NCBI RefSeq assembly: GCF_029854705.2
Contig: NZ_CP139035.1
Location: forward strand, 1,116,001 to 1,180,000
Origin: Akkermansia sp. N21116
GTDB lineage: Bacteria; Verrucomicrobiota; Verrucomicrobiia; Verrucomicrobiales; Akkermansiaceae
Reading direction: 5' to 3'
DNA: 64,000 nt
Part shown: in pieces, positions 1 through 64,000 of the stretch
Position numbering within the stretch: the stretch's first letter is position 1
Layout: each line of letters begins with the position of its first letter
The notes under the pieces: generated by a model
The model's input: the letters and a program-made list of their open reading frames with translations, nothing else
Database searches by the model: none
What the model was told of the DNA's origin: nothing
Made by a program: the position numbers and the translations under genes

Positions 1-2
1 TG

Positions 3-212
3 ATGTGGTGTTTTGTGGGCGCCATAATACTGGGGATCGTTCAATTCGCTATGGCTGTGAGTTGTTTTATGTTGAAACCTTTCATGGCGGGAAAAGCCTC
101 TTTGATTGAGAATGGCTTCTATGAGATCGGATCTTCCTGTCGGGGAGGTAATCCTAGTGAAAATACTGTTCATTTTCTGTTGGTAAATATTATAAATATC
201 GCCAAGCAATGA
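3..212 (+). CDS. possible partial membrane protein, edge of window
   Basis: The reading frame runs from the window edge to a TAA and may be the end of a longer gene. Its first 30 residues are hydrophobic and could form one membrane segment; the rest has no motif I recognise. The frame lies in an AT-rich patch shared with the next two genes. It could equally be a chance frame, because neither its start nor its upstream region can be seen. Confidence 0.25.
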   Translation: MWCFVGAIILGIVQFAMAVSCFMLKPFMAGKASLIENGFYEIGSSCRGGNPSENTVHFLLVNIINIAKQ

Positions 213-256
213 TCCGGAGTATGATGATATTATTTTTGAAGTAACTATAAAAATAG

Positions 257-784
257 ATGGAGATGAAAAAAGTAATTGTATCCTTGTTGTTTCTGATAAT
301 TTTAGTTTTATTTGTTTTGTTGCCAAGTAGTAATCATAAAACAGATATTTATCCGGCTATATCAGATAGTTGCAAAATTGTATCTTATTATGATGGAGAT
401 GTTTTTGCCGGAGAGTTTAATGTTGCAATTTATTCGTACTTTAATGAATCAAAGAAAGAGTTTTCTCCTCCTGTATTTTTTGTTCATGGACCGTCGGAAT
501 ATTTCTTTTCGGTCAATTCTACTTTGCCGACATCAAAAGGATATATCAAAGATAAATTTATTTTCAAATCAAGTGTTTTTGATCCTAAAATATTTCCTGT
601 AGATGGACATCTAAAAACAGTATGTGACGATCTTGGCGGTATTTATTATACTAAAGAGTATCGTTTGGTTTATGATGTTGTTGCAAAATACGTTGATTAT
701 GGAAAAGACAATTTATATATATCTGACTACCATATGCCGGGAATGAAGAAAATAATATTGAAATATAAAAGGAAAACAAATTAA
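257..784 (+). CDS. membrane-anchored or secreted orphan protein
   Basis: This encodes 175 residues with an N-terminal hydrophobic stretch (about residues 5-22) after a short basic start, which fits a signal peptide or single anchor, so the bulk should lie outside the cytoplasm. The body is rich in Tyr, Phe, Asp and Lys and shows no catalytic motif I can name. The gene is clearly AT-richer than the core genes from position 2344 on. The next gene starts 5 bases downstream, so the two are very likely co-transcribed. A second in-frame ATG lies two codons in, at 263. The composition suggests acquired DNA; function unknown. Confidence 0.6.
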   Translation: MEMKKVIVSLLFLIILVLFVLLPSSNHKTDIYPAISDSCKIVSYYDGDVFAGEFNVAIYSYFNESKKEFSPPVFFVHGPSEYFFSVNSTLPTSKGYIKDKFIFKSSVFDPKIFPVDGHLKTVCDDLGGIYYTKEYRLVYDVVAKYVDYGKDNLYISDYHMPGMKKIILKYKRKTN

Positions 785-789
785 CCGAT

Positions 790-1428
790 ATGAAAATATT
801 TATTGTTTTGTATTTTATATATGCCATCGTGCTTTGTTTTGTTCTTGGAGATAATAAAATATACCCCAATGCTGAAATATGCTCTTTGCCGTCGGAAGAA
901 GATAAGAGATTTCTCAAAAACTTGATTGCAAATAAATTTGAAACGTGCGACGGAAAAATAAATATTACAAATTTCAACATATATTATTCTTGTGATGATT
1001 GTAATTTGTCCGACATGTCTAAAGGATATATAAATTTCGACTCTTTTCTGTCGTATCAATTATCAATAAATGGAGAATCAGGTAAATGTGTGAATTATGT
1101 AGGGCCTGAAAATTATTTATCTAATCCATTTTTTATAAAAATACGTATATCTGATCATGTCGAATCGAATTTGGAAAATAATAGAATTCTAAGCGAGGAT
1201 GAAAAAATAGGAAATATATCATCGATTTCCATAGATAATATTAGAATTGATCCACAAGATTATAGAAAATGTATTGTCCGATATGTTGATGGTGTTTTAT
1301 TTTGGGAGGCTAAAGTTTTTGTTCTCTATGATTTGGATATTTTGTTTCATAAAGGTGAAGAAATGGGGAGAAGATCTATTTTTAATAGACGGGTGGAAAT
1401 AAAAATTCGCAACCGAATATCTATTTGA
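790..1428 (+). CDS. membrane-anchored or secreted orphan protein
   Basis: This encodes 212 residues. Residues 1-19 form a hydrophobic segment (signal peptide or anchor), followed by a polar Asn/Ile/Asp-rich domain with several cysteines, including a CDDC pair near residues 68-71, which suggests an exported disulfide-bearing protein. It sits 5 bases after the preceding orphan gene and shares its AT-rich base use, so the two probably work together. An immunity-like NTF2 protein lies 480 bases downstream, which makes a toxin or effector role conceivable, but no toxin motif is visible. Not recognised. Confidence 0.6.
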   Translation: MKIFIVLYFIYAIVLCFVLGDNKIYPNAEICSLPSEEDKRFLKNLIANKFETCDGKINITNFNIYYSCDDCNLSDMSKGYINFDSFLSYQLSINGESGKCVNYVGPENYLSNPFFIKIRISDHVESNLENNRILSEDEKIGNISSISIDNIRIDPQDYRKCIVRYVDGVLFWEAKVFVLYDLDILFHKGEEMGRRSIFNRRVEIKIRNRISI

Positions 1429-1906
1429 AATTTTATTTAAGCAATCTTAACATTTATAAACATGGGTATATTTTGCTCCATGAAAATTGTTGTATTGATT
1501 TTATGCTGAATAGTGAAGTGTAAGAAAATACCATACAGGCAGTAACAGTCGAAATAAATACTCTCCCCATAACAAGACCGTCAAATTCTAATGCCGAGAA
1601 TCGAATGGTTATGATGCCGGGAGTATGAAAACATCTTGTGTTTAGTAATATTCGGAGGTGGGTACAAGATGATGCCGTTAGCCCTTTCCTGTCTTTATAT
1701 TCGTCGATTTGTCGATGATATGTCGCTGCGGAGGAAGGCGGAAAACAATCATGTTCCAGTGGTGGAGTATGATCTGTAACCGGAAATTTGACTTTCTTCG
1801 GAAATGGTTTTGATATAATATTATTCTATTCAGGTAGAAGGACGGTTGTTTATGAGAAATAACCTCAACTTCCTTGGACAGAACATCAAAGATAAGGCGT
1901 TCTATC
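1429..1906. other. AT-rich stretch without a supported gene
   Basis: This 478-base stretch holds only short overlapping frames with no protein-like composition. It lies between the orphan pair and the NTF2-fold gene. I see no tRNA, clear terminator or long repeat in it. It probably contains the promoter of the downstream gene and perhaps decayed sequence. Confidence 0.4.
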
Positions 1907-2257
1907 ATGGATCAATGGAAAATATTTTCGTGTTGTTTGGCTGCTGTGTGTTTGGGGGGAGTGGTTTCTCGCAGCGAGGGTGCGGAAGAACATGGGAATC
2001 GTGCTGCGACCACGGAACGAAAGCCTGTTGTGAGGAATTTAAACCTGCGGGAGAAAACGGCTGTGAAACTTGCAGAAGTAATTCTGGAATCTGTTTACGG
2101 CGAAAATGTTTTGAACCAACGTCCGTGGAATGTCACGGATCTCGGGGAGAGTTTCCGTATTGTAGGAACGTTTCATGGGGATGGCGTCGGCGGTGTGGCC
2201 GAGATCGTCATCAATAAAGCCGATGGAAAAGTCATTTCATATACACACGGTAAATGA
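1907..2257 (+). CDS. NTF2-fold immunity-like (YbbC/YhhH-type) secreted protein
   Basis: The C-terminal 70 residues match the pattern of the NTF2-fold immunity family (YbbC/YhhH type): an Ala-rich helix leading to VYGENVLNQRPW, then a strand ending RIVGTFHGDGVGGVAEI and a final NKADGKVISYTHGK. Members of that family neutralise polymorphic toxins. I chose the ATG at 1907, not an in-frame ATG at 1874, because it has an AAGG about ten bases upstream and gives a proper signal peptide (DQWKIFSCCLAAVCLGG). Export would place it in the periplasm. No cognate toxin with a recognisable domain is in view; the upstream AT-rich pair are the only candidates. Family call fairly sure, immunity role inferred. 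Confidence 0.75.
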   Translation: MDQWKIFSCCLAAVCLGGVVSRSEGAEEHGNRAATTERKPVVRNLNLREKTAVKLAEVILESVYGENVLNQRPWNVTDLGESFRIVGTFHGDGVGGVAEIVINKADGKVISYTHGK

Positions 2258-2343
2258 AACGCCCGGCCGAAGATAGTTTGGAAGAGCCGAAGAGGAAAGG
2301 GACCGTTTCTGTCTTAACCAGATCGAATGCGGTACAGGTAGAT

Positions 2344-3213
2344 TTATTCGTCAGCTTCCGGGGATGATGCCTGGGCATCGGTATCGCGGATGGCTTTGAC
2401 GCGATCGAGTTCAGCCTGGGCCTGCTGTTTGTGCTGGGAAAGAGTCTCCTTGGGGGAGTGGATGTCCATCATAACCATGGGAAGGAGTTCCCCGGTGTTG
2501 GAATAGTATTTGTAAGTGACGCCGGTACCGATTCCCAGGACGAACATGATGAGGGCGTAGAGGATCATGGCCGGGTAGTTGCTTTTCGGTGCGGGCGGCG
2601 CGTAGCGGCGGGGCGACGGGGGTGCCTGTTCGTCTTCGTCCGGAGTGGCTCCGTAGTGAAGCTGTCCGTATTCGGGATGGGCGGGGTCTGTGGAAGGCAG
2701 GGCAATGCCGTGGACGGTTTCCGGCTGGGGGGCGGACGAGATCAGGGTTTCGCGTTCGGGAACGACGGTGTCGGAGGGCTGGTCGTCTTCCAGATTCAGA
2801 TCGGATAAGTCGACAAAGTCGTCGTCTGCTGCGGGTGCTGCGGGTGCTGCGGGTTGTTGTGCGGGAGTTTGCCGGCCGGAAGCGGCTTTTTCCGCCTCGA
2901 GGATGGCTTTTTCCTCATCGGAGGCAAGTAGTTGGACGGAGGCTTCGCCGAGCAGGACTTCTCCTCCGGGGGGAAGGGGGGCCTGGGTGAGGAGCTGTCC
3001 CCGGTAGATGACGCCATTCGTAGACCCCATGTCTCTGACTTCGTAGCCTCCCGGTACGCGGACAATCGTGCAGTGCATGGAAGAAACGGAGCCGATGGGC
3101 AGGCAGATGTCGGCCGCTTCCGACCGTCCGATGGTGGCGGAATAATCCTTGTCCATGGACAGGTGTACGGGCGGTAGGGACAAGCCGGGGGCGGTGATTT
3201 CTAATGTCGGCAT
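2344..3213 (-). CDS. FHA-domain membrane protein
   Basis: This encodes 289 residues. Residues 1-98 are a forkhead-associated domain with the phosphothreonine-binding signature: GR at 29-30, SxxH at 44-47 and GSTNG at 63-67. A low-complexity Ala/Pro and acidic linker follows (about 110-210), then one transmembrane helix at about 213-235 and a short polar tail. The FHA domain should sit in the cytoplasm and read Ser/Thr phosphorylation, anchored to the membrane. It is transcribed away from obgE, sharing the 120-base gap. Ser/Thr kinases occur in the accessory part of this window, but a partnership is only a guess. Confidence 0.85.
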   Translation of the reverse strand: MPTLEITAPGLSLPPVHLSMDKDYSATIGRSEAADICLPIGSVSSMHCTIVRVPGGYEVRDMGSTNGVIYRGQLLTQAPLPPGGEVLLGEASVQLLASDEEKAILEAEKAASGRQTPAQQPAAPAAPAADDDFVDLSDLNLEDDQPSDTVVPERETLISSAPQPETVHGIALPSTDPAHPEYGQLHYGATPDEDEQAPPSPRRYAPPAPKSNYPAMILYALIMFVLGIGTGVTYKYYSNTGELLPMVMMDIHSPKETLSQHKQQAQAELDRVKAIRDTDAQASSPEADE

Positions 3214-3333
3214 GGCGTAAGTGGTATGAATAATGGCTTAATTGCCGGTAAAATCAATCTTAAAGAATTGGTTAGGACACAAAGCTTCCGGGGTGGAACT
3301 TGCTATTTGCCGTAAATCCGGTAAAATATGTTC

Positions 3334-4389
3334 ATGTTTGTTGATCACATTCGCATCTTTGCCAAAGCGGGCAAGGGAGGAAACGGTTCCGCCAGCTTCT
3401 ACCGGGGTAAATTCAACCCCAAGGGCGGGCCGGACGGAGGAGATGGCGGAGACGGAGGCAGTGTGATCCTGGAGGTGGATCCGCATACGAATGACCTGCG
3501 GAAATTTTTCTACGATCCCAAGTTGATTGCCACGGAAGGCGTTGGCGGCAAGGATTTTAAAAAACACGGCAAGAATGGGAAATCCGTGATTGGCAAGGTG
3601 CCTCCCGGTACGCGCGTGTACAGGACGAATGCTTCCTCTATGGCGGAGGCTACTTATCTGGACCGTTCCGATGAAGACGCTTTGGAGATGGAACTGGTTG
3701 CCGACCTGACGGAAGTCGGGGATAAGTTTGTCTTGTGCCAGGGCGGCAAGGGAGGACGGGGAAATTGGCATTTCCGTTCTCCTACCAATCAGGCGCCCAA
3801 GGAGGCCGAAGCCGGAACTCCTGGCGAGGAAGGGGTGTTTTATTTTGAACTGAGGCGAATTGCCGATGCCGGACTTGTGGGATTCCCCAATGCTGGCAAG
3901 AGTACGCTGCTGGGCGATATTTCGTCCGCGAAACCGAAGGTGGCCAATTATCCTTTCACGACGCTCCAGCCTATCGTCGGCGTGGTGGAGTTCGACAACC
4001 ACCGCCGTTGCATTGTGGCCGACATTCCGGGCTTGATCGAGGGGGCGCACCAGAACCGCGGTCTTGGTCACGAGTTCCTGCGCCATATTACGCGCTGCAA
4101 GGTGCTCCTGTTTGTGATTGATATGGCGGGCAGCGAAGGCCGCGACCCGATCGTCGACCTGGAGCAGCTCCGGACCGAGATCAAGCTGTACGACGAGGAA
4201 CTCGCCAAACAGCCTTGGATGATTGTGGCCAACAAAATGGACTTGGAAGGTGCGGAGGAAAACCTGGAACGTTTCCGCATGCGTTTCCCGAAACTTGATA
4301 TTGTTCCTATTTCCGCGATGGAGCAGACGGGGCTCGACTTGCTCAAGAGTAAGTTGAACGACCTGGTTGCCTATCAATTTGCCCGTTAA
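3334..4389 (+). CDS. obgE: GTPase Obg
   Basis: Obg is a GTPase needed for late 50S ribosome assembly and stress signalling. The N-terminal glycine-rich Obg fold is clear (KAGKGGNG and GGPDGGDGGDGG), and the G domain follows with G1 GFPNAGKST near residue 183, G3 DIPGLIEG near 230, G4 NKMD near 300 and the SAM G5 motif near 326. Length is usual for short-tailed Obg proteins. The ATG at 3334 gives an N terminus (MFVDHIRIFAKAGKGGNG) that aligns with known Obg starts; another ATG at 3328 adds two residues. A sugar kinase gene follows after 34 bases, so they may share a transcript. Confidence 0.96.
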   Translation: MFVDHIRIFAKAGKGGNGSASFYRGKFNPKGGPDGGDGGDGGSVILEVDPHTNDLRKFFYDPKLIATEGVGGKDFKKHGKNGKSVIGKVPPGTRVYRTNASSMAEATYLDRSDEDALEMELVADLTEVGDKFVLCQGGKGGRGNWHFRSPTNQAPKEAEAGTPGEEGVFYFELRRIADAGLVGFPNAGKSTLLGDISSAKPKVANYPFTTLQPIVGVVEFDNHRRCIVADIPGLIEGAHQNRGLGHEFLRHITRCKVLLFVIDMAGSEGRDPIVDLEQLRTEIKLYDEELAKQPWMIVANKMDLEGAEENLERFRMRFPKLDIVPISAMEQTGLDLLKSKLNDLVAYQFAR

Positions 4390-4423
4390 GGGGTGTTTCG
4401 AACTATAAACTTTAGAGGTCAAG

Positions 4424-5578
4424 ATGGAATCTGTTCCGACGAATCAAACGAAGGTAGCCGACCGGGTTCTGGCCCGGATTGCCGAGATTGGAGATATGTT
4501 TGCCATCGAGGGCGAATTTGTGGATGGCAAGGAGATCCAGAGCGGGCACATTAATACGACGTATTGTGCGACGTATCGTAAAAGCGACGGGACGGAGGAC
4601 AGGTACATCCTCCAGAAGATCAATAGCAATGTCTTCAAGGATCCCCGTGCCGTCATGCGCAATGTGGAGAAGGTGACGCGCCATATCAACTGGAAGGTGC
4701 TGCGCCGCCGTACGGATTCCGCCGGACAGACGCTGAATTTGTATCCTGCCCGCGGGGGCCGCAACTATATCGAATTGCCCGGCGACGGGATCTGGCGCTG
4801 CTATAACTACATCGAAGGAACCCACACGTACGACATTGTGGAGAATACGCGCCAGGCCTATCAGGCCGGCTATGCTTTCGGGTCTTTTCAGGATTTGATC
4901 AGCGACATGAATCCTTCCGACCTGGTCGAGACGATTCCCGGATTCCATGATACGCGCAAGCGTTTTGACCGCCTGATGGAAGTGGCGAGACTGGATCCCG
5001 TCGCCCGTCTGGAGTCGTGCCGGGAGGAATTGGATTTTATCCGGAAGAGGGAGAAGGATGTCGATGTTTTGCTCGACCTGCAGAAGGCAGGCCGCCTGCC
5101 TGTCCGCATTACGCATAATGATACCAAGATTAACAACGTCATGCTGGATGAGGAAACCGACCAAGCCGTCTGCGTGATCGATTTGGATACGGTGATGCCG
5201 GGACTGGTGCTTTACGATGTCGGGGATATGGTTCGGACGGTAACGACTCCGGCTGCCGAGGACGAGGAGGATCTCTCCAAAGTCCGTTTCCGCATTTCCA
5301 TGTTCCAGTCGATCATTGAAGGTTATCTGGATGCGGCCAGCGGTTTCCTGACTCAGGAGGAGATCGACTTTCTGGCGTTTTCCGGGAAGCTGATTACGTT
5401 GGAAATCGGAATCCGCTTCCTAACTGACTATTTGGAAGGCGACGTATATTTCAAGACATCCAAGCCGGATCACAATCTGATCCGCTGCCGCACCCAGTTG
5501 AAACTGGTATCCTGCCTGGAAGCCCAGATGGAGGAGATGGAGAAGTTTGTCCAGAAACGGGCGAAGGCAATCAAGTAA
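4424..5578 (+). CDS. APH-family sugar kinase, NahK-like
   Basis: This encodes 384 residues of the aminoglycoside-phosphotransferase/choline-kinase fold. The catalytic loop HNDTKINN starts at His231, with Asp233 as the likely base and Asn238 as metal ligand; the second metal motif IDLDTVMPG has Asp253. The spacing and the DTKxNN wording resemble N-acetylhexosamine 1-kinases (NahK) more than antibiotic kinases. NahK phosphorylates GlcNAc/GalNAc at C1, which fits growth on host glycans, but substrate cannot be read from sequence. It is a cytoplasmic enzyme lying directly downstream of obgE. Alternatives are a homoserine- or choline-kinase-like protein. Confidence 0.8.
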   Translation: MESVPTNQTKVADRVLARIAEIGDMFAIEGEFVDGKEIQSGHINTTYCATYRKSDGTEDRYILQKINSNVFKDPRAVMRNVEKVTRHINWKVLRRRTDSAGQTLNLYPARGGRNYIELPGDGIWRCYNYIEGTHTYDIVENTRQAYQAGYAFGSFQDLISDMNPSDLVETIPGFHDTRKRFDRLMEVARLDPVARLESCREELDFIRKREKDVDVLLDLQKAGRLPVRITHNDTKINNVMLDEETDQAVCVIDLDTVMPGLVLYDVGDMVRTVTTPAAEDEEDLSKVRFRISMFQSIIEGYLDAASGFLTQEEIDFLAFSGKLITLEIGIRFLTDYLEGDVYFKTSKPDHNLIRCRTQLKLVSCLEAQMEEMEKFVQKRAKAIK

Positions 5579-5608
5579 AGCCGCCCGGCTTTTTCCCGAA
5601 CCGGAATC

Positions 5609-6313
5609 ATGCAGGGATGTACGGAACAGACCCAGCCACGGGAGAAGAGTGTTTCCCCTCCCTTCTGGAAACGTGTGCTTTCTGTTCTGTGGCGAAGCCG
5701 CTGGCTGAGATGGGGGGGCGGTGTTCCCGTGGCTTTGGTGTTGCTCCTGATGCTTGTGTCCGAGAGCTATGTATTTGTCCAGTCGCATGACCGCATGGTG
5801 GATTCTCCATCGGGACTTCCGAGCAATTCCGTGGGCTTGGTGCTCGGTTGCTCGCCGATGGTCGGCAAGCATGTGAACACCTCCTTTGTCAACAGAATTA
5901 AAATGGCAGCCGAGCTGTGGAAATCCGGCAAGGTGTCTTCCTTGATTGTTTCCGGAGATAACCGTTTCCGGTACTACAATGAGCCGCGGGAGATGAAGAA
6001 GGCGCTCGTTGAACAGGGTGTCCCGGAGGATAAAATTGTGTGCGACTATGCCGGACTGCGTACGCTCGATTCGATCGTGCGTGCTCGCGACGTGTTCCAC
6101 GCGGAGCGTATCGTGATCGTCTCCCAGCCCTACCACAACGCCCGGGCTCTGGCGATTGCCGCTCACCATGGCATCAATGCCTGGGCTTGCAATGCGCCGG
6201 ACACGAGCACGCGCAAAACGCAATTGCGCATGTGGCTGCGCGAACGCGCCGCCCGGATCCTGATGTTTTTGGATTTGTGGGTGCTGGGAACCTCTCCGCA
6301 TTTCGGCCAATGA
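5609..6313 (+). CDS. SanA/YdcF-type (DUF218) membrane protein
   Basis: This encodes 234 residues with one N-terminal transmembrane helix (about residues 36-54) and a DUF218 domain outside. Visible family motifs are the VLGCSP strand, the conserved VSGDN segment, the DYAGLRTLDSIVRA helix and VSQPYHNARALAIA. The LGTSP near the C terminus matches the SanA subgroup, which affects envelope permeability to vancomycin in enterobacteria. It starts 30 bases after the sugar kinase and is probably co-transcribed. An envelope role is known for the family; the biochemical activity is not settled. Confidence 0.85.
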   Translation: MQGCTEQTQPREKSVSPPFWKRVLSVLWRSRWLRWGGGVPVALVLLLMLVSESYVFVQSHDRMVDSPSGLPSNSVGLVLGCSPMVGKHVNTSFVNRIKMAAELWKSGKVSSLIVSGDNRFRYYNEPREMKKALVEQGVPEDKIVCDYAGLRTLDSIVRARDVFHAERIVIVSQPYHNARALAIAAHHGINAWACNAPDTSTRKTQLRMWLRERAARILMFLDLWVLGTSPHFGQ

Positions 6314-6422
6314 TGAAGAGATGGAGGGCAACAGCATGGAGCGGATGGGGGAGGAGGAGATTTGATTGTTATTGCCTTCCTGTGTATTGTATAGTAATCA
6401 CACGGTATTCGAGACTATCCTT

Positions 6423-7229
6423 ATGAAATGTTTCTCTTCGATTTTGTCTGTTGTTTTGTCTGTTTTTCTGCTCGTTTCTTGTGGGACTGATTTGTATTTG
6501 GATCAGCCTGTTCCGGCCAAGATCAACATGGGGCATGGATCCAAGGTATGTGTGACGTCGTCCTTTTCACGGTATTCCCCGGAATTAGTGAGCCAAGTGG
6601 AGAAGCGTTTGATCAACAGCGGGTTCTATACGGTTGCCAATTCTCCGGCATGGGCCGACTCCGTGTTGCATCTCGATCTGGATGTGTACCGGGACAGAAC
6701 TTACGATTCCGATGACCACCGCGACAATAAGAAGGACAAAAAACATCACAGCTCTTCTTCGGATCGTTACAATGTCCACCTGACCTGCCGTGCCGTATGG
6801 CGGGATGGCAGTGTCCTGGGGGTGAAAACCTATTCGGACTACTTCTATGGCGAGGAGAATTTCCCGGCATCTTCCCTGGCTCGGGAGATTACGAACGATT
6901 TGATCCCCCACATGGGCTCCTATAGCGTCAATATCGATACGTCCAGTGAGAAACCTCTGTTGGAACAGGCCGCCAATGCGTGCAAGGCCGGCAATTGGTC
7001 TCAAGGCGAGTCCATCGCTCTCCAGTATGTCAGCCAGACGAATGATCCCGAAGGATATTTTCTGCTCGGTGTGATTGCCCGCAAATCCGGAAATGAGAGC
7101 AAGGCTGACAATTACTTCCGCCAAGCTGCTTCCCTGGCTCCCGGGACAAGCAAATATGCCAGGGAACTGGAACGGGGAAACGAATTGCGTAACCGGCGGC
7201 AAATGATGGATGCCCAGACCGGCGAATAA
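6423..7229 (+). CDS. lipoprotein with C-terminal TPR-like repeat
   Basis: The ATG at 6423 gives a lipoprotein signal peptide ending in the lipobox LVSC, so the mature protein is lipid-anchored at about Cys20. Upstream in-frame starts would bury this signal. The middle has a Lys/Asp/His-rich insert (RDNKKDKKHH), and the last 80 residues look like one or two TPR-type helix pairs (GYFLLGVIARKSGNESKADN). The overall pattern is of an envelope lipoprotein of the DUF4136/LptE-like sort, but I cannot assign a family. It stands alone between the SanA-like gene and the MarR-type regulator. Function unknown. Confidence 0.75.
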   Translation: MKCFSSILSVVLSVFLLVSCGTDLYLDQPVPAKINMGHGSKVCVTSSFSRYSPELVSQVEKRLINSGFYTVANSPAWADSVLHLDLDVYRDRTYDSDDHRDNKKDKKHHSSSSDRYNVHLTCRAVWRDGSVLGVKTYSDYFYGEENFPASSLAREITNDLIPHMGSYSVNIDTSSEKPLLEQAANACKAGNWSQGESIALQYVSQTNDPEGYFLLGVIARKSGNESKADNYFRQAASLAPGTSKYARELERGNELRNRRQMMDAQTGE

Positions 7230-7296
7230 CTCGATTCCCTGTATTCGGCTCTTCCAAATTGGTTCATCAAGAAAAATCATTTTTTTGTTGCTTAAA

Positions 7297-7318
7297 TTTC
7301 AGAAATTTCAGAAATTAC
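7297..7318. promoter_or_regulatory. candidate operator repeat upstream of GbsR/MarR gene
   Basis: The motif ATTTCAGAA is repeated in tandem and ends just before the regulator start codon. A related palindrome precedes the next gene at 7883-7898. Sharing of the half-site TTCTGAAATT between the two sites suggests the regulator binds both, controlling itself and the SDR gene. Seen in sequence; binding is inferred. Confidence 0.55.
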
Positions 7319-7322
7319 ATCC

Positions 7323-7841
7323 ATGGAATTGAGCCAGGTCCAAATCCGTTTTATTGAAAAGTGGGGAGATATGGGATCCCGCTGGGGAATCAACCGTTCT
7401 GCGGCGGCTGTACATGCGTTGCTATATCTATCTCCGGAGGAGATGACTGCCGAGGATATTTCGCTGGCTCTGAGTATGGCGCGTTCCAATGTGTCGCAAG
7501 CATTAAAGGAGTTGGAAGGATGGGGACTCGTTCTCAAAGAAAGCCGGATCGGGGATCGTAAGGCGTATTATTCCTGTGTATCGGATGTTTGGGAAATGGC
7601 CCGTCTGATTGTGGAGGAGCGCAAGAAACGTGAAGCGGACGGCGTTTTGAAATCGGTTGCCGAATGTTTGTCCATGGCTCGTGAGGCTAAGGATTCTTTT
7701 GCCGAGAAACGATTGGAAGCGATGGAGGAAATCCTCCGAAAGGGATGTGACCTGGCGGATCTTGCCCTCCGGTGCAAGCCTGCCGTATGGCGTATGGCCA
7801 TGAAAACCGTTGCCAAATTGTTTCGGTCGGTCGGGCATTAA
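7323..7841 (+). CDS. GbsR/MarR-family transcriptional regulator
   Basis: This encodes 172 residues with a winged-helix DNA-binding domain in the first 90 residues (EDISLALSMARSNVSQALKE recognition region, then a wing with a GDRKAYYS turn). It belongs to the GbsR branch of the MarR superfamily, which usually represses genes for osmolyte or membrane functions and responds to a small ligand. The C-terminal half is helical and probably dimerises. The start codon lies 4 bases after a tandem ATTTCAGAA repeat, and a related site precedes the downstream SDR gene, so it likely represses itself and that gene. Confidence 0.88.
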   Translation: MELSQVQIRFIEKWGDMGSRWGINRSAAAVHALLYLSPEEMTAEDISLALSMARSNVSQALKELEGWGLVLKESRIGDRKAYYSCVSDVWEMARLIVEERKKREADGVLKSVAECLSMAREAKDSFAEKRLEAMEEILRKGCDLADLALRCKPAVWRMAMKTVAKLFRSVGH

Positions 7842-7882
7842 ACGGAGCGATGGATTAAACGGGTAATCATGTAGCAACAAAA

Positions 7883-7898
7883 TTCTGAAATTACAGAA
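7883..7898. promoter_or_regulatory. palindromic candidate operator before SDR gene
   Basis: The sequence TTCTGAAATTACAGAA is a near-perfect inverted repeat (14 of 16 positions) 9 bases before the SDR start codon. It shares TTCTGAAATT with the complement of the repeat upstream of the GbsR/MarR gene. Its position would block ribosome or polymerase access when bound. Confidence 0.6.
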
Positions 7899-7907
7899 AT
7901 AAGAGAA

Positions 7908-8834
7908 ATGAAAGCGAAAGCATTAGCAATTACAGGTGTTCTGGGGTATAGCGGCCGTTATATGGCCGGAGAAGCCCGGGAACAAGGATATCGCGTGCTG
8001 GGGTTGACGAATTCCAGATACCGTTCCAATCCCGGAAACATCCGGTTGGCTCCTTTGTCGTGGGATGACCCGGCGAGGCTGGCTGCGTCGTTACAAGGGT
8101 GCGATGTCTTGCTCAATACCTACTGGGTACGTTTCAATCATAGAAAGTTTTCCCATGAGCAAGCCGTGGCGCATACGAAGATCCTCTTTCATGCGGCACG
8201 GGAGGCGGATGTGAAAAGAATTGTGCATGTGAGTATTACGAACCCCGACCCTCAGAGTGGTCTGTCCTATTTCCGCGGCAAGGCGCAGCTGGAAGAAGAG
8301 TTGGCTTCCCTGGGGGTCCCGTTCAGTATTTTACGTCCGGCTGTTCTGTTTGGAGAGCAGGAGGGAGAGGATATTCTGCTGAATAATATGGCGTGGGTCT
8401 TGCGACATTTTCCTCTTGTACTTGTGTTTGGGAAGGGTGACTATGAGGTACGCCCGATCCATGTCCGGGATTTGGCTCAATTGGCTGTCCGCGAAGCCGG
8501 GCGAAACGATACGGAGAACTTGGTGATTGATGCTGTCGGTCCGGATTCCTTGACCTTCCGCGGTTTGTTTGAGGAATTGGGACATGCCATAGGAGCTTCC
8601 CGCCCGGTTATAGGGACTCCGTACTGGGCGGTTCCCCTGGTACATGCGGCGACAACCCTGCTTGGTTTTTTGCACGGTGACGTGATGCTGACGCGAGATG
8701 AAATACGCGGATTGACGGAGAACCGTCTGGCTTCCTCGGCTCCTGCCTTAGGGACAACCAGTCTGCGTGCGTGGATAAGGGAACATGGCGCTTCTCTGGG
8801 ACTTGCCTATTCCAGTGAATTGGCCCGGCGCTAG
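7908..8834 (+). CDS. NAD(P)-binding atypical SDR (NmrA/NDUFA9-like)
   Basis: This encodes 308 residues with an N-terminal Rossmann fold: the glycine motif GVLGYSGRY at residues 9-17 replaces the usual TGxxGxxG. Features of atypical SDRs follow: HVSITNP at the end of beta-5, YFRGKAQLE with the Tyr/Lys pair in the usual YxxxK spacing, and SILRPAVLFGEQ. The form resembles NDUFA9-like or NmrA-like proteins, which bind NAD(P) and often act as redox sensors or complex I assembly factors. It is 66 bases behind the GbsR/MarR gene and carries that regulator's candidate operator at its start. Substrate unknown. Confidence 0.82.
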   Translation: MKAKALAITGVLGYSGRYMAGEAREQGYRVLGLTNSRYRSNPGNIRLAPLSWDDPARLAASLQGCDVLLNTYWVRFNHRKFSHEQAVAHTKILFHAAREADVKRIVHVSITNPDPQSGLSYFRGKAQLEEELASLGVPFSILRPAVLFGEQEGEDILLNNMAWVLRHFPLVLVFGKGDYEVRPIHVRDLAQLAVREAGRNDTENLVIDAVGPDSLTFRGLFEELGHAIGASRPVIGTPYWAVPLVHAATTLLGFLHGDVMLTRDEIRGLTENRLASSAPALGTTSLRAWIREHGASLGLAYSSELARR

Positions 8835-8915
8835 GTTAGGATTCTTGCCGGAAGTGTAGTCCGCTGACGACTTGTTTTCGGATAGAAATGAACCATAGAG
8901 AGCGTAACAATAGTG

Positions 8916-10049
8916 ATGACTACGTTTCCCGCAAAATTATTGTGGTCTCTCGTTCTTGCGATGATGGTCTTTTGGCCTTTGAGTTCCAAAGGCAGTGACT
9001 CGTTTCCTCTTTCTTTGGGCAAAGAACAGGAAGTGATCGAGTACAGGGCCTTGGTCTGGGCTGACAAAGGGAGTGTGGAACGATACGGAGGGGAAACAAT
9101 TTTCCGGAAGAAACTGAATCGAATGTTTGCGCAAACGACGGAATTTTTTAATGAGAGCCCGAACCGGTTCCATTATTATTTTCGTTTTGTACCGGCCGGT
9201 CTGCGTATGTATGATACTCAGGGGGATCGGAACAGAATTGATTTTTTCAAGAAACAAGCTTTTGGCAAGCTAGATACGGGAATGTATGATTATGTCGTTT
9301 TTTTCGCCTTGGATGCAGTTGCCAGCGGAACATCTTGCGGAGGTGGCGGTGAAAGCGGGCAGTGTGTCGTGATGTGTTACCGGACATTGGAGGAACAGGC
9401 AAAAAATGGGGATATTTTCTCGAAGGAACCACCTCTGCAGGGTACATACAGTGATTTGGGACATGAGTATGGACATATGCGCGGAGCGACCGATCTCTAT
9501 CAATATAAAATACTGGCGGAAGACAACCCTGTCAGCCATAAAGACTTGAATCCGCCTCCCTGCAATATGGGGACTGGTTTCCGGGTATGGAGTGACTATT
9601 GTTCCGCCCTGTTCAACTATACTGCCAGGCAAAAACAATTGGACCGGGAACTGCCGAAGAAGATTTTTCCGGAAAAACTCGTGATCAAAGTGATGAAACA
9701 CGGACAGCTTGTGCCTGGGGCCAGCGTTAGGTTTTACGGCACGCGGGCGGGAGGTGCACACAACAGGAGGGATGTATACCCGGACGCCTTCCGAACATTC
9801 CAGACGGCCCCGAATGGAATGGTAGAGATCATGAATTTGTACGAACTCTATCATCCGGCTCCCGGAGCTCCCGGAACTCCTCCTAAACAGCCGGTGGATT
9901 TGTTCCCTTATTCCTATTGGTTTAGCTTTCTGGTCGAGGCTGTGTGTGGTGATACAAAAAGTTATGCATGGCTTCCGGACTTTGTCCTTCAGGAGGACTA
10001 TCTCCGGACAGGGAAGAAAAAGTATGAGCTGATTTTAAAAGTAGAATAA
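8916..10049 (+). CDS. secreted zinc-metallopeptidase-like protein (HEYGH)
   Basis: This encodes 377 residues with a signal peptide (about residues 1-27). The central domain has HEYGHMRGATDLY, where His183, Glu184 and His187 form the HExxH zinc site and the following GxxDLY resembles the third-ligand region of M6-like peptidases. A CGGGGESGQC loop lies upstream. A C-terminal 110-residue region with VMKHGQLVPGASVRFYG looks like a beta-sandwich carrier domain. Secretion plus a zincin motif suggests a periplasmic or extracellular protease, perhaps on mucin or host protein. The ATG at 8916 is preferred over a GTG at 8913. Family placement is moderate; no neighbour explains it. Confidence 0.72.
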   Translation: MTTFPAKLLWSLVLAMMVFWPLSSKGSDSFPLSLGKEQEVIEYRALVWADKGSVERYGGETIFRKKLNRMFAQTTEFFNESPNRFHYYFRFVPAGLRMYDTQGDRNRIDFFKKQAFGKLDTGMYDYVVFFALDAVASGTSCGGGGESGQCVVMCYRTLEEQAKNGDIFSKEPPLQGTYSDLGHEYGHMRGATDLYQYKILAEDNPVSHKDLNPPPCNMGTGFRVWSDYCSALFNYTARQKQLDRELPKKIFPEKLVIKVMKHGQLVPGASVRFYGTRAGGAHNRRDVYPDAFRTFQTAPNGMVEIMNLYELYHPAPGAPGTPPKQPVDLFPYSYWFSFLVEAVCGDTKSYAWLPDFVLQEDYLRTGKKKYELILKVE

Positions 10050-10071
10050 AGACTTTCTGGTGCGTTATTGA

Positions 10072-10845
10072 CTACAGAGGGTTGAGACTGAACCAAGGAC
10101 GTCTGATTTTGTGTTCGTGGGGAGTTGTGAAGATTTCACAGAATTGGTCGCACCAGATTCGAATGTGGCGGCGATGGTGGGCATAGTACTGGAAGTCTTT
10201 GGTGTCTACGAGGACGTAGGAAATGACGGATGATTCGTCCTTTTCGTAGTCGGCTACTTCAGCAACGAGTTTATTGGCGGGTGAAAAGAATTTAGCTCCC
10301 ATGGAGATGGAACCGCCCGGGACAACCTGGGATAGGACGGCTCCGCTTCCTTTAAGATAGTGTCCCGCGATGAGCCCGGCTGCATTGGCCGTTACATTGG
10401 TAGGAGTAATGGAAAGGAGGGCGATCTGTACCCGGTAAGCATCCCGGGTAGGATGGTCGACGAGGTGGAAGGTGTTGTCCTGACGGTCCAGAATGGCTAG
10501 CTTTTCACGGAGTTGATGGTCGAAGTAGAGGCAAAGTTCCTCGACATCTTCCGCTTTTTCCGGATCTGTCGGATAATTGAGGAGAAAATGCGTGGTAACC
10601 GGCATCACGTAAATAGGTTGTGATTTTCCGTGTTGCCCCGTGATCCGTTCGTCCCAGTCCTTGTTGTCGCTGATATCCCAGTAGGAGTCGAAACTCATGC
10701 GTGCTTTATCGCTTGGCGCGTAGTGGGAGATGAATCCTGTCCTCGGTATTTGATCAAAGTCATGAGATGTGCACGATGAAAGGAAGCATGCCGCAAACAG
10801 TACGCCTGGGTGTACCAGCGGGACAATTTTGAGGAAGTGGATCAT
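10072..10845 (-). CDS. DUF3313-like lipoprotein
   Basis: Starting at the ATG ending at 10845 gives a hydrophobic signal peptide with lipobox LSSC, so this is a membrane-anchored lipoprotein of about 257 residues. The body matches the DUF3313 pattern seen in many Gram-negative lipoproteins: an early GFISHYAP segment, a YVMPVTTHFLLNYP strand, and a Gly/Ala-rich segment with GGSISMGAKF later on. The function of this family is unknown. The gene converges with the metallopeptidase gene, with only 22 bases between stop codons. Confidence 0.75.
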   Translation of the reverse strand: MIHFLKIVPLVHPGVLFAACFLSSCTSHDFDQIPRTGFISHYAPSDKARMSFDSYWDISDNKDWDERITGQHGKSQPIYVMPVTTHFLLNYPTDPEKAEDVEELCLYFDHQLREKLAILDRQDNTFHLVDHPTRDAYRVQIALLSITPTNVTANAAGLIAGHYLKGSGAVLSQVVPGGSISMGAKFFSPANKLVAEVADYEKDESSVISYVLVDTKDFQYYAHHRRHIRIWCDQFCEIFTTPHEHKIRRPWFSLNPL

Positions 10846-10923
10846 GACGGCACAACGAATGATATTCACACAAATTCGCAAATAAGCACATGAAATGCAA
10901 CAAAAAATATGTTCTCTTGCTGC

Positions 10924-12195
10924 CTAGTCTTCCAGCGTGCGCGGTCGGAGATAATAGACTTTGTCGTTGCGGCGGACTTTGTCCGGGGAGAGGATGTAAA
11001 TGGTTCTCCCTTTTTCCGCCAGCGGGACTTCTGTAAGACAGCCCGGATTCAGCTCGACTTTGAGAGAAACGGGGGTAAGTTCGATGGCTCCTGTAGTGGG
11101 ACCTGTAATGAGGATGTCCTGTCCTGTTGAGAGGGGAGCGGCTTCAAGGAATATTTCTGCAATGCCGCTTTTGCGGAAGTAGTTGGTGACTTTGCCGATA
11201 TGTACTTTGTGAACGGAGGCCCGGTTGACGGATGTGCCGCTCCATTCTCCCCAGGGTTTGCCGAGGTAGTAGCCTCCCTGCCAAAATCCGCGGTTGAAGA
11301 CGCGGCGGAGGCGTTCCAGCCAGATTTCGATAAGATTGGGAGAGTAGGTTCCGTTCCGGCAGGCTTGGGCGGCTTCCTTGTACACGGATGTGACGGTGCG
11401 GACATAGTCCGACGATCTGCCCCGGCCTTCCAGCTTGAAGACGGAGACTCCGGCATCGAGTAACTGATCCAGAACGCCGACAGTGCAAATGTCTTTGGGA
11501 GACATGACGTATTTGTTGTCGATGACCATCTCATTCCCGGTTTCTTCATCGATGACCCGGTAGGCGCGGCGGCAGTTTTGGAAGCAGGCTCCGCGCTGGG
11601 CAGATGAGTTATAGGCCGCGAGACTCATGTAGCATTTTCCGGAGATGGCGACGCAGAGTGCTCCGTGGGCAAAAATTTCCACACGAAGGAGCTTTCCTTC
11701 CGGCCCGCAGATTTGTTCACGGGAGATGCCATCAATGATATGGCGAATTTGGGAGAGCGTGAGTTCCCGGGCAAGGACGACAACTTCCGCATATCGGGAG
11801 AAGAAGCGGACGGCAGCCATATTGCAGACGTTGGCCTGGACGGAGATATGGACGGGTAGGCCAATCGAGTGGGCATATTCGATGACGGCCATGTCGGAGG
11901 CGATGACTGCGTCGATTCCGGCATCGCGGGCCGCGTTACAGAGTTGGCGCACTTCTTCGAGTTCTTCATCATAGACGATGATATTGAGCGTCAGATAGGC
12001 TTTGGCTTCATGTTCCCGGCATTGGGACACGATTGCCGGCAGATCTTCCACCGTGAAGTTGACGGTGGCTCGGGAACGCATGTTCAGGGAACCGATGCCG
12101 AAGTAAACCGAGTCGGCTCCGGCATTCAAAGCGGCGGCAAGGGATTCGAACGACCCGGCAGGGGCCATTATTTCCACGTGGGAGGGCATCGTCAT
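10924..12195 (-). CDS. peptidase U32 family protein, TrhP-like
   Basis: This encodes 423 residues with the U32 signature: N-terminal EIMAPAGSFESLAAALNAGA, the central EIFAHGALCVAISGKCYMS with its paired cysteines, a CRRAY segment and a late FKLEGRGRSSDYV. Despite the name, characterised relatives (TrhP/YegQ) act with prephenate-derived cofactors in tRNA wobble-uridine 5-hydroxylation rather than proteolysis. The conserved Cys set suggests an iron-sulfur cluster. Length is in the usual range for the TrhP group. A second start (MPSHVE) two codons in is possible. A decayed copy of part of this gene lies 210 bases upstream of its start. Confidence 0.9.
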   Translation of the reverse strand: MTMPSHVEIMAPAGSFESLAAALNAGADSVYFGIGSLNMRSRATVNFTVEDLPAIVSQCREHEAKAYLTLNIIVYDEELEEVRQLCNAARDAGIDAVIASDMAVIEYAHSIGLPVHISVQANVCNMAAVRFFSRYAEVVVLARELTLSQIRHIIDGISREQICGPEGKLLRVEIFAHGALCVAISGKCYMSLAAYNSSAQRGACFQNCRRAYRVIDEETGNEMVIDNKYVMSPKDICTVGVLDQLLDAGVSVFKLEGRGRSSDYVRTVTSVYKEAAQACRNGTYSPNLIEIWLERLRRVFNRGFWQGGYYLGKPWGEWSGTSVNRASVHKVHIGKVTNYFRKSGIAEIFLEAAPLSTGQDILITGPTTGAIELTPVSLKVELNPGCLTEVPLAEKGRTIYILSPDKVRRNDKVYYLRPRTLED

Positions 12196-12403
12196 CGTGC
12201 GGGAAGCATAAGGGTTGGCTCGCGTTTTGGCGAGTGTATAGCGGAAGAATCCGACGGCTGATTCCCGTCATTCAATGATAAATCCTTACTCGTGGATGAC
12301 GGTGACGAAAAAGAGATCGGTCTCGTTTGGATTTTTCAATCGTCCGCGAGGCAGTTTCTTGTAGGTTCAAATAGTAGTTGAAAACTATTTTACAGTTACA
12401 CCA

Positions 12404-12487
12404 CAATATGGTGCGAGGTTCCATGGTGAAATTGACGGGAACTCGAGAGTGCATGTTCAGAGAGACGCCAGTGTTGAACGACGAACG
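12404..12487 (-). pseudogene. remnant of a second U32-family gene
   Basis: Read on the minus strand this short stretch gives GVSLNMHSRVPVNFTMEP, which lines up with GIGSLNMRSRATVNFTVED of the intact U32 gene (its residues near 35-55). The match continues at DNA level for about 55 bases and then fades, with no start, catalytic region or length. It is most simply a decayed partial duplicate. The remaining bases of the 400-base gap (12196-12596) hold no gene I can support. Confidence 0.6.
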
Positions 12488-12596
12488 AAGGTAACGTGAA
12501 AAAATGTTTTTGTTGTAACCTTTTCCGACTCCAAATCGTCATGAAGGTGTTGAACGAATTAACCGATTATTATTCATATCAAACTTATTAAAAGCT

Positions 12597-12785
12597 ATGA
12601 ACAACGATGATTTAAAGAAGGAACTGAATGAAGAAGAACTTGACGTAATTGCTGCCGGACGAGCGATGGTACGCATTTCCACTGAAGGATTCGAAATGAA
12701 CATTACTCAGGAAAAATACGAGAAGGTGATCTCTAAAGAGCCGGGTAAGTTCAAAGACTATAAGATCGAATTTTACGACAAGTGA
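12597..12785 (+). CDS. short peptide with RiPP-leader-like N terminus
   Basis: This encodes 62 residues. The first 22 residues, NDDLKKELNEEELDVIAAGR, look like the Nif11/NHLP-type leader of ribosomally made peptides, where an LxEEEL helix ends near a Gly cleavage point. The remaining 40 residues are charged (MVRISTEGFEMNIT onwards) and lack Cys, unlike most lanthipeptide or sactipeptide cores. The gene is followed by a stem-loop at 12808-12841. No modification enzyme or peptidase-containing ABC transporter is in the neighbourhood. It could simply be a small conserved cytoplasmic protein. Confidence 0.65.
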   Translation: MNNDDLKKELNEEELDVIAAGRAMVRISTEGFEMNITQEKYEKVISKEPGKFKDYKIEFYDK

Positions 12786-12807
12786 TTGAACGTCATTAAC
12801 GAAAAAT

Positions 12808-12841
12808 AAGCCTCTCGGAAAATAATCACTCCGGGAGGCTT
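12808..12841 (+). terminator. stem-loop after short peptide gene
   Basis: An 11-base arm (AAGCCTCTCGG) pairs with CCGGGAGGCTT with one mismatch around a 12-base loop. The T-run after it is weak. Placed 22 bases after the stop codon, it should end the short peptide transcript. Confidence 0.65.
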
Positions 12842-12875
12842 GTTTATGATCGGTAAAGTCGCTGCCGAAACGTTA

Positions 12876-13514
12876 TTATAATCCTGCTTCTTCCCGGATA
12901 AGAATAACTGATATCCGGTGTTTGGGATAACTGCGAGCCATCGTCAGATAGGCATTGCAGAGGCGGTCGGGGGAATTACAATCGTGGCAGGTGCCCGTGA
13001 CCATGCATGGAGTCTTGAAACCGGGGTGGCGTTTGGCATTGAGGGGAGCGATTTGCTGGAGGCGTTTCCGGGCTTCTTCCGGCGTCGGTGTTATTTTATT
13101 GATTCCTGCGACGAGGATGACGTGCCTGGGTCCGAATGCGATCGGAGCGATCCGGTTGCCGACCATGTCGACCCAGTACAAAGAACCATCGGCGCAGACG
13201 GCATTGATTCCCGTCAGGAAAAGATCGGCGGTCATCCCCTGGCGGCGAATTTCCCAGCGTTGCTCGCGCGGCATATCCGGTTGGAAACCGTCATAGAAGC
13301 GGATTGATGACTGTTGAGCCAGATATTCGAGAATATCCGTATTTCTCAAGGTCATGGAGTCTCCGTAACTGGCGCTGGTCGGTGCGAATTCCGTTACAAG
13401 GCGTTCCAGAATTTGCCGGGCTTCCATGGTATGATCGGCGATAAAGACGCGGAATCCGTGACGTTCGAGTTTGTTTTTGCTCTGTTGGAGCCATTCTTCG
13501 GGAAAGTTGTCCAT
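12876..13514 (-). CDS. LUD-domain protein (LutC/YkgG-like)
   Basis: This encodes 212 residues of the LUD (DUF162) fold. Visible hallmarks are the early SYGDSMTLRN, the RQGMTADLFLTGINAV stretch, the DMVGNRIAPIAFGPRHVILVAGINKI core and a C-terminal Cys-containing GTCHDCNSPDRLC segment. LutC-type proteins take part in lactate oxidation with LutA and LutB, but stand-alone LUD proteins like this one are common and of unknown role. No lutAB genes are in the window. The Cys cluster suggests metal binding. Confidence 0.85.
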   Translation of the reverse strand: MDNFPEEWLQQSKNKLERHGFRVFIADHTMEARQILERLVTEFAPTSASYGDSMTLRNTDILEYLAQQSSIRFYDGFQPDMPREQRWEIRRQGMTADLFLTGINAVCADGSLYWVDMVGNRIAPIAFGPRHVILVAGINKITPTPEEARKRLQQIAPLNAKRHPGFKTPCMVTGTCHDCNSPDRLCNAYLTMARSYPKHRISVILIREEAGL

Positions 13515-13533
13515 GGGGAAAAGGGGGAAGCTG

Positions 13534-13565
13534 AACGGACCGGCAAATTGGCTTGCCGGTCCGTT
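13534..13565 (-). terminator. stem-loop after gyrA
   Basis: AACGGACCGGCAA pairs perfectly (13 bases) with TTGCCGGTCCGTT around a 6-base loop, 33 bases beyond the gyrA stop codon. It lacks a strong T-run on the minus strand, so its strength as a terminator is uncertain. It also separates gyrA from the LUD gene. Confidence 0.65.
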
Positions 13566-13597
13566 TGTTGCACATAAGTGTTGAAAGAATGTTTCTT

Positions 13598-16228
13598 TTA
13601 TTCTTCCGGAGTAGCGGCGTCTCCGGATTCGGGTGTTTCACTGTTTTCCGAGACGTTTTCTTCATCCGTTCCTTCGGATGTTTCATCATCATCGTCGGGA
13701 ATGACGATGGAAATGTCCTGAATGGTTTCGCCGTCTTTGAGGGTCATGAGTTTGACTCCTTGGGCGACGCGGCCTGTTTCGCGGATGGTTTCTACCTTGA
13801 TGCGGACGGATTGTCCGGCAGTAGTCATCAGCATGAGTTCGTCTGTTTCTGAAACGACTGTGGCGGAAACAACCTTGCCGGTTTTGTCCGTGCAGTTCAT
13901 GGTCTTGACTCCGGTACCGCCGCGGCTTTGGAGGCGGTAGGCGTCGAAACCGGTGCGTTTGCCCAAGCCGTTTTCCGAGGCGACGAGGAGGGTTGCCGAT
14001 TCGTCCACGATGGCGAGGGCAACGACATAATCGCCGGGACGGGGACGGATGCCGCGAACGCCGATGGTATTGCGTCCCTGGTCGCGCAGGTCGCTTTCAT
14101 TGAAGCGGATGCTCATGCCGTCGTGCGTGACGAGGACAATTTCGTTGTTGCCGGATGTGAGGACGGCATTGACGAGGCTGTTGCCTTCTTCCAGGTTGAT
14201 GGCGATGATGCCGGCTTTGCGATAGTTGCGGAAGTCATTGAGACTGGTCTTCTTGACAGTACCGTCTTTAGTGGCAAAGACGACGAAACCGCTTTCTTCG
14301 CCGAAAGTGGTATCGTTGCCGTTTTCGTCTACTTGGCGTTCAAGGCGGAGGATGGCAGCGATATTTTCTTCCGGTTGGAGGTCGAGCAGGTTCTTGATGT
14401 TACGTCCCTGGGCGCTACGTGCGGCTTCATCGATTTCATACACGCGGTCCACATAAACGCGGCCGGTGTTGGTGAAGAACATGATGTAGTCGTGGTTCTG
14501 TGCAGCGAACAGGTGCTCGATGAAGTCGGCTTCCTGATCTTTTTTGGCGGCTTTGGTCGTAGCGGCTTTGATGCCTTTGCCGCCACGGGCCTGGACGCGG
14601 TATTCAGCGGAGTTGGTCCGCTTGATATAGCCGCTGTGGGTGATGGTGACGATCATCGAGTCGTTCGGGATCAAATCCTCGATAGCCATGTCTCCTTCGA
14701 AAGGAATGATGCGCGTCACGCGCGGAGTGGCATACTTGGTCTTGATTGCCTGAAGTTCGTCTTTGACGATGCCGAGTACGCGGGATTCGTTGGCCAGGAT
14801 ATCGAGGTAGTCCTTGATGAGGACCATGAGTTCGGAATAGTCGTTGTTGATCTTGTCCGATTCCAGTGCGGTGAGTTGGTAGAGGCGCAAGTCGAGGATG
14901 GCGTTGACCTGGCGTTCGGTGAAGACATAGAGGCCGTTCTGAACGGAAGGCTGGGAACGGATCAGGATACCGAGACCTTCTGCCGTTGCAATGGGGAATG
15001 TATAGGCCTGCAGGCGCTGGCGGGCTTCATCGCGGTTTTTGGAATCGCGGATGATATGGATGAAGTCATCCATGTGGCCAAGGGCGAGGAGGAATGCTTC
15101 CAGGCGTTCGGCATCTTTTTCCGCCTCGTTGAGGAGGTGGCGCGTACGGCGGACGATGACTTCGCGCCGGTGCTCGATGTAGAAGTTGATGGCATCAAGC
15201 ATCGTGAGCGTCTTTGGCCGGTTGTCGTGAATAGCCAGCATGTTCACGGAGAAGGATGTCTCCATGGAGGTGAGCTTGTAGAGCTGGTTGACGACGACTT
15301 GGGGACGGGCATCGCGTTTTAGTTCGATTTCGATGCAGGTCTGCTCATCGGAAAGGTCACGGAGTCCGGAGATATCGGTAAGTATTTTCTCCTTGCAGAG
15401 TTCGGCGATACGTTCCTGAAGGACAGCTCGGTTGACTCCGTAAGGGACTTCCCGGATAATCAGAAGGTCTTTGCCGGTGTCGGATTGCTCGATATCGATT
15501 TTGCCGCGAATACGGACGGAGCCGCGACCCGTGCGGAAGTAGCTGTCGATGCCGGAGAAGCCGAGCAAATCCCCTCCGGTCGGGAAATCAGGCCCTTTGA
15601 TGTGCTGTCGGAGTTCTTCGACGCTGATGTGGGGATTGTCGATCGTCGCGCAAATGCCGTCGACGACTTCTCCCAGGTTGTGGGGAGCCATATTGGTGGC
15701 CATGCCGACGGCGATACCGGTGCCTCCGTTGACGAGAAGGTTCGGGAAGGCGGATGGGAAGACTGTCGGTTCGGTTGTCGTTCCGTCGTAGTTGGGCATG
15801 AAGTCGACAGTATCTTTGTCGAGGTCGGTCATCATGGCCATTCCCATGCCGGAGAGTTTGGCTTCCGTGTATCGGGATGCGGCGGCGGGGTCTCCATCGG
15901 GTGTTCCGAAGTTGCCCTGTCCGATGACGAGGATGTCTCGCATGGACCAGTTCTGGGCCATGTTGACGAGTGTTCCGTAAATAGCCGCGTCGCCGTGGGG
16001 ATGGTAACTACCCATGGTGTCACCGACGATTTTGGAGCATTTACGCGTTTTCCCGCCGGGTGCAAGGTTGAGTTCCTTCATAGCGTAAAGGATACGCCGC
16101 TGGGAAGGTTTCAGTCCGTCACGAACGTCCGGCAGAGCGCGGGAAATGATGACGGACATGGAGTAGTCCAGGAACGAGGTGGAAAGCTCGCTGGCTACAT
16201 CCACGGGTTTGATGCGATTGGTGTCCAT
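13598..16228 (-). CDS. gyrA: DNA gyrase subunit A
   Basis: GyrA breaks and rejoins DNA in the gyrase A2B2 complex to introduce negative supercoils. The breakage domain is plain (SRALPDVRDGLKPSQRRILY at residues 29-48), with the catalytic tyrosine at Tyr120 in AAASRYTEAKL. The C-terminal beta-pinwheel blades contain the GyrA box-like QARGGKG (about residue 560). The C terminus is an acidic Glu/Asp/Ser tail. At the drug-binding positions equal to E. coli Ser83 and Asp87 the sequence has Ala81 and Gly85, unusual for a fluoroquinolone-sensitive gyrase. It lies 32 bases behind gyrB, so they form an operon. Confidence 0.97.
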   Translation of the reverse strand: MDTNRIKPVDVASELSTSFLDYSMSVIISRALPDVRDGLKPSQRRILYAMKELNLAPGGKTRKCSKIVGDTMGSYHPHGDAAIYGTLVNMAQNWSMRDILVIGQGNFGTPDGDPAAASRYTEAKLSGMGMAMMTDLDKDTVDFMPNYDGTTTEPTVFPSAFPNLLVNGGTGIAVGMATNMAPHNLGEVVDGICATIDNPHISVEELRQHIKGPDFPTGGDLLGFSGIDSYFRTGRGSVRIRGKIDIEQSDTGKDLLIIREVPYGVNRAVLQERIAELCKEKILTDISGLRDLSDEQTCIEIELKRDARPQVVVNQLYKLTSMETSFSVNMLAIHDNRPKTLTMLDAINFYIEHRREVIVRRTRHLLNEAEKDAERLEAFLLALGHMDDFIHIIRDSKNRDEARQRLQAYTFPIATAEGLGILIRSQPSVQNGLYVFTERQVNAILDLRLYQLTALESDKINNDYSELMVLIKDYLDILANESRVLGIVKDELQAIKTKYATPRVTRIIPFEGDMAIEDLIPNDSMIVTITHSGYIKRTNSAEYRVQARGGKGIKAATTKAAKKDQEADFIEHLFAAQNHDYIMFFTNTGRVYVDRVYEIDEAARSAQGRNIKNLLDLQPEENIAAILRLERQVDENGNDTTFGEESGFVVFATKDGTVKKTSLNDFRNYRKAGIIAINLEEGNSLVNAVLTSGNNEIVLVTHDGMSIRFNESDLRDQGRNTIGVRGIRPRPGDYVVALAIVDESATLLVASENGLGKRTGFDAYRLQSRGGTGVKTMNCTDKTGKVVSATVVSETDELMLMTTAGQSVRIKVETIRETGRVAQGVKLMTLKDGETIQDISIVIPDDDDETSEGTDEENVSENSETPESGDAATPEE

Positions 16229-16260
16229 TGATCAAAAAGGGGTAGGTGATGTGGTGGGAA

Positions 16261-18831
<2,571 letters not shown>

Positions 18832-18889
18832 CTAGGGGAAGAGCGGGTTCAATGCAAGCAAGAAGGCAGTCAGTACGAAGGGAAAAGGA

Positions 18890-18939
18890 CAAAAAAACTA
18901 CAGCCGGCCCCCTCGTCCGCGTTTGTGCGAGGGGACCGG
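18890..18939 (-). terminator. rho-independent terminator of RND operon
   Basis: On the minus strand a GC-rich stem (CCGGTCCCCTCG with CGAGGGGGCCGG, one mismatch) is followed by CTGTAGTTTTTTTG. It lies 30 bases past the RND pump stop codon and separates that operon from gyrB. Confidence 0.8.
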
Positions 18940-18969
18940 TTACAGGGGGGGGGATAAAAGGGTGGATTT

Positions 18970-21900
18970 TTACTGGACAGACGGGTCGGTCGCAGTTTCG
19001 TCCGGAAGTTTTTCCTGATTTTTTTGAGGGTGTATTCTACCGGACCTTTTAACCTTGTTGCGCGTAAATTCCCGCATGCGCTGGAACATGGAATAGAGGC
19101 CCGGAATGAGGAGGATGCCGACGCAAGTGGCGCAGATCATGCCATAGAAGGTTGTGATGCCGATGGCCTGGCGGCTTGCGGCACCGGCTCCTGTGGCGAT
19201 AACCATCGGGAATACACCGATGATAAACGAAATGGCTGTCATTAAGACGGCGCGGAAACGCTGGCTTGCCCCGTTCAGAGCAGCCTGCTGGATCGTGGCT
19301 CCTCGTTCATGGTCTTCTTTGGAGAATTCGACCATCAGAATGGCGTTTTTACTTGCCAGCCCCACGAGCATGACCAAGCCCAACTGGGCGTAGATACTCA
19401 GTGATGAACCGCAGATGAGCAGGCCGGCCAGCGCTCCCATGATGGCGACGGAAACGGAGACGATCACCGACATGGGCGTTGTCCAACTTTCATACTGCGC
19501 CACAAGGAACAGGTAGCCGAAGATGAAGGCAAGCATCATCAGGAAGAGAATCTGTCCGTCATTTTCGCGTTCCTGGTAGCTCATGTCTGTCCAGGCAATG
19601 GAGTAATTGGCCGGAAGCTTCAGGCTTTCGATCTGCTTCATGATTTCGCCGCTGCTGGAACCGGCTTTGATGATGCACTGGATGTTGGCGCACATGAGCT
19701 GGTTGTAACGGGTGATTTGTCGAGGTCCGGTGATATAGGAAAGTGTGGCTACGGAGCTGAGGGGTACCATTTCGCCTTCATTGTTCTGAATGTAGGTACT
19801 CATGATATCCCTGATGCCGACGCGTTCCTTGGTGTCGGACTGGATCTTTACCTTAAAGGCATAGCCGTCCATGTTGAAGTCATTGACGTACAGGGAGGCC
19901 AGTTTGCCCTGAAGGGTGGAAAAGATGCGATTGACCGGCACGTGCATGGTTTGGGCTTTCTGGCGGTCCAGGTGCATGAAGAGTTGCGGTGTATTGGCTT
20001 CATAGGACGAGAAAGCCGTGACGACGCCGGGAATCTTCCGGATTTGATCCAGCATGTCGTTCATGTGCTGTTCCAGCTGCTTGGGTGTTTCATCGCCGGC
20101 TGCCTGCAGCATGAAGGAAATGCCGCCTGTGACACCGAGACCCATGATGGCGGGCGGGCTGAAGACTTTGATGTTTGCCGAGGGAATTGTGGCCAGCATG
20201 CCTTGGGCCTTGCCGAGAAGGGCGTCAATTTGAAGATCCGGGGTTGTGCGTTTGTTCCAAGGCTGGAGTTGGACAATGCACATTCCGACGTTTTCACCGC
20301 TGCCTCCAGTGAAGCTGAACCCGGTAACGGAAGAGACTTGGCGGACACCCGGCATTGCCATCAGCATGACTTCCGCCTGGGTGCGGGCCTCTTCCGTACG
20401 GGACAGAGCGGCCCCCGGAGGAAGCTGGATGTCGACGAAGAGCGTGCCTTTGTCTTCCTGAGGCAAAAAGGACGAGGGAAGGATTTCGAATAACTTCCAG
20501 TCGGCAAAAAGGACGGCAGCCAGGGCCAACAGAGTCAACCAGGCGCGACGGACGAATACGCCGGAGATTTTCAGATAGGAACGGCGGGAGAACTCCAGAG
20601 TAGCATTGAAGGGGCGGAAGATATTGAATCTTCTTTGCTTTTTCCTCTTCTTCAAGAGCATGACGCAAAGAGCCGGACTGAGTGTCAGTGCATTGACGGC
20701 AGACAGGCAGAGCGCCACGCACATAGTCACGGAAAACTGCAGGTAGATATTGCCGACCATGCCGCCGATGAACGCGATCGGGATGTAAATAGCGACAGTA
20801 ACCAGGGTTGTGGCAATGATTGCTCCCGTGATTTGATGCATACTCTTTTTAGTAGCTTCCAACGGGGAGAGCCCTTCCGTATCCATGAGACGGATCGTGT
20901 TTTCCACGACGATGATGCCGTCATCCACGAGAGAACCGATGACGAGGATTAGCCCGAACATGGTCAGTACGTTGATGCTGAAACCCAGCGGCAGGAGGAT
21001 TACGAAGGTGCCCAGAAGGGAGACCGGAATAGCCAGTGCGGGAATAAGTGTAGCTCGCCAGTCTTGCAGGAAGAGGTAGGTGATGCCGACGACGAGAAGC
21101 AAAGCGATGACGAGTGTTTCGATGATCTCGTACATGGTCGCTATGATGTATTCCGTCGGGTCGTAACTGACCTCGTAAGAGACGCCGTCGGGAAAGGATA
21201 CCTTAAGCTCTTCCAGCGTTTTTTTGACGGTTTTCATCGTCTCCAGGGCATTGGAGTCGTCATTGCGGTAAACGGCCATGTTGACGGATGTCTTGCCGTT
21301 GGCCCGGGAGCTGCCGGTGTAGCTTTCCGCGCCCAGTTCGATGCGGGCGATGTCCCTGATCTTAACGATATCGCCGTCATCGCTGGTACGTACGATGATG
21401 TTGCTGAATTCTTCGACGGTTTTTAGACGTCCTGTGACGTTGACTTTGTATTGGACGAAGGAGTCGTTGGACTGGTCTCCTATGGAACCGGCTGCAGCTT
21501 GGATGTTCTGTTCGCGGATGGCGGCGGCAACATCGCCAGGGGTGATATTCAGTGCGGACATGCGGACGGAGTCCAGCCAGATGCGCATGCTGTAATCCTT
21601 GGCTCCCATGATGTCTGAACTGGCGATGCCGTCGATGCGGGCAATGACGTCTTTGACGCGCGTTTTGACATAGTTGTTGAGCTGGAGGTTGCTCATTTTT
21701 TTCGGATCTGCCCGGAAGGAGAAGAATCCGAGAATGTCAGAGGTACGCTTTTTGATGGTAATACCCTGGTTGACGACTTCTGTTGGCAAGCTGTGTTCGA
21801 CGCGTTTTAGAGCGTTTTGGACATTGACCATGTTGATGTCCGAGTCCGATCCGCTTTTGAAGGTGATATTGACGGAATAGCCGCCGCTGTTGTCTGAAGT

Positions 21901-22143
21901 GGACGAAAAGTAGAGCAGGTTTTCCAGCCCGTTGAGTTCCTGTTCCAGCGGGATGCCCACGGTTTCCATAACCGTTTGGGCGCTGGCTCCTTCGTATGTG
22001 GTGCGGACGTTGATGGTCGGAGGGGCGATTTCCGGGTATTCTGCAATGGGGATGCGCGATACGCAGATGACGCCGGCCAACACCATGAGAATGGCGATGA
22101 CGATAGCGAATTTAGGCCGGTGGATGAAAAGTTCCGAAATCAT
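18970..22143 (-). CDS. RND efflux pump, inner-membrane subunit (HAE1, AcrB-like)
   Basis: This encodes 1057 residues, typical of the hydrophobe/amphiphile RND family. The N terminus is a first transmembrane helix ending in IPIAEYPEIAPPTINV, the TM4 proton-relay pair is in GSLVDDGIIVVENTIRL, and the late GLVMLVGLASKNAILMVEF is characteristic. It exchanges protons for drugs or bile-type amphiphiles, drawing substrate from the periplasm in a trimer. The partner adaptor gene ends 10 bases upstream in the same operon. No TolC-type outer-membrane gene is in the window, so an unlinked one is expected. Confidence 0.95.
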   Translation of the reverse strand: MISELFIHRPKFAIVIAILMVLAGVICVSRIPIAEYPEIAPPTINVRTTYEGASAQTVMETVGIPLEQELNGLENLLYFSSTSDNSGGYSVNITFKSGSDSDINMVNVQNALKRVEHSLPTEVVNQGITIKKRTSDILGFFSFRADPKKMSNLQLNNYVKTRVKDVIARIDGIASSDIMGAKDYSMRIWLDSVRMSALNITPGDVAAAIREQNIQAAAGSIGDQSNDSFVQYKVNVTGRLKTVEEFSNIIVRTSDDGDIVKIRDIARIELGAESYTGSSRANGKTSVNMAVYRNDDSNALETMKTVKKTLEELKVSFPDGVSYEVSYDPTEYIIATMYEIIETLVIALLLVVGITYLFLQDWRATLIPALAIPVSLLGTFVILLPLGFSINVLTMFGLILVIGSLVDDGIIVVENTIRLMDTEGLSPLEATKKSMHQITGAIIATTLVTVAIYIPIAFIGGMVGNIYLQFSVTMCVALCLSAVNALTLSPALCVMLLKKRKKQRRFNIFRPFNATLEFSRRSYLKISGVFVRRAWLTLLALAAVLFADWKLFEILPSSFLPQEDKGTLFVDIQLPPGAALSRTEEARTQAEVMLMAMPGVRQVSSVTGFSFTGGSGENVGMCIVQLQPWNKRTTPDLQIDALLGKAQGMLATIPSANIKVFSPPAIMGLGVTGGISFMLQAAGDETPKQLEQHMNDMLDQIRKIPGVVTAFSSYEANTPQLFMHLDRQKAQTMHVPVNRIFSTLQGKLASLYVNDFNMDGYAFKVKIQSDTKERVGIRDIMSTYIQNNEGEMVPLSSVATLSYITGPRQITRYNQLMCANIQCIIKAGSSSGEIMKQIESLKLPANYSIAWTDMSYQERENDGQILFLMMLAFIFGYLFLVAQYESWTTPMSVIVSVSVAIMGALAGLLICGSSLSIYAQLGLVMLVGLASKNAILMVEFSKEDHERGATIQQAALNGASQRFRAVLMTAISFIIGVFPMVIATGAGAASRQAIGITTFYGMICATCVGILLIPGLYSMFQRMREFTRNKVKRSGRIHPQKNQEKLPDETATDPSVQ

Positions 22144-22153
22144 GGCTAATAGC

Positions 22154-23278
22154 TCAGTTGGATTCTACGGGAATGACCGTGGCGCCGGGGCGGGTCTTGT
22201 GCTGACCGTCTACGATGACGATGTCGCCTTCCTTGATGCCGGAACGAATACACTGGCGGTTGTTCATCATATTGCCGAGAAGGACATCTCTCTGTTCGAC
22301 GATATTGTCGCTGTTGACAATGTACACATAGCATTTGGTATCGTCATACATGATGGCGGAGATATTGACGGAGGGGAGGGATTCCACTTCCTTCTTGGAG
22401 AGATCGACAGTGACGATGCCGCCAGGGGTAAGGTTGCCTTCCGGGTTGTTGAATTTGGCCCAGATAGTGATGGTATCCGTCGTGGGTTTGATCTTGTTGT
22501 CGATCATGGCGATAGAGCCGGATGTCGGGAAAGGTTTGCCATCGGCAAGTTTCAGGTGGATGACGGCGTTTTTCTTCATTTCGTCCGTATTGCCGAAGAG
22601 AGAAAGAAGGTCTCGTTCGCTCATGGGGAAGCGGACGTACACTTGATCCATGTTGGTGACGGTAGCCAGCGTACCGGATTGCGGAGTGATATAATTACCT
22701 CGTGAAAAGGTGGTTCGCCCGATTTTTCCGGAGATGGGCGTGGTTATTTTGGTGTAGTTGAGATTGTCGTAAGCGATAATGAGTTGAGCTTCCTCGGCTT
22801 TCTTCTGGGCTTCCAGGGCTGCCATGGAGCTGCGGGCATTTTCAACGGTATCCTTGGAGACGGAGGCGTTTTTAACCAGTTTTTCGTAGCGTTCCAAATT
22901 GGCCTTGGCGTAGCTGAGTTTAGCCTGAGTTTGGGCGATTTGCGCTTCGGCGTTCATGACGTTGGCCTTATACTGGGTGTCTTCAATTTCGAAGAGAAGC
23001 TGACCCTCCTTGACAATGTCACCTTCCGTGAAGTGCTGGGAAAGGATGTTACCCGATACTCGGGGTTGGATGGCAACCGTATCAATGGCTTCAATCTGGC
23101 CGGTGTAGGGCTTATTGATGGCATTTCTCATGAGCGAAGCCTTTTCTGTTAATACGGTACTGGCAGGCGAATGGGTTGGGGCGGGAGTGTCTGCCGCCGG
23201 GCTTGGCGTTCCCATGAAAAGGAAGATGGCAAGGAGGCTGGTAACGCCGGGGGACAGAAGAAAAGGAAAAAATTTCAT
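22154..23278 (-). CDS. RND efflux adaptor (membrane fusion protein, AcrA-like)
   Basis: This encodes 374 residues with an N-terminal signal peptide. The domain order is that of AcrA/MexA adaptors: lipoyl half (VAIQPRVSGNI and EGDIVKEGQLLFEIED), a coiled-coil hairpin (about residues 95-165, rich in Ala/Lys/Glu), the second lipoyl half (ITTPISGKIGRTTFSRG), then the beta-barrel. It bridges the inner-membrane pump to an outer-membrane channel. It is the first gene of the two-gene RND operon. The 240-base gap upstream carries an inverted repeat that may bind a regulator. Confidence 0.93.
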   Translation of the reverse strand: MKFFPFLLSPGVTSLLAIFLFMGTPSPAADTPAPTHSPASTVLTEKASLMRNAINKPYTGQIEAIDTVAIQPRVSGNILSQHFTEGDIVKEGQLLFEIEDTQYKANVMNAEAQIAQTQAKLSYAKANLERYEKLVKNASVSKDTVENARSSMAALEAQKKAEEAQLIIAYDNLNYTKITTPISGKIGRTTFSRGNYITPQSGTLATVTNMDQVYVRFPMSERDLLSLFGNTDEMKKNAVIHLKLADGKPFPTSGSIAMIDNKIKPTTDTITIWAKFNNPEGNLTPGGIVTVDLSKKEVESLPSVNISAIMYDDTKCYVYIVNSDNIVEQRDVLLGNMMNNRQCIRSGIKEGDIVIVDGQHKTRPGATVIPVESN

Positions 23279-23305
23279 GGGGCTGGTTGTTGGTCGTGAT
23301 GTTAG

Positions 23306-23326
23306 ATAGTTGATTTATTAAACTAT
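23306..23326. promoter_or_regulatory. inverted repeat upstream of RND operon
   Basis: ATAGTT and AACTAT flank a 9-base AT-rich spacer 28 bases before the adaptor start codon, and a further AAATAGTTT lies about 12 bases away. This is the usual place for a TetR/MarR-type operator on efflux operons, but no dedicated regulator gene is next to it. Weak, position-based evidence. Confidence 0.35.
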
Positions 23327-23520
23327 TGTCAAATGCAAATAGTTTCATGAGTTGAGCATTTTTTGGGAATACTGACACGAGTTCTGCCTTTGTCTGGTTT
23401 TGGATGTCGAGGGCAGGAGGAGGCTGGTTGAGGGGGAATTCAATGTTTTCTTAACGGAGGATACTTTTCAATTAGCGCGGAAGGAGTTGATAATCATTGA
23501 ATCTGTCCTCTGTCCCCTGA

Positions 23521-24273
23521 ATGATTCAGGCAATGAATGCTTACAAGTTCAATAGAAAAGTTGCCGTCATGATGGGAACCTCTCGCGGTATGCTCCGTCA
23601 GGTAGGTATCTTGATGGCATCAAAGGGAATCAGTTTGGCAATTTTTGACAAGGATGGAGCTGCAGGTGAAGAGCTGATTAGTTTCCTCCAGGGTTGCGGA
23701 CACCTCCTTTTCATGGGAGAAATGAAATCCAGGAACGATCTAGCATCCTTTGCTCACTTTATCCAACTTCAATACGGCCGGGTAGACTATATGGTCAATA
23801 GTGCGGCTTCTGGGCGCGAACTGGTAGAGGTGGATGAGGGGGGAGATGATGTTCTGAAGGTACCTCAAGAAGCTGCCCGGAGTTTTTTGGCCCGCATGTT
23901 GAAAGAACAGTTTACCAACGGTGCTTCCATTATCAATCTGGGTGAGGTACGATCGGCTGTTTCTTGTTGGGAGACGCCTCACAAAGGAAACTACCGCGAA
24001 AATCCCTATGTGTTTTCCCAAAAATCTGGCCTCTCTCTATCTGTGAGGATCAGCCATGTGATCCCAGTCGGTAGGCCGGACTGTGGAGGTGTATTGGATG
24101 AAAAGACGGCTCAGACGATAATGGCTCTCTGCCTGTCGCCTCATCGCTCCTCAGAGGTACGCGAGACGATCGTGGTGGATGCTTCCTTGCCGTATGCATT
24201 CGAATACTATGGTCGCGGCTTGGTCAATGTGCAATCTGCGGAAGCAGATGTCGATTACTTGGCTGTTCAATAA
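23521..24273 (+). CDS. degenerate SDR-like protein
   Basis: This encodes 250 residues with the overall order of a short-chain dehydrogenase: a Rossmann start (VAVMMGTSRGMLRQVG), an NxxA-like VNSAAS, and a YVFSQKSGLSLSV region where the catalytic YxxxK should be. The glycine motif is altered and the Tyr-Lys spacing is off by one, so normal dehydrogenase activity is doubtful. It may be a non-catalytic relative of FabI/FabG-type reductases, or a decaying gene with an intact frame. It stands alone, transcribed away from the RND operon. Confidence 0.65.
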   Translation: MIQAMNAYKFNRKVAVMMGTSRGMLRQVGILMASKGISLAIFDKDGAAGEELISFLQGCGHLLFMGEMKSRNDLASFAHFIQLQYGRVDYMVNSAASGRELVEVDEGGDDVLKVPQEAARSFLARMLKEQFTNGASIINLGEVRSAVSCWETPHKGNYRENPYVFSQKSGLSLSVRISHVIPVGRPDCGGVLDEKTAQTIMALCLSPHRSSEVRETIVVDASLPYAFEYYGRGLVNVQSAEADVDYLAVQ

Positions 24274-24374
24274 AGAGAGAGAATCCATGAGAATTGGGTT
24301 GAAGACGGGATTTGCATGTTCAATGCAGGCTGATGAGGCTTGCCAGCAATGGATTTGACGCTATGTTGGGCGAC

Positions 24375-24965
24375 ATGGATTTGATCAAAACGGCTGTACT
24401 CCTCTTTATCGTGCTGGATCCACTGGGATTAGTGCCTGTCGTGCACAGCATGATTGCCGGGTATTCGCCCAAGAGAAGGAAGCGAATCCTGGTTCGTGAA
24501 TCTCTGTTTGCATTGGCGATTCTTCTTCTATTCTTGTTTGCCGGCAATGCTTTGATGCAATTTTTGGAGTTGGAGCAATCCGCCCTGAACATTACGGGAG
24601 GGATCCTCCTTTTCATGGTATCCATTGGCATGGTATTTCCCAATAAGTCCGTAACATCTTCTTCTGGAAATGATGAAGTGATCGAACCGTTCATTGTTCC
24701 GATTGCCGTGCCTCTGATGGCCGGTCCGTCTGCAATAGCTATTATCCTGCTGCAATCTTCGGCTGCCCAGGATGCCGTGGAGATGTCTTTGCTGGGAGGG
24801 GCTGTGTTCCTGGCGTGGCTGGCGGCGGCTGTTGTTCTGTACTTGTCCCAATATCTCATTAAGTTTTTGGGAGACCGTGGGATGGTTGCTCTGGAACGTC
24901 TGATGGGAATGATTTTGACGATGATTTCCATTCAGATGTTCTTGAATGGGTTGCATCAAGTGTAA
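24375..24965 (+). CDS. MarC/YhgN-family inner-membrane protein
   Basis: This encodes 196 residues with about six transmembrane helices. The start LIKTAVLLFIVLDPLG lines up residue for residue with E. coli YhgN, so I take the ATG at 24375 over upstream TTG/ATG starts at 24312 and 24363. Family motifs include RRKRILVRE, the EPFIVPIAVPLMAGPSAIA segment and ALERLMGMILTMISIQMF. The role of this family is not established; the old link of MarC to multidrug resistance was withdrawn. It ends with a strong terminator at 24990-25025. Confidence 0.88.
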   Translation: MDLIKTAVLLFIVLDPLGLVPVVHSMIAGYSPKRRKRILVRESLFALAILLLFLFAGNALMQFLELEQSALNITGGILLFMVSIGMVFPNKSVTSSSGNDEVIEPFIVPIAVPLMAGPSAIAIILLQSSAAQDAVEMSLLGGAVFLAWLAAAVVLYLSQYLIKFLGDRGMVALERLMGMILTMISIQMFLNGLHQV

Positions 24966-24989
24966 GGTCCCGGTTTTCGTTCCAACGAA

Positions 24990-25025
24990 ACAGCCATTCC
25001 GTTATCCGGAATGGCTGTCTTTTTG
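24990..25025 (+). terminator. rho-independent terminator after yhgN-like gene
   Basis: ACAGCCATTCCG pairs with CGGAATGGCTGT around a short loop, followed by CTTTTTG on the plus strand, 25 bases after the stop codon. A clear intrinsic terminator. Confidence 0.85.
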
Positions 25026-25050
25026 ATTGGCTTTCAAAGATTAGAAAAGT

Positions 25051-25338
25051 TTATTTCTTTACTTCAAGTCCGATTTTGTTCAAGTGCTTATTGGCAGAGT
25101 CAAGACGCTTTTGCTCGCGTTCCTGGCGAGCTTTTTCGGCTTTTTCTTCCTGAGCCTTTTTCTGTTCGGCTCGTTTCTTGGCGGCTTCCTCTTTTTTCTG
25201 TTTGAGGCTCTTTTTCAGATCTTCCTTGGATGTAGGAATTTCCTTGCCGTCTTTGTCGACGATTTTAAGGCTTTGAGCTGTTGCAAGACCGGGGGCAAGA
25301 AGCATGGCTACAGTGAGCAGGTAGGTAACAATTTTCAT
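25051..25338 (-). CDS. small secreted charged coiled-coil protein
   Basis: This encodes 95 residues. Residues 1-22 are a signal peptide ending near ATAQS; the mature part begins LKIVDKDGKEIPT and then runs as one long Lys/Glu/Gln/Ala-rich helix (about residues 40-85), which should be a periplasmic coiled coil. No enzyme motif. Such proteins often act as chaperones or spacers in the periplasm, but none is recognised here. It is monocistronic, between two terminators. Confidence 0.75.
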   Translation of the reverse strand: MKIVTYLLTVAMLLAPGLATAQSLKIVDKDGKEIPTSKEDLKKSLKQKKEEAAKKRAEQKKAQEEKAEKARQEREQKRLDSANKHLNKIGLEVKK

Positions 25339-25404
25339 GGATGTGGTGATTGTTAAGATGAATCTTATGTTGTGTTTGACTTAGGGATGGGCCTGCATGT
25401 TCAT

Positions 25405-25432
25405 AAAAAAGCGGAGGGGAATTTCCCTCCGC
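25405..25432 (-). terminator. rho-independent terminator of pyrH-frr-bactofilin operon
   Basis: GCGGAGGG and CCCTCCGC form a perfect stem at 25411-25432. On the minus strand it is followed by TTTTTTA, 29 bases after the bactofilin stop codon. Confidence 0.88.
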
Positions 25433-25461
25433 TGAAAAGATCAGGGGATTGGAAAAATGGA

Positions 25462-25782
25462 TTAACCGATTTCCGTGCGACCGGAAAGCTGGGCTCCCTC
25501 TTCCATGGAGAGAGTCTTGGTGTGGACATCTCCGCGGAGGCGGGACTGGCGCTTGAGTTCGCAACGCTGGGCATTGACCTTGCCTTCGACATTGCCGTAA
25601 ATGCGGACGTCTCCGGCGGTGATATCGCCTTTGATTTCGGCGGATTCGCCAATGGTTACCGTTCCGCGCTCGGATGAGATTTCGCCTTCGATTTTGCCAT
25701 CGATGTGCATGTCGTTGGTGAAGCGGATGGTACCGTTGATTTCAATGCCGGCTGCAAGGAAATTGGTGATGGAATCAGTCAT
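25462..25782 (-). CDS. bactofilin (polymer-forming cytoskeletal protein)
   Basis: From the ATG ending at 25782 this gives a 106-residue bactofilin. The core is a right-handed beta-helix read from the regular GxI/GxV spacing: INGTIRFTNDMHIDGKIEGE, then IKGDITAGDVRIYGNVEG and LRGDVHTKTLSMEEGAQLSG. Bactofilins form non-polar filaments that position cell-wall enzymes or other partners at the membrane. Length is typical of short bactofilins. The gene follows frr by 44 bases and shares its terminator. An upstream ATG would add 16 unlikely residues. Confidence 0.92.
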   Translation of the reverse strand: MTDSITNFLAAGIEINGTIRFTNDMHIDGKIEGEISSERGTVTIGESAEIKGDITAGDVRIYGNVEGKVNAQRCELKRQSRLRGDVHTKTLSMEEGAQLSGRTEIG

Positions 25783-25826
25783 GGGAAAATGATTGGTTGA
25801 CGGTGAGATTGGATGAGAGAAGAGGA

Positions 25827-26393
25827 TCAAACGGTCATGATGTCCTTTTCCTTGGCGGCAAGGATTTCATCAATGGATTTGACGGTTTTATCCGTCAGCT
25901 TCTGGACTTTGTCCTCCAAGGTGCGCTGATCATCTTCCGTAATGGTGTTATCGGCTTTGAGCTTCTTGAGGCTGTCCATGCCTTCGCGCCGACTGCCACG
26001 GGCGCGAACCCGGGCTTCTTCCGCTACGCTTTTGGCGTATTTGACAAGGTCTTTGCGGCGTTCTTCGGAAAGTGCCGGGATGGGTACGCGCACGGAGCGG
26101 GCATCGATGACGGGATTGAGGTTCAGGCGGCTTTCGTTGATAGCGCGTTGAATGTCATTGAGCGTGCCCGGGTCGAACGGCTGGATGAGAATGCTGCGGG
26201 CATCGGGAGTGCTGATGACGGCCATGCTTTTAAGCTTCATGCTGGAACCGTAGCTGGCGACCATGACGTCCAGGTTTTCTACCAGTGAGGGAGAAGCTTT
26301 GCCGGTACGGATGCCTGCGAATTCACCGTGGAGGTATTCGATGGCTTTTTGCATGCCGGCTTCGACATTGGAAAGTACTGTGTTAGCGTCCAT
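25827..26393 (-). CDS. frr: ribosome recycling factor
   Basis: RRF, with EF-G, splits the post-termination ribosome. The protein has 188 residues, the usual size, and shows the family signatures: an early EYLHGEFAGIRTGKASPSLV (the RTGKASPSLV loop), then ILIQPFDPGTLNDIQRAI, and the late helix EERRKDLVKYAKSVAEEARV. It lies 27 bases behind pyrH, the order common to many bacteria. Confidence 0.97.
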   Translation of the reverse strand: MDANTVLSNVEAGMQKAIEYLHGEFAGIRTGKASPSLVENLDVMVASYGSSMKLKSMAVISTPDARSILIQPFDPGTLNDIQRAINESRLNLNPVIDARSVRVPIPALSEERRKDLVKYAKSVAEEARVRARGSRREGMDSLKKLKADNTITEDDQRTLEDKVQKLTDKTVKSIDEILAAKEKDIMTV

Positions 26394-26420
26394 GATTAAA
26401 GTAAGGTATGGGTTGGTGGG

Positions 26421-27149
26421 TTAGGAAATGACTGTGCCAATGGGTTCTCCCATGAGAGCCCGGGTAATGTTGCCTTCCGTGTGCATATCGAAGACGATGA
26501 TCGGTTTCTTGTTGTCCATGCAGAGAGTGAAAGCAGTGGAGTCCATGACTTTCAATTGGCGGGAAATACATTCCTGATAGGCGATTGTATCAAAACGTTT
26601 GGCATTATCCACCTTTTTCGGGTCGGCATCATAGACACCGTCGACGGAAGTGGCTTTCATAACGACTTCAGCGTTGATTTCGCTGGCGCGCAGAGCTGCC
26701 GTCGTATCCGTAGAGAAAAACGGATTGCCGGTACCGGCGGCAAAGATCACGATTTTACCTTGGGAGAGGTCTTCCTTGGCCTTGAGGCGGATGAACGGTT
26801 CGGCCACATTCTTCATTTCGATGGCGGACTGGACAATGCAGGGAACGCCGCAACGCTGGATGGCACTTTGCAAAGCCAAGGCGTTCATGACCGTAGCAAG
26901 CATGCCCACATAGTCTGCCGTGGCGCGTTCCATGCCGCGGACGCTGGCTTTGGCCCCTCGCCAGAAATTGCCGCCTCCAACGACGAGCCCGAGTTCAATG
27001 CCGGAAGCCTGGTGGGCATCGGCGATTTCCTGGGCGATGCGGGCAACGATTTCCGGGGAAATATTATCCATGCTGCCTGGGCTGCGTAGGGCTTCTCCGC
27101 TCAGTTTGAGCAGGATCCTTTTGAAGGGAGGATGGTGGGCGTCTGTCAT
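26421..27149 (-). CDS. pyrH: UMP kinase
   Basis: PyrH phosphorylates UMP to UDP in pyrimidine synthesis. It has 242 residues of the amino-acid-kinase fold: LLKLSGEAL at the N terminus, the VVGGGNFWRGAKA loop, DYVGMLATVMNALAL, and the later TTAALRASEINAEVVMKAT. The start gives a short TDAHHPPFKR leader, normal for the family. It heads the pyrH-frr-bactofilin operon. Confidence 0.97.
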   Translation of the reverse strand: MTDAHHPPFKRILLKLSGEALRSPGSMDNISPEIVARIAQEIADAHQASGIELGLVVGGGNFWRGAKASVRGMERATADYVGMLATVMNALALQSAIQRCGVPCIVQSAIEMKNVAEPFIRLKAKEDLSQGKIVIFAAGTGNPFFSTDTTAALRASEINAEVVMKATSVDGVYDADPKKVDNAKRFDTIAYQECISRQLKVMDSTAFTLCMDNKKPIIVFDMHTEGNITRALMGEPIGTVIS

Positions 27150-27255
27150 CAGTGTACTGCTTACGGCTCCAGCTTGAAATTTTGCGGAGCAAATGAAAAG
27201 CTAAAAGAACGCTGATGTGGCGATTTCGTTCGATTTTCGGACAGAGGACTCTCTT

Positions 27256-28203
27256 TTAATCACGGGAAGCCGCTTCGGAGGAGACTAGCGTAACGGGAAT
27301 GGAGTTGTTGCGGGCGTCGATGCTGATGATCGGGAAGGGGATGGAAATGCCTTCCTTGTCGAACTCTTTTTTGATTTGTTTGGCCAGATCCATGCGGAGC
27401 TGAGCGTAGTTGTCCCGCTCGCACCAGGCGCCGACGGTGAAGGCGATGCCGGAATCCTGAAATCCGGAAAACAGGATACTTGGTTGCGGGGTATTCAGGC
27501 AGAGGGGTTGATCGGCAAGGATCTTGTTGAGCAGGGCGAGGACTTTATCCAGGTCGCTGCTGTAATCGACGGAGAAATCGATGTCGCATCGCCGGGTTTC
27601 GAAGCGGGTGATGTTGCTGACCGGGTTTTTAATGATCATTTCATTGGGAACCCGTACCATGGTGTTGTCCGGCAGGCGTATTTGGACGGACATGAGGTTA
27701 ATGGCATCCACTGTACCGCGGATGCCGATGATTTCTACGATGTCGCCGAGGTTGATTTGTCGCTCGCCGACGAGGAAAAGTCCGCTGATGATGTTGGATA
27801 GCGAAGTTTGTGACGCAAAGCCGACGGCTACGCCGATAATGCTTGCGGCACCGAGCAGAGTCACAATATCAAATCCCAGCAGGGCGAACGCTTCGACGAT
27901 GATGAGGATGAATCCTCCGTGACGGATGATTTTGAGGAGCAAGGCCGAGGCCTGCGGTGACATGTGCCTTCGGAACAGTGGGGCAAGAACCTTGCAGAGG
28001 ATGATTAATGCTACTGAGGCGACAATCAGCCAGATAGCTGCATGAGCCAGGTTGCTCACGAGGGAGTCTACTTCCTTGGCTTTCATCCAATCCGGCATGT
28101 TCATGAAATTTTCAATGTCCTTGACGGGATCGACGGGTTTAGTGGGAGGTGGCTCCGGCGTTTCGGCGGCTGCGGCGAATGAAAGGGGGGATGGAGTTGG
28201 CAT
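27256..28203 (-). CDS. MscS-family mechanosensitive channel
   Basis: This encodes 315 residues. An N-terminal Pro-rich leader is followed by about three transmembrane helices (from around residue 50). The third, pore-lining helix and the beta domain read VTLLGAASIIGVAVGFASQTSLSNIISGLFL, quoted here only for its Gly/Ala pattern, then GDIVEIIGIRGTVDAINLMSVQIRLPDN. This is the small-conductance channel pattern, releasing solutes on hypo-osmotic shock. The C-terminal cytoplasmic cage follows. It is a single gene between pyrH and the peroxiredoxin. Confidence 0.92.
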   Translation of the reverse strand: MPTPSPLSFAAAAETPEPPPTKPVDPVKDIENFMNMPDWMKAKEVDSLVSNLAHAAIWLIVASVALIILCKVLAPLFRRHMSPQASALLLKIIRHGGFILIIVEAFALLGFDIVTLLGAASIIGVAVGFASQTSLSNIISGLFLVGERQINLGDIVEIIGIRGTVDAINLMSVQIRLPDNTMVRVPNEMIIKNPVSNITRFETRRCDIDFSVDYSSDLDKVLALLNKILADQPLCLNTPQPSILFSGFQDSGIAFTVGAWCERDNYAQLRMDLAKQIKKEFDKEGISIPFPIISIDARNNSIPVTLVSSEAASRD

Positions 28204-28252
28204 TGTTAATTGACTTTATGTAAAAAATAACCTGGATCGATCAATATGAAAA

Positions 28253-28276
28253 GGCGGAATCCTTGTGGATTCCGCC
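28253..28276 (-). terminator. rho-independent terminator after peroxiredoxin gene
   Basis: GGCGGAATCC and GGATTCCGCC form a 10-base perfect stem with a 4-base loop. On the minus strand it continues TTTTC, 51 bases past the peroxiredoxin stop. Confidence 0.82.
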
Positions 28277-28326
28277 TCGAAGCATGAACCGTTTCCCATG
28301 GCGGGAACCGGATTCCAGTCAGGATG

Positions 28327-28950
28327 TTATTCGCTGAGATAGGAAGCGACACCTTCGTGGGAGGGTGTCATGGCACGTTGACCTTCATGCCAGCCGAGAG
28401 GGCAGACTTCACCGTATTGCTCGAAGTGTTTGAGAGCATCGACCATACGGAGGGTTTCTTCAATGGAACGTCCAAGGGGCATGTCGTTGATCAACTGGTG
28501 GCGGACGATGCCTTGCTTGTCGATCAGGAAAAGGCCGCGGTAGGCGACCATTTCACCTTCCACGTCTACGTTGCCTTCTTCGTCGATGAGCTGTTCCCCG
28601 GCGAGAACGTCGTAGTTGCCGGCAATCGTTTTGTTGATGTCGGAGACGATCGGGTATGTGACGCCTTGGATACCGCCTTGGCTGGTCGGGGTGTTAACCC
28701 AGGCCCAGTGGGAGAATTCACTGTCCGTCGAACAACCGATGACAGCAACGTCGCGTTTTTCAAATTCAGCCAGTGCATTCTGGAAACCGAGGAGTTCGGT
28801 CGGGCAGACGAAGGTGAAATCCTTCGGATAAAAGAACAGGACAACGTATTTCTTACCCTTGTACTGGGACAGGGAGAAGTTTTCGACGATCGTTCCGTTG
28901 ACGACTGCGTTGGCACTGAAATCAGGGGCTTGTTTTCCTACGAGGAGCAT
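28327..28950 (-). CDS. typical 2-Cys peroxiredoxin (AhpC/Prx1)
   Basis: This encodes 207 residues from the ATG ending at 28950. Peroxidatic Cys49 sits in FTFVCPTE and resolving Cys183 in GEVCPLGW, so two subunits form the usual inter-chain disulfide. The GGIQG loop (92-96) is like the GGLG of oxidation-sensitive forms. It reduces hydrogen peroxide and organic peroxides in the cytoplasm. No AhpF or thioredoxin gene adjoins it, so the reductant is not shown. Confidence 0.95.
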   Translation of the reverse strand: MLLVGKQAPDFSANAVVNGTIVENFSLSQYKGKKYVVLFFYPKDFTFVCPTELLGFQNALAEFEKRDVAVIGCSTDSEFSHWAWVNTPTSQGGIQGVTYPIVSDINKTIAGNYDVLAGEQLIDEEGNVDVEGEMVAYRGLFLIDKQGIVRHQLINDMPLGRSIEETLRMVDALKHFEQYGEVCPLGWHEGQRAMTPSHEGVASYLSE

Positions 28951-29223
28951 ATTTTTTATGGGTTGGTTGAATGTGTATTGGAATAATTCCAATTTTTATC
29001 TTTCAGTCAAGATTTTTAATTAGGGCTGCCTAAAACATGACATTGTTGACGGATTGGACTTCTCGACGGATGAGGTTGTTCAAAAAGTCCGGAGGACGTA
29101 CACTCTTTCGGAAGTTTTCTCTGTTTTTACAGGGTGCGTCGGCATTTCAATACCCGTACCGGATGCTTTGTCTTGTTCCTTTTCTCTTGAACAAGTTAAC
29201 GATTTTATCACATTGTATTGCCC

Positions 29224-30948
29224 ATGTCCAAGCGGAAACAGGAGCAATGGTCCAGCAAACTGGGCGTGATTTTTGCCGTTGCCGGAAGTGCTGTCGGGTT
29301 GGGAAACTTTCTTCGTTTTCCGGGGCTTGCCGCTCAGTACGGAGGAGGAGCGTTCATGGTCGCGTATGTGATTTCTCTGATTTTGCTTGGGGTGCCGGTG
29401 GGATGGGCGGAATGGTCTCTCGGCCGCCGCGGAGGACTGATGGGAAGTAATTGCGGTCCCGGCATTCTGTGGAAGCTGACCCAGGGGTCGAGTCTGTGGA
29501 AATTTCTGGGAGTCATTACCATTCTGGGACCTACGGCCGTAGCTTTCTACTATATTCCGATTGAGGCATGGTGCTTTGGCTATATGTGCAAACTGCTTGA
29601 CGGAACGGAGGCTTTTTCAACGATCGGCGAGACGAGACAGGTATTTGGCGATTTCGTCGGAATTGCTGGCGACGGGGCGGCACTGACGGGAGGAAGCCTG
29701 CTTGTCATCGCCTTGCTGGTAAGTGTTGTTTTGAATCTCGGCATTGTGTATCGCGGGATTTCCAAGGGGGTGGAAATGTTCTGCCGATGGTCGGTGCCTA
29801 TACTGCTCGTTATTTCCCTGATTCTGCTTGCGAGAGTGTTGACGATCGGGACTCCCGATCCAGCCTATCCGGACAGGAATGTCGAAGAAGGCCTGGGATA
29901 TATGTGGAACCCTAACAAGACTCTGCTGGAGGAACGTGTGGAAACGGACGGTGTCGAGTCCTGGAAGGTTGTTTCCATGGCTCCGGTGACTAATCCACAG
30001 GCCATGAAACAATTGCATGAAAAAGTAAGTGCTTCGGAAGGAAGCCTGCGATTGACGGAAATGACCGTGTGGGAGGGCTTGAAGAATGTGGAATTGTGGA
30101 TTGCCGCAGCCGGGCAGGTGTTCTTGAGTCTGTCGGTAGGCACAGGGTTGATATTGACATATTCCAGCTACTTGAAGAGGAAAGATGATATTGCTCTGAG
30201 TTCTCTGACCGCAGTGGCTTCCAATGAGGTCTGCGAGGTTACGATTGCCGGTATGATGACCATTCCGGCGGCAGTCGCATTTTTCGGAGTAGCCGGTGCG
30301 GCCGGGCAGGGGACGTTTGCCTTGGGTTTCATGACTCTGCCTCAGGTATTTGCCAAGATGCATATGGGAGGGGTCTTCGGCGTATTGTTCTTCATGCTGT
30401 TGTTTATGGCGGCGGTGACGAGTTCCATTTCCATGATGCAGGTGGGGTTGGCTTATTTTGAGGAATTCATGGGATTGAGCCGGAAAATGGCTGTTGTCGT
30501 GTTGGGCTTTTTCACCTGTTGCGGAGCAGGTGTCGTGACGTGGTTCAGTCGTGATCTTCTGGCATTGGATACATGCGATTTCTGGATCGGGACGATGTGT
30601 TTCTTTCTCAGTGCGATGGTGGTGATGATCCTGTTTGCCTGGAAGATGAATATCAAACGGGGTTTTGCAGACTTGAATAGCTACTCCCAGATACGGATTC
30701 CTCGCTTCTATATGTGGATCATGAAGTATGTGACTCCTACTATGCTGGTTACTCTCTTTGTTGGGTGGCTGGTACAAAATATATGGGTGAAGAGGGCTCC
30801 TGCTCTGGAGGCATTGCTGCAGGGAGAAAAAGGCGCCGTTGTTCCAGTCGTTTTCCTGCTGTGTTATCTGGCATTTCTGTTGTGCGTGACGGCTGCTTCT
30901 TCTCGTCATAAGAAGTGGGTTTCCATGAAGGATCCGGATGAGATGTGA
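29224..30948 (+). CDS. sodium:solute symporter, NSS (SNF) family
   Basis: This encodes 574 residues with 11-12 transmembrane helices. The first helix carries the NSS sodium/substrate signature (FAVAGSAVGLGNFLRFPGLA), followed by GGGAFMVAYVISLILLGVP. These transporters couple sodium entry to uptake of amino acids or related compounds (LeuT type). A 100-residue loop between helices (about residues 205-295) is larger than in LeuT. The ATG at 29224 is chosen over the TTG at 29218. Substrate cannot be assigned. Confidence 0.92.
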   Translation: MSKRKQEQWSSKLGVIFAVAGSAVGLGNFLRFPGLAAQYGGGAFMVAYVISLILLGVPVGWAEWSLGRRGGLMGSNCGPGILWKLTQGSSLWKFLGVITILGPTAVAFYYIPIEAWCFGYMCKLLDGTEAFSTIGETRQVFGDFVGIAGDGAALTGGSLLVIALLVSVVLNLGIVYRGISKGVEMFCRWSVPILLVISLILLARVLTIGTPDPAYPDRNVEEGLGYMWNPNKTLLEERVETDGVESWKVVSMAPVTNPQAMKQLHEKVSASEGSLRLTEMTVWEGLKNVELWIAAAGQVFLSLSVGTGLILTYSSYLKRKDDIALSSLTAVASNEVCEVTIAGMMTIPAAVAFFGVAGAAGQGTFALGFMTLPQVFAKMHMGGVFGVLFFMLLFMAAVTSSISMMQVGLAYFEEFMGLSRKMAVVVLGFFTCCGAGVVTWFSRDLLALDTCDFWIGTMCFFLSAMVVMILFAWKMNIKRGFADLNSYSQIRIPRFYMWIMKYVTPTMLVTLFVGWLVQNIWVKRAPALEALLQGEKGAVVPVVFLLCYLAFLLCVTAASSRHKKWVSMKDPDEM

Positions 30949-31067
30949 CTTTGTGCATGCTGGCTTTCCGTGAAGAGAGGCGGACAGGGGAGGAATTGTG
31001 AGGGGATGCGCCATGCTTGTCTCTTTCGGCTTGCCCGTGGCGATGAAAATGGCTTTATTATCAGGCT

Positions 31068-31814
31068 ATGCAGAAACTTGCAGGAAAAATAGCCGTTGTT
31101 ACGGGTGCTGGCCGGGGAATCGGCAACGCCATTGCCCGCCGCCTCGCCTCCGAAGGAGCCAAAGTCGTCCTGATCAGCAGAAGTCCCTCCAGTTGCGGAG
31201 GAGCCGCCAACGAAATCAATAAGGAATTTCCCGGCTCCTGCAAGGCCTTCCCTTGTGATGTTTCCGATTACAATGCCGTCCAGGAAACAGCCTCCGCTAT
31301 CCTCAAGGAGTTCCCACAGATCGACATTCTCGTCAACAATGCGGGAATTACGCGTGATACACTGATGCTCCGTATGAAAGAAGAGGACTGGGACCAGGTG
31401 ATGGATACCAACTTGAAAAGTGCCTTCAATCTTGTCAAAGCCTTCCAGCGCATTTTGATGAAGTCTTCTGCCGGCCGCATTATCAATATGAGCTCTGTCA
31501 TTGGTCTCGTCGGTAACGTAGGACAGGCCAACTATGCCGCCTCCAAGGCAGGATTGCTCGGATTTACCAAATCCATCGCTCAGGAATTTGCTCCGCGCAA
31601 GGTGACGTGCAATGTCATTGCTCCTGGATTCATTTCCACGGAAATGTCCAATGCCATTCCGGAGAATCTCAAGGAGGAAATTCTCAAGAAAATCCCCCTC
31701 AGGGAACAGGGATCGGTCGAAGACATTGCGGCTCTTACTGCCTTTTTGGCTTCTGACGATGCCCGTTACATTACGGGACAGGTCATTGCCTGCGATGGCG
31801 GGATGACCATGTAA
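31068..31814 (+). CDS. fabG: 3-oxoacyl-ACP reductase
   Basis: FabG performs the first reduction of fatty-acid elongation with NADPH. The protein has 248 residues with the full classical SDR set: TGAGRGIG at residues 12-19, NNAG at 90-93, catalytic Asn115, Ser142/143, Tyr156 and Lys160 (NYAASKAGL), and the C-terminal GQVIACDGGMTM. Its closeness to canonical FabG over the whole length makes fatty-acid synthesis the likely role even though no other fab gene is adjacent. The SUMF1-domain gene follows 33 bases later. Confidence 0.93.
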   Translation: MQKLAGKIAVVTGAGRGIGNAIARRLASEGAKVVLISRSPSSCGGAANEINKEFPGSCKAFPCDVSDYNAVQETASAILKEFPQIDILVNNAGITRDTLMLRMKEEDWDQVMDTNLKSAFNLVKAFQRILMKSSAGRIINMSSVIGLVGNVGQANYAASKAGLLGFTKSIAQEFAPRKVTCNVIAPGFISTEMSNAIPENLKEEILKKIPLREQGSVEDIAALTAFLASDDARYITGQVIACDGGMTM

Positions 31815-31847
31815 TCCCACTTTCGGGAAACGGATACGGAGCCTTCC

Positions 31848-33107
31848 TTGTTCCTCATGCAACTCCCGGTCCGATCTTTATATCCTCTGATTCTAGGGCT
31901 TGCAGGAATTCATATGTTGTTGTCCTGCAAGCCCGGTTCCGGCGTTTCCGAAATGACGGATGACGCCCGGAGGATTATGGACTCCCAGAACTGGGGAGAG
32001 GAGGAAGCGGCTCGCCAGGAGGCGGAAAGTCGAAGGAATGCTCCTGCCGAGATTGCCGTACCTGCCGGACTGCCGTCTCCGGAATTGTTGCCGACAACAC
32101 GTGCCATCTATGCCCGATTGCAAGAAAATGCCTCAGATCATCTGGAAACGGGAGGCCAGGGTCAGGAGAGCCGGATGCAACCGTATTCGGAAGTGGTGCC
32201 TGCGGCGGATGGTTCTTCTCTCTCCATGGTGCCCGTTCCTGCTGGCTCTTTCCTCATGGGGAGCCCCGATGATGAACCTCTCCGCAAAGCGGATGAAGGA
32301 CCTTTGCGGCGTGTCCATCTTGATGGATTCTGGATGTCCTCCATTGAAATCCCCTGGGAAATTTATACCGCATTCATGGAGAATGGGCGTCCTCGCTCCA
32401 AGGCTGGCGTTTTGTTGGAAGAACGTCCGGATGATGAACTTTGGGATGCCGTCACCCAGCCGACTGCTCCCTACACCGCAATGAACCTGGGTATGGGGCA
32501 TGGGTATGAAAAGGGAATGCCTGCCATTGCTATGTCGCATTATGCTGCTTCCAAGTTTTGCGAATGGCTCAGCGCGCAGACGGGACACTATTATCGTCTG
32601 CCGACGGAAGCAGAGTGGGAATATGCCTGCCGTGCCGGTTCCTCGGGAGCCTATTGCTACGGTAATGGCGAGGATAAACTGGATGACTATGCCTGGTATT
32701 GGAACAATGCCGATGACCGTTATCAGAAAGTTGCTTCCAAAAAGCCCAATGCCTGGGGTTTGTATGACATGCACGGCAATGTGGCGGAGTGGACGCTGGA
32801 TACCTACCTTCCCGATCGTCCGCGTGCCCGTGACGGAGAGACCCTTCGCAATCCCTTGGTGATGGTTCCGGGACAACAAGGGCATGTCGTCAAAGGCGGT
32901 TCCTGGGATGATGACCCCGATCAACTTCGGAGCGCGGCCCGCGTTAAAAGCCGTCCTGAGTGGAACATGCAGGATCCGCAAAATCCTAAAAGCCTTTGGT
33001 ATCTTACTGACGGAGGGATGATCGGATTCAGGATTGTTCGCCCTGTGACTTTGCCTGATGCCATCACCGTTCACCGGTACTGGAACTCTTCCAAAGGGAT
33101 ACCGTAA
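31848..33107 (+). CDS. SUMF1/FGE-domain lipoprotein
   Basis: The N terminus is a lipoprotein signal peptide (lipobox LLSC). A GGAG lies 6 bases before a TTG at 31848, while an ATG at 31857 is the alternative start. After a variable region, residues 125-415 form the formylglycine-generating-enzyme fold: MVPVPAGSFLMGSP, RLPTEAEWEYACRAGS, GLYDMHGNVAEW, GGSWDD and the final GFRIVRPV. The cysteine pair needed for sulfatase activation is missing from the C-terminal part, so it is probably a structural or ligand-binding member rather than a true FGE. It is lipid-anchored in the envelope. Confidence 0.88.
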   Translation: MFLMQLPVRSLYPLILGLAGIHMLLSCKPGSGVSEMTDDARRIMDSQNWGEEEAARQEAESRRNAPAEIAVPAGLPSPELLPTTRAIYARLQENASDHLETGGQGQESRMQPYSEVVPAADGSSLSMVPVPAGSFLMGSPDDEPLRKADEGPLRRVHLDGFWMSSIEIPWEIYTAFMENGRPRSKAGVLLEERPDDELWDAVTQPTAPYTAMNLGMGHGYEKGMPAIAMSHYAASKFCEWLSAQTGHYYRLPTEAEWEYACRAGSSGAYCYGNGEDKLDDYAWYWNNADDRYQKVASKKPNAWGLYDMHGNVAEWTLDTYLPDRPRARDGETLRNPLVMVPGQQGHVVKGGSWDDDPDQLRSAARVKSRPEWNMQDPQNPKSLWYLTDGGMIGFRIVRPVTLPDAITVHRYWNSSKGIP

Positions 33108-33135
33108 GAAAAATTCAAATAATATCTATTTCTTC

Positions 33136-33163
33136 TTGACGCAGGGCAAGATCGGCGTATAAA
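33136..33163 (+). promoter_or_regulatory. sigma-70-type promoter of tRNA-Met
   Basis: TTGACG at 33136-33141 and TATAAA at 33158-33163 are separated by 16 bases. The -10 box lies 36 bases before the tRNA, fitting a strong constitutive promoter. Confidence 0.75.
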
Positions 33164-33199
33164 AGCCCTGCGCTCCTTAATTGGAGATGGCTACTAAAT

Positions 33200-33276
<77 letters not shown>

Positions 33277-33279
33277 TTT

Positions 33280-33317
33280 GAAAGCCCTGCAAGTCAAAAG
33301 CTTGCAGGGCTTTTTCG
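33280..33317 (+). terminator. rho-independent terminator after tRNA-Met
   Basis: AAAGCCCTGCAAG pairs perfectly with CTTGCAGGGCTTT around a short loop and is followed by TTTCG on the plus strand, immediately after the tRNA. Confidence 0.9.
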
Positions 33318-33440
33318 TGTTTAAACTAGCTTGCTTGAAACAAGCCGAAAATGGTGTAAAATGTACCTGAAATGGCCGATTTAGCACCTGAAAACGTAAG
33401 TCAAAAGTAAGTCATTTCTGCACCGGAAACCTCTTCAGCC

Positions 33441-34565
33441 ATGTCTTCTAATCCTGATATATCCTATTGTTTGCCTCCCGACGGTAAATACGATCGAGAA
33501 GGAGGAATGATCATTCATATGATGTCCGATAAGGACAGGGATTCAGGGCTACCTCCTGAGGATGGATATTTCAGAATTGAATGTACAGCGGGAGAGCACA
33601 GGATTGTCTGTATTCCAAAACTGATCATGCGGCTGAATTCTGTAATGAAAACAGTTATAGAAAGTAAGAAAAAGAAGAAAAAGAAAAAGAAAGAAGAGGA
33701 TGAGATACTTTCCTTCTTAGCGCATGAGGGAAGGTGTTTATTGACCGCTTCTCACAGTAATCAGCTCAAAGAACAACTCAAGAAAGAATATAAGCTTGTA
33801 GACGAGGTGGATAACTTACTTAATCGAGAAGAATCCGAGGAAATTCAGGATTGTATGCGGTCAATAGGCCAAGGGGATAATCCAGAGCTTCTACAAGCTG
33901 ATATAGATCGACTAAGATCTGAAGAAGAGGATAAATATTTAGAGGATATAGACATTGATTCAGAAGAAGCCTGCTTTATAAAGTCGCTTCTCAAAAATCG
34001 TAACTGTGCCCGAGAATGGGCAGAAGCATCACGGCGAGAGATATCTATTGAAGAAGCTATGCTGAACGAGACATTGAAAAAAAGCGGAGAGATATTTCTT
34101 CGAGCTATTCAAGAGAAGAAGGCTTTAGTCTTTAAAGCAGGCAACTGGATTGTGGAGAACGATCTTGGGAAGTACTTTTTTCATCATGAATATGTCTGGT
34201 CTCCGGAATTACAAACTCAGCTGGAAGATGATGATCAGTTCAAAAAAGGATATCCAATTCTTGTCGAACTATGTAGAAGATGCCACGGAAAAGGTCTATC
34301 CTATACAAATTTGGAACAAACTGTTTCATTAAAAGATTGCCGGGAAATAGCACGGGAAGCAGAGAATGACTTTTTCGAAGAATTACAAACCCAAGGATTC
34401 AAACGTTATTTAGAACGGCTAGGGTTTTATTGGATTTTTTCCAACTATGGAAATGAGCGGGGAAGACCTAAAACAAATAAGTTCGTAGAACAAAAGCCGT
34501 TGAGCAAGCGTGAAGCAAATCGCCGATCAACTGATCCTGCTAGCAAAAGGGACAGAAGGAAATGA
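33441..34565 (+). CDS. unrecognised charged cytoplasmic protein
   Basis: This encodes 374 residues, acidic and Lys-rich, with no signal peptide or membrane helix. A run of nine lysines encoded by AAA/AAG lies near residues 76-84. Much of the middle (about 85-240) is predicted helical and highly charged. The C-terminal third has a CRRCHGKG pair and a Trp/Phe-rich segment (LGFYWIFSNYGNERGRP) that hints at a folded domain. It is the first gene after the tRNA boundary and is AT-richer than the core, suggesting acquired DNA. No family recognised. Confidence 0.7.
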   Translation: MSSNPDISYCLPPDGKYDREGGMIIHMMSDKDRDSGLPPEDGYFRIECTAGEHRIVCIPKLIMRLNSVMKTVIESKKKKKKKKKEEDEILSFLAHEGRCLLTASHSNQLKEQLKKEYKLVDEVDNLLNREESEEIQDCMRSIGQGDNPELLQADIDRLRSEEEDKYLEDIDIDSEEACFIKSLLKNRNCAREWAEASRREISIEEAMLNETLKKSGEIFLRAIQEKKALVFKAGNWIVENDLGKYFFHHEYVWSPELQTQLEDDDQFKKGYPILVELCRRCHGKGLSYTNLEQTVSLKDCREIAREAENDFFEELQTQGFKRYLERLGFYWIFSNYGNERGRPKTNKFVEQKPLSKREANRRSTDPASKRDRRK

Positions 34566-34646
34566 AGCCTTGAGGAAAGAGATGAAATATACTTAGTTTG
34601 AACGTCATCTATATGTGACGGCTTCATTATCTGCCGTCATGTTCTC

Positions 34647-35873
34647 ATGACTCCACGATACACACTCCACCATCAGGTAAGGCGACTGGATGGAACACTC
34701 TGCGGCAATGACAGGAAGTATTCGACCGGGGACATTCTGTTCTCAGACAGAAGGAAGCGAATCGTTCTGGGAGAATCTATTGCGGAAGGCGGCGAAGGTT
34801 CCGTCTTTGCTGCCCATGCAGCATCGGCATCGCCACTCGTTGCCAAACTCTATCATCCGAACCAACGGACACGTTGGCGCGAGCAGAAGCTTCAGCGGAT
34901 GTGTTCCCGCCCGATACGGTCTCCGTGCGTCGCATGGCCGCGTGAGATTTTGTACGACGAGCTGCGGCGTTTTGTCGGCGTACTGATGCCCCGGGAGGAC
35001 GGTGTTCCGCTCGGGGCTTTTGCGTTTCATGCAGAGCTGCTGAAGAAGCAGTTCCCTTCATGGAACCGTTACGATCTGACCAGGCTATGTCTGAACTTGT
35101 CGGAATCAGTCCATACGCTGCACCGTTACGGTATCGTTCTGGGCGATCTGCATCCCGGTAATGTGATGGTTTCTCCCGATGGCACCGTCTGTTGGGTTGA
35201 TGCCGACAGTTTCCAGATCGAAGATTATCCCTGTTCGGTTGGCACAGAACGGTTCCGAGCACCGGAGCTTCGCGATAATTACGGAAACTTCCTCCGTACC
35301 CGGAGCCACGATACCTACGCCCTGTCCGTCCTGCTATCCATGACATTGACTTTCGGCCTGTCTCCCTTTGCCCGGCAAGGTAGTGGAGAAGACATGCAGG
35401 AAGCCGTCAGGAAGGGAGTACTGCCGTATCCGTTTGCTTCGTACAAACCGCCGCCGGGAATTTACCCGCCCGATACGCCCGGACGCTATGTCTGGTCGTA
35501 TCTCCTCCGCAAGCTCCGCGATGCCCTCGGTCATAACCTCACCTGTGTCCAGCGTCGCGATTTGCGTCCACGCGCCATGCCGGGGTATCTGGCGCGTTGT
35601 TTGCAGCAATACCTCAGGGATATGGAGCCGGGAGGCAGAAGGGATCATCCCATGTACCGGGATCTTCTGCATGACCGGCCCTGTCCGCCCCACAGTCTGT
35701 TGGCGCAGATGACACCGAACATCTGCACGGACTGCGGTATTCTGTTCCGGGAAGCTCCTGACGACATCGCACGGCGTTTACGGCAATCTCATGCCCGTCC
35801 CCTGTGCAGGCTCTGCATCAGACGTCGCAGTGCGTTGAATCAGGCATTCCTGAATACAACCATCAACCATTAA
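34647..35873 (+). CDS. protein-kinase-fold protein with C-terminal zinc ribbon
   Basis: This encodes 408 residues. Kinase features: Gly-rich GEGSVFAA with Lys67 (LVAKLYHP), a catalytic loop GDLHPGNV with Asp167 and Asn172, and a metal motif VDADS with Asp185 in place of DFG. It resembles the bacterial kinases found with TerY-type vWA proteins. The C-terminal 70 residues carry two CxxC pairs (CTDCGILF, CRLC), a zinc ribbon. It is GC-rich and precedes a vWA gene by 11 bases, forming a two-gene operon. Cytoplasmic. Substrate unknown, the vWA protein being the obvious candidate. Confidence 0.82.
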   Translation: MTPRYTLHHQVRRLDGTLCGNDRKYSTGDILFSDRRKRIVLGESIAEGGEGSVFAAHAASASPLVAKLYHPNQRTRWREQKLQRMCSRPIRSPCVAWPREILYDELRRFVGVLMPREDGVPLGAFAFHAELLKKQFPSWNRYDLTRLCLNLSESVHTLHRYGIVLGDLHPGNVMVSPDGTVCWVDADSFQIEDYPCSVGTERFRAPELRDNYGNFLRTRSHDTYALSVLLSMTLTFGLSPFARQGSGEDMQEAVRKGVLPYPFASYKPPPGIYPPDTPGRYVWSYLLRKLRDALGHNLTCVQRRDLRPRAMPGYLARCLQQYLRDMEPGGRRDHPMYRDLLHDRPCPPHSLLAQMTPNICTDCGILFREAPDDIARRLRQSHARPLCRLCIRRRSALNQAFLNTTINH

Positions 35874-35884
35874 TTTGAATAACC

Positions 35885-36679
35885 ATGTCTATATCATCAT
35901 CGACACAACCAAACAAACAGGAACAGCTCGCCGCCATGCGCGAGTTCAGCAACAACACCAACGCCCGGCTTCCCGTTCTCTTCCTGCTGGATGCCAGCAG
36001 CAGTATGAACGGCATTGTCCGGGGCGACAACCAACACATCCTCCGCCAGGAGCATTCTGACGGGATCAACTGGAATATCGTCACGGGAGACAATATCGTC
36101 ACCCGGATGGACGAACTCAATACCGGGTTCCAGCGGTTCGTCAGCGATATCCTCGCCGATCCTCTGGCGAAGCTGGCCGCCGATGTAGCGGTGATCACAT
36201 TCGCCCGGACAACGACGACGGTGAAAGAATTCGGTCCGATCCGGGAATCAGACACAGGCCTGAAGATCTCCACGTCACAGGAGAATGAAACGCTCCTGGG
36301 CGAAGCTGTCGAGCTGGCTCTGACTGAACTCGATAGGCGCAAACGTACCTACCGGAAACACGGAGTGGAATACTACCAACCGTGGCTCGTCGTGATGACA
36401 GACGGAGTACCGACCAGCGCCCGGCACCGGGAGCTGGAGGAACGATTGAAGGAACTGACGGCTGCCCGCAAGCTCAGCGTGTTCGTCTTCGGTATCGGCC
36501 GCGCTGATCTGTCGGAGCTTTCCTGCATCAGCCCGGGGCGTCCTCCCATGCAGGTCAATGATCAGAAGTTCCCGGAACTGTTCGCATGGCTGAGCCGTAG
36601 CGTCCATATGGTCAGCATGTCCATGCCGGGCGACGGGGTATCGTTGACTCCTCCCCCCGAAGATGTGTGGCAGGTATAG
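35885..36679 (+). CDS. vWA-domain protein (TerY-like)
   Basis: This encodes 264 residues that are mostly one von Willebrand A domain. The metal-ion-dependent adhesion site is DASSS (Asp36, Ser38, Ser40) in FLLDASSSMNG, followed by a conserved Thr/Asp region and WLVVMTDGVPT. There is no signal peptide, so it is cytoplasmic. TerY proteins of this kind are found with a kinase and a PP2C phosphatase in tellurite/stress and phage-defence-related loci; here the kinase is upstream but no phosphatase is present. An intrinsic terminator follows. Confidence 0.85.
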   Translation: MSISSSTQPNKQEQLAAMREFSNNTNARLPVLFLLDASSSMNGIVRGDNQHILRQEHSDGINWNIVTGDNIVTRMDELNTGFQRFVSDILADPLAKLAADVAVITFARTTTTVKEFGPIRESDTGLKISTSQENETLLGEAVELALTELDRRKRTYRKHGVEYYQPWLVVMTDGVPTSARHRELEERLKELTAARKLSVFVFGIGRADLSELSCISPGRPPMQVNDQKFPELFAWLSRSVHMVSMSMPGDGVSLTPPPEDVWQV

Positions 36680-36692
36680 AGTAGGTAAAATC

Positions 36693-36725
36693 AGAAAGTC
36701 TCTCTCATGAGGGGCTTTCTTTTAG
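36693..36725 (+). terminator. rho-independent terminator after kinase-vWA operon
   Basis: AGAAAGTCTCTC and GGGGCTTTCT form an imperfect stem around ATGA and run into TTTTA, 14 bases after the vWA stop codon. Confidence 0.75.
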
Positions 36726-36752
36726 TTACGGCAGAATCGTCTGAAAATCAAT

Positions 36753-36771
36753 TGTCGCAAAATTTGCGACA
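36753..36771. promoter_or_regulatory. perfect palindrome upstream of RhuM-family gene
   Basis: TGTCGCAAA and TTTGCGACA are exact complements around a single A. It sits in a 430-base gap with no gene, followed at about 36875-36915 by a second, weaker inverted repeat (CCTAAAATA with TATTTTAAGTTTAGG). Likely an operator or a target site of a mobile element. I see nothing else in 36726-37108. Confidence 0.6.
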
Positions 36772-37108
36772 GTTCAAAACTTCCACATTGGGCATAGTTG
36801 TAAATCTTGTCCCTTTCTTTTCGTTACGATCTCATCATCTCCCGTATGCTTCTTGTTTCTATGGTTATGATTAACCTAAAATAGCCAGGCTTCTTATTTT
36901 AAGTTTAGGTGTTTTCCTAAAATAACGGTTGGAGTTATTTCAAGAAATGTTCCCATGGGAGCGATGCCTTTTGATGAGAGTCGTCAGATGATACGAGCTT
37001 TGGGCTTTGCATACATGCCGGTTTTGCTATGCTCCATTGGGCTTGTTGTTCCAGAATGACTGCCATTATTCGGCTTACAACATGGATTGATCGAAAAGAA
37101 GACAAGGT

Positions 37109-38173
37109 ATGACCCATCTGCCGACAGAAGATGAAACCCCGGTTCCCGGAGAGTTGTTATTGTATACTTCTCCGGATGGCAACATCCGTCTGGATCTTCG
37201 CATCCATGATGAGACCTTGTGGATGACCCAGCAGATGATGGCCGAACTGTTTCAGACAAGTAAACAGAACATCGGACAACATATTGCGAATATCCTGCAA
37301 GAAGGTGAGCTTCAAGAGGAGGGAACTGTAAAGAAATTCTTTACAGTTCGATTGGAGGGAGAACGACAGGTGAAACGTTCTGTTATCTTCTACAACCTCG
37401 ATATGATCATTTCCGTCGGTTACCGGGTGAATAGCATACGGGGCACTCAATTTCGCATATGGGCGACCCAGCGCCTGAAGGAATACATGATCAAGGGGTT
37501 TGCCATTGATGACGAACGCTTGAAGAACCCGCCGATTCCCGGAACGACACCACTGCCGGACTACTTTGATGAATTGCTCGAGCGTATTCGGGACATTCGT
37601 GCCAGCGAACGGCGCATGTACCTGCGCATCAAGGACGTTTTTGCCATGGCGGCTGACTATATGCCGTACGGAAAGGAAACGACGGAGTTTTTCAGCTCGA
37701 TTCAGAACAAACTGCACTATGCCATTACCGGACACAGTGCTGCGGAATTGATGATGATTCGGGCAGACGCATCAGTGCCCAACATGGGGTTGACCAGCTG
37801 GGCTGGAGACCGAATCCATGCCAGTGATGTTACGGTCGCAAAGAACTACCTTAACGAGGAAGAAATCAGCGATTTCAATCGTTTGACTTCCCTGTGCCTG
37901 GACTTTGTCGAGGATCAGGCAAAGAACCGCCGTGAGATATTCCTGCATGAGTGGGAAGACAAGCTTAACGAACTGCTTCGTCTCATGGGAAGGCGTGTAC
38001 TGAAAGGCAAGGGGCAGCGGTCAAAGAAGCAGGCCCAGGCGCATGTCCGGGGACAATACCGGCTTTATGAGGAGCGCCGCAGGCTGGAGGCTGAACATCA
38101 GGCGGAACAGGACTATGTGAAAGAACTGGAGCAGGATATCAAAAAGCTGGAGAACAGGAAGGGTCGCAAATAA
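37109..38173 (+). CDS. RhuM-family protein
   Basis: This encodes 354 residues of the virulence RhuM family. The N-terminal half has the expected DNA-binding-like start (LWMTQQMMAELFQTSKQNIGQHIANI), then FYNLDMIISVGYRVNS and FRIWATQRLKEYM, all typical of RhuM. The C-terminal 80 residues form a basic coiled coil ending KKLENRKGRK. The family is common on islands and next to restriction-modification or abortive-infection genes, but its activity is not established. It is alone between a palindrome and the convergent kinase gene. Confidence 0.88.
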   Translation: MTHLPTEDETPVPGELLLYTSPDGNIRLDLRIHDETLWMTQQMMAELFQTSKQNIGQHIANILQEGELQEEGTVKKFFTVRLEGERQVKRSVIFYNLDMIISVGYRVNSIRGTQFRIWATQRLKEYMIKGFAIDDERLKNPPIPGTTPLPDYFDELLERIRDIRASERRMYLRIKDVFAMAADYMPYGKETTEFFSSIQNKLHYAITGHSAAELMMIRADASVPNMGLTSWAGDRIHASDVTVAKNYLNEEEISDFNRLTSLCLDFVEDQAKNRREIFLHEWEDKLNELLRLMGRRVLKGKGQRSKKQAQAHVRGQYRLYEERRRLEAEHQAEQDYVKELEQDIKKLENRKGRK

Positions 38174-38306
38174 TTTTCACTTCCAGGCCGTTAAACGCTT
38201 CGGTATATGGTGATGTATTTTCTTTGAAGAAAGCAGCAGTATTCTATCCCCCCGCACTTTTTGATTTTCTGACACCCATTATTGATGATGGGTTGTTGAC
38301 ACATCG

Positions 38307-39893
38307 TCATTCTTGAGAAACGGGTAATTTCTGTGCCCGTTTCTGGGCCATGTTCATCAGGAAGCTCATTTGATCCGTGGAGTCCTTACTGATAACATCA
38401 TTCAATTTCCAGAAAAATTCTGCGAGTTGAGCATCATTGCATTCTTTCTGAATTCTGTCTTCCATGGCAGGAAGCAATAGTTCCTCCTCCCTGGTTTCAG
38501 CCGGATAGGTGGCAATGACATCATCAGTGATATTTGACAGGGGCAGTCGGACTTCGTTGAGATACCCCTTATTCAGTTCATCACAGGTTGCCCCCCATTT
38601 TTTCATCAATGCATCATATCTCTTCCCGATGATATCGAGGTAATCCATGGCGTCATTGTAGGTCGCAAGGGACAGAATCTCCTTTTCCAGCTCCTGTTTC
38701 AGTTCATCCATCTCCTTGAGGCATTGGCGTTGCGCTGTCTCGGCCTTCCGTTCGTATTCCTTAACTTTGCCAAGGTAGTCTTCCAGTTTGTAGTAGGCTC
38801 GGATTTTTTTGTACAGAGCATCCTTGAATTCCTGAGATGGCCTGGCTGCCCATTGTTCGGACGGATGGGATGCAGAAGAAGGAACGTCAGTCCGGGACGA
38901 CTGTTGCCATAGCCATACGCCGGCAAGTACAAGAATGATGACGGCAACAGTGACTGCGGAGGAAACGGTTTTTCTGGTAGCTCCCGTTTTCCGTAGCCCC
39001 CTGGGTTTTCCCTGATCCAGCCATTCCTTCCACTGTCCCGCTGTCTGGCAACGCTCTTCAGGCTTGAGCCGCAGATTCCGGTCAATAGATGCCAGTAATT
39101 CCCGAGGCCATGGTTGGGAAAATGTCATGCCTGAGAGTGGGACGACATCATCCTGCATCAACCGCCTGTCAGCCGGTTCAGCGGGTGTTCCGGTAATCAG
39201 CTCGTACCAGGTTGCGGCCAATGCATAAAAGTCCGTCCATGAACCGATTTTGCCTTTTCCAGTGATTTGTTCCGGGGAGGCGTAGGCGTACGAGAATTCT
39301 CCCTGAGTGATCGTACAGGTCACTTCCGGCTTGTTGAGCGCCGCCCCGAAGTCGATCAGAACCGGTAATCCCCGTTCGTCAAAAAGGATGTTGCCGGGCT
39401 TGATGTCGCGATGAGAAATCCCCTTGCCATGGAGATAGTCCAGCCCATCCAGAAGGAGCAGGAGCCACTCGACGGTTTGTTCCGTGGTCATCGTACTGTT
39501 CCCGTTGGCTACTTCGTCCATGCGTTCCCGCAGCGAACCGCCTTCCAACCACGGCATCACATAGAAGATGCTTCCATGGGACTCGAAGACGTCGTAGACC
39601 CGGACGATACGTTCATGGTTCAGGAAAGCCAGCGTCTGCGCCTCCTTGCGGAGAGTATCCATCGCGGCCCGGTACACCTGCTGTGATGCGTGCGGAAGGG
39701 GGATAATGGCGCTGGTATCCGGATCGCGGCTACATAGCCCCAACGGAAAACATTCCTTGAGAACGATGTTGCGCCTGAGCTGGCTGTCCCAGGCAATGTA
39801 GGTGATGCCGAAACCTCCCTGTCCCAGTACCTTGAGCAACTTGTAATTGCCCAGCAGAGTTCCCGGAGGCAATGCGAAGCCGGAGGCGTCCAT
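38307..39893 (-). CDS. transmembrane Ser/Thr protein kinase with extracytoplasmic helical domain
   Basis: From the ATG ending at 39893 this is 528 residues. The kinase domain is complete: glycine loop GQGGFG (24-29), Lys46, HRDIKPGN with Asp163 and Asn168, DFG at 181-183 and ASPEQ. One transmembrane helix (about 310-330) is followed by a 200-residue helical region, probably periplasmic, which could sense a signal. A TTG at 39905 is an alternative start. The HTH gene ends 4 bases before this start, so they form an operon. The opposite strand carries ankyrin and GYF genes that may be substrates; that is inference. Confidence 0.93.
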   Translation of the reverse strand: MDASGFALPPGTLLGNYKLLKVLGQGGFGITYIAWDSQLRRNIVLKECFPLGLCSRDPDTSAIIPLPHASQQVYRAAMDTLRKEAQTLAFLNHERIVRVYDVFESHGSIFYVMPWLEGGSLRERMDEVANGNSTMTTEQTVEWLLLLLDGLDYLHGKGISHRDIKPGNILFDERGLPVLIDFGAALNKPEVTCTITQGEFSYAYASPEQITGKGKIGSWTDFYALAATWYELITGTPAEPADRRLMQDDVVPLSGMTFSQPWPRELLASIDRNLRLKPEERCQTAGQWKEWLDQGKPRGLRKTGATRKTVSSAVTVAVIILVLAGVWLWQQSSRTDVPSSASHPSEQWAARPSQEFKDALYKKIRAYYKLEDYLGKVKEYERKAETAQRQCLKEMDELKQELEKEILSLATYNDAMDYLDIIGKRYDALMKKWGATCDELNKGYLNEVRLPLSNITDDVIATYPAETREEELLLPAMEDRIQKECNDAQLAEFFWKLNDVISKDSTDQMSFLMNMAQKRAQKLPVSQE

Positions 39894-39897
39894 ACAA

Positions 39898-40254
39898 TCA
39901 GGCAAGCGGGGGATTGCCGAGCCTCGGCACTTCGTCGGCCAGGAACTCCTTCAGGGTCTTACCCTGGGAGAAGGCTTTTTTCTCAAGAACCTTGCGAGTA
40001 TCCGGATCGAGCTTCAGGGTAATCAACGTCTCTTCTTCCACCTGCACCCGGCTCGGGAGAGTCATCGGGAGCTGTTTGATGAGTTCCCGGATGATGTGTT
40101 CCTTGGCGGCGGGAATGGGCTTTTTCGCCATCCAGTTGCGGACGGTCGCTTCCGTCACGAAACATCGTTCGGCGAGCCATGCGTAGTCAAAGTTGTTGGC
40201 TTTGAGCCACAGCTTGACGTTCATTTTCAGCTCATCCTGGTTCACTCCTGCCAT
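39898..40254 (-). CDS. small HTH protein upstream of kinase
   Basis: This encodes 118 residues from the ATG ending at 40254. Residues 10-50 (LKANNFDYAWLAERCFVTEA, then TVRNWMAKKPIP) look like a lambda-repressor-type helix-turn-helix; the C-terminal half is a Lys/Glu-rich segment (DPDTRKVLEKKAFSQGKTL) that resembles a ribbon-helix-helix or degron-like tail. It precedes the kinase gene by 4 bases and may regulate it or be its target. A longer upstream start is possible but adds no domain. Confidence 0.75.
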   Translation of the reverse strand: MAGVNQDELKMNVKLWLKANNFDYAWLAERCFVTEATVRNWMAKKPIPAAKEHIIRELIKQLPMTLPSRVQVEEETLITLKLDPDTRKVLEKKAFSQGKTLKEFLADEVPRLGNPPLA

Positions 40255-40384
40255 GTTTCGGAATGTAGCACTATCGCTCAGGAATGGCAATACGGTTATA
40301 CAGCATCCCTATTTTTGAGATTAAACTGAGATTTTCATGTTGACTAAAATCGTAAAAAGGAGATATACAGGCAATGTAAACGAG

Positions 40385-40927
40385 ATGCCGGCAATGAAAA
40401 GTATCATCCAGTTCACCTGTCCCCAATGCGGAGGCCATCAACTGATGCTCGTCGAACGAGCCATGCACCGTTCTATCGTCCAGACTCTGGAAACGGACCG
40501 ACAGGGAGAATTGACTGTCGGTCACAAGGTTCTGGTGGACGATTTGTGCGGGGAACCATTGGGGTATCGCTGTGCGGACTGCCGTCATCCGGATTGCCAT
40601 GGTCATGATTCATCGGAAGGGTTTCAGTGGCATTCTCTGGAGGAGGTGCAAAGCGCCGGGGGTATTGTCTGGCCGGACGGGATGGAAACGGTAGAGCACA
40701 GGTGCATGGTTTGTTTCCCCGACGGGAAGATGACGCCTGTGATCGTCGAGGTCGTTCATCCCGGAACTCTCACCGAGAAGGAACGCCGCACCGTTCTGGA
40801 ACGTGAACGAGCAGCGCATGGCATCCTGATCAGCCAGTCGGATTCCGGTATCCGGACATTGTCCTGCCGCAACTGGAAGCGGGTCAAAAGGCATATTCTT
40901 CAATCAATCAACACATCTATTTTATGA
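40385..40927 (+). CDS. zinc-ribbon protein of unknown role
   Basis: This is a Cys-rich cytoplasmic protein of about 180 residues with four Cys pairs or clusters: CPQCGG, CADCRHPDCHGHD, CMVC and a late Cys. This suggests a double zinc ribbon. The start is uncertain: an in-frame ATG at 40337 extends it by 16 residues, while the good ribosome site AAGGAG (40357-40362) points to an ATG at 40374 that is followed at once by TAA. It overlaps the next gene by 4 bases (ATGA), so it heads the long plus-strand cluster. Confidence 0.75.
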   Translation: MPAMKSIIQFTCPQCGGHQLMLVERAMHRSIVQTLETDRQGELTVGHKVLVDDLCGEPLGYRCADCRHPDCHGHDSSEGFQWHSLEEVQSAGGIVWPDGMETVEHRCMVCFPDGKMTPVIVEVVHPGTLTEKERRTVLERERAAHGILISQSDSGIRTLSCRNWKRVKRHILQSINTSIL

Positions 40928-41331
40928 CTATGACTTCCATATTGGCAGAAATCAATCCTTATGTTTTCATAAGAGGCGCGCAGGAATTGCAAAAAACAGA
41001 AACAGGAAGAGAGATTCTGTTTACATTGCTCTCCTCCGGATTGTTTGGTTTTGCAATCTTTCTGGCGCTCTACTGGTTGTCCGAGCATAAAGAGCCGGCG
41101 GCAATCAAGGACTTCAAGACGATTGCCATTGTATTCGCCGTGGTTGATCTCATCCTTGCCGTGATAGACTCCGGTTTTCTCGCCTTGCTGGAATTGGCAG
41201 CCATTGTCCTGGTTGCTCATAAAGTTTTGAATTTCACACTGGGCAAATCATTCGGCGTATTGGGCATCAGTATAGGGATTTCTCTTGTCGGAGGTTTTCT
41301 GGCAGCAGTGATTTTGGGTGTCGAGATATAA
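40924..41331 (+). CDS. multi-TM protein with module shared by neighbours
   Basis: This encodes 135 residues with about four transmembrane helices and no soluble domain. The last 100 residues match the C-terminal membrane domains of the next two proteins: compare AIVFAVVDLILAVID with GLAVFDMLGN and NFTLGKSFGVLGISI with NFQCSWKRSFTILGLML two genes downstream. It appears to be the minimal form of that membrane module. It starts within the stop of the zinc-ribbon gene. Function unknown. Confidence 0.75.
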   Translation: MTMTSILAEINPYVFIRGAQELQKTETGREILFTLLSSGLFGFAIFLALYWLSEHKEPAAIKDFKTIAIVFAVVDLILAVIDSGFLALLELAAIVLVAHKVLNFTLGKSFGVLGISIGISLVGGFLAAVILGVEI

Positions 41332-41346
41332 ACGCGATAAGGGATA

Positions 41347-42507
41347 ATGGGAGCAAGAGTCCACAGACGAAAAATTCGATTTCCCCGGGTCATTATTCTG
41401 ATGGCAGTCTTGTTGTGTCTCTGCAGTACCTACAATGCTTCCTCACAGATATACAGCGGAGGCGGGGATATAAGAGTTAATGAAGGATGGGGAGACACTT
41501 TGGGCCCCCACTACACGATCGATGAATTGTCCAGATTCATGTATCTTGCTGTATCGAAAGGCCAGGACAAAGAGGTTCTAAGACTGATACAGGAAGGCGC
41601 TGATATTAACGCCAGAGACCAGGGAGGCAGAACATTCCTTATATGGGCTTCGATGGGAGGACATGAGAGAATTGCCAGGATATTGATTGATGCCGGGGCA
41701 GATGTTCATGCGAAAGATGCAAAAGGTGCAACAGCTCTCATGCTGGCCGCCGCATGGGGATATGATACCATCGTTCAGATGTTGATTCTGGCAGGGGCAG
41801 ATGTTAACGCAACAAGTAGCGGACATGAAATCACTTCTCTTCTGGCAGCTTCGCTCAAAGGTCATGCTGAAATTGTAAAGATGCTTATTCATGCAGGAGC
41901 CGACATTAACGTCAAAGGATTCGAAGAAACAACTCCCCTGATGATAGCTTCGGAAAACGGTCATGAACAAGTAGTCCGAATACTGATTGATGCGGGAGCT
42001 CATCTTGAAGCACAAAATGAATTTGGCAAGACTGCCCTCAAATTGGCTTCGGATAAAGATCACGATAATATCGTGAAAATATTGAAAAAAGCAGGCGCCA
42101 GAGGAGACTGGCTATGGATAAGCCTTTTGTACAGCATAATCCTGGGAGTGGTAATGTTTGTAGTTATTGCCGTGTTTTCAGCTGTCGGGAAAAATGGTGG
42201 ATACAAAAGACTTATTCTATGGAGTGCCGGGGTAACAGTAGCTGACATGTGCTGCAATTTAACATTTGGTGGCTGGATACCGTATTTTATCCATGAATTC
42301 AGGTTCTGGGGAATCCTTGACAGATCACTCAATTTCCCTTGGGGTGTGTGGTATTCATTCTTAATGATAAGCCTTGGAATTCTGGTCGAACTTCGGACAG
42401 CTTGCGACTTTAAATGGTCCTGGGGACGTTCTTACGTTACTCTTTTCAGTATTTTGGCTCTAACTCTTTTCGCATCTTATCATGCAGGCAACATTCTGCT
42501 CGGATGA
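41347..42507 (+). CDS. exported ankyrin-repeat protein with C-terminal membrane module
   Basis: This encodes 386 residues. An N-terminal signal or anchor (residues 14-34) precedes about six ankyrin repeats (residues 60-255; repeated ADVHAKDAKGATALMLAA-like units), then four transmembrane helices (from about 258). The C-terminal module carries RLILWSAGVTVADMCCN and WSWGRSYVTLFSILAL, like the two flanking proteins. The repeats should lie in the periplasm, as for a protein-binding or shielding surface. It starts 16 bases after the previous gene. Role unknown. Confidence 0.85.
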   Translation: MGARVHRRKIRFPRVIILMAVLLCLCSTYNASSQIYSGGGDIRVNEGWGDTLGPHYTIDELSRFMYLAVSKGQDKEVLRLIQEGADINARDQGGRTFLIWASMGGHERIARILIDAGADVHAKDAKGATALMLAAAWGYDTIVQMLILAGADVNATSSGHEITSLLAASLKGHAEIVKMLIHAGADINVKGFEETTPLMIASENGHEQVVRILIDAGAHLEAQNEFGKTALKLASDKDHDNIVKILKKAGARGDWLWISLLYSIILGVVMFVVIAVFSAVGKNGGYKRLILWSAGVTVADMCCNLTFGGWIPYFIHEFRFWGILDRSLNFPWGVWYSFLMISLGILVELRTACDFKWSWGRSYVTLFSILALTLFASYHAGNILLG

Positions 42508-42532
42508 AATTAACATAAATACAAACATAACA

Positions 42533-43303
42533 ATGAATACAGTACGCCATAGACAAAGACTTGGGATAAAAAGGAGCATTCTTACTGCTCTGTTGATGGG
42601 ATTTTGCTGCCTTTTTTATACCCCTGAGGCGTTCTCTGATGAACCAAGCTCCCCACCGCAGATGAATGGTCTGGACGCAGATATGGCTAAAGGTGTCGCT
42701 TTAGCGAAGAAGCGCTATGGGGATCAATTACGTGAGCAGTATATGGGAGGCACTAATACGGCCAAGGAATATGCTATAGGAGCTCTCCGAATGGAGAACG
42801 CTATTGCTGAAGCCGAAGGTAAAGGCGACACTGGCCGTGCTAACGTGTTACGTCAGCAATTGGCGGCTGTTCAGAGCTCAAATCAGCGTAGTATTGCTGC
42901 ATTACAACAGAAGGCTGACGCAGGAGATATTGAGGCACGAAGAGAACTGGATGAATACTACGCATTCATGAAAACCGTGGAAGGCTCTTCTTCTGCGGGT
43001 TCGTTTCCATTCCTGATCAGCATCATATCCGGTCTGTTGTTATACGGGTATATTGTGCTGCTTTCTCCCAAGGATGCTAGAATAAATCGGAAAACATTGA
43101 TCACGTGGTGTGTTGGCCTAGCCGTCTTCGATATGCTTGGCAATTGGGTGAATCAATCATGGCTCTTTCTTTTCGTTGAAATCCTGGTCATCCTTGTAGT
43201 TGTCCGAAACTTCCAATGCTCATGGAAACGTTCCTTTACTATCCTGGGACTCATGCTTGTCTCCATACTCATTCTGGGAGGGCTGTTGCCATTATTCTTC
43301 TGA
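42533..43303 (+). CDS. secreted helical domain plus membrane module
   Basis: From the ATG at 42533 this is 256 residues. A signal-like helix (residues 15-31) is followed by an Ala/Glu/Gln-rich helical domain with SEL1-like spacing (NVLRQQLAAVQSSNQ, then KADAGDIEARRELDEY), then about three to four transmembrane helices. The membrane part (RKTLITWCVGLAVFDMLGNW, then NFQCSWKRSFTILGLML) is the module seen in the two preceding genes. The 5' end overlaps the end of the ankyrin gene region if an earlier ATG were used. Function unknown. Confidence 0.78.
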   Translation: MNTVRHRQRLGIKRSILTALLMGFCCLFYTPEAFSDEPSSPPQMNGLDADMAKGVALAKKRYGDQLREQYMGGTNTAKEYAIGALRMENAIAEAEGKGDTGRANVLRQQLAAVQSSNQRSIAALQQKADAGDIEARRELDEYYAFMKTVEGSSSAGSFPFLISIISGLLLYGYIVLLSPKDARINRKTLITWCVGLAVFDMLGNWVNQSWLFLFVEILVILVVVRNFQCSWKRSFTILGLMLVSILILGGLLPLFF

Positions 43304-43342
43304 TGCGTTTTCTCTCGTTCGGTTCATGAATCCACGCCTTTG

Positions 43343-44140
43343 ATGCTTATGATTTCCTATTACCTTGTCCGACCGGACAGCACACAGGAAGGACCTTTTT
43401 CCGAAGATGAACTAAAAGGGTTCTATCATCAGCGGACTCTGCCTCCCGGATCTTACGTTTGGACAGAAGGATGGGATCAATGGCGCCCCTGTGAAGACGC
43501 CTTTGAATGGTTTATTTCCAGCGCCAAGTTGCCGCCTCTTCCTCCACATTTCGGTTCAGAAGGTACAGCCTCCCATTCAGACACATCGCCTGCTCATGCT
43601 GAAAAACACGAGAAAGCCTTGTCTTCAGATGAAATGAAGGCATCGACAACAAGGGAATACAAAACCTTGTCAGATTGGATTCAGAACCAGGAAATTCTGA
43701 ATCAGATTCATCAGTGGGGATTGCGGGCATTACAGGTGAAAGGACAAACATACGGGATAAACCATTATACGGTCTGTGTTATTGGCCTGATGCTGATGGT
43801 CGTCATCCTTTCGTTTGGTTCGGAGAAAACCGCTGTTCCCCAGTATGAATCAAATGCGTGGATACAGAACAATACGGGCGGAGGCGACAATTCGGACTAT
43901 CAGTTGCAACAAATGGTTCATGCGGCCAATAAATTTTATGAAAACAATGCCATGGAAATCTGCAAAAGATGCGGAGGAAGCGGGGTCGTGACGCCGGGTA
44001 GTGGAAGGGCTCTCTGGAATCGAGCGGAATCAAATCAATACCGCATGCCTTGTCCGCAATGTGGCGGAGCTGGCGAAGTACCACGATCCCGGAATATCGG
44101 ACGTTTCAATGACGGTACTTATCAGGGAAGCGGCTGGTAA
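43343..44140 (+). CDS. GYF_2-domain protein with zinc-binding C terminus
   Basis: This encodes about 265 residues. Residues 1-55 are a GYF_2 (DUF4339) domain: YYLVRPDSTQEGPFSEDE then SYVWTEGWDQWRPCEDAF, a fold thought to bind proline-rich peptides. One transmembrane helix lies near residues 140-157. The tail carries CKRCGGSGVV and CPQCGGAGEV, the DnaJ-type zinc motif. ATG at 43343 is taken; 43349 is also possible. The next gene, 14 bases later, starts with an almost identical GYF_2 domain, so these two are recent partial paralogs. Confidence 0.85.
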   Translation: MLMISYYLVRPDSTQEGPFSEDELKGFYHQRTLPPGSYVWTEGWDQWRPCEDAFEWFISSAKLPPLPPHFGSEGTASHSDTSPAHAEKHEKALSSDEMKASTTREYKTLSDWIQNQEILNQIHQWGLRALQVKGQTYGINHYTVCVIGLMLMVVILSFGSEKTAVPQYESNAWIQNNTGGGDNSDYQLQQMVHAANKFYENNAMEICKRCGGSGVVTPGSGRALWNRAESNQYRMPCPQCGGAGEVPRSRNIGRFNDGTYQGSGW

Positions 44141-44154
44141 ATCAGACAGGAATC

Positions 44155-44862
44155 ATGAACGATTATCATATAACACGACCAGACGGCACCCAGGAAGGTC
44201 CGTTCTCGGAGGAAGAGCTGGAGGAACTTTACCGGGACAGGAAGCTTCCGCAAGGATCTCTGGTATGGACACCCGGCTGGGCTACGTGGAAAGCTTGTGA
44301 AGATGCGTTCTCCTGGTATGCGCCTCCTCCACCGTTGCCCGGTGCACTGAACAATGGTCGGGGAAGGAAAATATCTCCCTTCCTTCAGGATGCATGGTTA
44401 TATATGGCAATAGGATTTGGGATAATTATTCTTATTTTTACTATCGCTGCTTTTTGGCCTAAAATTAAACTAGGGCCTTTAGCAATAATGGGATTTGTTT
44501 TTATATTCAAAGGCTTTGGATCTTTCCGGAAGCATTCCATGGCGAAAGGAGAAAAAACAAAAGCTACGCCTGTTCGTTCCGTCCATACTCATGGGCGACA
44601 TAAAAGCAGTATCATTGCAGGTTTGCTGGCTATCTTCCTGTGGCCTGTTGGCGCTCATAAATTCTACAATGGAAGCTGGGGGTGGGGGATCATATATATT
44701 GTGATCATTGTTGCTGCGTGGGTTAACCCTAATCCGAATCTTGGAATTTTATGGATTTCCGAATTCATCCTTGCTCTCATTCAAGGGATATGGTGGCTGG
44801 CAAACCCGGTTTACTATCATAGAAAGTATAACGAAACGTCTCCTTCTCCTATGAAGTGGTAA
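44155..44862 (+). CDS. GYF_2 plus TM2-domain membrane protein
   Basis: This encodes 235 residues. The GYF_2 domain (HITRPDGTQEGPFSEEELEE, then SLVWTPGWATWKACEDAFSW) is very close to that of the gene before it. About two transmembrane helices follow at 80-125, then a TM2 domain with the usual short helical hairpin (GLLAIFLWPVGAHKFYNGSW, then GIIYIVIIVAAW). TM2 domains are found with stress and secretion proteins. It is in the same plus-strand run and likely sits in the inner membrane next to the other modules. Confidence 0.85.
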   Translation: MNDYHITRPDGTQEGPFSEEELEELYRDRKLPQGSLVWTPGWATWKACEDAFSWYAPPPPLPGALNNGRGRKISPFLQDAWLYMAIGFGIIILIFTIAAFWPKIKLGPLAIMGFVFIFKGFGSFRKHSMAKGEKTKATPVRSVHTHGRHKSSIIAGLLAIFLWPVGAHKFYNGSWGWGIIYIVIIVAAWVNPNPNLGILWISEFILALIQGIWWLANPVYYHRKYNETSPSPMKW

Positions 44863-44893
44863 CCAGAAAGAAAAGACTCTAACACATAAACAT

Positions 44894-45880
44894 ATGAAAT
44901 CGAAGATATATCAAATAGGTCACGTTGTCGCTCTTGCGCTGATTTCCGCAGTACTCCTTTCCTCATGTGGAAAAACCGATAACCCCGAAGCCAATAAAAG
45001 AGATTCGAATGGGAATACGGTTCTTATGAAGGCTGTCAAAGAGGGGAACGTTGATTGGGTGACGGAACTGATCAAAGACGGAGCACGTGTAGATGCGAAA
45101 GGGCAAGGAGGGATAACTGCCCTCATGTGGGCTGCTGCTCTTGGGCATGCGGACTGCGTGAAAGCATTGATAGCCGCCGGAGCGGATATCAATGCGAAAG
45201 AAGATAAGGATGGTAGTACAGCTCTTATGGTAGCTGTTCTTAAGGGGCATACGGACTGCGTAAAAGCATTGATAGCTGCCGGAGCGGATATCAATGCGAA
45301 AGAAGATAAGAAGGGGTATACGGCGTTGATGTTTGCTGTTGGTGAGGACAATACGGATTGTGTAAAAGCATTGCTGAAAGCTGGAGCGAATGTGAATGTG
45401 AAAGCCAAAAAGGAGCGAACAGCTCTTATGATAGCAGTTCGTAAGAAGGATTCTGAAAGTGTGAAAACATTGATAGATGCCGGAGCGGATGTTAACGCTA
45501 AGGACAAAAATGGAATGACGGCTCTCTGGATGGCTGATTCTGACTGTGTGAAGATACTGATATCTGCCGGGGCGAATGTGAACGCAAAGAATAAGGAGGG
45601 TTGGACGGCTCTCATGGATGCTACTGAGGATGGGCATGTTGAAAGAGTAAAAGTACTGCTGGAAGTTGGCGCAGATGCGAACGCGAAGACTAAGGATAGG
45701 GAAACGGCGCTCATGATAGCTGCTGCTCTTGGTCATGCGGACTGCATGAAAGTATTGTTAGCAGCCGGGGCAGACATAACCGTGAAGGATAAGGATGGGG
45801 AAACGGCTCTTATGAAAGCTATTAGATATAAAAACGCAAATTGCGAGAAGTTACTACAGGAATCGGTATCCAGAAAGTAG
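44894..45880 (+). CDS. ankyrin-repeat lipoprotein
   Basis: This encodes 328 residues. The N terminus is a lipoprotein signal with lipobox LSSC (about residue 26). The rest is about nine ankyrin repeats of 33-34 residues, with the consensus DGxTALMxAVxxGHxDCVKALI then AAGADINAKE. Two neighbouring repeats are almost identical at DNA level (45151-45208 and 45253-45310), showing recent internal duplication. It should be anchored in the outer or inner membrane with the repeats exposed. Last gene of the GYF/ankyrin run. Confidence 0.9.
   Translation: MKSKIYQIGHVVALALISAVLLSSCGKTDNPEANKRDSNGNTVLMKAVKEGNVDWVTELIKDGARVDAKGQGGITALMWAAALGHADCVKALIAAGADINAKEDKDGSTALMVAVLKGHTDCVKALIAAGADINAKEDKKGYTALMFAVGEDNTDCVKALLKAGANVNVKAKKERTALMIAVRKKDSESVKTLIDAGADVNAKDKNGMTALWMADSDCVKILISAGANVNAKNKEGWTALMDATEDGHVERVKVLLEVGADANAKTKDRETALMIAAALGHADCMKVLLAAGADITVKDKDGETALMKAIRYKNANCEKLLQESVSRK
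45151..45310 (+). repeat. near-identical ankyrin-unit DNA repeat
   Basis: A 58-base segment beginning GGACTGCGT at 45151 recurs at 45253 with about two changes, offset by 102 bases (exactly 34 codons, one ankyrin repeat). This shows recent tandem duplication inside the lipoprotein gene. Confidence 0.8.
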
Positions 45881-45965
45881 CGTTGGAATAACTCCTTTAA
45901 GCTGTCTTTGATGAAATATCCTCTTGCTGGTTGTCATGTATATTTAAGGAAGGAGATTCTTTATT

Positions 45966-46301
45966 ATGAAAGACAAACCAATCAAACAACCTTGGTCCCG
46001 GAGTGCAAAGATGACGGTGTGGGTGCTGGGTATCGTATTCAGCTTTGTGACGTTTCTTGCATTTGCGTATGTTCCTCCATGCAAAGAATGTATGCGTAGG
46101 GACGCAGAGAGTCATACCACATGGCCGATACCGAATCCAAGTTGCGTGCCCGTGGCGGCGATGCTTGCAGATACTCTAAAAGACCAAAGGACCAAGCATC
46201 CGAAGGATTTTCCTCCTCCTAAGACACAGGATGAGGAGTTTATCAAAGACATCCTGGATGCGGACGATACGGTCGAGTATCTGAAATCTGTGGGATATTA
46301 A
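45966..46301 (+). CDS. small single-TM protein
   Basis: This encodes 111 residues: a basic start (KDKPIKQPWSRSAKMT), one transmembrane helix (about 16-36) and a Cys/Pro-bearing tail (YVPPCKEC, then an acidic end). The N terminus recurs as KNKRPWPRSAKVMVWVL in the decayed gene at 46553, so this is one of a small family. A strong terminator follows at 46307. It may be a separate unit from the ankyrin lipoprotein, 85 bases upstream. Confidence 0.68.
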   Translation: MKDKPIKQPWSRSAKMTVWVLGIVFSFVTFLAFAYVPPCKECMRRDAESHTTWPIPNPSCVPVAAMLADTLKDQRTKHPKDFPPPKTQDEEFIKDILDADDTVEYLKSVGY

Positions 46302-46306
46302 CCATC

Positions 46307-46345
46307 CAACACCCTGGTACAGAGCCTCTGTACCAGGATGTTGCT
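46307..46345 (+). terminator. rho-independent terminator
   Basis: CAACACCCTGGTACAGAG and CTGTACCAGGATGTTG form a long stem with one mismatch and end in CTTTTC, 5 bases after the small TM protein stop. Confidence 0.85.
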
Positions 46346-46348
46346 TTT

Positions 46349-46382
46349 CAGAACAACTCAAAGAAAGGGGACCATTATGAAA
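46349..46382 (+). repeat. duplicated 5' leader (copy 1 of 2)
   Basis: This 34-base block from CAGAACAACTCA to ATGAAA, including the ribosome site GAAAGGGG, recurs at 47127-47160 with three changes. Both copies end in a start codon of a tiny ORF. It looks like a duplicated translation start. Confidence 0.6.
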
Positions 46383-46454
46383 ACAAAGCTCAAAGATATG
46401 TCATTGGCCGGCTCGTTCCGTGTTTTGTTTCTACTCGGTGTTTTGCTTTCCTAG
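46377..46454 (+). CDS. 25-residue signal-peptide-like micro-ORF
   Basis: The frame after the repeated leader encodes a short basic start then a hydrophobic end (SFRVLFLLGVLLS), like a truncated signal peptide, and stops at TAG. It has a good ribosome site. Probably the surviving front of a decayed secreted protein, or a small membrane peptide. The bases to 46552 show no further gene. Confidence 0.35.
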   Translation: MKTKLKDMSLAGSFRVLFLLGVLLS

Positions 46455-46552
46455 GATTGCGCCCATATTCCAATAGCCTGACATCAATACATAGTTGTTC
46501 CTGATTCGGGTCATCAAGGTACGCCTTGAGCTATTAACCCTGAAAGAAAATT

Positions 46553-47079
46553 ATGAAGAATAAACGACCGTGGCCCCGGAGTGCCAAGGTGATGGTATGG
46601 GTACTGTGTATCTTGCTCTCTCTTGCTAGTACATATATTGCACTTGATGCTATGATATGATAGCCGGTTACTTCATGCGTTAAATGAAGAGTCGAAGCCA
46701 GCAGATACTGTCGAAGTATCTGCCGAGAAGGAGCCAGAAGTACCGTACACTACCGGATTCCCGGTAGCGTTCCTATCTCGCATGAGTCCTGAACTTGAGA
46801 AAAAATATTCGTAGACAGGCCTGATGATGAAAGGTTGACGCCACCGTATGCACGTTTTCGACAGCGGCCTAACGATGATCATATGTATATTCTCAGAAAT
46901 GGGAAGCCGGGAGGATTCTTACAGAAAATGGAGCCGACCTTCTGGAGGCATACCTGCAAGGGTATAATGACGCAACGACAAGCTCTTGGCGTTACGGCTT
47001 TCAGCGCATTACAGCAGGGCTCATGTATCAGGAATCACAGATCTTAAAGAGTTCAAATAAACTTCTGTTGGACGGCTAG
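46553..47079 (+). pseudogene. multiply frameshifted small-membrane-protein paralog
   Basis: The start codes KNKRPWPRSAKVMVWVLCIL, a paralog of the single-TM protein at 45966, then hits TGA at 46658. The next frame continues without a start (LLHALNEESKPADTVEVSAE) to TAG at 46812. Adding one A in the A-run at 46800 links it to IFVDRPDDERLTPPYARF in another frame, and a last shift near 46920 leads to ENGADLLEAYLQGYND and a TAG at 47077. The separate pieces are protein-like and in order, so this is one gene broken by at least three frameshifts. It sits inside the cargo zone; function of the intact form is unknown. Confidence 0.6.
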
Positions 47080-47126
47080 ACAGATCCTGATCTCTCTGAT
47101 CCTATGATAGAGATTACAGTATAGTG

Positions 47127-47160
47127 CAGAACAACTCATAGAAAGGAGGCCATTATGAAA
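47127..47160 (+). repeat. duplicated 5' leader (copy 2 of 2)
   Basis: Second copy of the leader at 46349 with 31 of 34 identical bases; here the ribosome site is GAAAGGAGG, stronger than in copy 1. Confidence 0.6.
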
Positions 47161-47271
47161 GGACCAAGTAGTACCGAAAAGGCAGACAGGTGCATAGACG
47201 ACATATGCCACGGCTATCCTTTAGGACCTATTGAGCAAAGATATATTGCGTTGAAGGAATTCAAGTATTAA
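47155..47271 (+). CDS. 38-residue peptide with strong ribosome site
   Basis: Behind GAAAGGAGG the frame encodes 38 residues (start KGPSSTEKADRCIDDICHGY) with two cysteines and a polar make-up, ending at TAA. It overlaps the stop of the convergent gene by four bases. Possibly a real small protein, or the surviving front of a longer one. Confidence 0.4.
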   Translation: MKGPSSTEKADRCIDDICHGYPLGPIEQRYIALKEFKY

Positions 47272-47957
47272 AAATTATGTTTAATTTTCCAATATTTTAT
47301 TTTTTCTGGAATCCTATGCTCTACATACCAATAAGGATGCTTGCATACATACCATAATTTTTCTTTAAATGTTAACCAATCATTTTCACAGTATAATTCT
47401 TCGGATTCTACTTCCTTAGCAGAAACACTTATTGGATTAGAGAGATCATCTAGAATTGGAGATATTTTTTTGAAAAAACTCTTTGCTGTATGAAAATAAC
47501 TTTCCATTTTATGATAATAAAAAATGCTTAATATTTCTGGAGATGAACCCGTATACGTTACATCATCTTTATAATGAACGAATTTATTTCTAATTTTAAA
47601 TAAACAAATTATTTTTTCTTTTAGATCATCTTCTATTTTTTCTGTTAAGAAGTCATTTACAATATTTATCTTATTGTAATAGTGCTTGTTCAAATTTTTA
47701 TTAGATGATTTCCCTAAACGAATTAAGCAAAGATTTAATGCCGATTCAATGGATAATGCTAAAAGGATGACTGATAATGTTGCCGCCTTAATCCCTATAA
47801 ATAGTGATGGCAATTGTTCTTCATGAGTGAAATCTAAACCATCATCATCTAAATCGTGAATAGCCTTTGATTCTAATAATTTTAAATATAGTTCATATTG
47901 TTTTATTGCTTCACGATAGAATAGAACTTCACTATTGATTCTGAATGCAAAAGCCAT
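47268..47957 (-). CDS. AT-rich protein with HEPN-like RNKFVH motif
   Basis: This encodes 229 residues, all-alpha in appearance and unusually AT-rich compared with everything nearby (codons end mostly in A/T). Residues near 120-126 read KIRNKFVHYKD, matching the R(x4-6)H core of HEPN domains, many of which are RNases in toxin-antitoxin and abortive-infection systems. No antitoxin-like partner is adjacent on the same strand. It starts at ATG 47957 with a hydrophilic N terminus. The HEPN call rests on the one motif and overall helicity. Confidence 0.62.
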   Translation of the reverse strand: MAFAFRINSEVLFYREAIKQYELYLKLLESKAIHDLDDDGLDFTHEEQLPSLFIGIKAATLSVILLALSIESALNLCLIRLGKSSNKNLNKHYYNKINIVNDFLTEKIEDDLKEKIICLFKIRNKFVHYKDDVTYTGSSPEILSIFYYHKMESYFHTAKSFFKKISPILDDLSNPISVSAKEVESEELYCENDWLTFKEKLWYVCKHPYWYVEHRIPEKIKYWKIKHNF

Positions 47958-48162
47958 AACTTCTCCTTTATAATCATTTGATACAAAATGTCAATGTAGA
48001 AAAGAAATGCGCTCCTATTTATACTCCTAATTCCCCAAAATTTTCCATGTCTCTGCAAACAAAGAACCTCAATATACTCATGACAAATATATCGACGAAG
48101 GAAAATGATATTACAGAGCGAGAGATTAGAAACATTCTCATCTGAAATAACACCTCCCCTAC

Positions 48163-48246
48163 CGTCATATATACCAGACACAGGGATTTACCTGCCTGTC
48201 ATCCTTCACAAAGCCGTCATGGTCCCATACCGGGCATGGCGGCTTT
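48163..48246 (+). promoter_or_regulatory. leader with hairpin before backbone gene
   Basis: CGTCATATAT (48163-48172) is followed 37 bases on by a stem-loop: AAAGCCGTCATG (48210-48221) with CATGGCGGCTTT (48235-48246), one mismatch. The same layout precedes the DUF932 gene at 60843-60918. Likely a promoter plus a 5' hairpin that controls the element's backbone genes. Nothing else is visible in 47958-48283. Confidence 0.45.
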
Positions 48247-48283
48247 ACTGCATCCACCCATCAACAACGAAAGAACCACCACC

Positions 48284-48865
48284 ATGGCTATCAAACTCAT
48301 CGCCAACTATAGCAAACGCCTCGGACTGCCGGGGTATTCGTCCCACCAGTTCGAGGTATCCATCGAAACCGAAATCAGCAACACATCAGAGTTGCCATTC
48401 GAGACAGAACGGCTCTATGGTTCCCTTCAGGCCGCCGTCGATGCCCAGATCCAACAGGTAGGATTTGTTCCTGACGAACATTACGGCTCACAGGTCACGC
48501 AAAGGCCTGCCCTTGGGGCTTCCTGCTCACAGATGATATCCACATCATCCGTGAGGCAAACACCTCCTGCAAGCGTTCCTGAGAGCTCTATTGCAACTGT
48601 TCCTGCATGGAAGTGCTCGGAGAAGCAACAGTCTCTCATCCTGGAACTGGCCGGAAAATCCGGGCTGGATGATTCTGCCCTGAACGAACTGGCTACCCGG
48701 AGATTCAACAAGTCCGTTGCCATGCTCAACCGCATGGAAGCTTCCGGGCTGATCGATGAACTGATGAACCGCTCCGGTTCTTCATCCAAACGTTCGGCAT
48801 CAGGCAGGAACAACTACACCCGCCGTCCCGCTACGGCCTATGCCGGTAACTCCAACCCGTACTGA
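48284..48865 (+). CDS. mobile-element protein of unknown function
   Basis: This encodes 193 residues from the ATG at 48284. The first 60 residues (IKLIANYSKRLGLPGYSSHQ onward) resemble a small plasmid/ICE-type domain with a beta-rich start; the middle is variable, and the C-terminal part (ALNELATRRFNKSVAMLNRM) is helical, followed by a basic Ser/Arg/Gly tail. It is GC-rich like the other backbone genes and precedes the nuclease gene by 2 bases, so they are an operon. No firm family. Confidence 0.72.
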   Translation: MAIKLIANYSKRLGLPGYSSHQFEVSIETEISNTSELPFETERLYGSLQAAVDAQIQQVGFVPDEHYGSQVTQRPALGASCSQMISTSSVRQTPPASVPESSIATVPAWKCSEKQQSLILELAGKSGLDDSALNELATRRFNKSVAMLNRMEASGLIDELMNRSGSSSKRSASGRNNYTRRPATAYAGNSNPY

Positions 48866-48867
48866 CC

Positions 48868-49737
48868 ATGATCGCTCCCGTACCCCGCTCCATACGTTCA
48901 TCCTCCCTGCACCCGGCTATCGCATTGGTGAAGAAGGTTCCTTCGGAGGCTTCTTCTCCCTCTGCCGTACGCCCGGACTACCTGTCTCCCTCCTCGGTCA
49001 AATCGTATCTGTCGTGTTCCCTGCGCTTCTTTTTCGAGAGGGTAGTGCAGATACGGAAACCGACGACGGTCGCTCTACATGTCGGCAAGGCTATCCATAC
49101 CACACTCCAGTCCTTCAACCTCGCCCGATGGCGGGGAGAGGACAGTAGTGAGACGGCCATGGAAGAAGCCTTCTCCGCCCACTTTCTGGAGCTGGAGAAG
49201 ACGGAAGGCCCGGTGAACTACGCCGACGAAGAAACGAGACAGAAGGTACGTTCCTGCGCCTGGAACACGGTCAAGGCCTACATGACCTCCGGCGAGGTTG
49301 CTTCACAGATGCCCCTGGGAGTGGAAGTCGGTTTATCGGCTACCATCCCCGGCTTGTCGGTTCCCGTGCGAGGCGTCATCGATCTCGTCCAGCACGATCT
49401 GACGGCAGTGGACTACAAATCCACTTCCGCCAAACCTGACAACGGGCATGCCGCCTTTGATCACGAGCTTCAACTGGTCACCTACCAGATGATGATCGAA
49501 GAAGCCACGGGAGACACGCCTCCGTCGCTGGATCTGATCTACCTGGTCAAGACGAAGACCCCTCAGGTGATCCGGGTCAAGACTCCCCCAGCTGACGAAC
49601 AGCGCAAGCGGCGCATCGCCGACCTGTACAGGATCGCCTACGAAGGCATCACCACCGAGCGTTTCTATCCCCAGCCTGGGATGCAATGTTCCTGGTGTCA
49701 GTACAGAAAGGAATGTTCCGGGTGGTGTAAGAAGTGA
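48868..49737 (+). CDS. RecB/Cas4-like PD-(D/E)XK nuclease with Fe-S cluster
   Basis: This encodes 289 residues. Motifs: SVKSYLSCSLRFFFE near the N terminus with Cys50, HVGKAIH (His77), Glu153, GVID with Asp172, DYK with Asp182 and Lys184, and the QLVTYQ helix. The C-terminal CSWCQYRKECSGWC gives Cys274, 277 and 283, so with Cys50 a 4Fe-4S cluster as in Cas4 and AddB. It should be a single-strand exonuclease or end-processing nuclease. There is no CRISPR array or cas gene here, so the role is likely element recombination or defence. A second, truncated copy is at 58127. Confidence 0.9.
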   Translation: MIAPVPRSIRSSSLHPAIALVKKVPSEASSPSAVRPDYLSPSSVKSYLSCSLRFFFERVVQIRKPTTVALHVGKAIHTTLQSFNLARWRGEDSSETAMEEAFSAHFLELEKTEGPVNYADEETRQKVRSCAWNTVKAYMTSGEVASQMPLGVEVGLSATIPGLSVPVRGVIDLVQHDLTAVDYKSTSAKPDNGHAAFDHELQLVTYQMMIEEATGDTPPSLDLIYLVKTKTPQVIRVKTPPADEQRKRRIADLYRIAYEGITTERFYPQPGMQCSWCQYRKECSGWCKK

Positions 49738-49785
49738 GAGGAAGTGGTTATTCAGAAGCCTGCCGTTAGGATGGCTTCTTTTTAA
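49391..49785 (+). repeat. direct repeat (copy 1): 3' half of nuclease gene plus terminator
   Basis: From CAGCACGATCTGACGG to the terminator this block recurs at 58177-58570, close to 88% identical by eye. The two copies bracket cargo with a lower GC content. They mark either a tandem duplication or an insertion between homologous copies. Confidence 0.85.
49754..49784 (+). terminator. rho-independent terminator after nuclease gene
   Basis: AGAAGCC and GGCTTCT form the stem around TGCCGTTAGGAT, followed by TTTTTAA. The same terminator follows the truncated copy at 58541. Confidence 0.75.
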
Positions 49786-50132
49786 CTCTTGTTTATTCGA
49801 AAAAATGAATCGGATACCTGAATAAATTCAGTCTCGGGCTTTCGACCTACCCGATGTTTCATATTGGCTGCAAAACTTAGACAGTCATCCATCAGGATAA
49901 TCTGAAGCAGTAATTTCGCATGCTGTCCATATTTCAGACTCTTCCCAAAGCATGTTTCGTTGCGATAGTATATCATACTTGTGGGACAACTGAACCAGTT
50001 GAAGGATTTATTCAAACATGTTGACCACTGTTCATTCATTCTGAAACCAGCCAGGATTTGATTCAAGTGGAATACTCTACGGGTGGGCAAATACCGCCTT
50101 TGCATAAAAGATGAAAAGCAGCTATCAAGCAT
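49782..50132 (-). CDS. possible small AT-rich protein
   Basis: The frame encodes 116 residues. The second half (NEQWSTCLNKSFNWFSCPTS onward, then KYGQHAKLLLQIILMDDCLS) has protein-like make-up with several cysteines, but no signal peptide, motif or clear ribosome site. It sits in the AT-rich gap after the nuclease terminator and may be a decaying gene. Confidence 0.3.
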   Translation of the reverse strand: MLDSCFSSFMQRRYLPTRRVFHLNQILAGFRMNEQWSTCLNKSFNWFSCPTSMIYYRNETCFGKSLKYGQHAKLLLQIILMDDCLSFAANMKHRVGRKPETEFIQVSDSFFRINKS

Positions 50133-50539
50133 CTAACTCCAATTTATGTGATTTACAATCAACTCTCAACATGGCATAGATCGGGTCAAGGTTGTGGCAG
50201 GATTTGGTAAGCAACCCACGGATTTTTTGCTATATTTGTTAGATATACAAGTGTTTGATTTAGAACTAATATTTTTAATATTATTGCAATTATCCAGATT
50301 TTCCCTCATACTTCGGATGTACTCGAGAGACCGGGAGTGGCGCAACCTCTCCAAGTGTTATAGAAAGGAGTTAAGGCGGATAAAGCTGTAATCATATCAA
50401 ATCGTTTATATAAACTGGTCGGATGATTAATATTGATCCGGTTGTTCGATGAATGAGTTTAACAGACTTTGTCATTTCCTGCATGGTTGTGCCGAGTCAA
50501 TCAACCAGACAGGAATATTTATGAGTGTAACGCAGATAA
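50133..50539. other. AT-rich gap without a supported gene
   Basis: About 400 bases with one short plus-strand frame (50194-50391) that is hydrophobic at first and then basic but lacks a ribosome site. I see no tRNA or terminator here. It probably holds the promoter of the GNAT-IbrA-IbrB operon. Confidence 0.35.
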
Positions 50540-50950
50540 ATGATTATGGACATAATACGATTGAATGGAAAAGATAAACTTCTGTATGATCTTGTTGCAC
50601 CTCTGGCCATGAACCCTGCCGTTATCAGACAGAATAATGGTTATCCGTTTAAAACATCCCAGCAACATGTATGGTATATAGCGGTAAGTGATGATTCCGT
50701 CGTTGGCTTTATGCCGTTAAAAAAGGGTTCTGCCGGCATGCTTATTGATAATTATTACATAAGAGGCGACGATAGTAATATAATCACCGGGTTGGTGGAA
50801 AAAACAGTATGCGACTTTGGTTCTTCGGGGACTTTGGCGGCAATGGTATTCAAGCGGCATGTGGAAATTTTTCGCAATCTCTATTTTCTGTCCGTTGTCG
50901 AATTGAAGAATTACGACAAGATGGAATATCGCAGGTTATTGAAAGCGTAA
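50540..50950 (+). CDS. GNAT-like protein of IbrA/IbrB module
   Basis: This encodes 136 residues. The centre (WYIAVSDDSVVGFMPLKKGS) and the later IITGLVEKTVCDFGSSGTLA look like strands 2-4 and the acetyl-CoA helix of a small GNAT fold, with a late NLYFLSVVELKNYDKMEY matching the last strands. An in-frame ATG lies at 50546. Its stop overlaps the IbrA start by one base (TAATG), so the two are translationally coupled. Acetyltransferase call is from pattern only. Confidence 0.68.
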   Translation: MIMDIIRLNGKDKLLYDLVAPLAMNPAVIRQNNGYPFKTSQQHVWYIAVSDDSVVGFMPLKKGSAGMLIDNYYIRGDDSNIITGLVEKTVCDFGSSGTLAAMVFKRHVEIFRNLYFLSVVELKNYDKMEYRRLLKA

Positions 50951-52254
50951 TGACCCGGCAACCGAATGTTTATGAAGCAGTCCAAGGCAGGTTGAAAGTA
51001 ATCTTCGACCATTTCGATTATGTGTATGTTTCTTTTTCCGGAGGCAAGGATAGTGGTTTGTTGCTGAATCTTTGCATTGATTATATTCGCCGCAATGTAC
51101 CGGGACGAAAACTTGGCGTCTTTCATATGGATTATGAGGTACAGTATCGTCAAACGACGGATTATGTGCTCAGGACCTTGGAAAAAAACAGAGATATCCT
51201 TGATGTCTATCATTGCTGCGTGCCGTTCAAGGTTTCTACTTGCACATCCATGTTCCAGACGTATTGGAGGCCGTGGGAGAAAAACAAACAGCCTCTTTGG
51301 GTTCGCAACATGCCGGAGGGTTGCATGAAAGCGGATGATTTCGATTTTTTTTCGGATGATTTGTGGGACTATGATTTTCAGTATCTTTTTGCTCCGTGGC
51401 TGAAGAGCCGGAAAAAATGTCATCGAGTATGTGCCCTGATAGGCATACGCACACAGGAGAGTTTCAACCGCTGGAGAGCCATACATAGCAGCAAGAATTA
51501 CAGGCGCTTCCAGGACCATAAATGGACTCACAAACTGGGTTGCAACATATATAACGCCTATCCTCTTTATGACTGGAAAACTTCTGATGTATGGATAGCC
51601 AATGGCAGATTCCGCTGGGACTATAATCGGTTGTACGATCTCTATTATCAGGCGGGAGTTCCTCTCCATCGGCAAAGGGTAGCAAGCCCGTTTATCTCGC
51701 AAGCCATCTCCGCCCTCTCCCTTTACCGTGCCATTGACCCGGATATGTGGGGGAAAATGATTGGCCGGGTCAACGGCGTGAATTTTGCAGGCATTTACGG
51801 AAAAACCAAGGCAATGGGGTGGAAATCCATCACTTGCCCCGAAGGGTTCTCCTGGAAGCAGTATATGTATTTCCTTCTTGATACGCTTCCTGAAAAAGTA
51901 CGTGGTAATTATCTGAGGAAGCTGGAAGTCAGCATGCGTTTTTGGAAAAAACGTGGCGGATGTCTGAGCCGGACAACGATTAGAAAGCTAAAAGATGCCG
52001 GAGTAAAATTCACGGTGGGGCGTTCAACTGCCTACCATACGGATAAGAAACCCGTCAGAATGGAGTACCTTGACGACATTGATATTGCAGAGTTCAAAGA
52101 AATTCCTACGTACAAACGAATGTGCATTTGCATCATCAAGAATGACCACGTGTGCAAGTATATGGGTTTTTCTCCGACCAAGGAAGAAAAAGACAGGAGA
52201 GAGAAAATCATGGAAAAGTACAAATCCCTGGAAAAATGGAAAAAGCGTTTGTAA
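50950..52254 (+). CDS. ibrA: IbrA-like PAPS-reductase-family protein (DUF3440)
   Basis: This encodes 434 residues. The PP-loop SGGKDS (residues 30-35) in YVSFSGGKDSGLLLNL marks an ATP-pyrophosphatase of the PAPS reductase/adenylation fold. The rest matches the IbrA group: FHMDYEVQYRQTTDYV, the GIRTQESFNRW segment, and the WKTSDVWIAN motif. IbrA with IbrB controls expression of eib genes in E. coli prophage and the pair is often found on phages and islands. The 3' end overlaps the ibrB-like gene by 19 bases. The likely chemistry is nucleotide-dependent transfer or modification, not proven. Confidence 0.88.
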   Translation: MTRQPNVYEAVQGRLKVIFDHFDYVYVSFSGGKDSGLLLNLCIDYIRRNVPGRKLGVFHMDYEVQYRQTTDYVLRTLEKNRDILDVYHCCVPFKVSTCTSMFQTYWRPWEKNKQPLWVRNMPEGCMKADDFDFFSDDLWDYDFQYLFAPWLKSRKKCHRVCALIGIRTQESFNRWRAIHSSKNYRRFQDHKWTHKLGCNIYNAYPLYDWKTSDVWIANGRFRWDYNRLYDLYYQAGVPLHRQRVASPFISQAISALSLYRAIDPDMWGKMIGRVNGVNFAGIYGKTKAMGWKSITCPEGFSWKQYMYFLLDTLPEKVRGNYLRKLEVSMRFWKKRGGCLSRTTIRKLKDAGVKFTVGRSTAYHTDKKPVRMEYLDDIDIAEFKEIPTYKRMCICIIKNDHVCKYMGFSPTKEEKDRREKIMEKYKSLEKWKKRL

Positions 52255-52763
52255 GCCCTGTTTATCAAGTTATTGCCGTTCCGGTAGAAAAGGTTGTGGC
52301 GAATACCTACAATCCCAATATCGTGGCACCGCCTGAAATGAAACTATTGGAACTCTCGATATGGGAGGACGGCTACACCATGCCCTGCGTATGCTATTAC
52401 CTGAAAGACCGGGATCAGTATGAACTGGTGGACGGATATCATCGTTATCTGGTCATGAAAACCTCGGAGAGAATCTACCGGCGAGAAAAAGGGCTGCTTC
52501 CCGTTTCCGTCATTAATAAGGACATTTCCGAACGTATGGCTTCTACGATACGCCATAACAGAGCTCGAGGTACTCATTCCGTAGAATTGATGAGCCATAT
52601 TGTTTCCGAACTTGCCAAGGCAGGGATGTCCGATGCGTGGATCATGAATCATATAGGGATGGACAAGGATGAATTGTTGCGCCTGAAACAGGTTTCCGGA
52701 CTGGCAGAATTATTTGCCGATAAGGAATTCAGCAAATCGGAAACCTGGATGGAAGATTATTGA
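52236..52763 (+). CDS. ibrB: IbrB-like ParB-domain protein
   Basis: This encodes 175 residues from the ATG at 52236. The N-terminal ParB/Srx-like nuclease fold shows VPVEKVVANTYNPNIV, the core YELVDGYHRYLV and STIRHNRARGTHS, which in ParB would be the CTP/NTP-binding region. A C-terminal helix-turn-helix-like stretch (DAWIMNHIGMDKDELLRLKQ) follows. IbrB partners IbrA. It overlaps the ibrA end by 19 bases, a strong sign of co-translation. Confidence 0.87.
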   Translation: MEKAFVSPVYQVIAVPVEKVVANTYNPNIVAPPEMKLLELSIWEDGYTMPCVCYYLKDRDQYELVDGYHRYLVMKTSERIYRREKGLLPVSVINKDISERMASTIRHNRARGTHSVELMSHIVSELAKAGMSDAWIMNHIGMDKDELLRLKQVSGLAELFADKEFSKSETWMEDY

Positions 52764-52961
52764 TCTATTTCCAGAATGGAGAAATCTTTCTGAAATCGTC
52801 CATTCCAAACCGGTGTCGCACAATATTGTACAGTTAATCTTCTTACCGAATGATTAAAAATCTATTTGCTTTTCAAGATCAACTAATTAGCAACTTGTTA
52901 TTCTTTTGACAGAATATCTTTTACCAGATAAAATATTTGATTATATCGCAGACATAAATCA

Positions 52962-52993
52962 ACAGTCGTACATGGTAATGTACGACTGTTGAA
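52962..52993 (-). terminator. 14-base perfect hairpin after secreted-protein operon
   Basis: CAACAGTCGTACAT and ATGTACGACTGTTG are exact complements around GGTA. It lies 29 bases past the last stop of the minus-strand operon. The T-run is weak, so it may be a terminator or a regulatory hairpin. The gap 52764-53021 holds nothing else I can name. Confidence 0.6.
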
Positions 52994-53021
52994 ATCCTCC
53001 ATAAGAATGATATGAGGTCAA

Positions 53022-53384
53022 TTAATCCACAGAGGAACCCTGAATATTAGTTGAGGCTTCTTTACAGGTTAATGTTCCTTGATTGTTAATGATAGATTCA
53101 GGATCCAATTTTGTAACATCAGTTTTGACTGTATATGATTGACCTCCAGCATTTGCCGATCCGGAAAACGGAGTTCCAGAAAGCGACCAATCATGTGCTT
53201 TCGCTGGCTCTTCGGGGGTTATTTGCCCATTTTTACCCGTTATAAAAGCAGGGACATAGGAGAAGATTTTACCTTTTGGTCCAACAGATATTGCTCCACC
53301 TCCTGATGCTCCTGGGGCTATCGTTCCAGCATAGGATGTTGAACAAGTTATCAGAATGGCAAGTATATAGGCATATTTTTTCAT
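53022..53384 (-). CDS. small secreted Gly/Ser-rich protein
   Basis: This encodes 120 residues. Residues 1-19 form a clean signal peptide (KKYAYILAILITCSTSYA). The mature part has APGASGGGAISVGPKGKI and a Gly/Ser/Thr/Asn-rich rest with one Cys near the end (LTCKEAS). It looks like a small surface or matrix protein. It is the last gene of the operon behind the beta-propeller gene, 11 bases away. Not recognised. Confidence 0.68.
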   Translation of the reverse strand: MKKYAYILAILITCSTSYAGTIAPGASGGGAISVGPKGKIFSYVPAFITGKNGQITPEEPAKAHDWSLSGTPFSGSANAGGQSYTVKTDVTKLDPESIINNQGTLTCKEASTNIQGSSVD

Positions 53385-53395
53385 TGTGTATAATA

Positions 53396-55918
53396 TTATC
53401 TATGGTTTTCTAGTTTTGGAGGATTATTTTTCCAAAGTTCCAATTCTTCGTCTGTTACACTCTCCAGGCGCTCTCTGAGTGCCTTGATTTTGGTATCATC
53501 AACGAGGTTATTGGAAAAATAGTCCTTCCACTCGAGATTTAAATAATTCATAACCTCAAGGTCTTTCACGGTAACAGGCAATACTCTGGGGCTTTGCGGA
53601 AAATACTCTTCCGTTAAAAAGGCACCTCCATTGTACTCTTGTAATTTATACCAAGATTGAAGAAGAGTTTTGTCAAATAATTCCCTTTCCCGTTCATTCC
53701 ATAATTTTAAGCTCCATCTCATTAATGAAGATAATTGAGATGGAAAAGAATTTTTGTTCTGACTTCGGTAAGCATCTATAGACCAACGATGTGCCTTAGC
53801 AAGATTTAAGGGATTTAGGCTTATTCTATTCACGGTATCCCACGCATTGACTAATTCGTGCTCCTCTTGTGAAAATTCCTGTATCTTCTTTAGAGGGAAT
53901 AGGTCAATGCCTTGATATTCATGAAATAAATCTTCTTTTGAGTATTTTCTGAGTAGCCCACTATTGTGAAGCCGGGAAATGAAAACTCCGTTTATTCTTG
54001 CACTTTGAGAATAATTCCTCGCTATTCTCACATAGTACATACCAGGTCCCCTAAGAAGGAATGTTTTGTAAACTCCGTTAACTGAAATGTCTTTGACTCT
54101 GGTTCTGGCCAACACAGGTTCCTTGAGAATCTGATCAGTTTCCTGTTCAAGAGAATGATCACAGGAACCATCTTCCTTTTCCAATCTGTAGCATTCCAGA
54201 GAAATCTCGTCTGGCATCTTACTTTTGTACTTTCTGATTTCAACCAGAAGATCCCTTCTTGCCATTTCGGGGAGAATCATCGCCTCATTGTTATAAAAAT
54301 ACATGGTGAGCTCATAGGGGATCTCTTCCGTAACCTGTACCACAAGCCACAGATCTGGACCATCAATGGATTTGCCTCCTCCGGCGTCACTCCACAGGCC
54401 ATATGATTTAGTGCACCTGAATGGATTATGTAACGAATTAGGGTCTTCAGAGTTATGTATCCATCCCAGTCCTGTTTGTACTCCACGTTCATGAGGACGG
54501 TTATTTCCCAGACGGCATCCTACCTTCGCCGAACTGCCATCAAATAGGGAGAAAGACTGTGAACCAAATCCAAAGTTGGCACCGCATAAAATACCCAGAT
54601 AATTACCATATCGGTGACACCACCATCCTTTTGTCGCCCAATCTTCTTTCCAGTAAACGACAGGACAGGATGAATTTTGATCCCCGTTGTCTGTACGGAA
54701 TTCATCGGCTTCCTTTTTCAACGAAGCCCATTCCCGAGGAGGAGGAGGCTGAGGGTGATTGATATCACCAGTCATTCCTCCATTCTTGCTTAATGGAGTC
54801 TTTTGATTAGGTTTACAGATGTTAATCAATCCGTTGCCGTAGGTCATGGCGTATACGGAACCATTAGGCAAAGGAATGAATCCTGTTACCCAGGGAGTGA
54901 CGACTTCTTTGGGAAATTCTGCAAGCCGAATGATATCAAGAGAACTAGGTTTTACCAAGGCGGCTCCCCTATCTCTGAAACCAACCCATAACCCATCGGA
55001 TGTCAGAGACATTGACGTCACGTAATCTTCCGGGAGCAGCTTCCTCGATAGAAAAGGCTTCCGAGAGGTTCGGACGAGTCCCGATATGCCCATATTTTTG
55101 TCCCAGTAATCCTCACCACGAATGAATTTCCACCCTTGCCTTTTTGAAAATAAAGCTATACCGGTATCTGTTGCCACCCAAACATATCCTCCTGGACCAC
55201 ACAGAATGGAATTACATAGATTTGAAGGTAGCCCGTCCCCCATAGCTTCGACAGGGCTTCTTAACTTCTGATCCTTATCTCGATACCAAGGAGCCTGGAC
55301 GAGAGATTTCTCTTTGTACTGACCTTCCTTGGTCACTTGTGCAACTCCACCACAGGCATAGGCGATCCAAAGAGTTCCATCTTGGGCGAAAGAAGCCGCT
55401 TCAATCTGGTCAGATATCAAACCTTCCGCACGGGACAGGTAAGACCATTTCTCATCTTCAGGATTATACAAGACAAGTCCTGCCGATGTGGCTATGGCAA
55501 CCTGTCCCGTTTCCTGAGAAACGACAATATCAAAAATTCTCTCACCCGGGAGAGCACTTTCCCTGTCGTATTGCTTCCAGGATACTCCGTTAAAAACAAA
55601 TACTCCCTGATCGCCAGTCCCAATCCAAATGCGTCCTTGCTTGTCTTCTGCGACACAGTAAACATTTTCTGTTTCAGGACATCCTTCATAATAATTGGCG
55701 TTCATCCAGTTTTCCTTGCCATCTTCGCTGATCCACCCTCGATAGATTCCGGATTTTTCACCCACAATCCAGATAGAACCGTCTTTGGAAATCAGTCCGT
55801 CGGTAATATATAAGACGGGGCAATTTTGGTTTTGATCTGCATTGGGCATACTTTGACCAAGGACTGTAAAGGAGCCACATACAAACAGAGAGAAGACAAG
55901 CGATAGTAATGATTTCAT
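53396..55918 (-). CDS. secreted beta-propeller (Reg_prop-like) protein
   Basis: From the ATG ending at 55918 this is 840 residues with a signal peptide (about 1-22). The first 350 residues form two-component-regulator-propeller-type blades: repeated IWIVGEKSGIYRG, RIWIGTGDQGVFVFNG, VAIATSAGLVLYN, LWIAYACGGVAQVT. Unlike hybrid sensors there is no transmembrane histidine kinase after it; residues 360-840 hold a galactose-binding-like region (Trp/Gly-rich) and a helical end. It starts 55 bases after the transglutaminase-like gene. Likely periplasmic or surface-exposed; role unknown. Confidence 0.78.
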   Translation of the reverse strand: MKSLLSLVFSLFVCGSFTVLGQSMPNADQNQNCPVLYITDGLISKDGSIWIVGEKSGIYRGWISEDGKENWMNANYYEGCPETENVYCVAEDKQGRIWIGTGDQGVFVFNGVSWKQYDRESALPGERIFDIVVSQETGQVAIATSAGLVLYNPEDEKWSYLSRAEGLISDQIEAASFAQDGTLWIAYACGGVAQVTKEGQYKEKSLVQAPWYRDKDQKLRSPVEAMGDGLPSNLCNSILCGPGGYVWVATDTGIALFSKRQGWKFIRGEDYWDKNMGISGLVRTSRKPFLSRKLLPEDYVTSMSLTSDGLWVGFRDRGAALVKPSSLDIIRLAEFPKEVVTPWVTGFIPLPNGSVYAMTYGNGLINICKPNQKTPLSKNGGMTGDINHPQPPPPREWASLKKEADEFRTDNGDQNSSCPVVYWKEDWATKGWWCHRYGNYLGILCGANFGFGSQSFSLFDGSSAKVGCRLGNNRPHERGVQTGLGWIHNSEDPNSLHNPFRCTKSYGLWSDAGGGKSIDGPDLWLVVQVTEEIPYELTMYFYNNEAMILPEMARRDLLVEIRKYKSKMPDEISLECYRLEKEDGSCDHSLEQETDQILKEPVLARTRVKDISVNGVYKTFLLRGPGMYYVRIARNYSQSARINGVFISRLHNSGLLRKYSKEDLFHEYQGIDLFPLKKIQEFSQEEHELVNAWDTVNRISLNPLNLAKAHRWSIDAYRSQNKNSFPSQLSSLMRWSLKLWNERERELFDKTLLQSWYKLQEYNGGAFLTEEYFPQSPRVLPVTVKDLEVMNYLNLEWKDYFSNNLVDDTKIKALRERLESVTDEELELWKNNPPKLENHR

Positions 55919-55973
55919 GAAAAGAATTGATAAAATTAAAGTGTTCCGATTTGAAACAATAATATCCAAAGTT

Positions 55974-57704
55974 CTATTTGCCTAGCGATCTGGTTAGTTT
56001 TTCTTCAGCATTTGAGAAAGCCTTACCGGAAGCAGCATGCTCGGCTGTCAGAACTCCGCGTTTCAGAAAGGATATTGCCCTTTCCTGATATTTGGAATCC
56101 TTCCATAGAAGTATTTGCTCAACATAAACGTCTATCAAGGTTACTGTCATAGACGGGTTTTTTTGTAAATCTGAAATAGCTTTTTCCAAGAAGTTACATA
56201 TCTGTTTTTTTGATGAACCCGAAAATTTGTTGTCTTGAGTATTTTCAGACCATTTCTTGAAATAATTTTTTCTGGTTTTTACGTTATATTCAAGTTTTCC
56301 TGCCAATGAGGGAATAGCTTTTTTGGCTTCTTCAGCTAGTGTTAACATGTACATTTCCGATGCGTCTCTTGATGTGGAGGAATCAAGCATTAATGCTGCT
56401 AACTGTAAAGCATCGTATTTCCCCTGTCGGATTCCTAACCCGTCATTGACAAGCTTCCTCATGATGATCGGCTCATCCCTAAAGCTTTTTGCTATATCAC
56501 CAATTAGGGCTATTTTTTCTTTTTTCCCCAATTTTTTTGATATCAAGCGAAGAGAATCTTCCCATGCAGGCAAGTTCCATTTGGTTGTCTTAACTGCACA
56601 ATCTAGTAAAAACTTTTTATCCTGTTCATTCCGAGCGTATTGCGATAATTCATAACATAACCAGGATTGTTCGAATTGGCTATGACTCTGAAATTTAGAG
56701 ACAACACTGATCATGTAAGGATGTCCAGGCCATGGACTGAGATTTCTATTTCCTGTCCAAATCCAGCCATATATATTATTACCGATCTTCCAGTTGCCAT
56801 CTGTGCTTTTCCAGACGAATGCACAATGTCCAGGTTGTGAGACGGTATAGGCAGGGATTCCCTTTGCTCCGATAAATCCGCACGCTGAGGTAGAAACAGC
56901 TCCACAGACACCACCGTATTCAACTAATATAGGAAGAGTCTGGGGCTTGAAATCATAAAATTTATTCCCTTCGTGTATACTGACCCCATCCTTATTTTTC
57001 ATTCTATATGGAATGAAACTACAAGCGATGTCACCTGCATTTCGGTCCGTATAATTCTTTTTATTAGCTGTATGCATTTGTGCCCATGAAAGTTCATCCA
57101 CGTTACGCCCAGAACTAAACAGGATGGACATTTCCCATGGGTGTAATGTTTCAAACTGTGAAAATAATTCCCCCTTTAAATGGGATTGTTGATAAAATCG
57201 ATATCTGACCATTCTATCTTCAATCTGTTCTTCGGATGACAGGGATAATGCCGCACCGAGAGCCATTTTTAAATTGGATCCGTCAAGTGTTTGATTTTCA
57301 AGTTTCCAGATTTGATGGATGAAATCCAGAGTCATGAAATTACCTTGGCCGGAAAAAGCCAACCCTTTTAAGATATCATCATTGGTCAGGAGGAATTTGA
57401 CAAAACCCTTGTCCTTCAAGGCTTGAATGGTGTATTGACTTTTGGGGCAAATTCGATCACAAAAAATAGACAGGTAACAAATTTTTGCCAACACCTTGTC
57501 ATTTAGCAACATCTCAAGTCGAGATTCATTTAGCGTCCTCTTATTTACTTCTTGTTGTAGATATTGCGTACAGAACTTCGAGATGCTTTTGGGATTGGCT
57601 GACCAGCATTGAGTTTCGAGGTTCTCTATCGATAGAGACGCCGTAGAAGAGGCAATGGAAACCCCTATAATACATAAAAAAAGAATATGCATTAATGTTT
57701 TCAT
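55974..57704 (-). CDS. secreted transglutaminase-like protein
   Basis: This encodes 576 residues with a signal peptide (1-22). The central part has the transglutaminase-like triad layout: Cys267 in GGVCGAVS, His293 in PGHCAFVW, and Asn309 in KIGNNIYGW, spaced as in that family. The first 250 and last 220 residues are helical and unassigned. It would crosslink, hydrolyse or modify proteins in the periplasm. It heads a three-gene operon with the propeller and the small Gly-rich protein; the latter might be its substrate. The TTG-preceded ATG at 57704 is used. Catalysis is inferred. Confidence 0.72.
   Translation of the reverse strand: MKTLMHILFLCIIGVSIASSTASLSIENLETQCWSANPKSISKFCTQYLQQEVNKRTLNESRLEMLLNDKVLAKICYLSIFCDRICPKSQYTIQALKDKGFVKFLLTNDDILKGLAFSGQGNFMTLDFIHQIWKLENQTLDGSNLKMALGAALSLSSEEQIEDRMVRYRFYQQSHLKGELFSQFETLHPWEMSILFSSGRNVDELSWAQMHTANKKNYTDRNAGDIACSFIPYRMKNKDGVSIHEGNKFYDFKPQTLPILVEYGGVCGAVSTSACGFIGAKGIPAYTVSQPGHCAFVWKSTDGNWKIGNNIYGWIWTGNRNLSPWPGHPYMISVVSKFQSHSQFEQSWLCYELSQYARNEQDKKFLLDCAVKTTKWNLPAWEDSLRLISKKLGKKEKIALIGDIAKSFRDEPIIMRKLVNDGLGIRQGKYDALQLAALMLDSSTSRDASEMYMLTLAEEAKKAIPSLAGKLEYNVKTRKNYFKKWSENTQDNKFSGSSKKQICNFLEKAISDLQKNPSMTVTLIDVYVEQILLWKDSKYQERAISFLKRGVLTAEHAASGKAFSNAEEKLTRSLGK
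57624..57637. promoter_or_regulatory. CTCTATCGATAGAG palindrome in gene start
   Basis: A perfect 14-base palindrome inside the first codons of the transglutaminase-like gene. A near copy (TTCTCTATCGAGAG) lies in the promoter about 110 bases upstream. Paired sites of this kind are typical of repressor looping. Confidence 0.45.
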
Positions 57705-57728
57705 GAACAAATTTATTTAAACAGTAAA

Positions 57729-57757
57729 AAAATATATTCTCTATCGAGAGCTGTCAA
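57729..57757 (-). promoter_or_regulatory. promoter with overlapping operator-like palindrome
   Basis: On the minus strand TTGACA (57757-57752) and TATTTT (57734-57729) are 17 bases apart, a good sigma-70-type promoter for the transglutaminase operon. The spacer contains CTCTCGATAGAGAA, part of the palindrome that recurs inside the gene. Confidence 0.6.
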
Positions 57758-57847
57758 TAATGGAATTACCTACACGTGTATTTTATAGGACATTCTTGAC
57801 AATATCCTACGCCACACCCACGCCTTTACGACATCGGGAAGGGTATC

Positions 57848-58126
57848 ATGCAAACACTGTTTGACGGAGGTAGGAAACGAGGTATATTGGATACCAACCT
57901 AGCCGAATAGGCCATCTCGGAGGCAATCTGCCAACAAGAAGTCCCTGTCTCCTTCGGTGAAAGACGTAACATTCTTATCAAGCACACACAGAGTTGGATC
58001 ATTTACAACGCTGCCAGCGATGAAATCAACCGGTTCTGGCGAAACTAGGGCATTGGCCTCCAAGCGATACGCCGCCTGCTACATCGGTCCGACGATTCTC
58101 TCTTGACGTACACCGAAGTTTCCTGA
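57848..58126 (+). pseudogene. decayed ORF with two in-frame stops
   Basis: One frame reads protein-like from an ATG at 57848 (QTLFDGGRKRGILDTNLAE) through TAG, then AISEAICQQEVPVSFGERRN, a second TAG, and QAIRRLLHRSDDSLLTYTEVS to TGA. The end faintly recalls the last helix of tyrosine recombinases (LxxHxSxxxTxxYT), but I cannot be sure. It directly precedes the truncated nuclease copy in the same frame. Confidence 0.5.
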
Positions 58127-58555
58127 ATGAGGACGCACGATATAGTTGTCGCCGTAGTTTTTTATTTCCTGAAAATTCAGCACGACCTGACGGCAGTGGA
58201 CTACAAAACCGCTACTGCCAAGCCGGATGCCGGCCATGCAGCCTTTGACCACGAACTCCAGCTGGTCACCTACCAGATGATGATCGAAGAAGACACGGGA
58301 GACACGCCTCCGTCACTGGATCTGATCTACTTGGTCAAAACGAAGACGCCTCAGATGATCCGTGTCAAGATCCCACCAGCCAACAAACAACGCAAGCAAC
58401 GCATCGCCGACCTGTACAGGATCGCCTGCGAAGGCATCACTTCCGAGCGTTTCCATCCCCAGCCCGGGATGCAATGTTCCTGGTGCCAGTACAGGAAGGA
58501 ATGTTCCGGGTGGTGCAAAGAGGTAGTACAGAAATCATTCAGAAGCCTGCCGTAA
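58127..58555 (+). pseudogene. truncated copy of PD-(D/E)XK nuclease gene
   Basis: From residue 18 on it repeats the C-terminal 115 residues of the nuclease at 48868 (QHDLTAVDYK, LVTYQMMIEE, CSWCQYRKECSGWC) at about 88% identity. The first 175 residues, including the His77, Glu153 and Asp172 sites, are absent, replaced by a short unrelated hydrophobic start. It keeps an open frame but cannot be an active enzyme. Its terminator is also copied. Confidence 0.85.
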
Positions 58556-58570
58556 GGCCGGCTTCTTTTT
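58177..58570 (+). repeat. direct repeat (copy 2): 3' half of nuclease gene plus terminator
   Basis: Second copy of the 49391-49785 block, with the same terminator sequence. Together they bracket the GNAT-IbrA-IbrB and transglutaminase operons. Confidence 0.85.
58541..58570 (+). terminator. rho-independent terminator after truncated nuclease
   Basis: AGAAGCC and GGCTTCT form the stem and are followed by TTTTT. A copy of the terminator at 49754. It also lies just beyond the convergent TcmP gene. Confidence 0.75.
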
Positions 58571-58602
58571 AGATAATTGATATCTGGAAACGACAGGCGG
58601 AG

Positions 58603-59835
58603 TTATTTAAAAGAGAAATAGGTTTGGAGAGAAGGAATAATCGTGTCGTTTAACCTAAATGATGATCGAGAATAGGGAGGACAGGAGATTACTTTTTCTG
58701 TTTTTAGAACTCTTAATGATTTTAAGATCATATCATGGTCGGCTATAGTTGTATTTGCTACATCGTCAAGTAATTTTGATAATTGAATACCATCTTGATG
58801 ATGGTCACGAATGTATTTACCAAGATCGTCATGAAGGGTTATTTGACATAAATCTTTGTTTTTTTCTGTGAATAAAAGACCTTCCTCGTATAAATCTGCA
58901 TCAGCTTGAGGTCTATATGCAAAGATATCAAGTCCACAATTGCCAAAATGCCGAGAACCGTTCTGTTCTTTCCAATGTTCTCCAACCATGGCATAGCGTG
59001 CTCGACTACTATCAGCTAAATGTATGAGCAAATAACCACGGTGATTATTTTCCGGCATGATGTAAAAGGGAGAAAAATATTTAATACCTGTAGCATAATG
59101 GTATGCCGTTGCTATGCGGGCTTCTACAGGATAACGCCAGTCTTTAGTCGTCTTGCACAATGCGAGAAATTCATCGATATTTACACAAGGCTCAATACCA
59201 ATTGATTGGAGACTCTTTTCAAAAGGTAATTTGTTTTTTTCCGAGAAAAAATCAGCAAGCCATGTACTTGAAAAATTAATGATAAATTCGGCACGTCGAT
59301 ACAACCGATTATGTATGCTTTTTATTAATGTAGCAGGAACTTGACTATAACCACATTGGTCTAGAAAAAAGATAGTTCTATTACCTCCTCGTGGATGACG
59401 GCGATTGATGTCAGAAATAATTTCATCAACACTTTGAGAAAAACTTGAATTTCTAATTTTAATTTCGAGGCCAGTATATCCATATTTAGCCAAATTTTCT
59501 TTTAGAAGATTATAGTGATCTTTATTTTTTTCTATAAAATAGTATGTTGGTTTTATGGTCAGACTACTTTTCCGTTCCTGATTAATTATAGCATTGGCTT
59601 CTTTTACGGCATTAAAAAAAACAAACGGAGAGCCTAGCTCTCCGCCTTTATACAAACCACCTCCAGCAAAACCGTCAATGAAAGTAACTTCCTGTTCTTG
59701 TTTCCCTCGAATATTTTTAAGTAATATAGTGAGATATGAAACAAGATACCCATGAAGTAAATCTAGTTTCTTTTGACTATGCTTTTCTAAAACAGGATAC
59801 CCATTTTTCCAATTAAAGGAGTCGTTATTATCCAT
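58603..59835 (-). CDS. tcmP: three-Cys-motif partner protein TcmP
   Basis: This encodes 410 residues. An early methyltransferase-like motif I (VTFIDGFAGGGLY, Asp54) and a later FFLDQCGYSQVP (Asp159, in the place of the catalytic motif IV) give a Rossmann methyltransferase look. This is the TcmP family, named for its partnership with the three-Cys proteins; its true activity is not known to me. It lies 15 bases downstream of the DUF5131 gene on the same strand. The pair is AT-richer than the flanking backbone genes, so it is cargo. A winged-helix-like end follows at about 340-410. Confidence 0.85.
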   Translation of the reverse strand: MDNNDSFNWKNGYPVLEKHSQKKLDLLHGYLVSYLTILLKNIRGKQEQEVTFIDGFAGGGLYKGGELGSPFVFFNAVKEANAIINQERKSSLTIKPTYYFIEKNKDHYNLLKENLAKYGYTGLEIKIRNSSFSQSVDEIISDINRRHPRGGNRTIFFLDQCGYSQVPATLIKSIHNRLYRRAEFIINFSSTWLADFFSEKNKLPFEKSLQSIGIEPCVNIDEFLALCKTTKDWRYPVEARIATAYHYATGIKYFSPFYIMPENNHRGYLLIHLADSSRARYAMVGEHWKEQNGSRHFGNCGLDIFAYRPQADADLYEEGLLFTEKNKDLCQITLHDDLGKYIRDHHQDGIQLSKLLDDVANTTIADHDMILKSLRVLKTEKVISCPPYSRSSFRLNDTIIPSLQTYFSFK

Positions 59836-59850
59836 GACTTATATAAATAA

Positions 59851-60678
59851 TTAACATGTGACAATACGCCGATATGGAAAACCATTCCATTCATCTCCAT
59901 CTAGCTCTCTCCCTGCGCGTTTTTTACCAAGACCTACCATCCTCTGCCCAAGTAACTCCACGGTATGACGTTTTTGAATATCGGTGAGAGTTTCTTCAGG
60001 AGCCCAATGTCCCCATTGTTTGAAATGGAACGGAATATCAGCAACTTGGCATTGGTCACGAAGTTTTCTGACCCAATCCGGGTGCATAGGACGTGCTTTT
60101 GGCCCACTTTCACCACCTGTAATAACCCAATCAATGCCGTTTTGCCATGAAGTAATGTCCAAGGGCCCTAGAAGAGGCTCACAACTTAAGAAACGTATTT
60201 TAGCTGAATGTTGTAATAGATGTGGAATACGTTTATTGGCGTATTCTTGATTTTCTACGGTAGTACCTAGCCATACATTATCTGGCCAATTATTTACCCA
60301 AGGACAGAAATATTGGATTTGATCGGGATGCTTGGTTAGCAACAACCAATCAAGATTAGGCGTTTTTAGGATTAGTTCCCATAATTTATCACGCCAAGGC
60401 GAAAGTTCAGAACGGGGTTCGAAAATATCAGACATCGAAGCGCAAAAGACTCGATGTCTGATTCCTTTTACTTTCGATGCTTTATCCCATAAGACAGGTT
60501 CATGCCAGTGTTTATCTCCGAAAAACCGTCTTTTGGCATTAGCCCCCCAAATATCACACCCGACACGTTTGGCCCAAGTTTCAGCGTAACAATTGGCACA
60601 GGCAGGAGATACTTTTGTACAACCCCACCACGGATTGAAAGTATGATGAGTCCATTCAATGGAAGAATTTTTGGCCAT
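59851..60678 (-). CDS. DUF5131 (phage Gp37/Gp68) three-Cys-motif protein
   Basis: From the ATG ending at 60678 this is 275 residues. The N terminus EWTHHTFNPWWGCTKVSPAC then CANCYAE holds the three cysteines (20, 27, 30) of a radical-SAM-like motif, and the rest (HRVFCASMSDIFEP, LDWLLLTKHPD, ITGGESGPKARP) follows the Gp37/Gp68 pattern. With TcmP this suggests a two-enzyme modification system acting on nucleic acid or a small molecule. Upstream starts would add a long unlikely extension. Family sure, chemistry inferred. Confidence 0.9.
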   Translation of the reverse strand: MAKNSSIEWTHHTFNPWWGCTKVSPACANCYAETWAKRVGCDIWGANAKRRFFGDKHWHEPVLWDKASKVKGIRHRVFCASMSDIFEPRSELSPWRDKLWELILKTPNLDWLLLTKHPDQIQYFCPWVNNWPDNVWLGTTVENQEYANKRIPHLLQHSAKIRFLSCEPLLGPLDITSWQNGIDWVITGGESGPKARPMHPDWVRKLRDQCQVADIPFHFKQWGHWAPEETLTDIQKRHTVELLGQRMVGLGKKRAGRELDGDEWNGFPYRRIVTC

Positions 60679-60842
60679 AATTTCTGCGATTAATTTATAG
60701 GAATATTCCTTTTTGCCTAGTCCTAATTCCGAGCAAGAGGAAATAGAATGAGATGTATGACCATTATCACAAAAGAGGCTATACGATTGAATAAGCCTGT
60801 CTTTCGGATGGAGCCATTCATCTGAAAATCCCTCTCTCCCCG

Positions 60843-60924
60843 CGTCATATATCCCTGAGGAAGCAGCTTCTCTGCTTCCTTCCTGTGCCCACCTCCCGGC
60901 CTTGTTCCGGGAGGTGGGCTTTTT
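60843..60924 (+). promoter_or_regulatory. leader with two hairpins before DUF932 gene
   Basis: CGTCATATAT (60843-60852) is followed by GAAGCAG...CTGCTTC and then by CCCACCTCCCGG (60888-60899) pairing with CCGGGAGGTGGG and CTTTTT (an intrinsic-terminator shape) just 20 bases before the ATG. The layout matches that at 48163. It may work as an attenuator on the backbone genes. Confidence 0.5.
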
Positions 60925-60945
60925 GTTGCAACAAATCAATCATCA

Positions 60946-61803
60946 ATGAATATGAATAATCAAACATTCACCCACGAACTCTATCGCAACCGCGACAACA
61001 GCCCGCTGGATAGAAACCAGGTCCGGCGTGTCGCACCCTCCGTCTTTGCCGACCGCGAGGACGACAGCCGTTCGAAGAAATATCGCTTCGTCTCTTCCGA
61101 CTCCCTACTCGACCAGATGGAAGAAGCCGGGTTCCTCGTCGTTGGAGCCCAGGAACAACGCACACGAAAACCTGACGGCACTCCCACCCGCAAGCACCTG
61201 ATTCGCTTCGCCCACCGGGACGTGCTGGAACACAACCGTGAGCAGCGCATCGAAGTGGTCATGATCAACAGTCACAACGGCAGCTGCTCCTACCAGCTCA
61301 TGGCCGGGATTTTCCGGCTGGTCTGCACTAATGGTCTGATTGTCGGGGCTCGTATTGCCGCCATCAACATCCGTCACATGGGACATACCGGGGAGGATGT
61401 GATTGCGGCCAGTCTCCGGCTGGCCTCCGAAACGCCCCGTATCATGGACGACATTCGCCGCATGCAGGGAGTGGAACTCCCCTACAAGCGGCAGGCGGAC
61501 TTCGTTCATGAAGCGGCCCGGCTGCGAATGGGAGACGACTACGAAGACAGGATACGTCCTGAAGCCCTCCTGTCCCCCCGGCGCTGGAACGATATCGGCT
61601 TTACGGCGGGAGGCCCGGCTACCGTCTGGCAGTGCTTCAACCGGGTTCAGGAAAACCTGATCCGGGGAGGCGTTCCCTTGAAGCCACAGAAGGAAGGTGC
61701 TTATCGCCGCCGTTCCCTGCGGGCGCTCAACGGTATTGACGGCAATACGCGCCTGAACCGGGAGCTCTGGGATCTGGCCGACAGCTACACCCTGAACAAC
61801 TGA
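60946..61803 (+). CDS. DUF932-family mobile-element protein
   Basis: This encodes 285 residues of the plasmid/phage-type DUF932 family: FRLVCTNGLIVG is the family's central signature, preceded by MINSHNGSCSYQLMAGIF. The N terminus carries an Arg/Asp-rich lead and the end a basic helix. These proteins are common on conjugative elements and plasmids; no activity is proven. It is GC-rich and heads a run of small co-directional genes with short spacing, the right backbone block. Confidence 0.88.
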   Translation: MNMNNQTFTHELYRNRDNSPLDRNQVRRVAPSVFADREDDSRSKKYRFVSSDSLLDQMEEAGFLVVGAQEQRTRKPDGTPTRKHLIRFAHRDVLEHNREQRIEVVMINSHNGSCSYQLMAGIFRLVCTNGLIVGARIAAINIRHMGHTGEDVIAASLRLASETPRIMDDIRRMQGVELPYKRQADFVHEAARLRMGDDYEDRIRPEALLSPRRWNDIGFTAGGPATVWQCFNRVQENLIRGGVPLKPQKEGAYRRRSLRALNGIDGNTRLNRELWDLADSYTLNN

Positions 61804-61815
61804 CCTGAGACGACC

Positions 61816-62154
61816 ATGAAAAGAAAACATCATCTGAGCTTGAGACGTATGAGACGGACTCCGTCCCTGACCGGACTGGAACTATCCATTCTTCTGTACC
61901 TTCACGGCGACTTTGAACGCAGTGACGAGGAAATCATGGCAGAATGCCATGGCATCGAACAGGAGAGCGTCAGGCATGCCATCCGTGGTTTGGCAGGCAG
62001 GGAGTTCATCATCCGTACGAAGGAAGAAGAATTCCTGCTTCGTCCCGACTGCTGGCTGATTACCTATGCCGGACGGCAGGCGCTCAAGCAATGGGTGGCC
62101 GCTATCGTTCCGACTCGTCGATCATCCCGGACAAGAGCTCACGCATCAGCATAG
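61816..62154 (+). CDS. small winged-helix-like protein
   Basis: This encodes 112 residues. The centre (LELSILLYLHGDFERSDEEI then ESVRHAIRGLAGREFIIRTK) has the helix-helix-wing order of a small winged-helix DNA-binding protein. The ends are basic (start KRKHHLSLRRMRRTPS). It follows the DUF932 gene by 12 bases. Possibly a regulator or structural protein of the element. Confidence 0.65.
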   Translation: MKRKHHLSLRRMRRTPSLTGLELSILLYLHGDFERSDEEIMAECHGIEQESVRHAIRGLAGREFIIRTKEEEFLLRPDCWLITYAGRQALKQWVAAIVPTRRSSRTRAHASA

Positions 62155-62156
62155 CC

Positions 62157-62315
62157 ATGAACATGAAAGACCTCCTCATTGCTCTGGTGACGCTCGTACT
62201 GCTGTGTCTGCTGGGGCCAGTCGTAGTCGGCATCCTGTCGGCCATGGTGGCGGTGGCTCCCTACCTGCTTGCCGTGCTGTTGATCCTGGGCGTTATCGCC
62301 TTCTTCCGCAAGTAA
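62157..62315 (+). CDS. 52-residue two-TM membrane protein
   Basis: The ATG at 62157, 2 bases after the previous stop, opens a very hydrophobic peptide with two helices (LLIALVTLVLLCLLGPVVVG, then VAVAPYLLAVLLILGVIAFF) and a basic end. It is a small inner-membrane protein of the element backbone. Shorter than usual ORF cutoffs but in a tight operon. Confidence 0.6.
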   Translation: MNMKDLLIALVTLVLLCLLGPVVVGILSAMVAVAPYLLAVLLILGVIAFFRK

Positions 62316-62338
62316 CCCCGACAGGAAAGGAACGAGAC

Positions 62339-62821
62339 ATGAAGACGATGCCCATCATCGCGCAACTGCGTTCCACGAGCGGATACGATACGGACGCCCC
62401 GTATGTGTATCTGGAATTGGACACAGAACTGTTGGACCGGATCGAAAAGGCGGTGTCGCTTTACGGCAGGCATCAGCATGATCCCTCACTGAGATTAAGC
62501 AAATTGACGATTCACGGGCCGTCCATGACGGCTCTGGTGAACCTCCCGGAATTGACGGAAGAACAGCAGAAGTCTCTGGACGAAGACGAAAGCATCCTGC
62601 TGGATTCGCCGATTCCGGAGACGGAACTGGATGTCCTGGAAAGCTGTATCCGGCTCTGTGGTGAAAGCATCGACATCCTTGATGCACGGTGCCTGTATGC
62701 CATAGCCTGTAATAAACATACAAGGGACATGTATGAAGCCAATATCGGAGCCGTACTGAGACATCTGCTCGAGTCCCGCCATCATCCCGGAAAGGAGGAG
62801 TTGCCTGATGCTGACGATTGA
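62339..62821 (+). CDS. element backbone protein, unrecognised
   Basis: The ATG at 62339 lies behind GGAAAGGAACGAG and gives 160 residues: an alpha/beta-looking start (IIAQLRSTSGYDTDAPYVYL), an acidic middle (EEQQKSLDEDESILLDSP) and a helical end. No motif. It is GC-rich and overlaps the next small gene by 14 bases. Confidence 0.7.
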   Translation: MKTMPIIAQLRSTSGYDTDAPYVYLELDTELLDRIEKAVSLYGRHQHDPSLRLSKLTIHGPSMTALVNLPELTEEQQKSLDEDESILLDSPIPETELDVLESCIRLCGESIDILDARCLYAIACNKHTRDMYEANIGAVLRHLLESRHHPGKEELPDADD

Positions 62822-62939
62822 GAAGTACAAGGGCACCCGCTTCTGGGCTGTCTTCCGCGACGGAGAACTGTTAGCCGTGACCGTGTACAAACGGGGAGCC
62901 GAGGCGATCGTCAGGACGCTGGAAGCCAGGGACGGATAA
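62808..62939 (+). CDS. 43-residue conserved-looking small protein
   Basis: The ATG at 62808 is preceded by AAAGGAGGAG and the frame reads LTIEKYKGTRFWAVFRDGEL then a basic helix (KRGAEAIVRTLEARDG) to TAA at 62939. The pattern (aromatic beta-hairpin, then helix) is like small plasmid/ICE proteins. The overlap with the gene before supports co-translation. Ended by the terminator at 62953. Confidence 0.68.
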   Translation: MLTIEKYKGTRFWAVFRDGELLAVTVYKRGAEAIVRTLEARDG

Positions 62940-62952
62940 GGCCGCCATTCAG

Positions 62953-62987
62953 CAGCTCTTCTTCATGATGAAGTCGGGCTGTTTTTT
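62953..62987 (+). terminator. rho-independent terminator of right backbone operon
   Basis: CAGCTCTTCTTCA and TGAAGTCGGGCTG pair with two internal mismatches and run into TTTTTT, 14 bases after the small gene. Confidence 0.75.
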
Positions 62988-63071
62988 AGCTGTCAGTCAT
63001 GAAAAATCCTTTGTGTTCAAGCTGAATATCAATGTGTTGCTTTTTGTAGGCGTGGAATTTAAAATTCCTTC

Positions 63072-63995
63072 ATGAAACGCGCAATCATCGAAAGAATCGC
63101 CCCACTGGTTCCTCATCCCGATACATGGCTTCTCCCGGATAGTGATGATCCCGTTCTCCGGGTCATCCCTTCGGAGATGGCGAACAAAATCAGGAGGATT
63201 CAGACCTTGCTGAAACGTCCCGATGCCGGCTGGATCATCGCCAGGTCATATGCCCGGGAAGAACTCATGCCTCCTGCCTGGTTCAAGGAACAGACAATAC
63301 GCAGAACAATCAAACTCCTCATGGGTAAAGAAAACAATGCCGTCCTGATGGAAGCCATCGCTCTTTCAGGCGAGATGGCAGCAGGGGCACGCAATCTTAT
63401 TCACGCCCTCCTCCTGAATGACGGATGCGATTACGATGAAATCAGTCGCATCAGCGGCATCTCCCAGGAGATTGTTCGTGCTCACGAAGAACTCTTCTTC
63501 AATGTCAGGGATCGCCGGGATGAACAAACCTACCTCTCCGGCATTGTCTACCCCAATGGAAGGATCGACGAACTGCGTCCCGATTATTTCGACGCGGCGG
63601 GCAGCAGGGAATTGCTTCTCCGGACTGGATTCAACAGCACCGTCAGGCAGACGGCCTTCCTTGCCGGGCTGCAAATGACCAGCCCCTATGCCCAGGGAAA
63701 CAATACCGAGAAAACGGACAGGATCTGCCGGGACATGCTGGAACGGGCTGCCATGGCAACCGGAATGGGCATAGCTAACAGCTCCCGGCATCCCCTGGGT
63801 CCTGTCATCAGACAGGTCGCCGTCAATGCAGCGCATCAGGTCAAGCCCGATGGATTTGGTCAACTGATCAGCCTCGGGGATACGATGAAGCAGGAGCTGG
63901 AACAACTTGCCCGGAACAAAGCGGAAGCCCTGAACCGCAACATGAACGACATCCCCCGGGAACCGGTTCCCCTCACCTCCAACCACGAACAATAA
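63072..63995 (+). CDS. element backbone protein with possible HTH
   Basis: This encodes 307 residues, mostly helical. Residues 120-150 (DYDEISRISGISQEIVRAHE) resemble a helix-turn-helix of the sigma/DNA-binding type. The second half has SGIVYPNGRIDELRPDYFDA and a long C-terminal helix (AGLQMTSPYAQGNN onward). No catalytic motif. The gene is GC-rich, co-directional with the DUF932 operon but behind its terminator. It ends 5 bases from the window edge and appears complete. The element continues beyond the window. Confidence 0.7.
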   Translation: MKRAIIERIAPLVPHPDTWLLPDSDDPVLRVIPSEMANKIRRIQTLLKRPDAGWIIARSYAREELMPPAWFKEQTIRRTIKLLMGKENNAVLMEAIALSGEMAAGARNLIHALLLNDGCDYDEISRISGISQEIVRAHEELFFNVRDRRDEQTYLSGIVYPNGRIDELRPDYFDAAGSRELLLRTGFNSTVRQTAFLAGLQMTSPYAQGNNTEKTDRICRDMLERAAMATGMGIANSSRHPLGPVIRQVAVNAAHQVKPDGFGQLISLGDTMKQELEQLARNKAEALNRNMNDIPREPVPLTSNHEQ

Positions 63996-64000
63996 TGAAG

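Follow-up and report, generated by a model that had tools for sequence, protein, structure and literature searches.

The gene cluster at positions 38307-46301 of the window, the 64,000-nucleotide stretch analyzed here (bases 1116001-1180000 of a single-contig Akkermansia genome of 3.5 Mb), fits the published description of the stlA salt-tolerance locus, and it includes a kinase, a helix-turn-helix/ribbon-helix-helix (HTH/RHH) protein and a divergently encoded zinc-ribbon protein (ZNR) which together form a genus-wide core that is new here. We give an even chance to the explanation that the stlA salt-tolerance operon, together with a control unit of its own, constitutes an envelope (ionic/osmotic) stress locus on an Akkermansia island. 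This ties StlA, an isolated metagenomic finding, to a genomic home in a major gut bacterium of the mucus layer, names its probable controller and pins down the promoter interval (40254-40394). A sequence-only reading of the same DNA had taken the cluster for an undescribed signaling system in which a transmembrane kinase acts on several membrane-linked substrates. The open reading frames that it listed are real, with coordinates and strands as given, and its domain calls were borne out by Pfam for the kinase, the GYF_2 pair and the ankyrin repeats, and by the kinase motifs and one transmembrane helix (TM); its interpretation overall was partly supported. The features are presented in Table 1.

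Table 1. Features of the stlA-like cluster and its left neighbors (window positions).
Feature	Position	Strand	Description	Evidence
K2	34647..35873	+	Second kinase-like protein, C-terminal zinc ribbon	Pkinase 2.9e-8
VWA	35885..36679	+	Stand-alone vWA protein, K2 partner	
KIN	38307..39905	-	Hanks-type Ser/Thr kinase	Pfam Pkinase 1e-33
HTH	39898..40254	-	N-terminal helix-turn-helix, C-terminal ribbon-helix-helix-like part	Alignment, AlphaFold helices, local fold matches
ZNR promoter	40340..40369	+	Sigma70-like: TTGACT, spacer, TATACA	Conserved upstream of ZNR
ZNR	40394..40927	+	Zinc-ribbon protein, 177 aa, divergent from HTH	Alignment; genus and phylum searches
MEM	40924..41331	+	Four-TM protein	Hydropathy
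ANK1	41347..42507	+	Signal peptide, ankyrin repeats, C-terminal membrane module	Pfam, export signal
StlA-like	42533..43303	+	Signal peptide, helical region, C-terminal TMs	
GYF1	43340..44140	+	GYF_2, Pro-rich linker (PPLPP), TM, C-terminal DnaJ-type double CxxCxGxG	Pfam
GYF2	44155..44862	+	GYF_2, Pro-rich linker (PPPPLPG), TM2-like C-terminus	Pfam
ANK2	44894..45880	+	Ankyrin-repeat lipoprotein, lipobox LLSSC	Pfam
SML	45966..46301	+	Small one-TM protein, tandemly amplified family (MKDKxxKQPWPRSAKxTVWVLG)	

According to Culligan et al. (2013, PMC3861447), the stlA locus was recovered on the Akkermansia-like fosmid SMG 25 (GenBank JQ269600), and StlA is a protein of 257 aa with a signal peptide at residues 1-35, four TM and a C-terminal Phe. 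It allows E. coli MKH13 to grow in 3-4% NaCl and 4% KCl, confers no growth benefit in sucrose, glycerol, bile or acid, and is without effect in Lactococcus; salt tolerance of the fosmid clone was lost when a transposon interrupted stlA between A136 and Q137, and the salt phenotype is published for the fosmid copy only (PMC3861447). The helical membrane protein of the window matches these features in length, signal peptide and C-terminal Phe, the number of TM being judged by hydropathy alone. Its likely start at 42533 gives 256 aa, and StlA-like proteins counted from MNTVR measure 256-258 aa, with relatives at 257. Positions A136-Q137, counted in the same way, are exact in L043 and L045; the window copy differs there, and the LPLFF end is found in the window, L009 and L043. 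The published stlA promoter prediction (-35 TTGGCT, -10 TCTTATCAT, 77 bp upstream; PMC3861447) has its counterpart in TTGGCT-18-TATCAT at 42454, which lies 79 bp before the StlA-like start.

With respect to gene order, Table 1 of the fosmid report runs kinase, 108 aa, 84 aa, 160 aa, 135 aa and StlA, followed by DnaJ zinc finger, DUF4339, TM2, ankyrin and then DUF932 (PMC3861447). The same-strand neighbors of StlA (ankyrin, DnaJ zinc finger, DUF4339/TM2) are all present in the window. The stool-scaffold neighbors given there (kinase, vWA, COG4248, RhuM-like/virulence protein and RecB-like genes, with a lateral-transfer signature; PMC3861447) are likewise common to the fosmid locus and the window. 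Compared with the same description, the window has an additional ankyrin-membrane protein, and it carries intact GYF1 and GYF2 genes where the fosmid has DnaJ-zinc, DUF4339 and TM2 as separate ORFs. The helical protein thus fits StlA and the cluster the stlA locus, an identification made through the published description, which is very specific. Sequencing of this gene set thus dates from 2013, and a heterologous phenotype is on record for StlA, so that the cluster can no longer be called undescribed; in its available part, the stlA paper draws no tie to kinase/HTH control, GYF pairing or a genus-wide core (PMC3861447).

The kinase carries GxGxxG, HRD and DFG motifs in an N-terminal kinase domain (residues ~16-300), followed by one TM (314-332) and a helical C-terminal domain; hydropathy and charge predict a cytosolic kinase domain and an extracytoplasmic C-terminus. 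Its full-length best matches among 97 genomes searched were confined to the genus. In G056 the C-terminal part has been replaced, with identities in the kinase domain of mostly 75-97% per 40-residue block, a pattern expected of a sensor. The G100 kinase is interrupted by an insertion at codon 68, and HTH, ZNR and the entire cargo are kept; in G048 a stop lies in the kinase and the cargo is gone. Such losses indicate that the HTH-promoter unit is more constant than the kinase.

The HTH and kinase ORFs overlap by 8 bp. The HTH protein most likely starts at ATG 40254 (118 aa); the longer ORF extends to 40290, and the start was corrected since the upstream part is not conserved. T49 and T112 are invariant residues of the protein. 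Local fold matches of its model were HipB/SinR-like, and a structure search with the HTH and ZNR models returned no significant match. HTH matches were found in 68 of 76 Akkermansia genomes, and HTH adjoins the kinase in 34 of the 37 genomes that were checked, the exceptions being G002 and G006 (kinase not adjacent) and G009 (both matches near contig ends). An adjacent kinase is absent at the HTH-ZNR-GYF loci of G002 and G006 and at the HTH loci with cargo of G004 and G016; the constant neighbor is the HTH gene, not the kinase. All close HTH relatives in named genomes belong to Akkermansia. Distant matches outside it came from three genomes of other genera, viral contigs yielded one distant HTH relative (31%) and no ZNR relative, and a plasmid search gave no HTH match.

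The ZNR gene likely starts at ATG 40394, corrected because the first 19 codons of the longer ORF overlap the conserved promoter. In the alignment C28, C31, C79, C82 and C126 are invariant and C123 nearly so; the zinc ribbon matched neither a Pfam family nor a PDB fold, and the structure model is poor (pLDDT 69). ZNR matches occurred in 32 Akkermansia genomes (76 having been searched for HTH), every one adjoining HTH in divergent orientation, and a sample of 388 Verrucomicrobiota genomes yielded no match beyond Akkermansia. Almost every ZNR gene is preceded by TTGAC, 15-18 nt and a TA-rich -10; the HTH-ZNR gap is ~46-204 bp in correctly called cases, with the conserved promoter inside.

Among the cargo proteins, Pfam E-values were 7.6e-12 and 6e-11 for GYF_2 and 1e-38 and 3e-92 for the ankyrin repeats; DnaJ_CXXCXGXG (3.5e-4) and TM2 (1.3e-4) were both below curated cut-offs. 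The membrane module said to be shared by three proteins held for the helical and ankyrin proteins (hhalign 93%), with weak support for the bare membrane protein MEM (36% and 3%). Relatives of MEM carry a lipobox (SLLSSC) at the N-terminus and the window copy has none. Signal peptides on ANK1 and StlA and the lipobox on ANK2 predict an extracytoplasmic location, out of reach of the cytosolic kinase domain, which makes these proteins unlikely direct kinase substrates and tells against the sequence-only picture of a kinase with membrane-linked substrates. HTH, ZNR and the GYF domains could still be reached by it. Several tandem relatives of SML were found (L009, L043 and beside a type-B locus in L074).

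A paralogous, diverged second copy of the cluster lies in the same genome at ~1.002-1.012 Mb. Identity to the window proteins is 91-100% for its kinase, HTH, ZNR, GYF1 and GYF2 and 77-78% for MEM and the helical protein; it has no ANK1 and a differing ankyrin lipoprotein. The island flanks also match between the copies (window to 62992). Where computable, dN/dS between them ranged from 0.03 (HTH) to 0.42, indicating that the ORFs are maintained genes under purifying selection, strongest on HTH. The gene order is shared by the second copy and at least three other genomes, a recurrence that is more than chance. The kinase, HTH and plus-strand run recur as a unit, and beside HTH-kinase loci GYF_2 genes are strongly enriched; both results support the sequence-only reading. 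Counted by hand from search tables in related genomes, so that probabilities are indicative only, GYF_2 genes near HTH anchors numbered 20 of 54 in human-type genomes, where 0.6 would be expected, and 6 of 77 in rabbit-type genomes, where 0.84 would be. GYF_2-TM and GYF_2-PrsW genes are found at a second locus type, which lacks ZNR and whose HTH is ~45-55% identical; in G100 it also bears the SML family.

The gene after ZNR is on the same strand in 20 of 27 ZNR loci, the rest having an opposite-strand gene or a contig end. The cargo there may be MEM-StlA-GYF-ankyrin, GYF_2-Sel1, GYF_2 with a cysteine-rich domain, ankyrin-TM, a dynamin-like GTPase with DUF697, or vWA-vWA-kinase-phosphatase, and some HTH-ZNR loci have none; loci seen in a single genome, such as that in L085, where ABC transporter genes follow ZNR, were counted as chance neighbors. 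The wide differences in cargo at some HTH-ZNR loci (dynamin-like GTPases, vWA-kinase-phosphatase), and its absence at others, count against an envelope stress locus as the explanation.

Building on the observed gene content, linkage, conserved promoter, domain layout, recurrence and duplication, we propose that the swappable C-terminal domain of the kinase may sense a signal outside the inner membrane, such as envelope or ionic stress, and that the kinase would then alter the activity of the HTH/RHH protein, probably through phosphorylation. The HTH/RHH protein would bind the gap between the two divergent promoters and so set expression of both the kinase-HTH operon and the ZNR-led operon. The latter, probably turned on under envelope stress, would yield the exported ankyrin and StlA proteins and the inner-membrane GYF_2 proteins, which may assemble into a trans-envelope complex shielding the membrane under ionic stress. 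A kinase-based controller of this kind would account for the clustering of GYF_2 membrane proteins around these kinases. As the E. coli phenotype came from StlA alone, it does not require the kinase/HTH control unit, and since StlA has its own predicted promoter, control from the ZNR promoter is uncertain. Our literature search found no kinase-based regulatory circuit described for Akkermansia.

A broader proposal, which we advance tentatively and regard as somewhat improbable, is that kinase, HTH/RHH protein and ZNR make up a genus-specific phospho-regulated plug-in switch whose sensor end and cargo are exchanged between strains, with stlA-GYF-ankyrin, GYF-PrsW, dynamin-DUF697 and vWA-kinase-phosphatase as outputs; if true, a single type of controller serves a range of envelope-protection cassettes. 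A rival explanation is a conflict system against phage or competitors, with kinase-HTH-ZNR as its fixed sensor/controller and effectors supplied by the variable cargo. The cargo is swapped, duplicated and decayed, it includes dynamin-like, LRAT and PrsW proteins at other loci, RhuM, PDDEXK_1, DUF932 and ImmA/IrrE-like genes lie close by on the island, and GYF-TM pairs are known from GAP1-N2 conflict systems. We nevertheless hold this to be unlikely, given the salt phenotype of StlA, the lack of a recognizable nuclease, NADase or pore effector at the locus, and PADLOC matches which reflect generic kinase and ankyrin similarity only.

That the kinase mainly targets the GYF_2/ankyrin membrane proteins, with HTH regulating expression only, would agree with how closely kinase and GYF_2 genes are linked in several types of locus, with cytosolic GYF domains lying beside proline-rich linkers, and with LPPG, a GYF-like ligand motif, in the kinase N-terminus. 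LPPG is, however, also present in related kinases, some without GYF_2 neighbors, many HTH-kinase loci have no GYF_2 gene, and an occurrence of the run without a kinase, which the sequence-only reading had counted against itself, was found in part, the run being intact in G100 despite the cut; together with the predicted export of StlA and the ankyrin proteins this leaves such a role improbable. Nor do we see much probability in the kinase-HTH pair and the stlA cluster being functionally separate neighbors joined on an island. StlA is active alone in E. coli, cargo varies by locus and the kinase is lost or absent at some loci, but HTH and ZNR are linked across their short promoter-bearing gap at every ZNR locus, and GYF_2 is enriched in two diverged locus types.

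Several known systems were compared. GAP1-N2-type GTPase-centric conflict systems include some with paired GYF domains fused to TM, and some with a kinase bearing a zinc ribbon that adjoins a stand-alone vWA (Kaur et al. 2020, PMC7159879), a pair resembling K2-VWA of the window; the HTH-kinase-ZNR core is not in their description (PMC7159879). DO-GTPase2 (PF19993) was found in 0 of 12 Akkermansia genomes, the window genome included, and membership was rejected for this reason. The membrane-spanning Hanks-type kinase with an extracytoplasmic C-terminus resembles PknB/Stk1 PASTA kinases, whereas its C-terminus is helical, swapped between relatives and free of PASTA repeats; it was rejected as one (NF033483, 124 bits against a cut-off of 450; no PASTA domain). 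It was rejected likewise as anti-phage MAD6, scoring far under the cut-off (NF047741, 112 bits against 460). Comparison with PD-T4-6, a family without a curated cut-off, gave many generic kinase-domain matches, and no named defence system in PADLOC fits the cluster. The closest PDB match of the GYF domain of GYF1 was 7z3c, a myxobacterial gliding protein (E 0.002). GltJ/AglX of Myxococcus is a GYF-bearing membrane protein in a trans-envelope gliding complex. The likeness is a GYF domain in a membrane protein, the similarity being weak and confined to that domain, and no gliding genes were seen at the window locus. The literature search returned nothing usable on the GltJ GYF/MglA switch or on kinase-HTH defence systems.

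Upstream of tRNA-Met (33200-33276) the window carries housekeeping genes (a gyrase subunit and an AcrB-type pump), and downstream of it an island-like stretch with RhuM, PDDEXK_1, DUF932 and DUF5131 genes. The tRNA was rejected as an attachment site, its 3' end having no second copy in the window, and the ORF at 33441 was not recognized as an integrase. K2 is a conserved left neighbor of the cluster, present at the equivalent position in G004, G048 and G056.

Two diverged copies of the island segment are carried by this one genome, with matches of 87-91% between them in the PDDEXK_1 and DUF932 regions. Beside the paralogous stlA-type locus (the second copy), a Hint-like domain protein adjoins a truncated Fic-like gene. 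A PAPS-reductase/DUF3440 protein is also encoded within the island.

To the left of the Hanks-type kinase, a stand-alone vWA gene adjoins a kinase with a C-terminal zinc ribbon. This pair keeps its position in several genomes and resembles the kinase-vWA part of GAP1-N2 (GTPase-centric conflict) systems. In a rabbit Akkermansia genome, the divergent zinc-ribbon gene is followed directly by a vWA-vWA-kinase-metallophosphatase cassette.

Shortly past the window end lies a third HTH-kinase locus. It encodes a short kinase and a tandem pair of HTH proteins, with small lipoprotein-like genes lined up divergently in a row. At loci L012 and L074, a PrsW-type intramembrane protease fused to GYF_2 domains adjoins the second, diverged type of HTH-kinase locus; the fusion is present also in L078 (rabbit Akkermansia). 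Tandem one-TM proteins of about 110 aa form a family with the N-terminus MKDKxxKQPWPRSAKxTVWVLG and variable C-termini.

Coordinates of the features described
Feature	Location
Island-segment copies	window 36828-62992; G000:C1:1002067-1028354
Hint-like/Fic-like genes	L009:3966-5450
PAPS-reductase/DUF3440	window 50809-52254
vWA and zinc-ribbon kinase	window 34647-36679
Cassette after the zinc-ribbon gene	L081:7535-12332
Third HTH-kinase locus (L071)	G000:C1:1187688-1192666
One-TM family	L009:13223-14666; L074:16123-17558; window 45966-46301

Follow-up and report, generated by a model that had tools for sequence, protein, structure and literature searches.

The stretch of DNA analysed here (64,000 nucleotides, hereafter the window) belongs to an Akkermansia genome and possesses three consecutive genes on the plus strand, P1 (40924-41331), P2 (41347-42507) and P3 (42482-43303), whose adjacency and positions are those that a preliminary description of the sequence had given. 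P1 is a 135-residue open reading frame made of a short variable front and a four-helix transmembrane (TM) module (40999-41313, residues 26-130) that is linked to P3 by profile. A lipobox-type signal (LLSSC), of the kind seen in lipoproteins, is found at the N-terminus of P1 orthologues but not in P1 of the window. P2 (386 residues) runs from a signal peptide through ankyrin repeats to a TM module (42106-42504; BLASTP, hhalign and alignment) in which about 28 additional residues separate helix 2 from helix 3. That the front of P2 consists of ankyrin repeats had been proposed and is borne out by Pfam Ank/Ank_2 matches (E 1e-38; Ank at 128.8 bits versus a cut-off of 21.1) over residues ~66-250 (41542-42096), a segment that lies downstream of the N-terminal hydrophobic signal and is predicted to be exported.

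P3 was initially called as a 273-residue frame, with its true start probably at 42533, an ATG that is common to all alleles and gives proteins of 256-258 residues (256 in the window, 42533-43303). Its signal peptide (42533-42637) precedes a helical front domain that is predicted to be exported (42638-42940; modelled at pLDDT 72-88) and, after it, a TM module (42992-43297). Both P2 and P3 carry a hydrophobic export signal at the N-terminus, and since their fronts follow signal peptides, these fronts probably face the periplasm. In P1, P2 and P3 alike, the basic residues of the module sit in loops 1 and 3, so that by the positive-inside rule these loops would be cytoplasmic, in agreement with exported fronts.

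The three genes are part of a longer block with a conserved order: kinase and helix-turn-helix (HTH) gene on one side, then, divergently, CxxC protein, P1, (P2), P3, GYF, GYF/TM2 and ankyrin. On the minus strand are the Ser/Thr kinase (38307-39905; Pfam), with a conserved kinase half and an exported C-terminal half, and the HTH regulator conserved beside it (39898-40290; PHROG transcriptional regulator, 2e-5). Divergent from the HTH gene, on the plus strand, is a CxxC-rich, zinc-ribbon-like protein (40337-40927) whose CxxC motifs are visible in the sequence and for which a Pfam search gave no match above cut-off; we refer to these three genes as the hub. Downstream of P3, also on the plus strand, Pfam revealed a GYF_2 protein with one TM helix and an exported DnaJ-like zinc-finger tail (GYF1, 43340-44140), a GYF_2-TM2 membrane protein whose TM2 match is below cut-off (GYF2, 44155-44862) and an ankyrin lipoprotein (44894-45880).

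Similarity among the membrane segments of P1, P2 and P3

The preliminary description had all three proteins sharing one multi-TM module, and the profile alignments by hhalign upheld this to different degrees for the three pairs. Between P2 and P3 the similarity is far above chance (BLASTP E 2e-5; hhalign E 2.4e-7, probability 93), with the score reached by 0 of 300 column shuffles that keep the hydropathy class of each column and by 0 of 74 unrelated TM segments from the Akkermansia order used as decoys, which argues strongly for a module common to both. For P1 and P3 the values are BLASTP 0.025 and hhalign E 4e-4 to 9e-4 at a probability of only 22-37, while 0-1 of 300 shuffles reached the score, as did none of the 74 decoys with P3 as target and two with P1 as target. 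P1 and P2 compared directly (hhalign E 0.026; 1/300 shuffles; 1/74 or 3/74 decoys) show a similarity that is not significant by itself and does not establish kinship. The decoy null is conservative, because some of the top decoys come from loci that weakly matched the query.

The most convincing evidence for kinship of P1 and P3 comes from reciprocal profile searches, in which P1-only and P2/P3-only alignments with no shared rows were run against whole genomes. With the P2/P3-only profile, P1 was the next match after the family itself and the P2 remnants in two genomes (E 0.28 and 0.54), collinear over positions 6-101; with the P1-only profile, P3 was the next match in all four genomes carrying it (E 0.012-0.024); these genomes have orthologues and hence are not four independent tests. 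Bridging relatives in Akkermansia, one in genome G058 that matches P1 at 8e-8 and another (x1) that matches P3 at 5e-4, also favour a single family. Low-confidence AlphaFold models of P1 (mean pLDDT 49; helices 26-54, 58-83, 86-105 and 111-130) and P3 (mean pLDDT 57; helices 171-194, 203-222, 227-243 and 251-272) each have four helices with similar spacing. Taken together, we consider it moderately supported that P1 carries the module of P3. Matches of P1 to DUF6463 and other Pfam entries were below threshold and were disregarded. PDB sequence and fold searches (the latter at E<=0.001 with a low-confidence model) returned nothing, and the W..[KR]S[FY] motif, searched as a degenerate DNA pattern, occurred little above control.

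Across 76 Akkermansia genomes, the family profile (A1) matched in 9, with the matches in G070 and G052 left out as too weak for membership, and P3 was present in 4 of the 76 genomes, each a species. Stand-alone P1-like proteins occur in G006, G007 and G058, of which the one in G007 adjoins the same hub. A further divergent P1-type module protein was seen at G006:C71:909-1157 (E 1.2e-4, 159-residue frame). Searches of 288 genomes of the order gave nothing convincing beyond the Akkermansia members, and no relatives were found in phages (P1 as query) or in plasmids and viral contigs (P3 module as query), such that only a few Akkermansia genomes have the family.

P3 and the salt-tolerance protein StlA

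Pfam and NCBIfam gave no known domain for P3, and the closest counterpart is one described in the literature. StlA was obtained by Culligan et al. 2013 from a human gut fosmid, SMG25 (JQ269600.1), expressed in E. coli MKH13, where it let the host grow better when NaCl or KCl was added, an effect that was abolished by a transposon insertion at residues 136/137 (PMC3861447). Its 257 residues comprise a signal peptide and four TM helices, and its gene lies near those of a Ser/Thr kinase, a 135-residue protein just upstream, a DnaJ zinc finger, DUF4339, TM2 and ankyrin (PMC3861447). P3 appears to correspond to StlA in gene order, size, layout and promoter motifs, a match made to the published description and not to the StlA sequence. 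From the common ATG it has 256-258 residues versus 257 and is modelled with four helices (AlphaFold), and its neighbours in the window are those listed for stlA (kinase, DnaJ zinc finger, DUF4339, TM2 and ankyrin). The predicted stlA promoter motifs printed in PMC3861447, TTGGCT (-35) and TCTTATCAT (-10), recur letter for letter and with the same 21-bp offset ahead of P3 in each of the five copies examined (42454-42483 on the plus strand of the window, within the 3' end of P2), at 79/58 bp before the ATG compared with 77/56 as printed, a difference of 2 bp. Like the window, the StlA locus is an Akkermansia-like, low-GC region with a 135-residue gene upstream, whereas the gene list of the fosmid is without a P2-like gene between that gene and stlA.

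The StlA paper found no homologues in genomes, proposed an outer-membrane location and suggested a TspO/MBR fold (PMC3861447); the module in neighbouring genes and the mosaic front that we describe were not reported there. We consider an inner-membrane location more likely than an outer one for StlA-like proteins, because the TM segments are helical. P3 resembles TspO/MBR proteins in being a small helical membrane protein, but it is without the Pfam match and has four, not five, TM helices. The front of P3 had been called SEL1-like, of which there remains one half-repeat resembling Sel1-repeat proteins (E ~0.003); the Pfam Sel1 model itself did not match.

Variable fronts and the second copy of the block

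This genome carries two copies of the block, separated by ~152 kb, with the second one at G000:C1:1002185-1008670 (L022 4186-10671). There P2 has been lost except for its 3' tail (the last codons), and the same remnant is found in G044. Comparing copies of the same gene gave a second sense to the interchangeable fronts of the preliminary description, as the fronts of P3 and P1 differ between copies while the membrane part is near-identical. For P3 of the window and the second copy, nucleotide identity is 100% in the signal peptide, 57% in the front and 96% in the TM module, with synonymous differences at 51/68 in the front versus 10/107 in the flanks (Fisher p 2e-19). Among alleles more widely, the module is 91-96% identical and the fronts 57-68%, with dS >1 or saturated (Fisher p 1e-11 to 2e-19 versus the flanks), and the contrast is also present against G004/G048 and G044. 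Identity breaks in the alignment at the end of the signal peptide, and P3 is thus shown to be an intragenic mosaic. In P1 the front is 51-53% identical to all other alleles and the module 88-92%. The same contrast extends in G044 to the kinase (37% in the exported C-terminal half versus 87% in the conserved half) and to GYF1 (49% in the tail versus 90%), and P2 showed no mosaicism across three genomes. The kinase genes of the two copies in this genome differ by 6-10%, yet the copies have a GYF1 tail that is 100% identical and a GYF2 without synonymous or non-synonymous change in the aligned windows, from which it follows that sequence exchange between the two locus copies is recent.

With 50-71% amino acid identity, the P3 fronts are to be read as alleles of one domain and not as different domains, and for this reason the data are explained equally well by active swapping of fronts and by a polymorphism of long standing whose flanks were homogenised. 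Either history would need recombination that stops at domain borders. One could accordingly regard the front divergence as ordinary, with old alleles of accessory genes whose flanks were homogenised by gene conversion and no functional exchange, a reading to which we give a substantial, minority share of our belief. Few genomes have the locus (P3 in 4 of 76 species), which lies on a lower-GC accessory region and is duplicated here, and GYF1 and GYF2 have already been homogenised between copies, all of which suits such a history; it accounts less readily for homogenised tracts that end at domain borders in several genes and for the diverged parts being the exported ones in P1, P3, the kinase and GYF1.

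Two observations concern other genes near the block. The ankyrin lipoprotein varies in its repeats between copies, with a repeat number that makes it 328 residues here and 451 in L022. Small single-TM proteins (45966-46301 and 46553-46660 in the window; L023 4094-4862; L022 11588-11917) have a similar anchor, K.PW.RSAK.TVWVL, and unrelated tails, possibly following the same rule of a constant anchor with a variable exported end.

The hub, its cargo and the proposed function

The kinase-HTH pair, divergent from the CxxC-rich protein, recurs across Akkermansia genomes (window 38307-40927, loci L097-L123), and homologues of the CxxC protein were found in 32 of 76 of them. What follows the hub varies among the loci examined, and includes DO-GTPases, dynamin-like GTPases, VWA with kinase, Sel1, ankyrin, C39-like, DUF1232 and GYF proteins, which looks like a hub with exchangeable cargo. 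Several of these cargoes resemble the GTPase-centred conflict systems that Kaur et al. 2020 described from verrucomicrobia and further phyla and that include zinc ribbons, GYF + TM proteins and kinases (PMC7159879); the likeness extends to variable components and to DO-GTPases, which adjoin the same hub in other Akkermansia. Genes at the borders of the locus resemble those of mobile elements. These features would suit a block that is itself an anti-phage or kin-discrimination module, in which the hub controls interchangeable cargo and P1-P3 act in the membrane as effectors or receptors, with an arms race diversifying their exported fronts. We rate this as an unlikely but live account: the ten proteins of the window block include no GTPase or GAP1 component by Pfam and no effector domain, PADLOC returned for the block only generic kinase and ankyrin matches plus a sub-convincing PbeC match to P3 (0.006) and nothing specific to a system, and the sole measured phenotype of the family is salt tolerance.

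The surroundings of the block hold further genes of note. Just upstream (34647-36679) a kinase-like protein is followed by a VWA-like one, a pair that is TerY-like by eye and that also stands beside the block in L023, L083 and L125. Further downstream, 48236-61803 is a low-GC, mobile-element-like stretch with, by eye, RecB-like nuclease, PAPS-reductase-like, ParB-like and DUF932-like genes; DUF932 is also on the stlA fosmid (PMC3861447).

Our preferred explanation, whose chances as a whole we judge to be about even, is that a single four-helix inner-membrane module underlies P1, P2 and P3 and makes them paralogues (strongly supported for P2 and P3, moderately for P1), and that they belong to an inner-membrane system linked to the Ser/Thr kinase, in which recombination exchanges the exported parts. 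Loops 1 and 3 of the module, which are basic, would face the cytoplasm and the N-terminal fronts the periplasm, and the three proteins may form a complex with the GYF proteins and the exported kinase half. A variable partner or stress would be encountered by the exported domains and transmitted or buffered by the membrane part, which is constant, such that the assembly might sense or buffer envelope or ion stress, salt tolerance here being taken from StlA in E. coli. We propose homologous recombination as the source of the variation in the exported parts: by way of signal-peptide and membrane segments that are near-identical, it would swap these parts between locus copies and strains, an exchange that selection for variety or for matched partners could drive. 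That the three modules are instead unrelated four-TM tails alike by composition is very improbable, for although P1 and P2 are at chance level against real TM decoys (up to 3/74), P2 and P3 are far above every null, which largely refutes it for that pair, and P1 and P3 are each other's next-best genome matches.

Of the membrane scaffold with interchangeable sensors that had been suggested, the scaffold with differing fronts stands, with the same difference in strength between P2/P3 and P1, whereas a role of the fronts as sensors is putative. Sensing and ion-stress protection are likewise putative roles of P1-P3. The salt phenotype of StlA was obtained in a surrogate host and for an allele that differs from P3 of the window, and the function could be stress protection or conflict. 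A doubtful further possibility is a diversifying recognition system, in which membrane proteins and a Ser/Thr kinase would have their exported cassettes recombined, partly as matched sets, to give strain-specific specificity; if so, StlA would be one variable receptor and not a dedicated salt-tolerance gene.

Within the open-access papers searched, the sharing of the module and the exchangeable exported fronts appear to be new, in a finding that is partly known through StlA. Described as an orphan without homologues, StlA now has an StlA-like gene in Akkermansia genomes, adjoined by two paralogues on the same membrane module and linked to a kinase/regulator hub whose cargo varies. Should the exchange of exported cassettes be real, the block would make the evolution of modular receptors tractable in a major gut commensal.

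Follow-up and report, generated by a model that had tools for sequence, protein, structure and literature searches.

A multi-copy Akkermansia cassette of a Reg_prop propeller protein, a candidate cysteine enzyme and a fast-evolving secreted partner

Introduction

In the type IX secretion system of Porphyromonas gingivalis, the carbohydrate-binding, surface-located protein PorZ works together with the cysteine sortase PorU (PMC8545088). PorZ (PDB 5m11; NCBIfam NF052228) is a secreted Reg_prop propeller protein without a kinase and with a cysteine enzyme for a partner, a combination that may recur in the locus described here; it differs from that locus in having two propellers (PMC8545088) and a type IX signal domain. 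In sequence profile and in fold, the closest propellers are those of the periplasmic sensors of Bacteroides hybrid two-component systems (HTCS), such as BT3049, BT4663 and BT4673, whose chains continue into a second propeller, a Y_Y_Y domain, a membrane span and a kinase, all of which our protein lacks. For the enzyme, the nearest comparison is the transglutaminase-like superfamily (PF01841; PDB 3isr), with which its predicted structure shares a Cys at the start of a helix, a His on a strand and a third residue after the next strand; that residue is Asn in our enzyme and usually Asp in the superfamily, and our enzyme has no Pfam match and carries its core between helical domains. Many bacterial members of this wider fold are hydrolases.

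Akkermansia muciniphila, a candidate probiotic and one of the gut symbionts that have been studied heavily, attaches to mucus and modifies it in ways that are only partly understood. The DNA analyzed here, referred to as the window, is a stretch of 64,000 nucleotides of Akkermansia sp. N21116, the genome of which consists of a single contig of 3.5 Mb. Our preferred reading, to which we assign a probability of about 0.42, takes a three-gene operon in this window for a single copy of a cassette that Akkermansia carries in several, fast-diversifying copies and that serves an enzyme assembly at the cell surface, built of a scaffold, an enzyme and an accessory protein.

Results

The operon consists of three open reading frames on the minus strand, in the order enzyme (57704-55974), propeller (55969-53396) and small protein (53384-53022). 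The first, spanning 55974-57710, encodes a candidate cysteine enzyme of 576 residues when counted from the ATG at 57704; the second gives a propeller protein of 857 residues when read from a TTG, a start at the ATG of 55918, where a signal-peptide-like stretch begins, being likelier; and the third encodes a secreted partner of 120 residues. Enzyme and propeller genes are separated by 4 nt, or by 55 nt with the ATG start, and propeller and small-protein genes by 11 nt. By hydropathy, we judge the N-termini of all three proteins to be like Sec signal peptides. A consensus scan placed a sigma-70-like promoter site (TTGACA-17-TATTTT, minus strand, 57757-57729), matching at 10 of 12 positions and by itself no proof of function, 25 nt ahead of the ATG of the enzyme gene, and scan and sequence together indicate a terminator-like hairpin with a 15-bp stem and a T-rich tail on the same strand at 52959-52992. 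With such signals on either side of the three genes, a single transcript is plausible from the sequence, and the secreted three-gene operon proposed in the preliminary description agrees with this layout.

The only Pfam family recognized in the second protein is Reg_prop (PF07494; E 3.9e-14), with no match to a kinase or a Y_Y_Y domain, and a search of four Akkermansia genomes returned no Y_Y_Y match over the cut-off; a Reg_prop propeller without a kinase, as first described, is thus what we find. The predicted structure (pLDDT 84, pTM 0.87) comprises a single seven-bladed propeller (approximately residues 44-390), a beta-sandwich (approximately 437-666) and a helical C-terminus, the VIA-align matches covering the propeller part only. 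A profile search of the PDB gave matches down to E 8e-33, and the nearest structures are the three Bacteroides sensors named above, PorZ being matched too. We assign the protein to neither family. Its likeness to PorZ consists of a fold match and a local sequence similarity of 52.7 bits, far under the NF052228 cut-off of 260 bits that nothing in the four Akkermansia genomes exceeded, and it is built differently, from a single propeller, a beta-sandwich of another kind and a helical C-terminal part; membership among the HTCS sensor kinases was rejected as the second propeller, the Y_Y_Y domain and the kinase are all missing.

The idea that the protein has lost the kinase part of a sensor is not supported by the comparison. 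Besides having one propeller, no Y_Y_Y domain and a C-terminal beta-sandwich and helical domain of its own, it has counterparts with the same propeller-sandwich-helical layout, and with no secreted partner downstream, in Opitutales, Lentisphaerae/Victivallales and related bacteria. Given such stand-alone versions in several gut lineages of the PVC group, an ancestral kinase is unnecessary and its loss should not be assumed.

Within the named collection, Akkermansia records contain the nearest relatives of the window propeller, and family members outside the genus come mostly from animal guts. The latter distribution, the Akkermansia lifestyle and the proximity of the propeller to glycan-sensing domains of Bacteroides would all suit a mucin-foraging unit, in which propeller and beta-sandwich bind mucin glycans, the enzyme is a secreted peptidase of mucin or host proteins, and the small protein acts as an inhibitor or chaperone. 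The same reading gains from a probable relative, Amuc_0371, which was found in the outer-membrane fraction of A. muciniphila and whose abundance rose more than tenfold on mucin (PMC4960237). Amuc_0371 is probably the single propeller of genome G040, an identification made through the gene neighbour and the wording of the annotation, not the sequence record. The G040 propeller adjoins a gene read as glutamate decarboxylase, which we take to be Amuc_0372. As the G040 propeller is a distant paralog of ours (33%) with a different short partner, its outer-membrane localization carries over to the window protein by family only, but a probable relative in that proteome does speak for the cell-surface role that the locus was initially thought to have. 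Foraging nevertheless seems to us an unlikely account of the whole: the operon contains no glycoside hydrolase, sulfatase or known mucinase, and foraging alone does not explain the high turnover of partners and the many broken copies described below.

The AlphaFold2 model of the first protein (pLDDT 89.2, pTM 0.84) shows a helical N-terminal part, a transglutaminase-like core (approximately residues 180-330) and C-terminal helical repeats; here and below, residue numbers of the enzyme follow the 578-residue numbering of the model. In an alignment of 24 relatives, C269 (in EYGGVCGAVS) and H295 (in QPGHCAF) are invariant in all 24, and the pair N311/N312 (IGNN) is conserved in the short-form enzyme family, not in the larger paralogs. 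The Cys-His-Asn layout read initially from the sequence is thus confirmed, with the residues in the right order. In the model, C269 begins a helix (269-282), H295 begins a strand (295-301), and the Asn pair comes after a further strand (307-310). The order of these elements is that of papain- and transglutaminase-like enzymes, and the modelled topology fits a transglutaminase-like one.

The expected transglutaminase fold agrees with the predicted topology and finds a weak match among known structures. Structural matches of the whole model, by VIA-align and Foldseek, were nearly all to helical repeats, and the one covering the core was 3isr, a putative cysteine protease that we take to be a transglutaminase-like entry; it aligned with residues 182-326 at Z 7.3 and 3.5 Å over 131 residues, a supportive match at a score that unrelated folds can reach. 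Foldseek found no match to the enzyme model in the PDB at E 1e-3, Pfam assigned no family to the window enzyme, no match to PF01841 at E 0.1 was obtained among the 24 family members, and the profile of the enzyme family returned only weak helical matches from the PDB. A single PDB match of the core profile was rejected as chance. No enzyme of the family has been characterized, which counts against the model that we favour.

The core domain is present in 57 of 285 genomes of Akkermansiaceae and the class, and the short form occupies 23 loci in 13 of 76 Akkermansia genomes. Three larger paralogs of the core (L036 5910-9491, L035 6554-8728 and L037 6597-9344) lie in the same genome. Each has F5/8-type C domains and adjoins a similar secreted gene, thioredoxin-like by appearance, and in one of them the core is joined to a Ser/Thr kinase.

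Topology and the Cys-His-Asn residues could belong to a true transglutaminase, which would build or modify a surface layer by linking copies of the small exported protein covalently with one another, with the propeller or with the cell surface; the small protein is co-encoded and exported and has 7 Lys and 4 Gln in its mature part. Against this stand the missing PF01841 match, the hydrolytic nature of many bacterial members of the wider fold, and the small protein itself. Its mature part of 100 residues contains 14 Gly and 12 Ser, but it is not repetitive, and its only detectable homolog (locus L102 in genome G089; 31% identity, E 5e-11) has 10 Gly, so that Gly-richness is not a conserved trait. 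Furthermore, the same gene slot is elsewhere often taken by secreted proteins of approximately 450-940 residues that end in another Cys-His-Asp domain, or has no enzyme nearby. A Gly-rich crosslinking substrate, as first proposed, is consequently not how we read the small protein, and we give a true transglutaminase that crosslinks it only a small chance.

An accessory subunit is the role that we favour for the small protein in place of a crosslinked substrate, and we propose, from sequence, that it is Ig-like. The proposal comes from six short partners, the window protein among them, in which a Cys stands 40-45 residues after a Trp, as it would in an Ig-like sandwich; the product of shuffle frequencies for this spacing is approximately 1e-6, with the pattern picked after inspection and absent from three other short partners. 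Some further matches of the small protein in relatives (E 0.004-0.07) lay inside trpB genes in another frame and were discarded as chance.

The coupling of propeller and partner is family-wide in Akkermansia. Of 76 genomes of the genus, 17 contain the propeller family, mostly in several copies each, and we counted approximately 40 copies. In approximately 35 of these 40, the propeller stop is followed after no more than about 40 nt by the start of a gene whose product begins like a signal peptide; outside Akkermansia, this was so in 0 of 7 loci. The partners are either short (approximately 120-176 residues), as in the window, or long (455-940 residues). The short ones make up several families without detectable mutual similarity, hhalign comparisons among them being negative apart from one weak pair. 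Nine divergent representatives of the long ones share a C-terminal domain with just two invariant columns, a Cys and a His, after which most of the nine have an Asp. The profile of this domain resembles the pseudomurein endoisopeptidase PeiW (PDB 8jx4) around the Cys and the His at a sub-threshold E of 0.47, a likeness confined to long partners of other loci, and one long partner approaches PF01841, likewise below threshold (E 0.07). As hhalign of the enzyme core against the long-partner domain was negative (E 0.6), we do not claim the two to be homologous. A secreted family of approximately 470 residues, without a Pfam match, comes after the long partners in Akkermansia, and its relatives directly precede the propeller in Opitutales. 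Members of this follower family, for example at L029 6170-7579 and L153 4635-5996, carry the motif VGDYDL..P.L...GSE.SAVYFVRGNTAV.

Judged by sequence, the partners diverge faster than the propellers: in a pair of related tandem loci, the propellers are 70-77% identical and the partners 36-39%, one example being 77% for the propellers with 37% for the partners. Stops or frame changes disrupt the reading frames of several copies (L031, in the enzyme; L070, L097, L101 and L104; also L110), and so many broken copies point to rapid turnover. In a conflict system, the variable secreted partners with their cysteine domains would be directed at competitors among the bacteria or would hinder phage or factors of the host, while duplication and swapping would diversify the cassette. 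Such a system would explain the multiple and often broken copies per genome, the uneven divergence in the tandem loci, and the loss of recognizable similarity among partners whose propellers are still 40-50% identical. Compared with polymorphic toxin systems, in which a conserved carrier has a variable toxin C-terminus and a linked immunity gene, the cassettes have a variable secreted partner and a linked secreted follower family. No toxin family was matched, and neither a toxin domain nor an immunity gene, cytoplasmic or other, was identified in the cassettes; every product has a Sec-type signal, a delivery system was not among the genes of the cassette, and fast change also fits adaptation to host targets or antigenic variation. 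We rate this the least probable of the alternatives, noting that both conflict and foraging overlap with the surface-assembly model.

Of the 23 loci of the short-form enzyme, 8 have a propeller no more than 6 kb away, against an expectation by chance of approximately 0.4 (estimated from gene density, with 1-6 propellers per 3-Mb genome, the 8 loci not all being independent by descent). The linked loci fall into three gene orders: enzyme directly upstream of the propeller (the window, L031, L104 and L139), enzyme downstream of it with a short partner in between (L100 and L101), and enzyme downstream with both a long partner and the follower of that partner in between (L029 and L110). Three different orders argue for repeated association, and the co-conservation that the preliminary description wished to see checked is borne out at the level of the families. 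All 13 genomes with a short-form enzyme, which represent related species, also contain the propeller family. Against the surface-assembly model, the remaining 15 enzyme loci lack a propeller at this distance, other small secreted proteins being the neighbours in such loci. In many propeller loci, both the enzyme and a long partner with the Cys-His-Asp domain are missing.

The complete arrangement of the window probably exists also in G089, where it is split across two contigs: the closest enzyme (49%) is followed directly by the start of a propeller at a contig end, and L102, the homolog of the small protein, directly follows a propeller 50% identical to that of the window.

Discussion

The scaffold-enzyme-accessory model draws on several computed features, namely the export-type N-termini, the transcription-unit signals, the family-wide coupling of propeller and partner, the linkage of the enzyme, and the catalytic-looking arrangement of Cys, His and Asn. 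To these we add, by inference, the surface scaffold, the glycan or glycoprotein target, the amide-bond chemistry and the accessory role of the small protein. The propeller would be held at the outer membrane as a scaffold and, by analogy with its relatives, may bind a glycan or glycoprotein that belongs to mucus, to a neighbour or to the surface of the bacterium itself. The cysteine enzyme would then break or rearrange an amide bond, peptide or isopeptide, in the target bound by the propeller; as its chemistry, we lean towards hydrolysis or deamidation, with transfer or crosslinking the less expected but still substantial option. The small protein, as an Ig-like accessory, could be a specificity subunit or the equivalent of an inhibitor or pro-domain, and may replace the N-terminal part of the longer partners that carry a Cys-His-Asp domain of their own.

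PorZ and PorU offer the closest working analogy for such an assembly, which is not to say that the proteins belong to the same families. A bolder possibility, which we regard as doubtful, is an undescribed multi-copy Akkermansia system in which a carbohydrate-binding propeller is combined with interchangeable cysteine enzymes of the transglutaminase fold and with Ig-like subunits that are hypervariable. Such a system would parallel PorZ-PorU independently, remodel proteins of the mucus or the envelope and diversify under conflict or host adaptation. A literature search on Akkermansia transglutaminases and on the propeller-partner cassette found nothing relevant beyond Amuc_0371, and in the literature covered the cassette has no description.

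The cassette joins a glycan-sensor-type propeller with candidate cysteine enzymes, and the family is linked to the outer membrane and responsive to mucin in at least one probable member. Among the genomes searched, its full form is confined to Akkermansia, and the family differs between species. If the surface-assembly model is true, it points to individual genes through which species-specific surface biology can be tested, and Reg_prop propellers without a kinase would then have become partners of enzymes beyond the type IX system too.

The surroundings of the operon have features of their own. Two repeats lie 8.79 kb apart (49390-49784 and 58178-58571), each combining 300 nt of a PD-(D/E)XK nuclease gene with 35 nt that look like a terminator (88% and 91%), and between them they bracket the operon and an IbrA/IbrB-like gene pair, suggesting insertion or duplication by recombination. 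The pair, on the opposite strand beside the operon (50809-52763), consists of a DUF3440/PAPS-reductase-like gene overlapping a possible ParB-like gene. On the other side, at 58603-60939, a look-alike of a three-Cys-motif partner, with a weak GMT-wHTH match only, adjoins a DUF5131 gene. A further remnant of the nuclease gene is found near the second enzyme locus of the window genome (L032 4031-4465).
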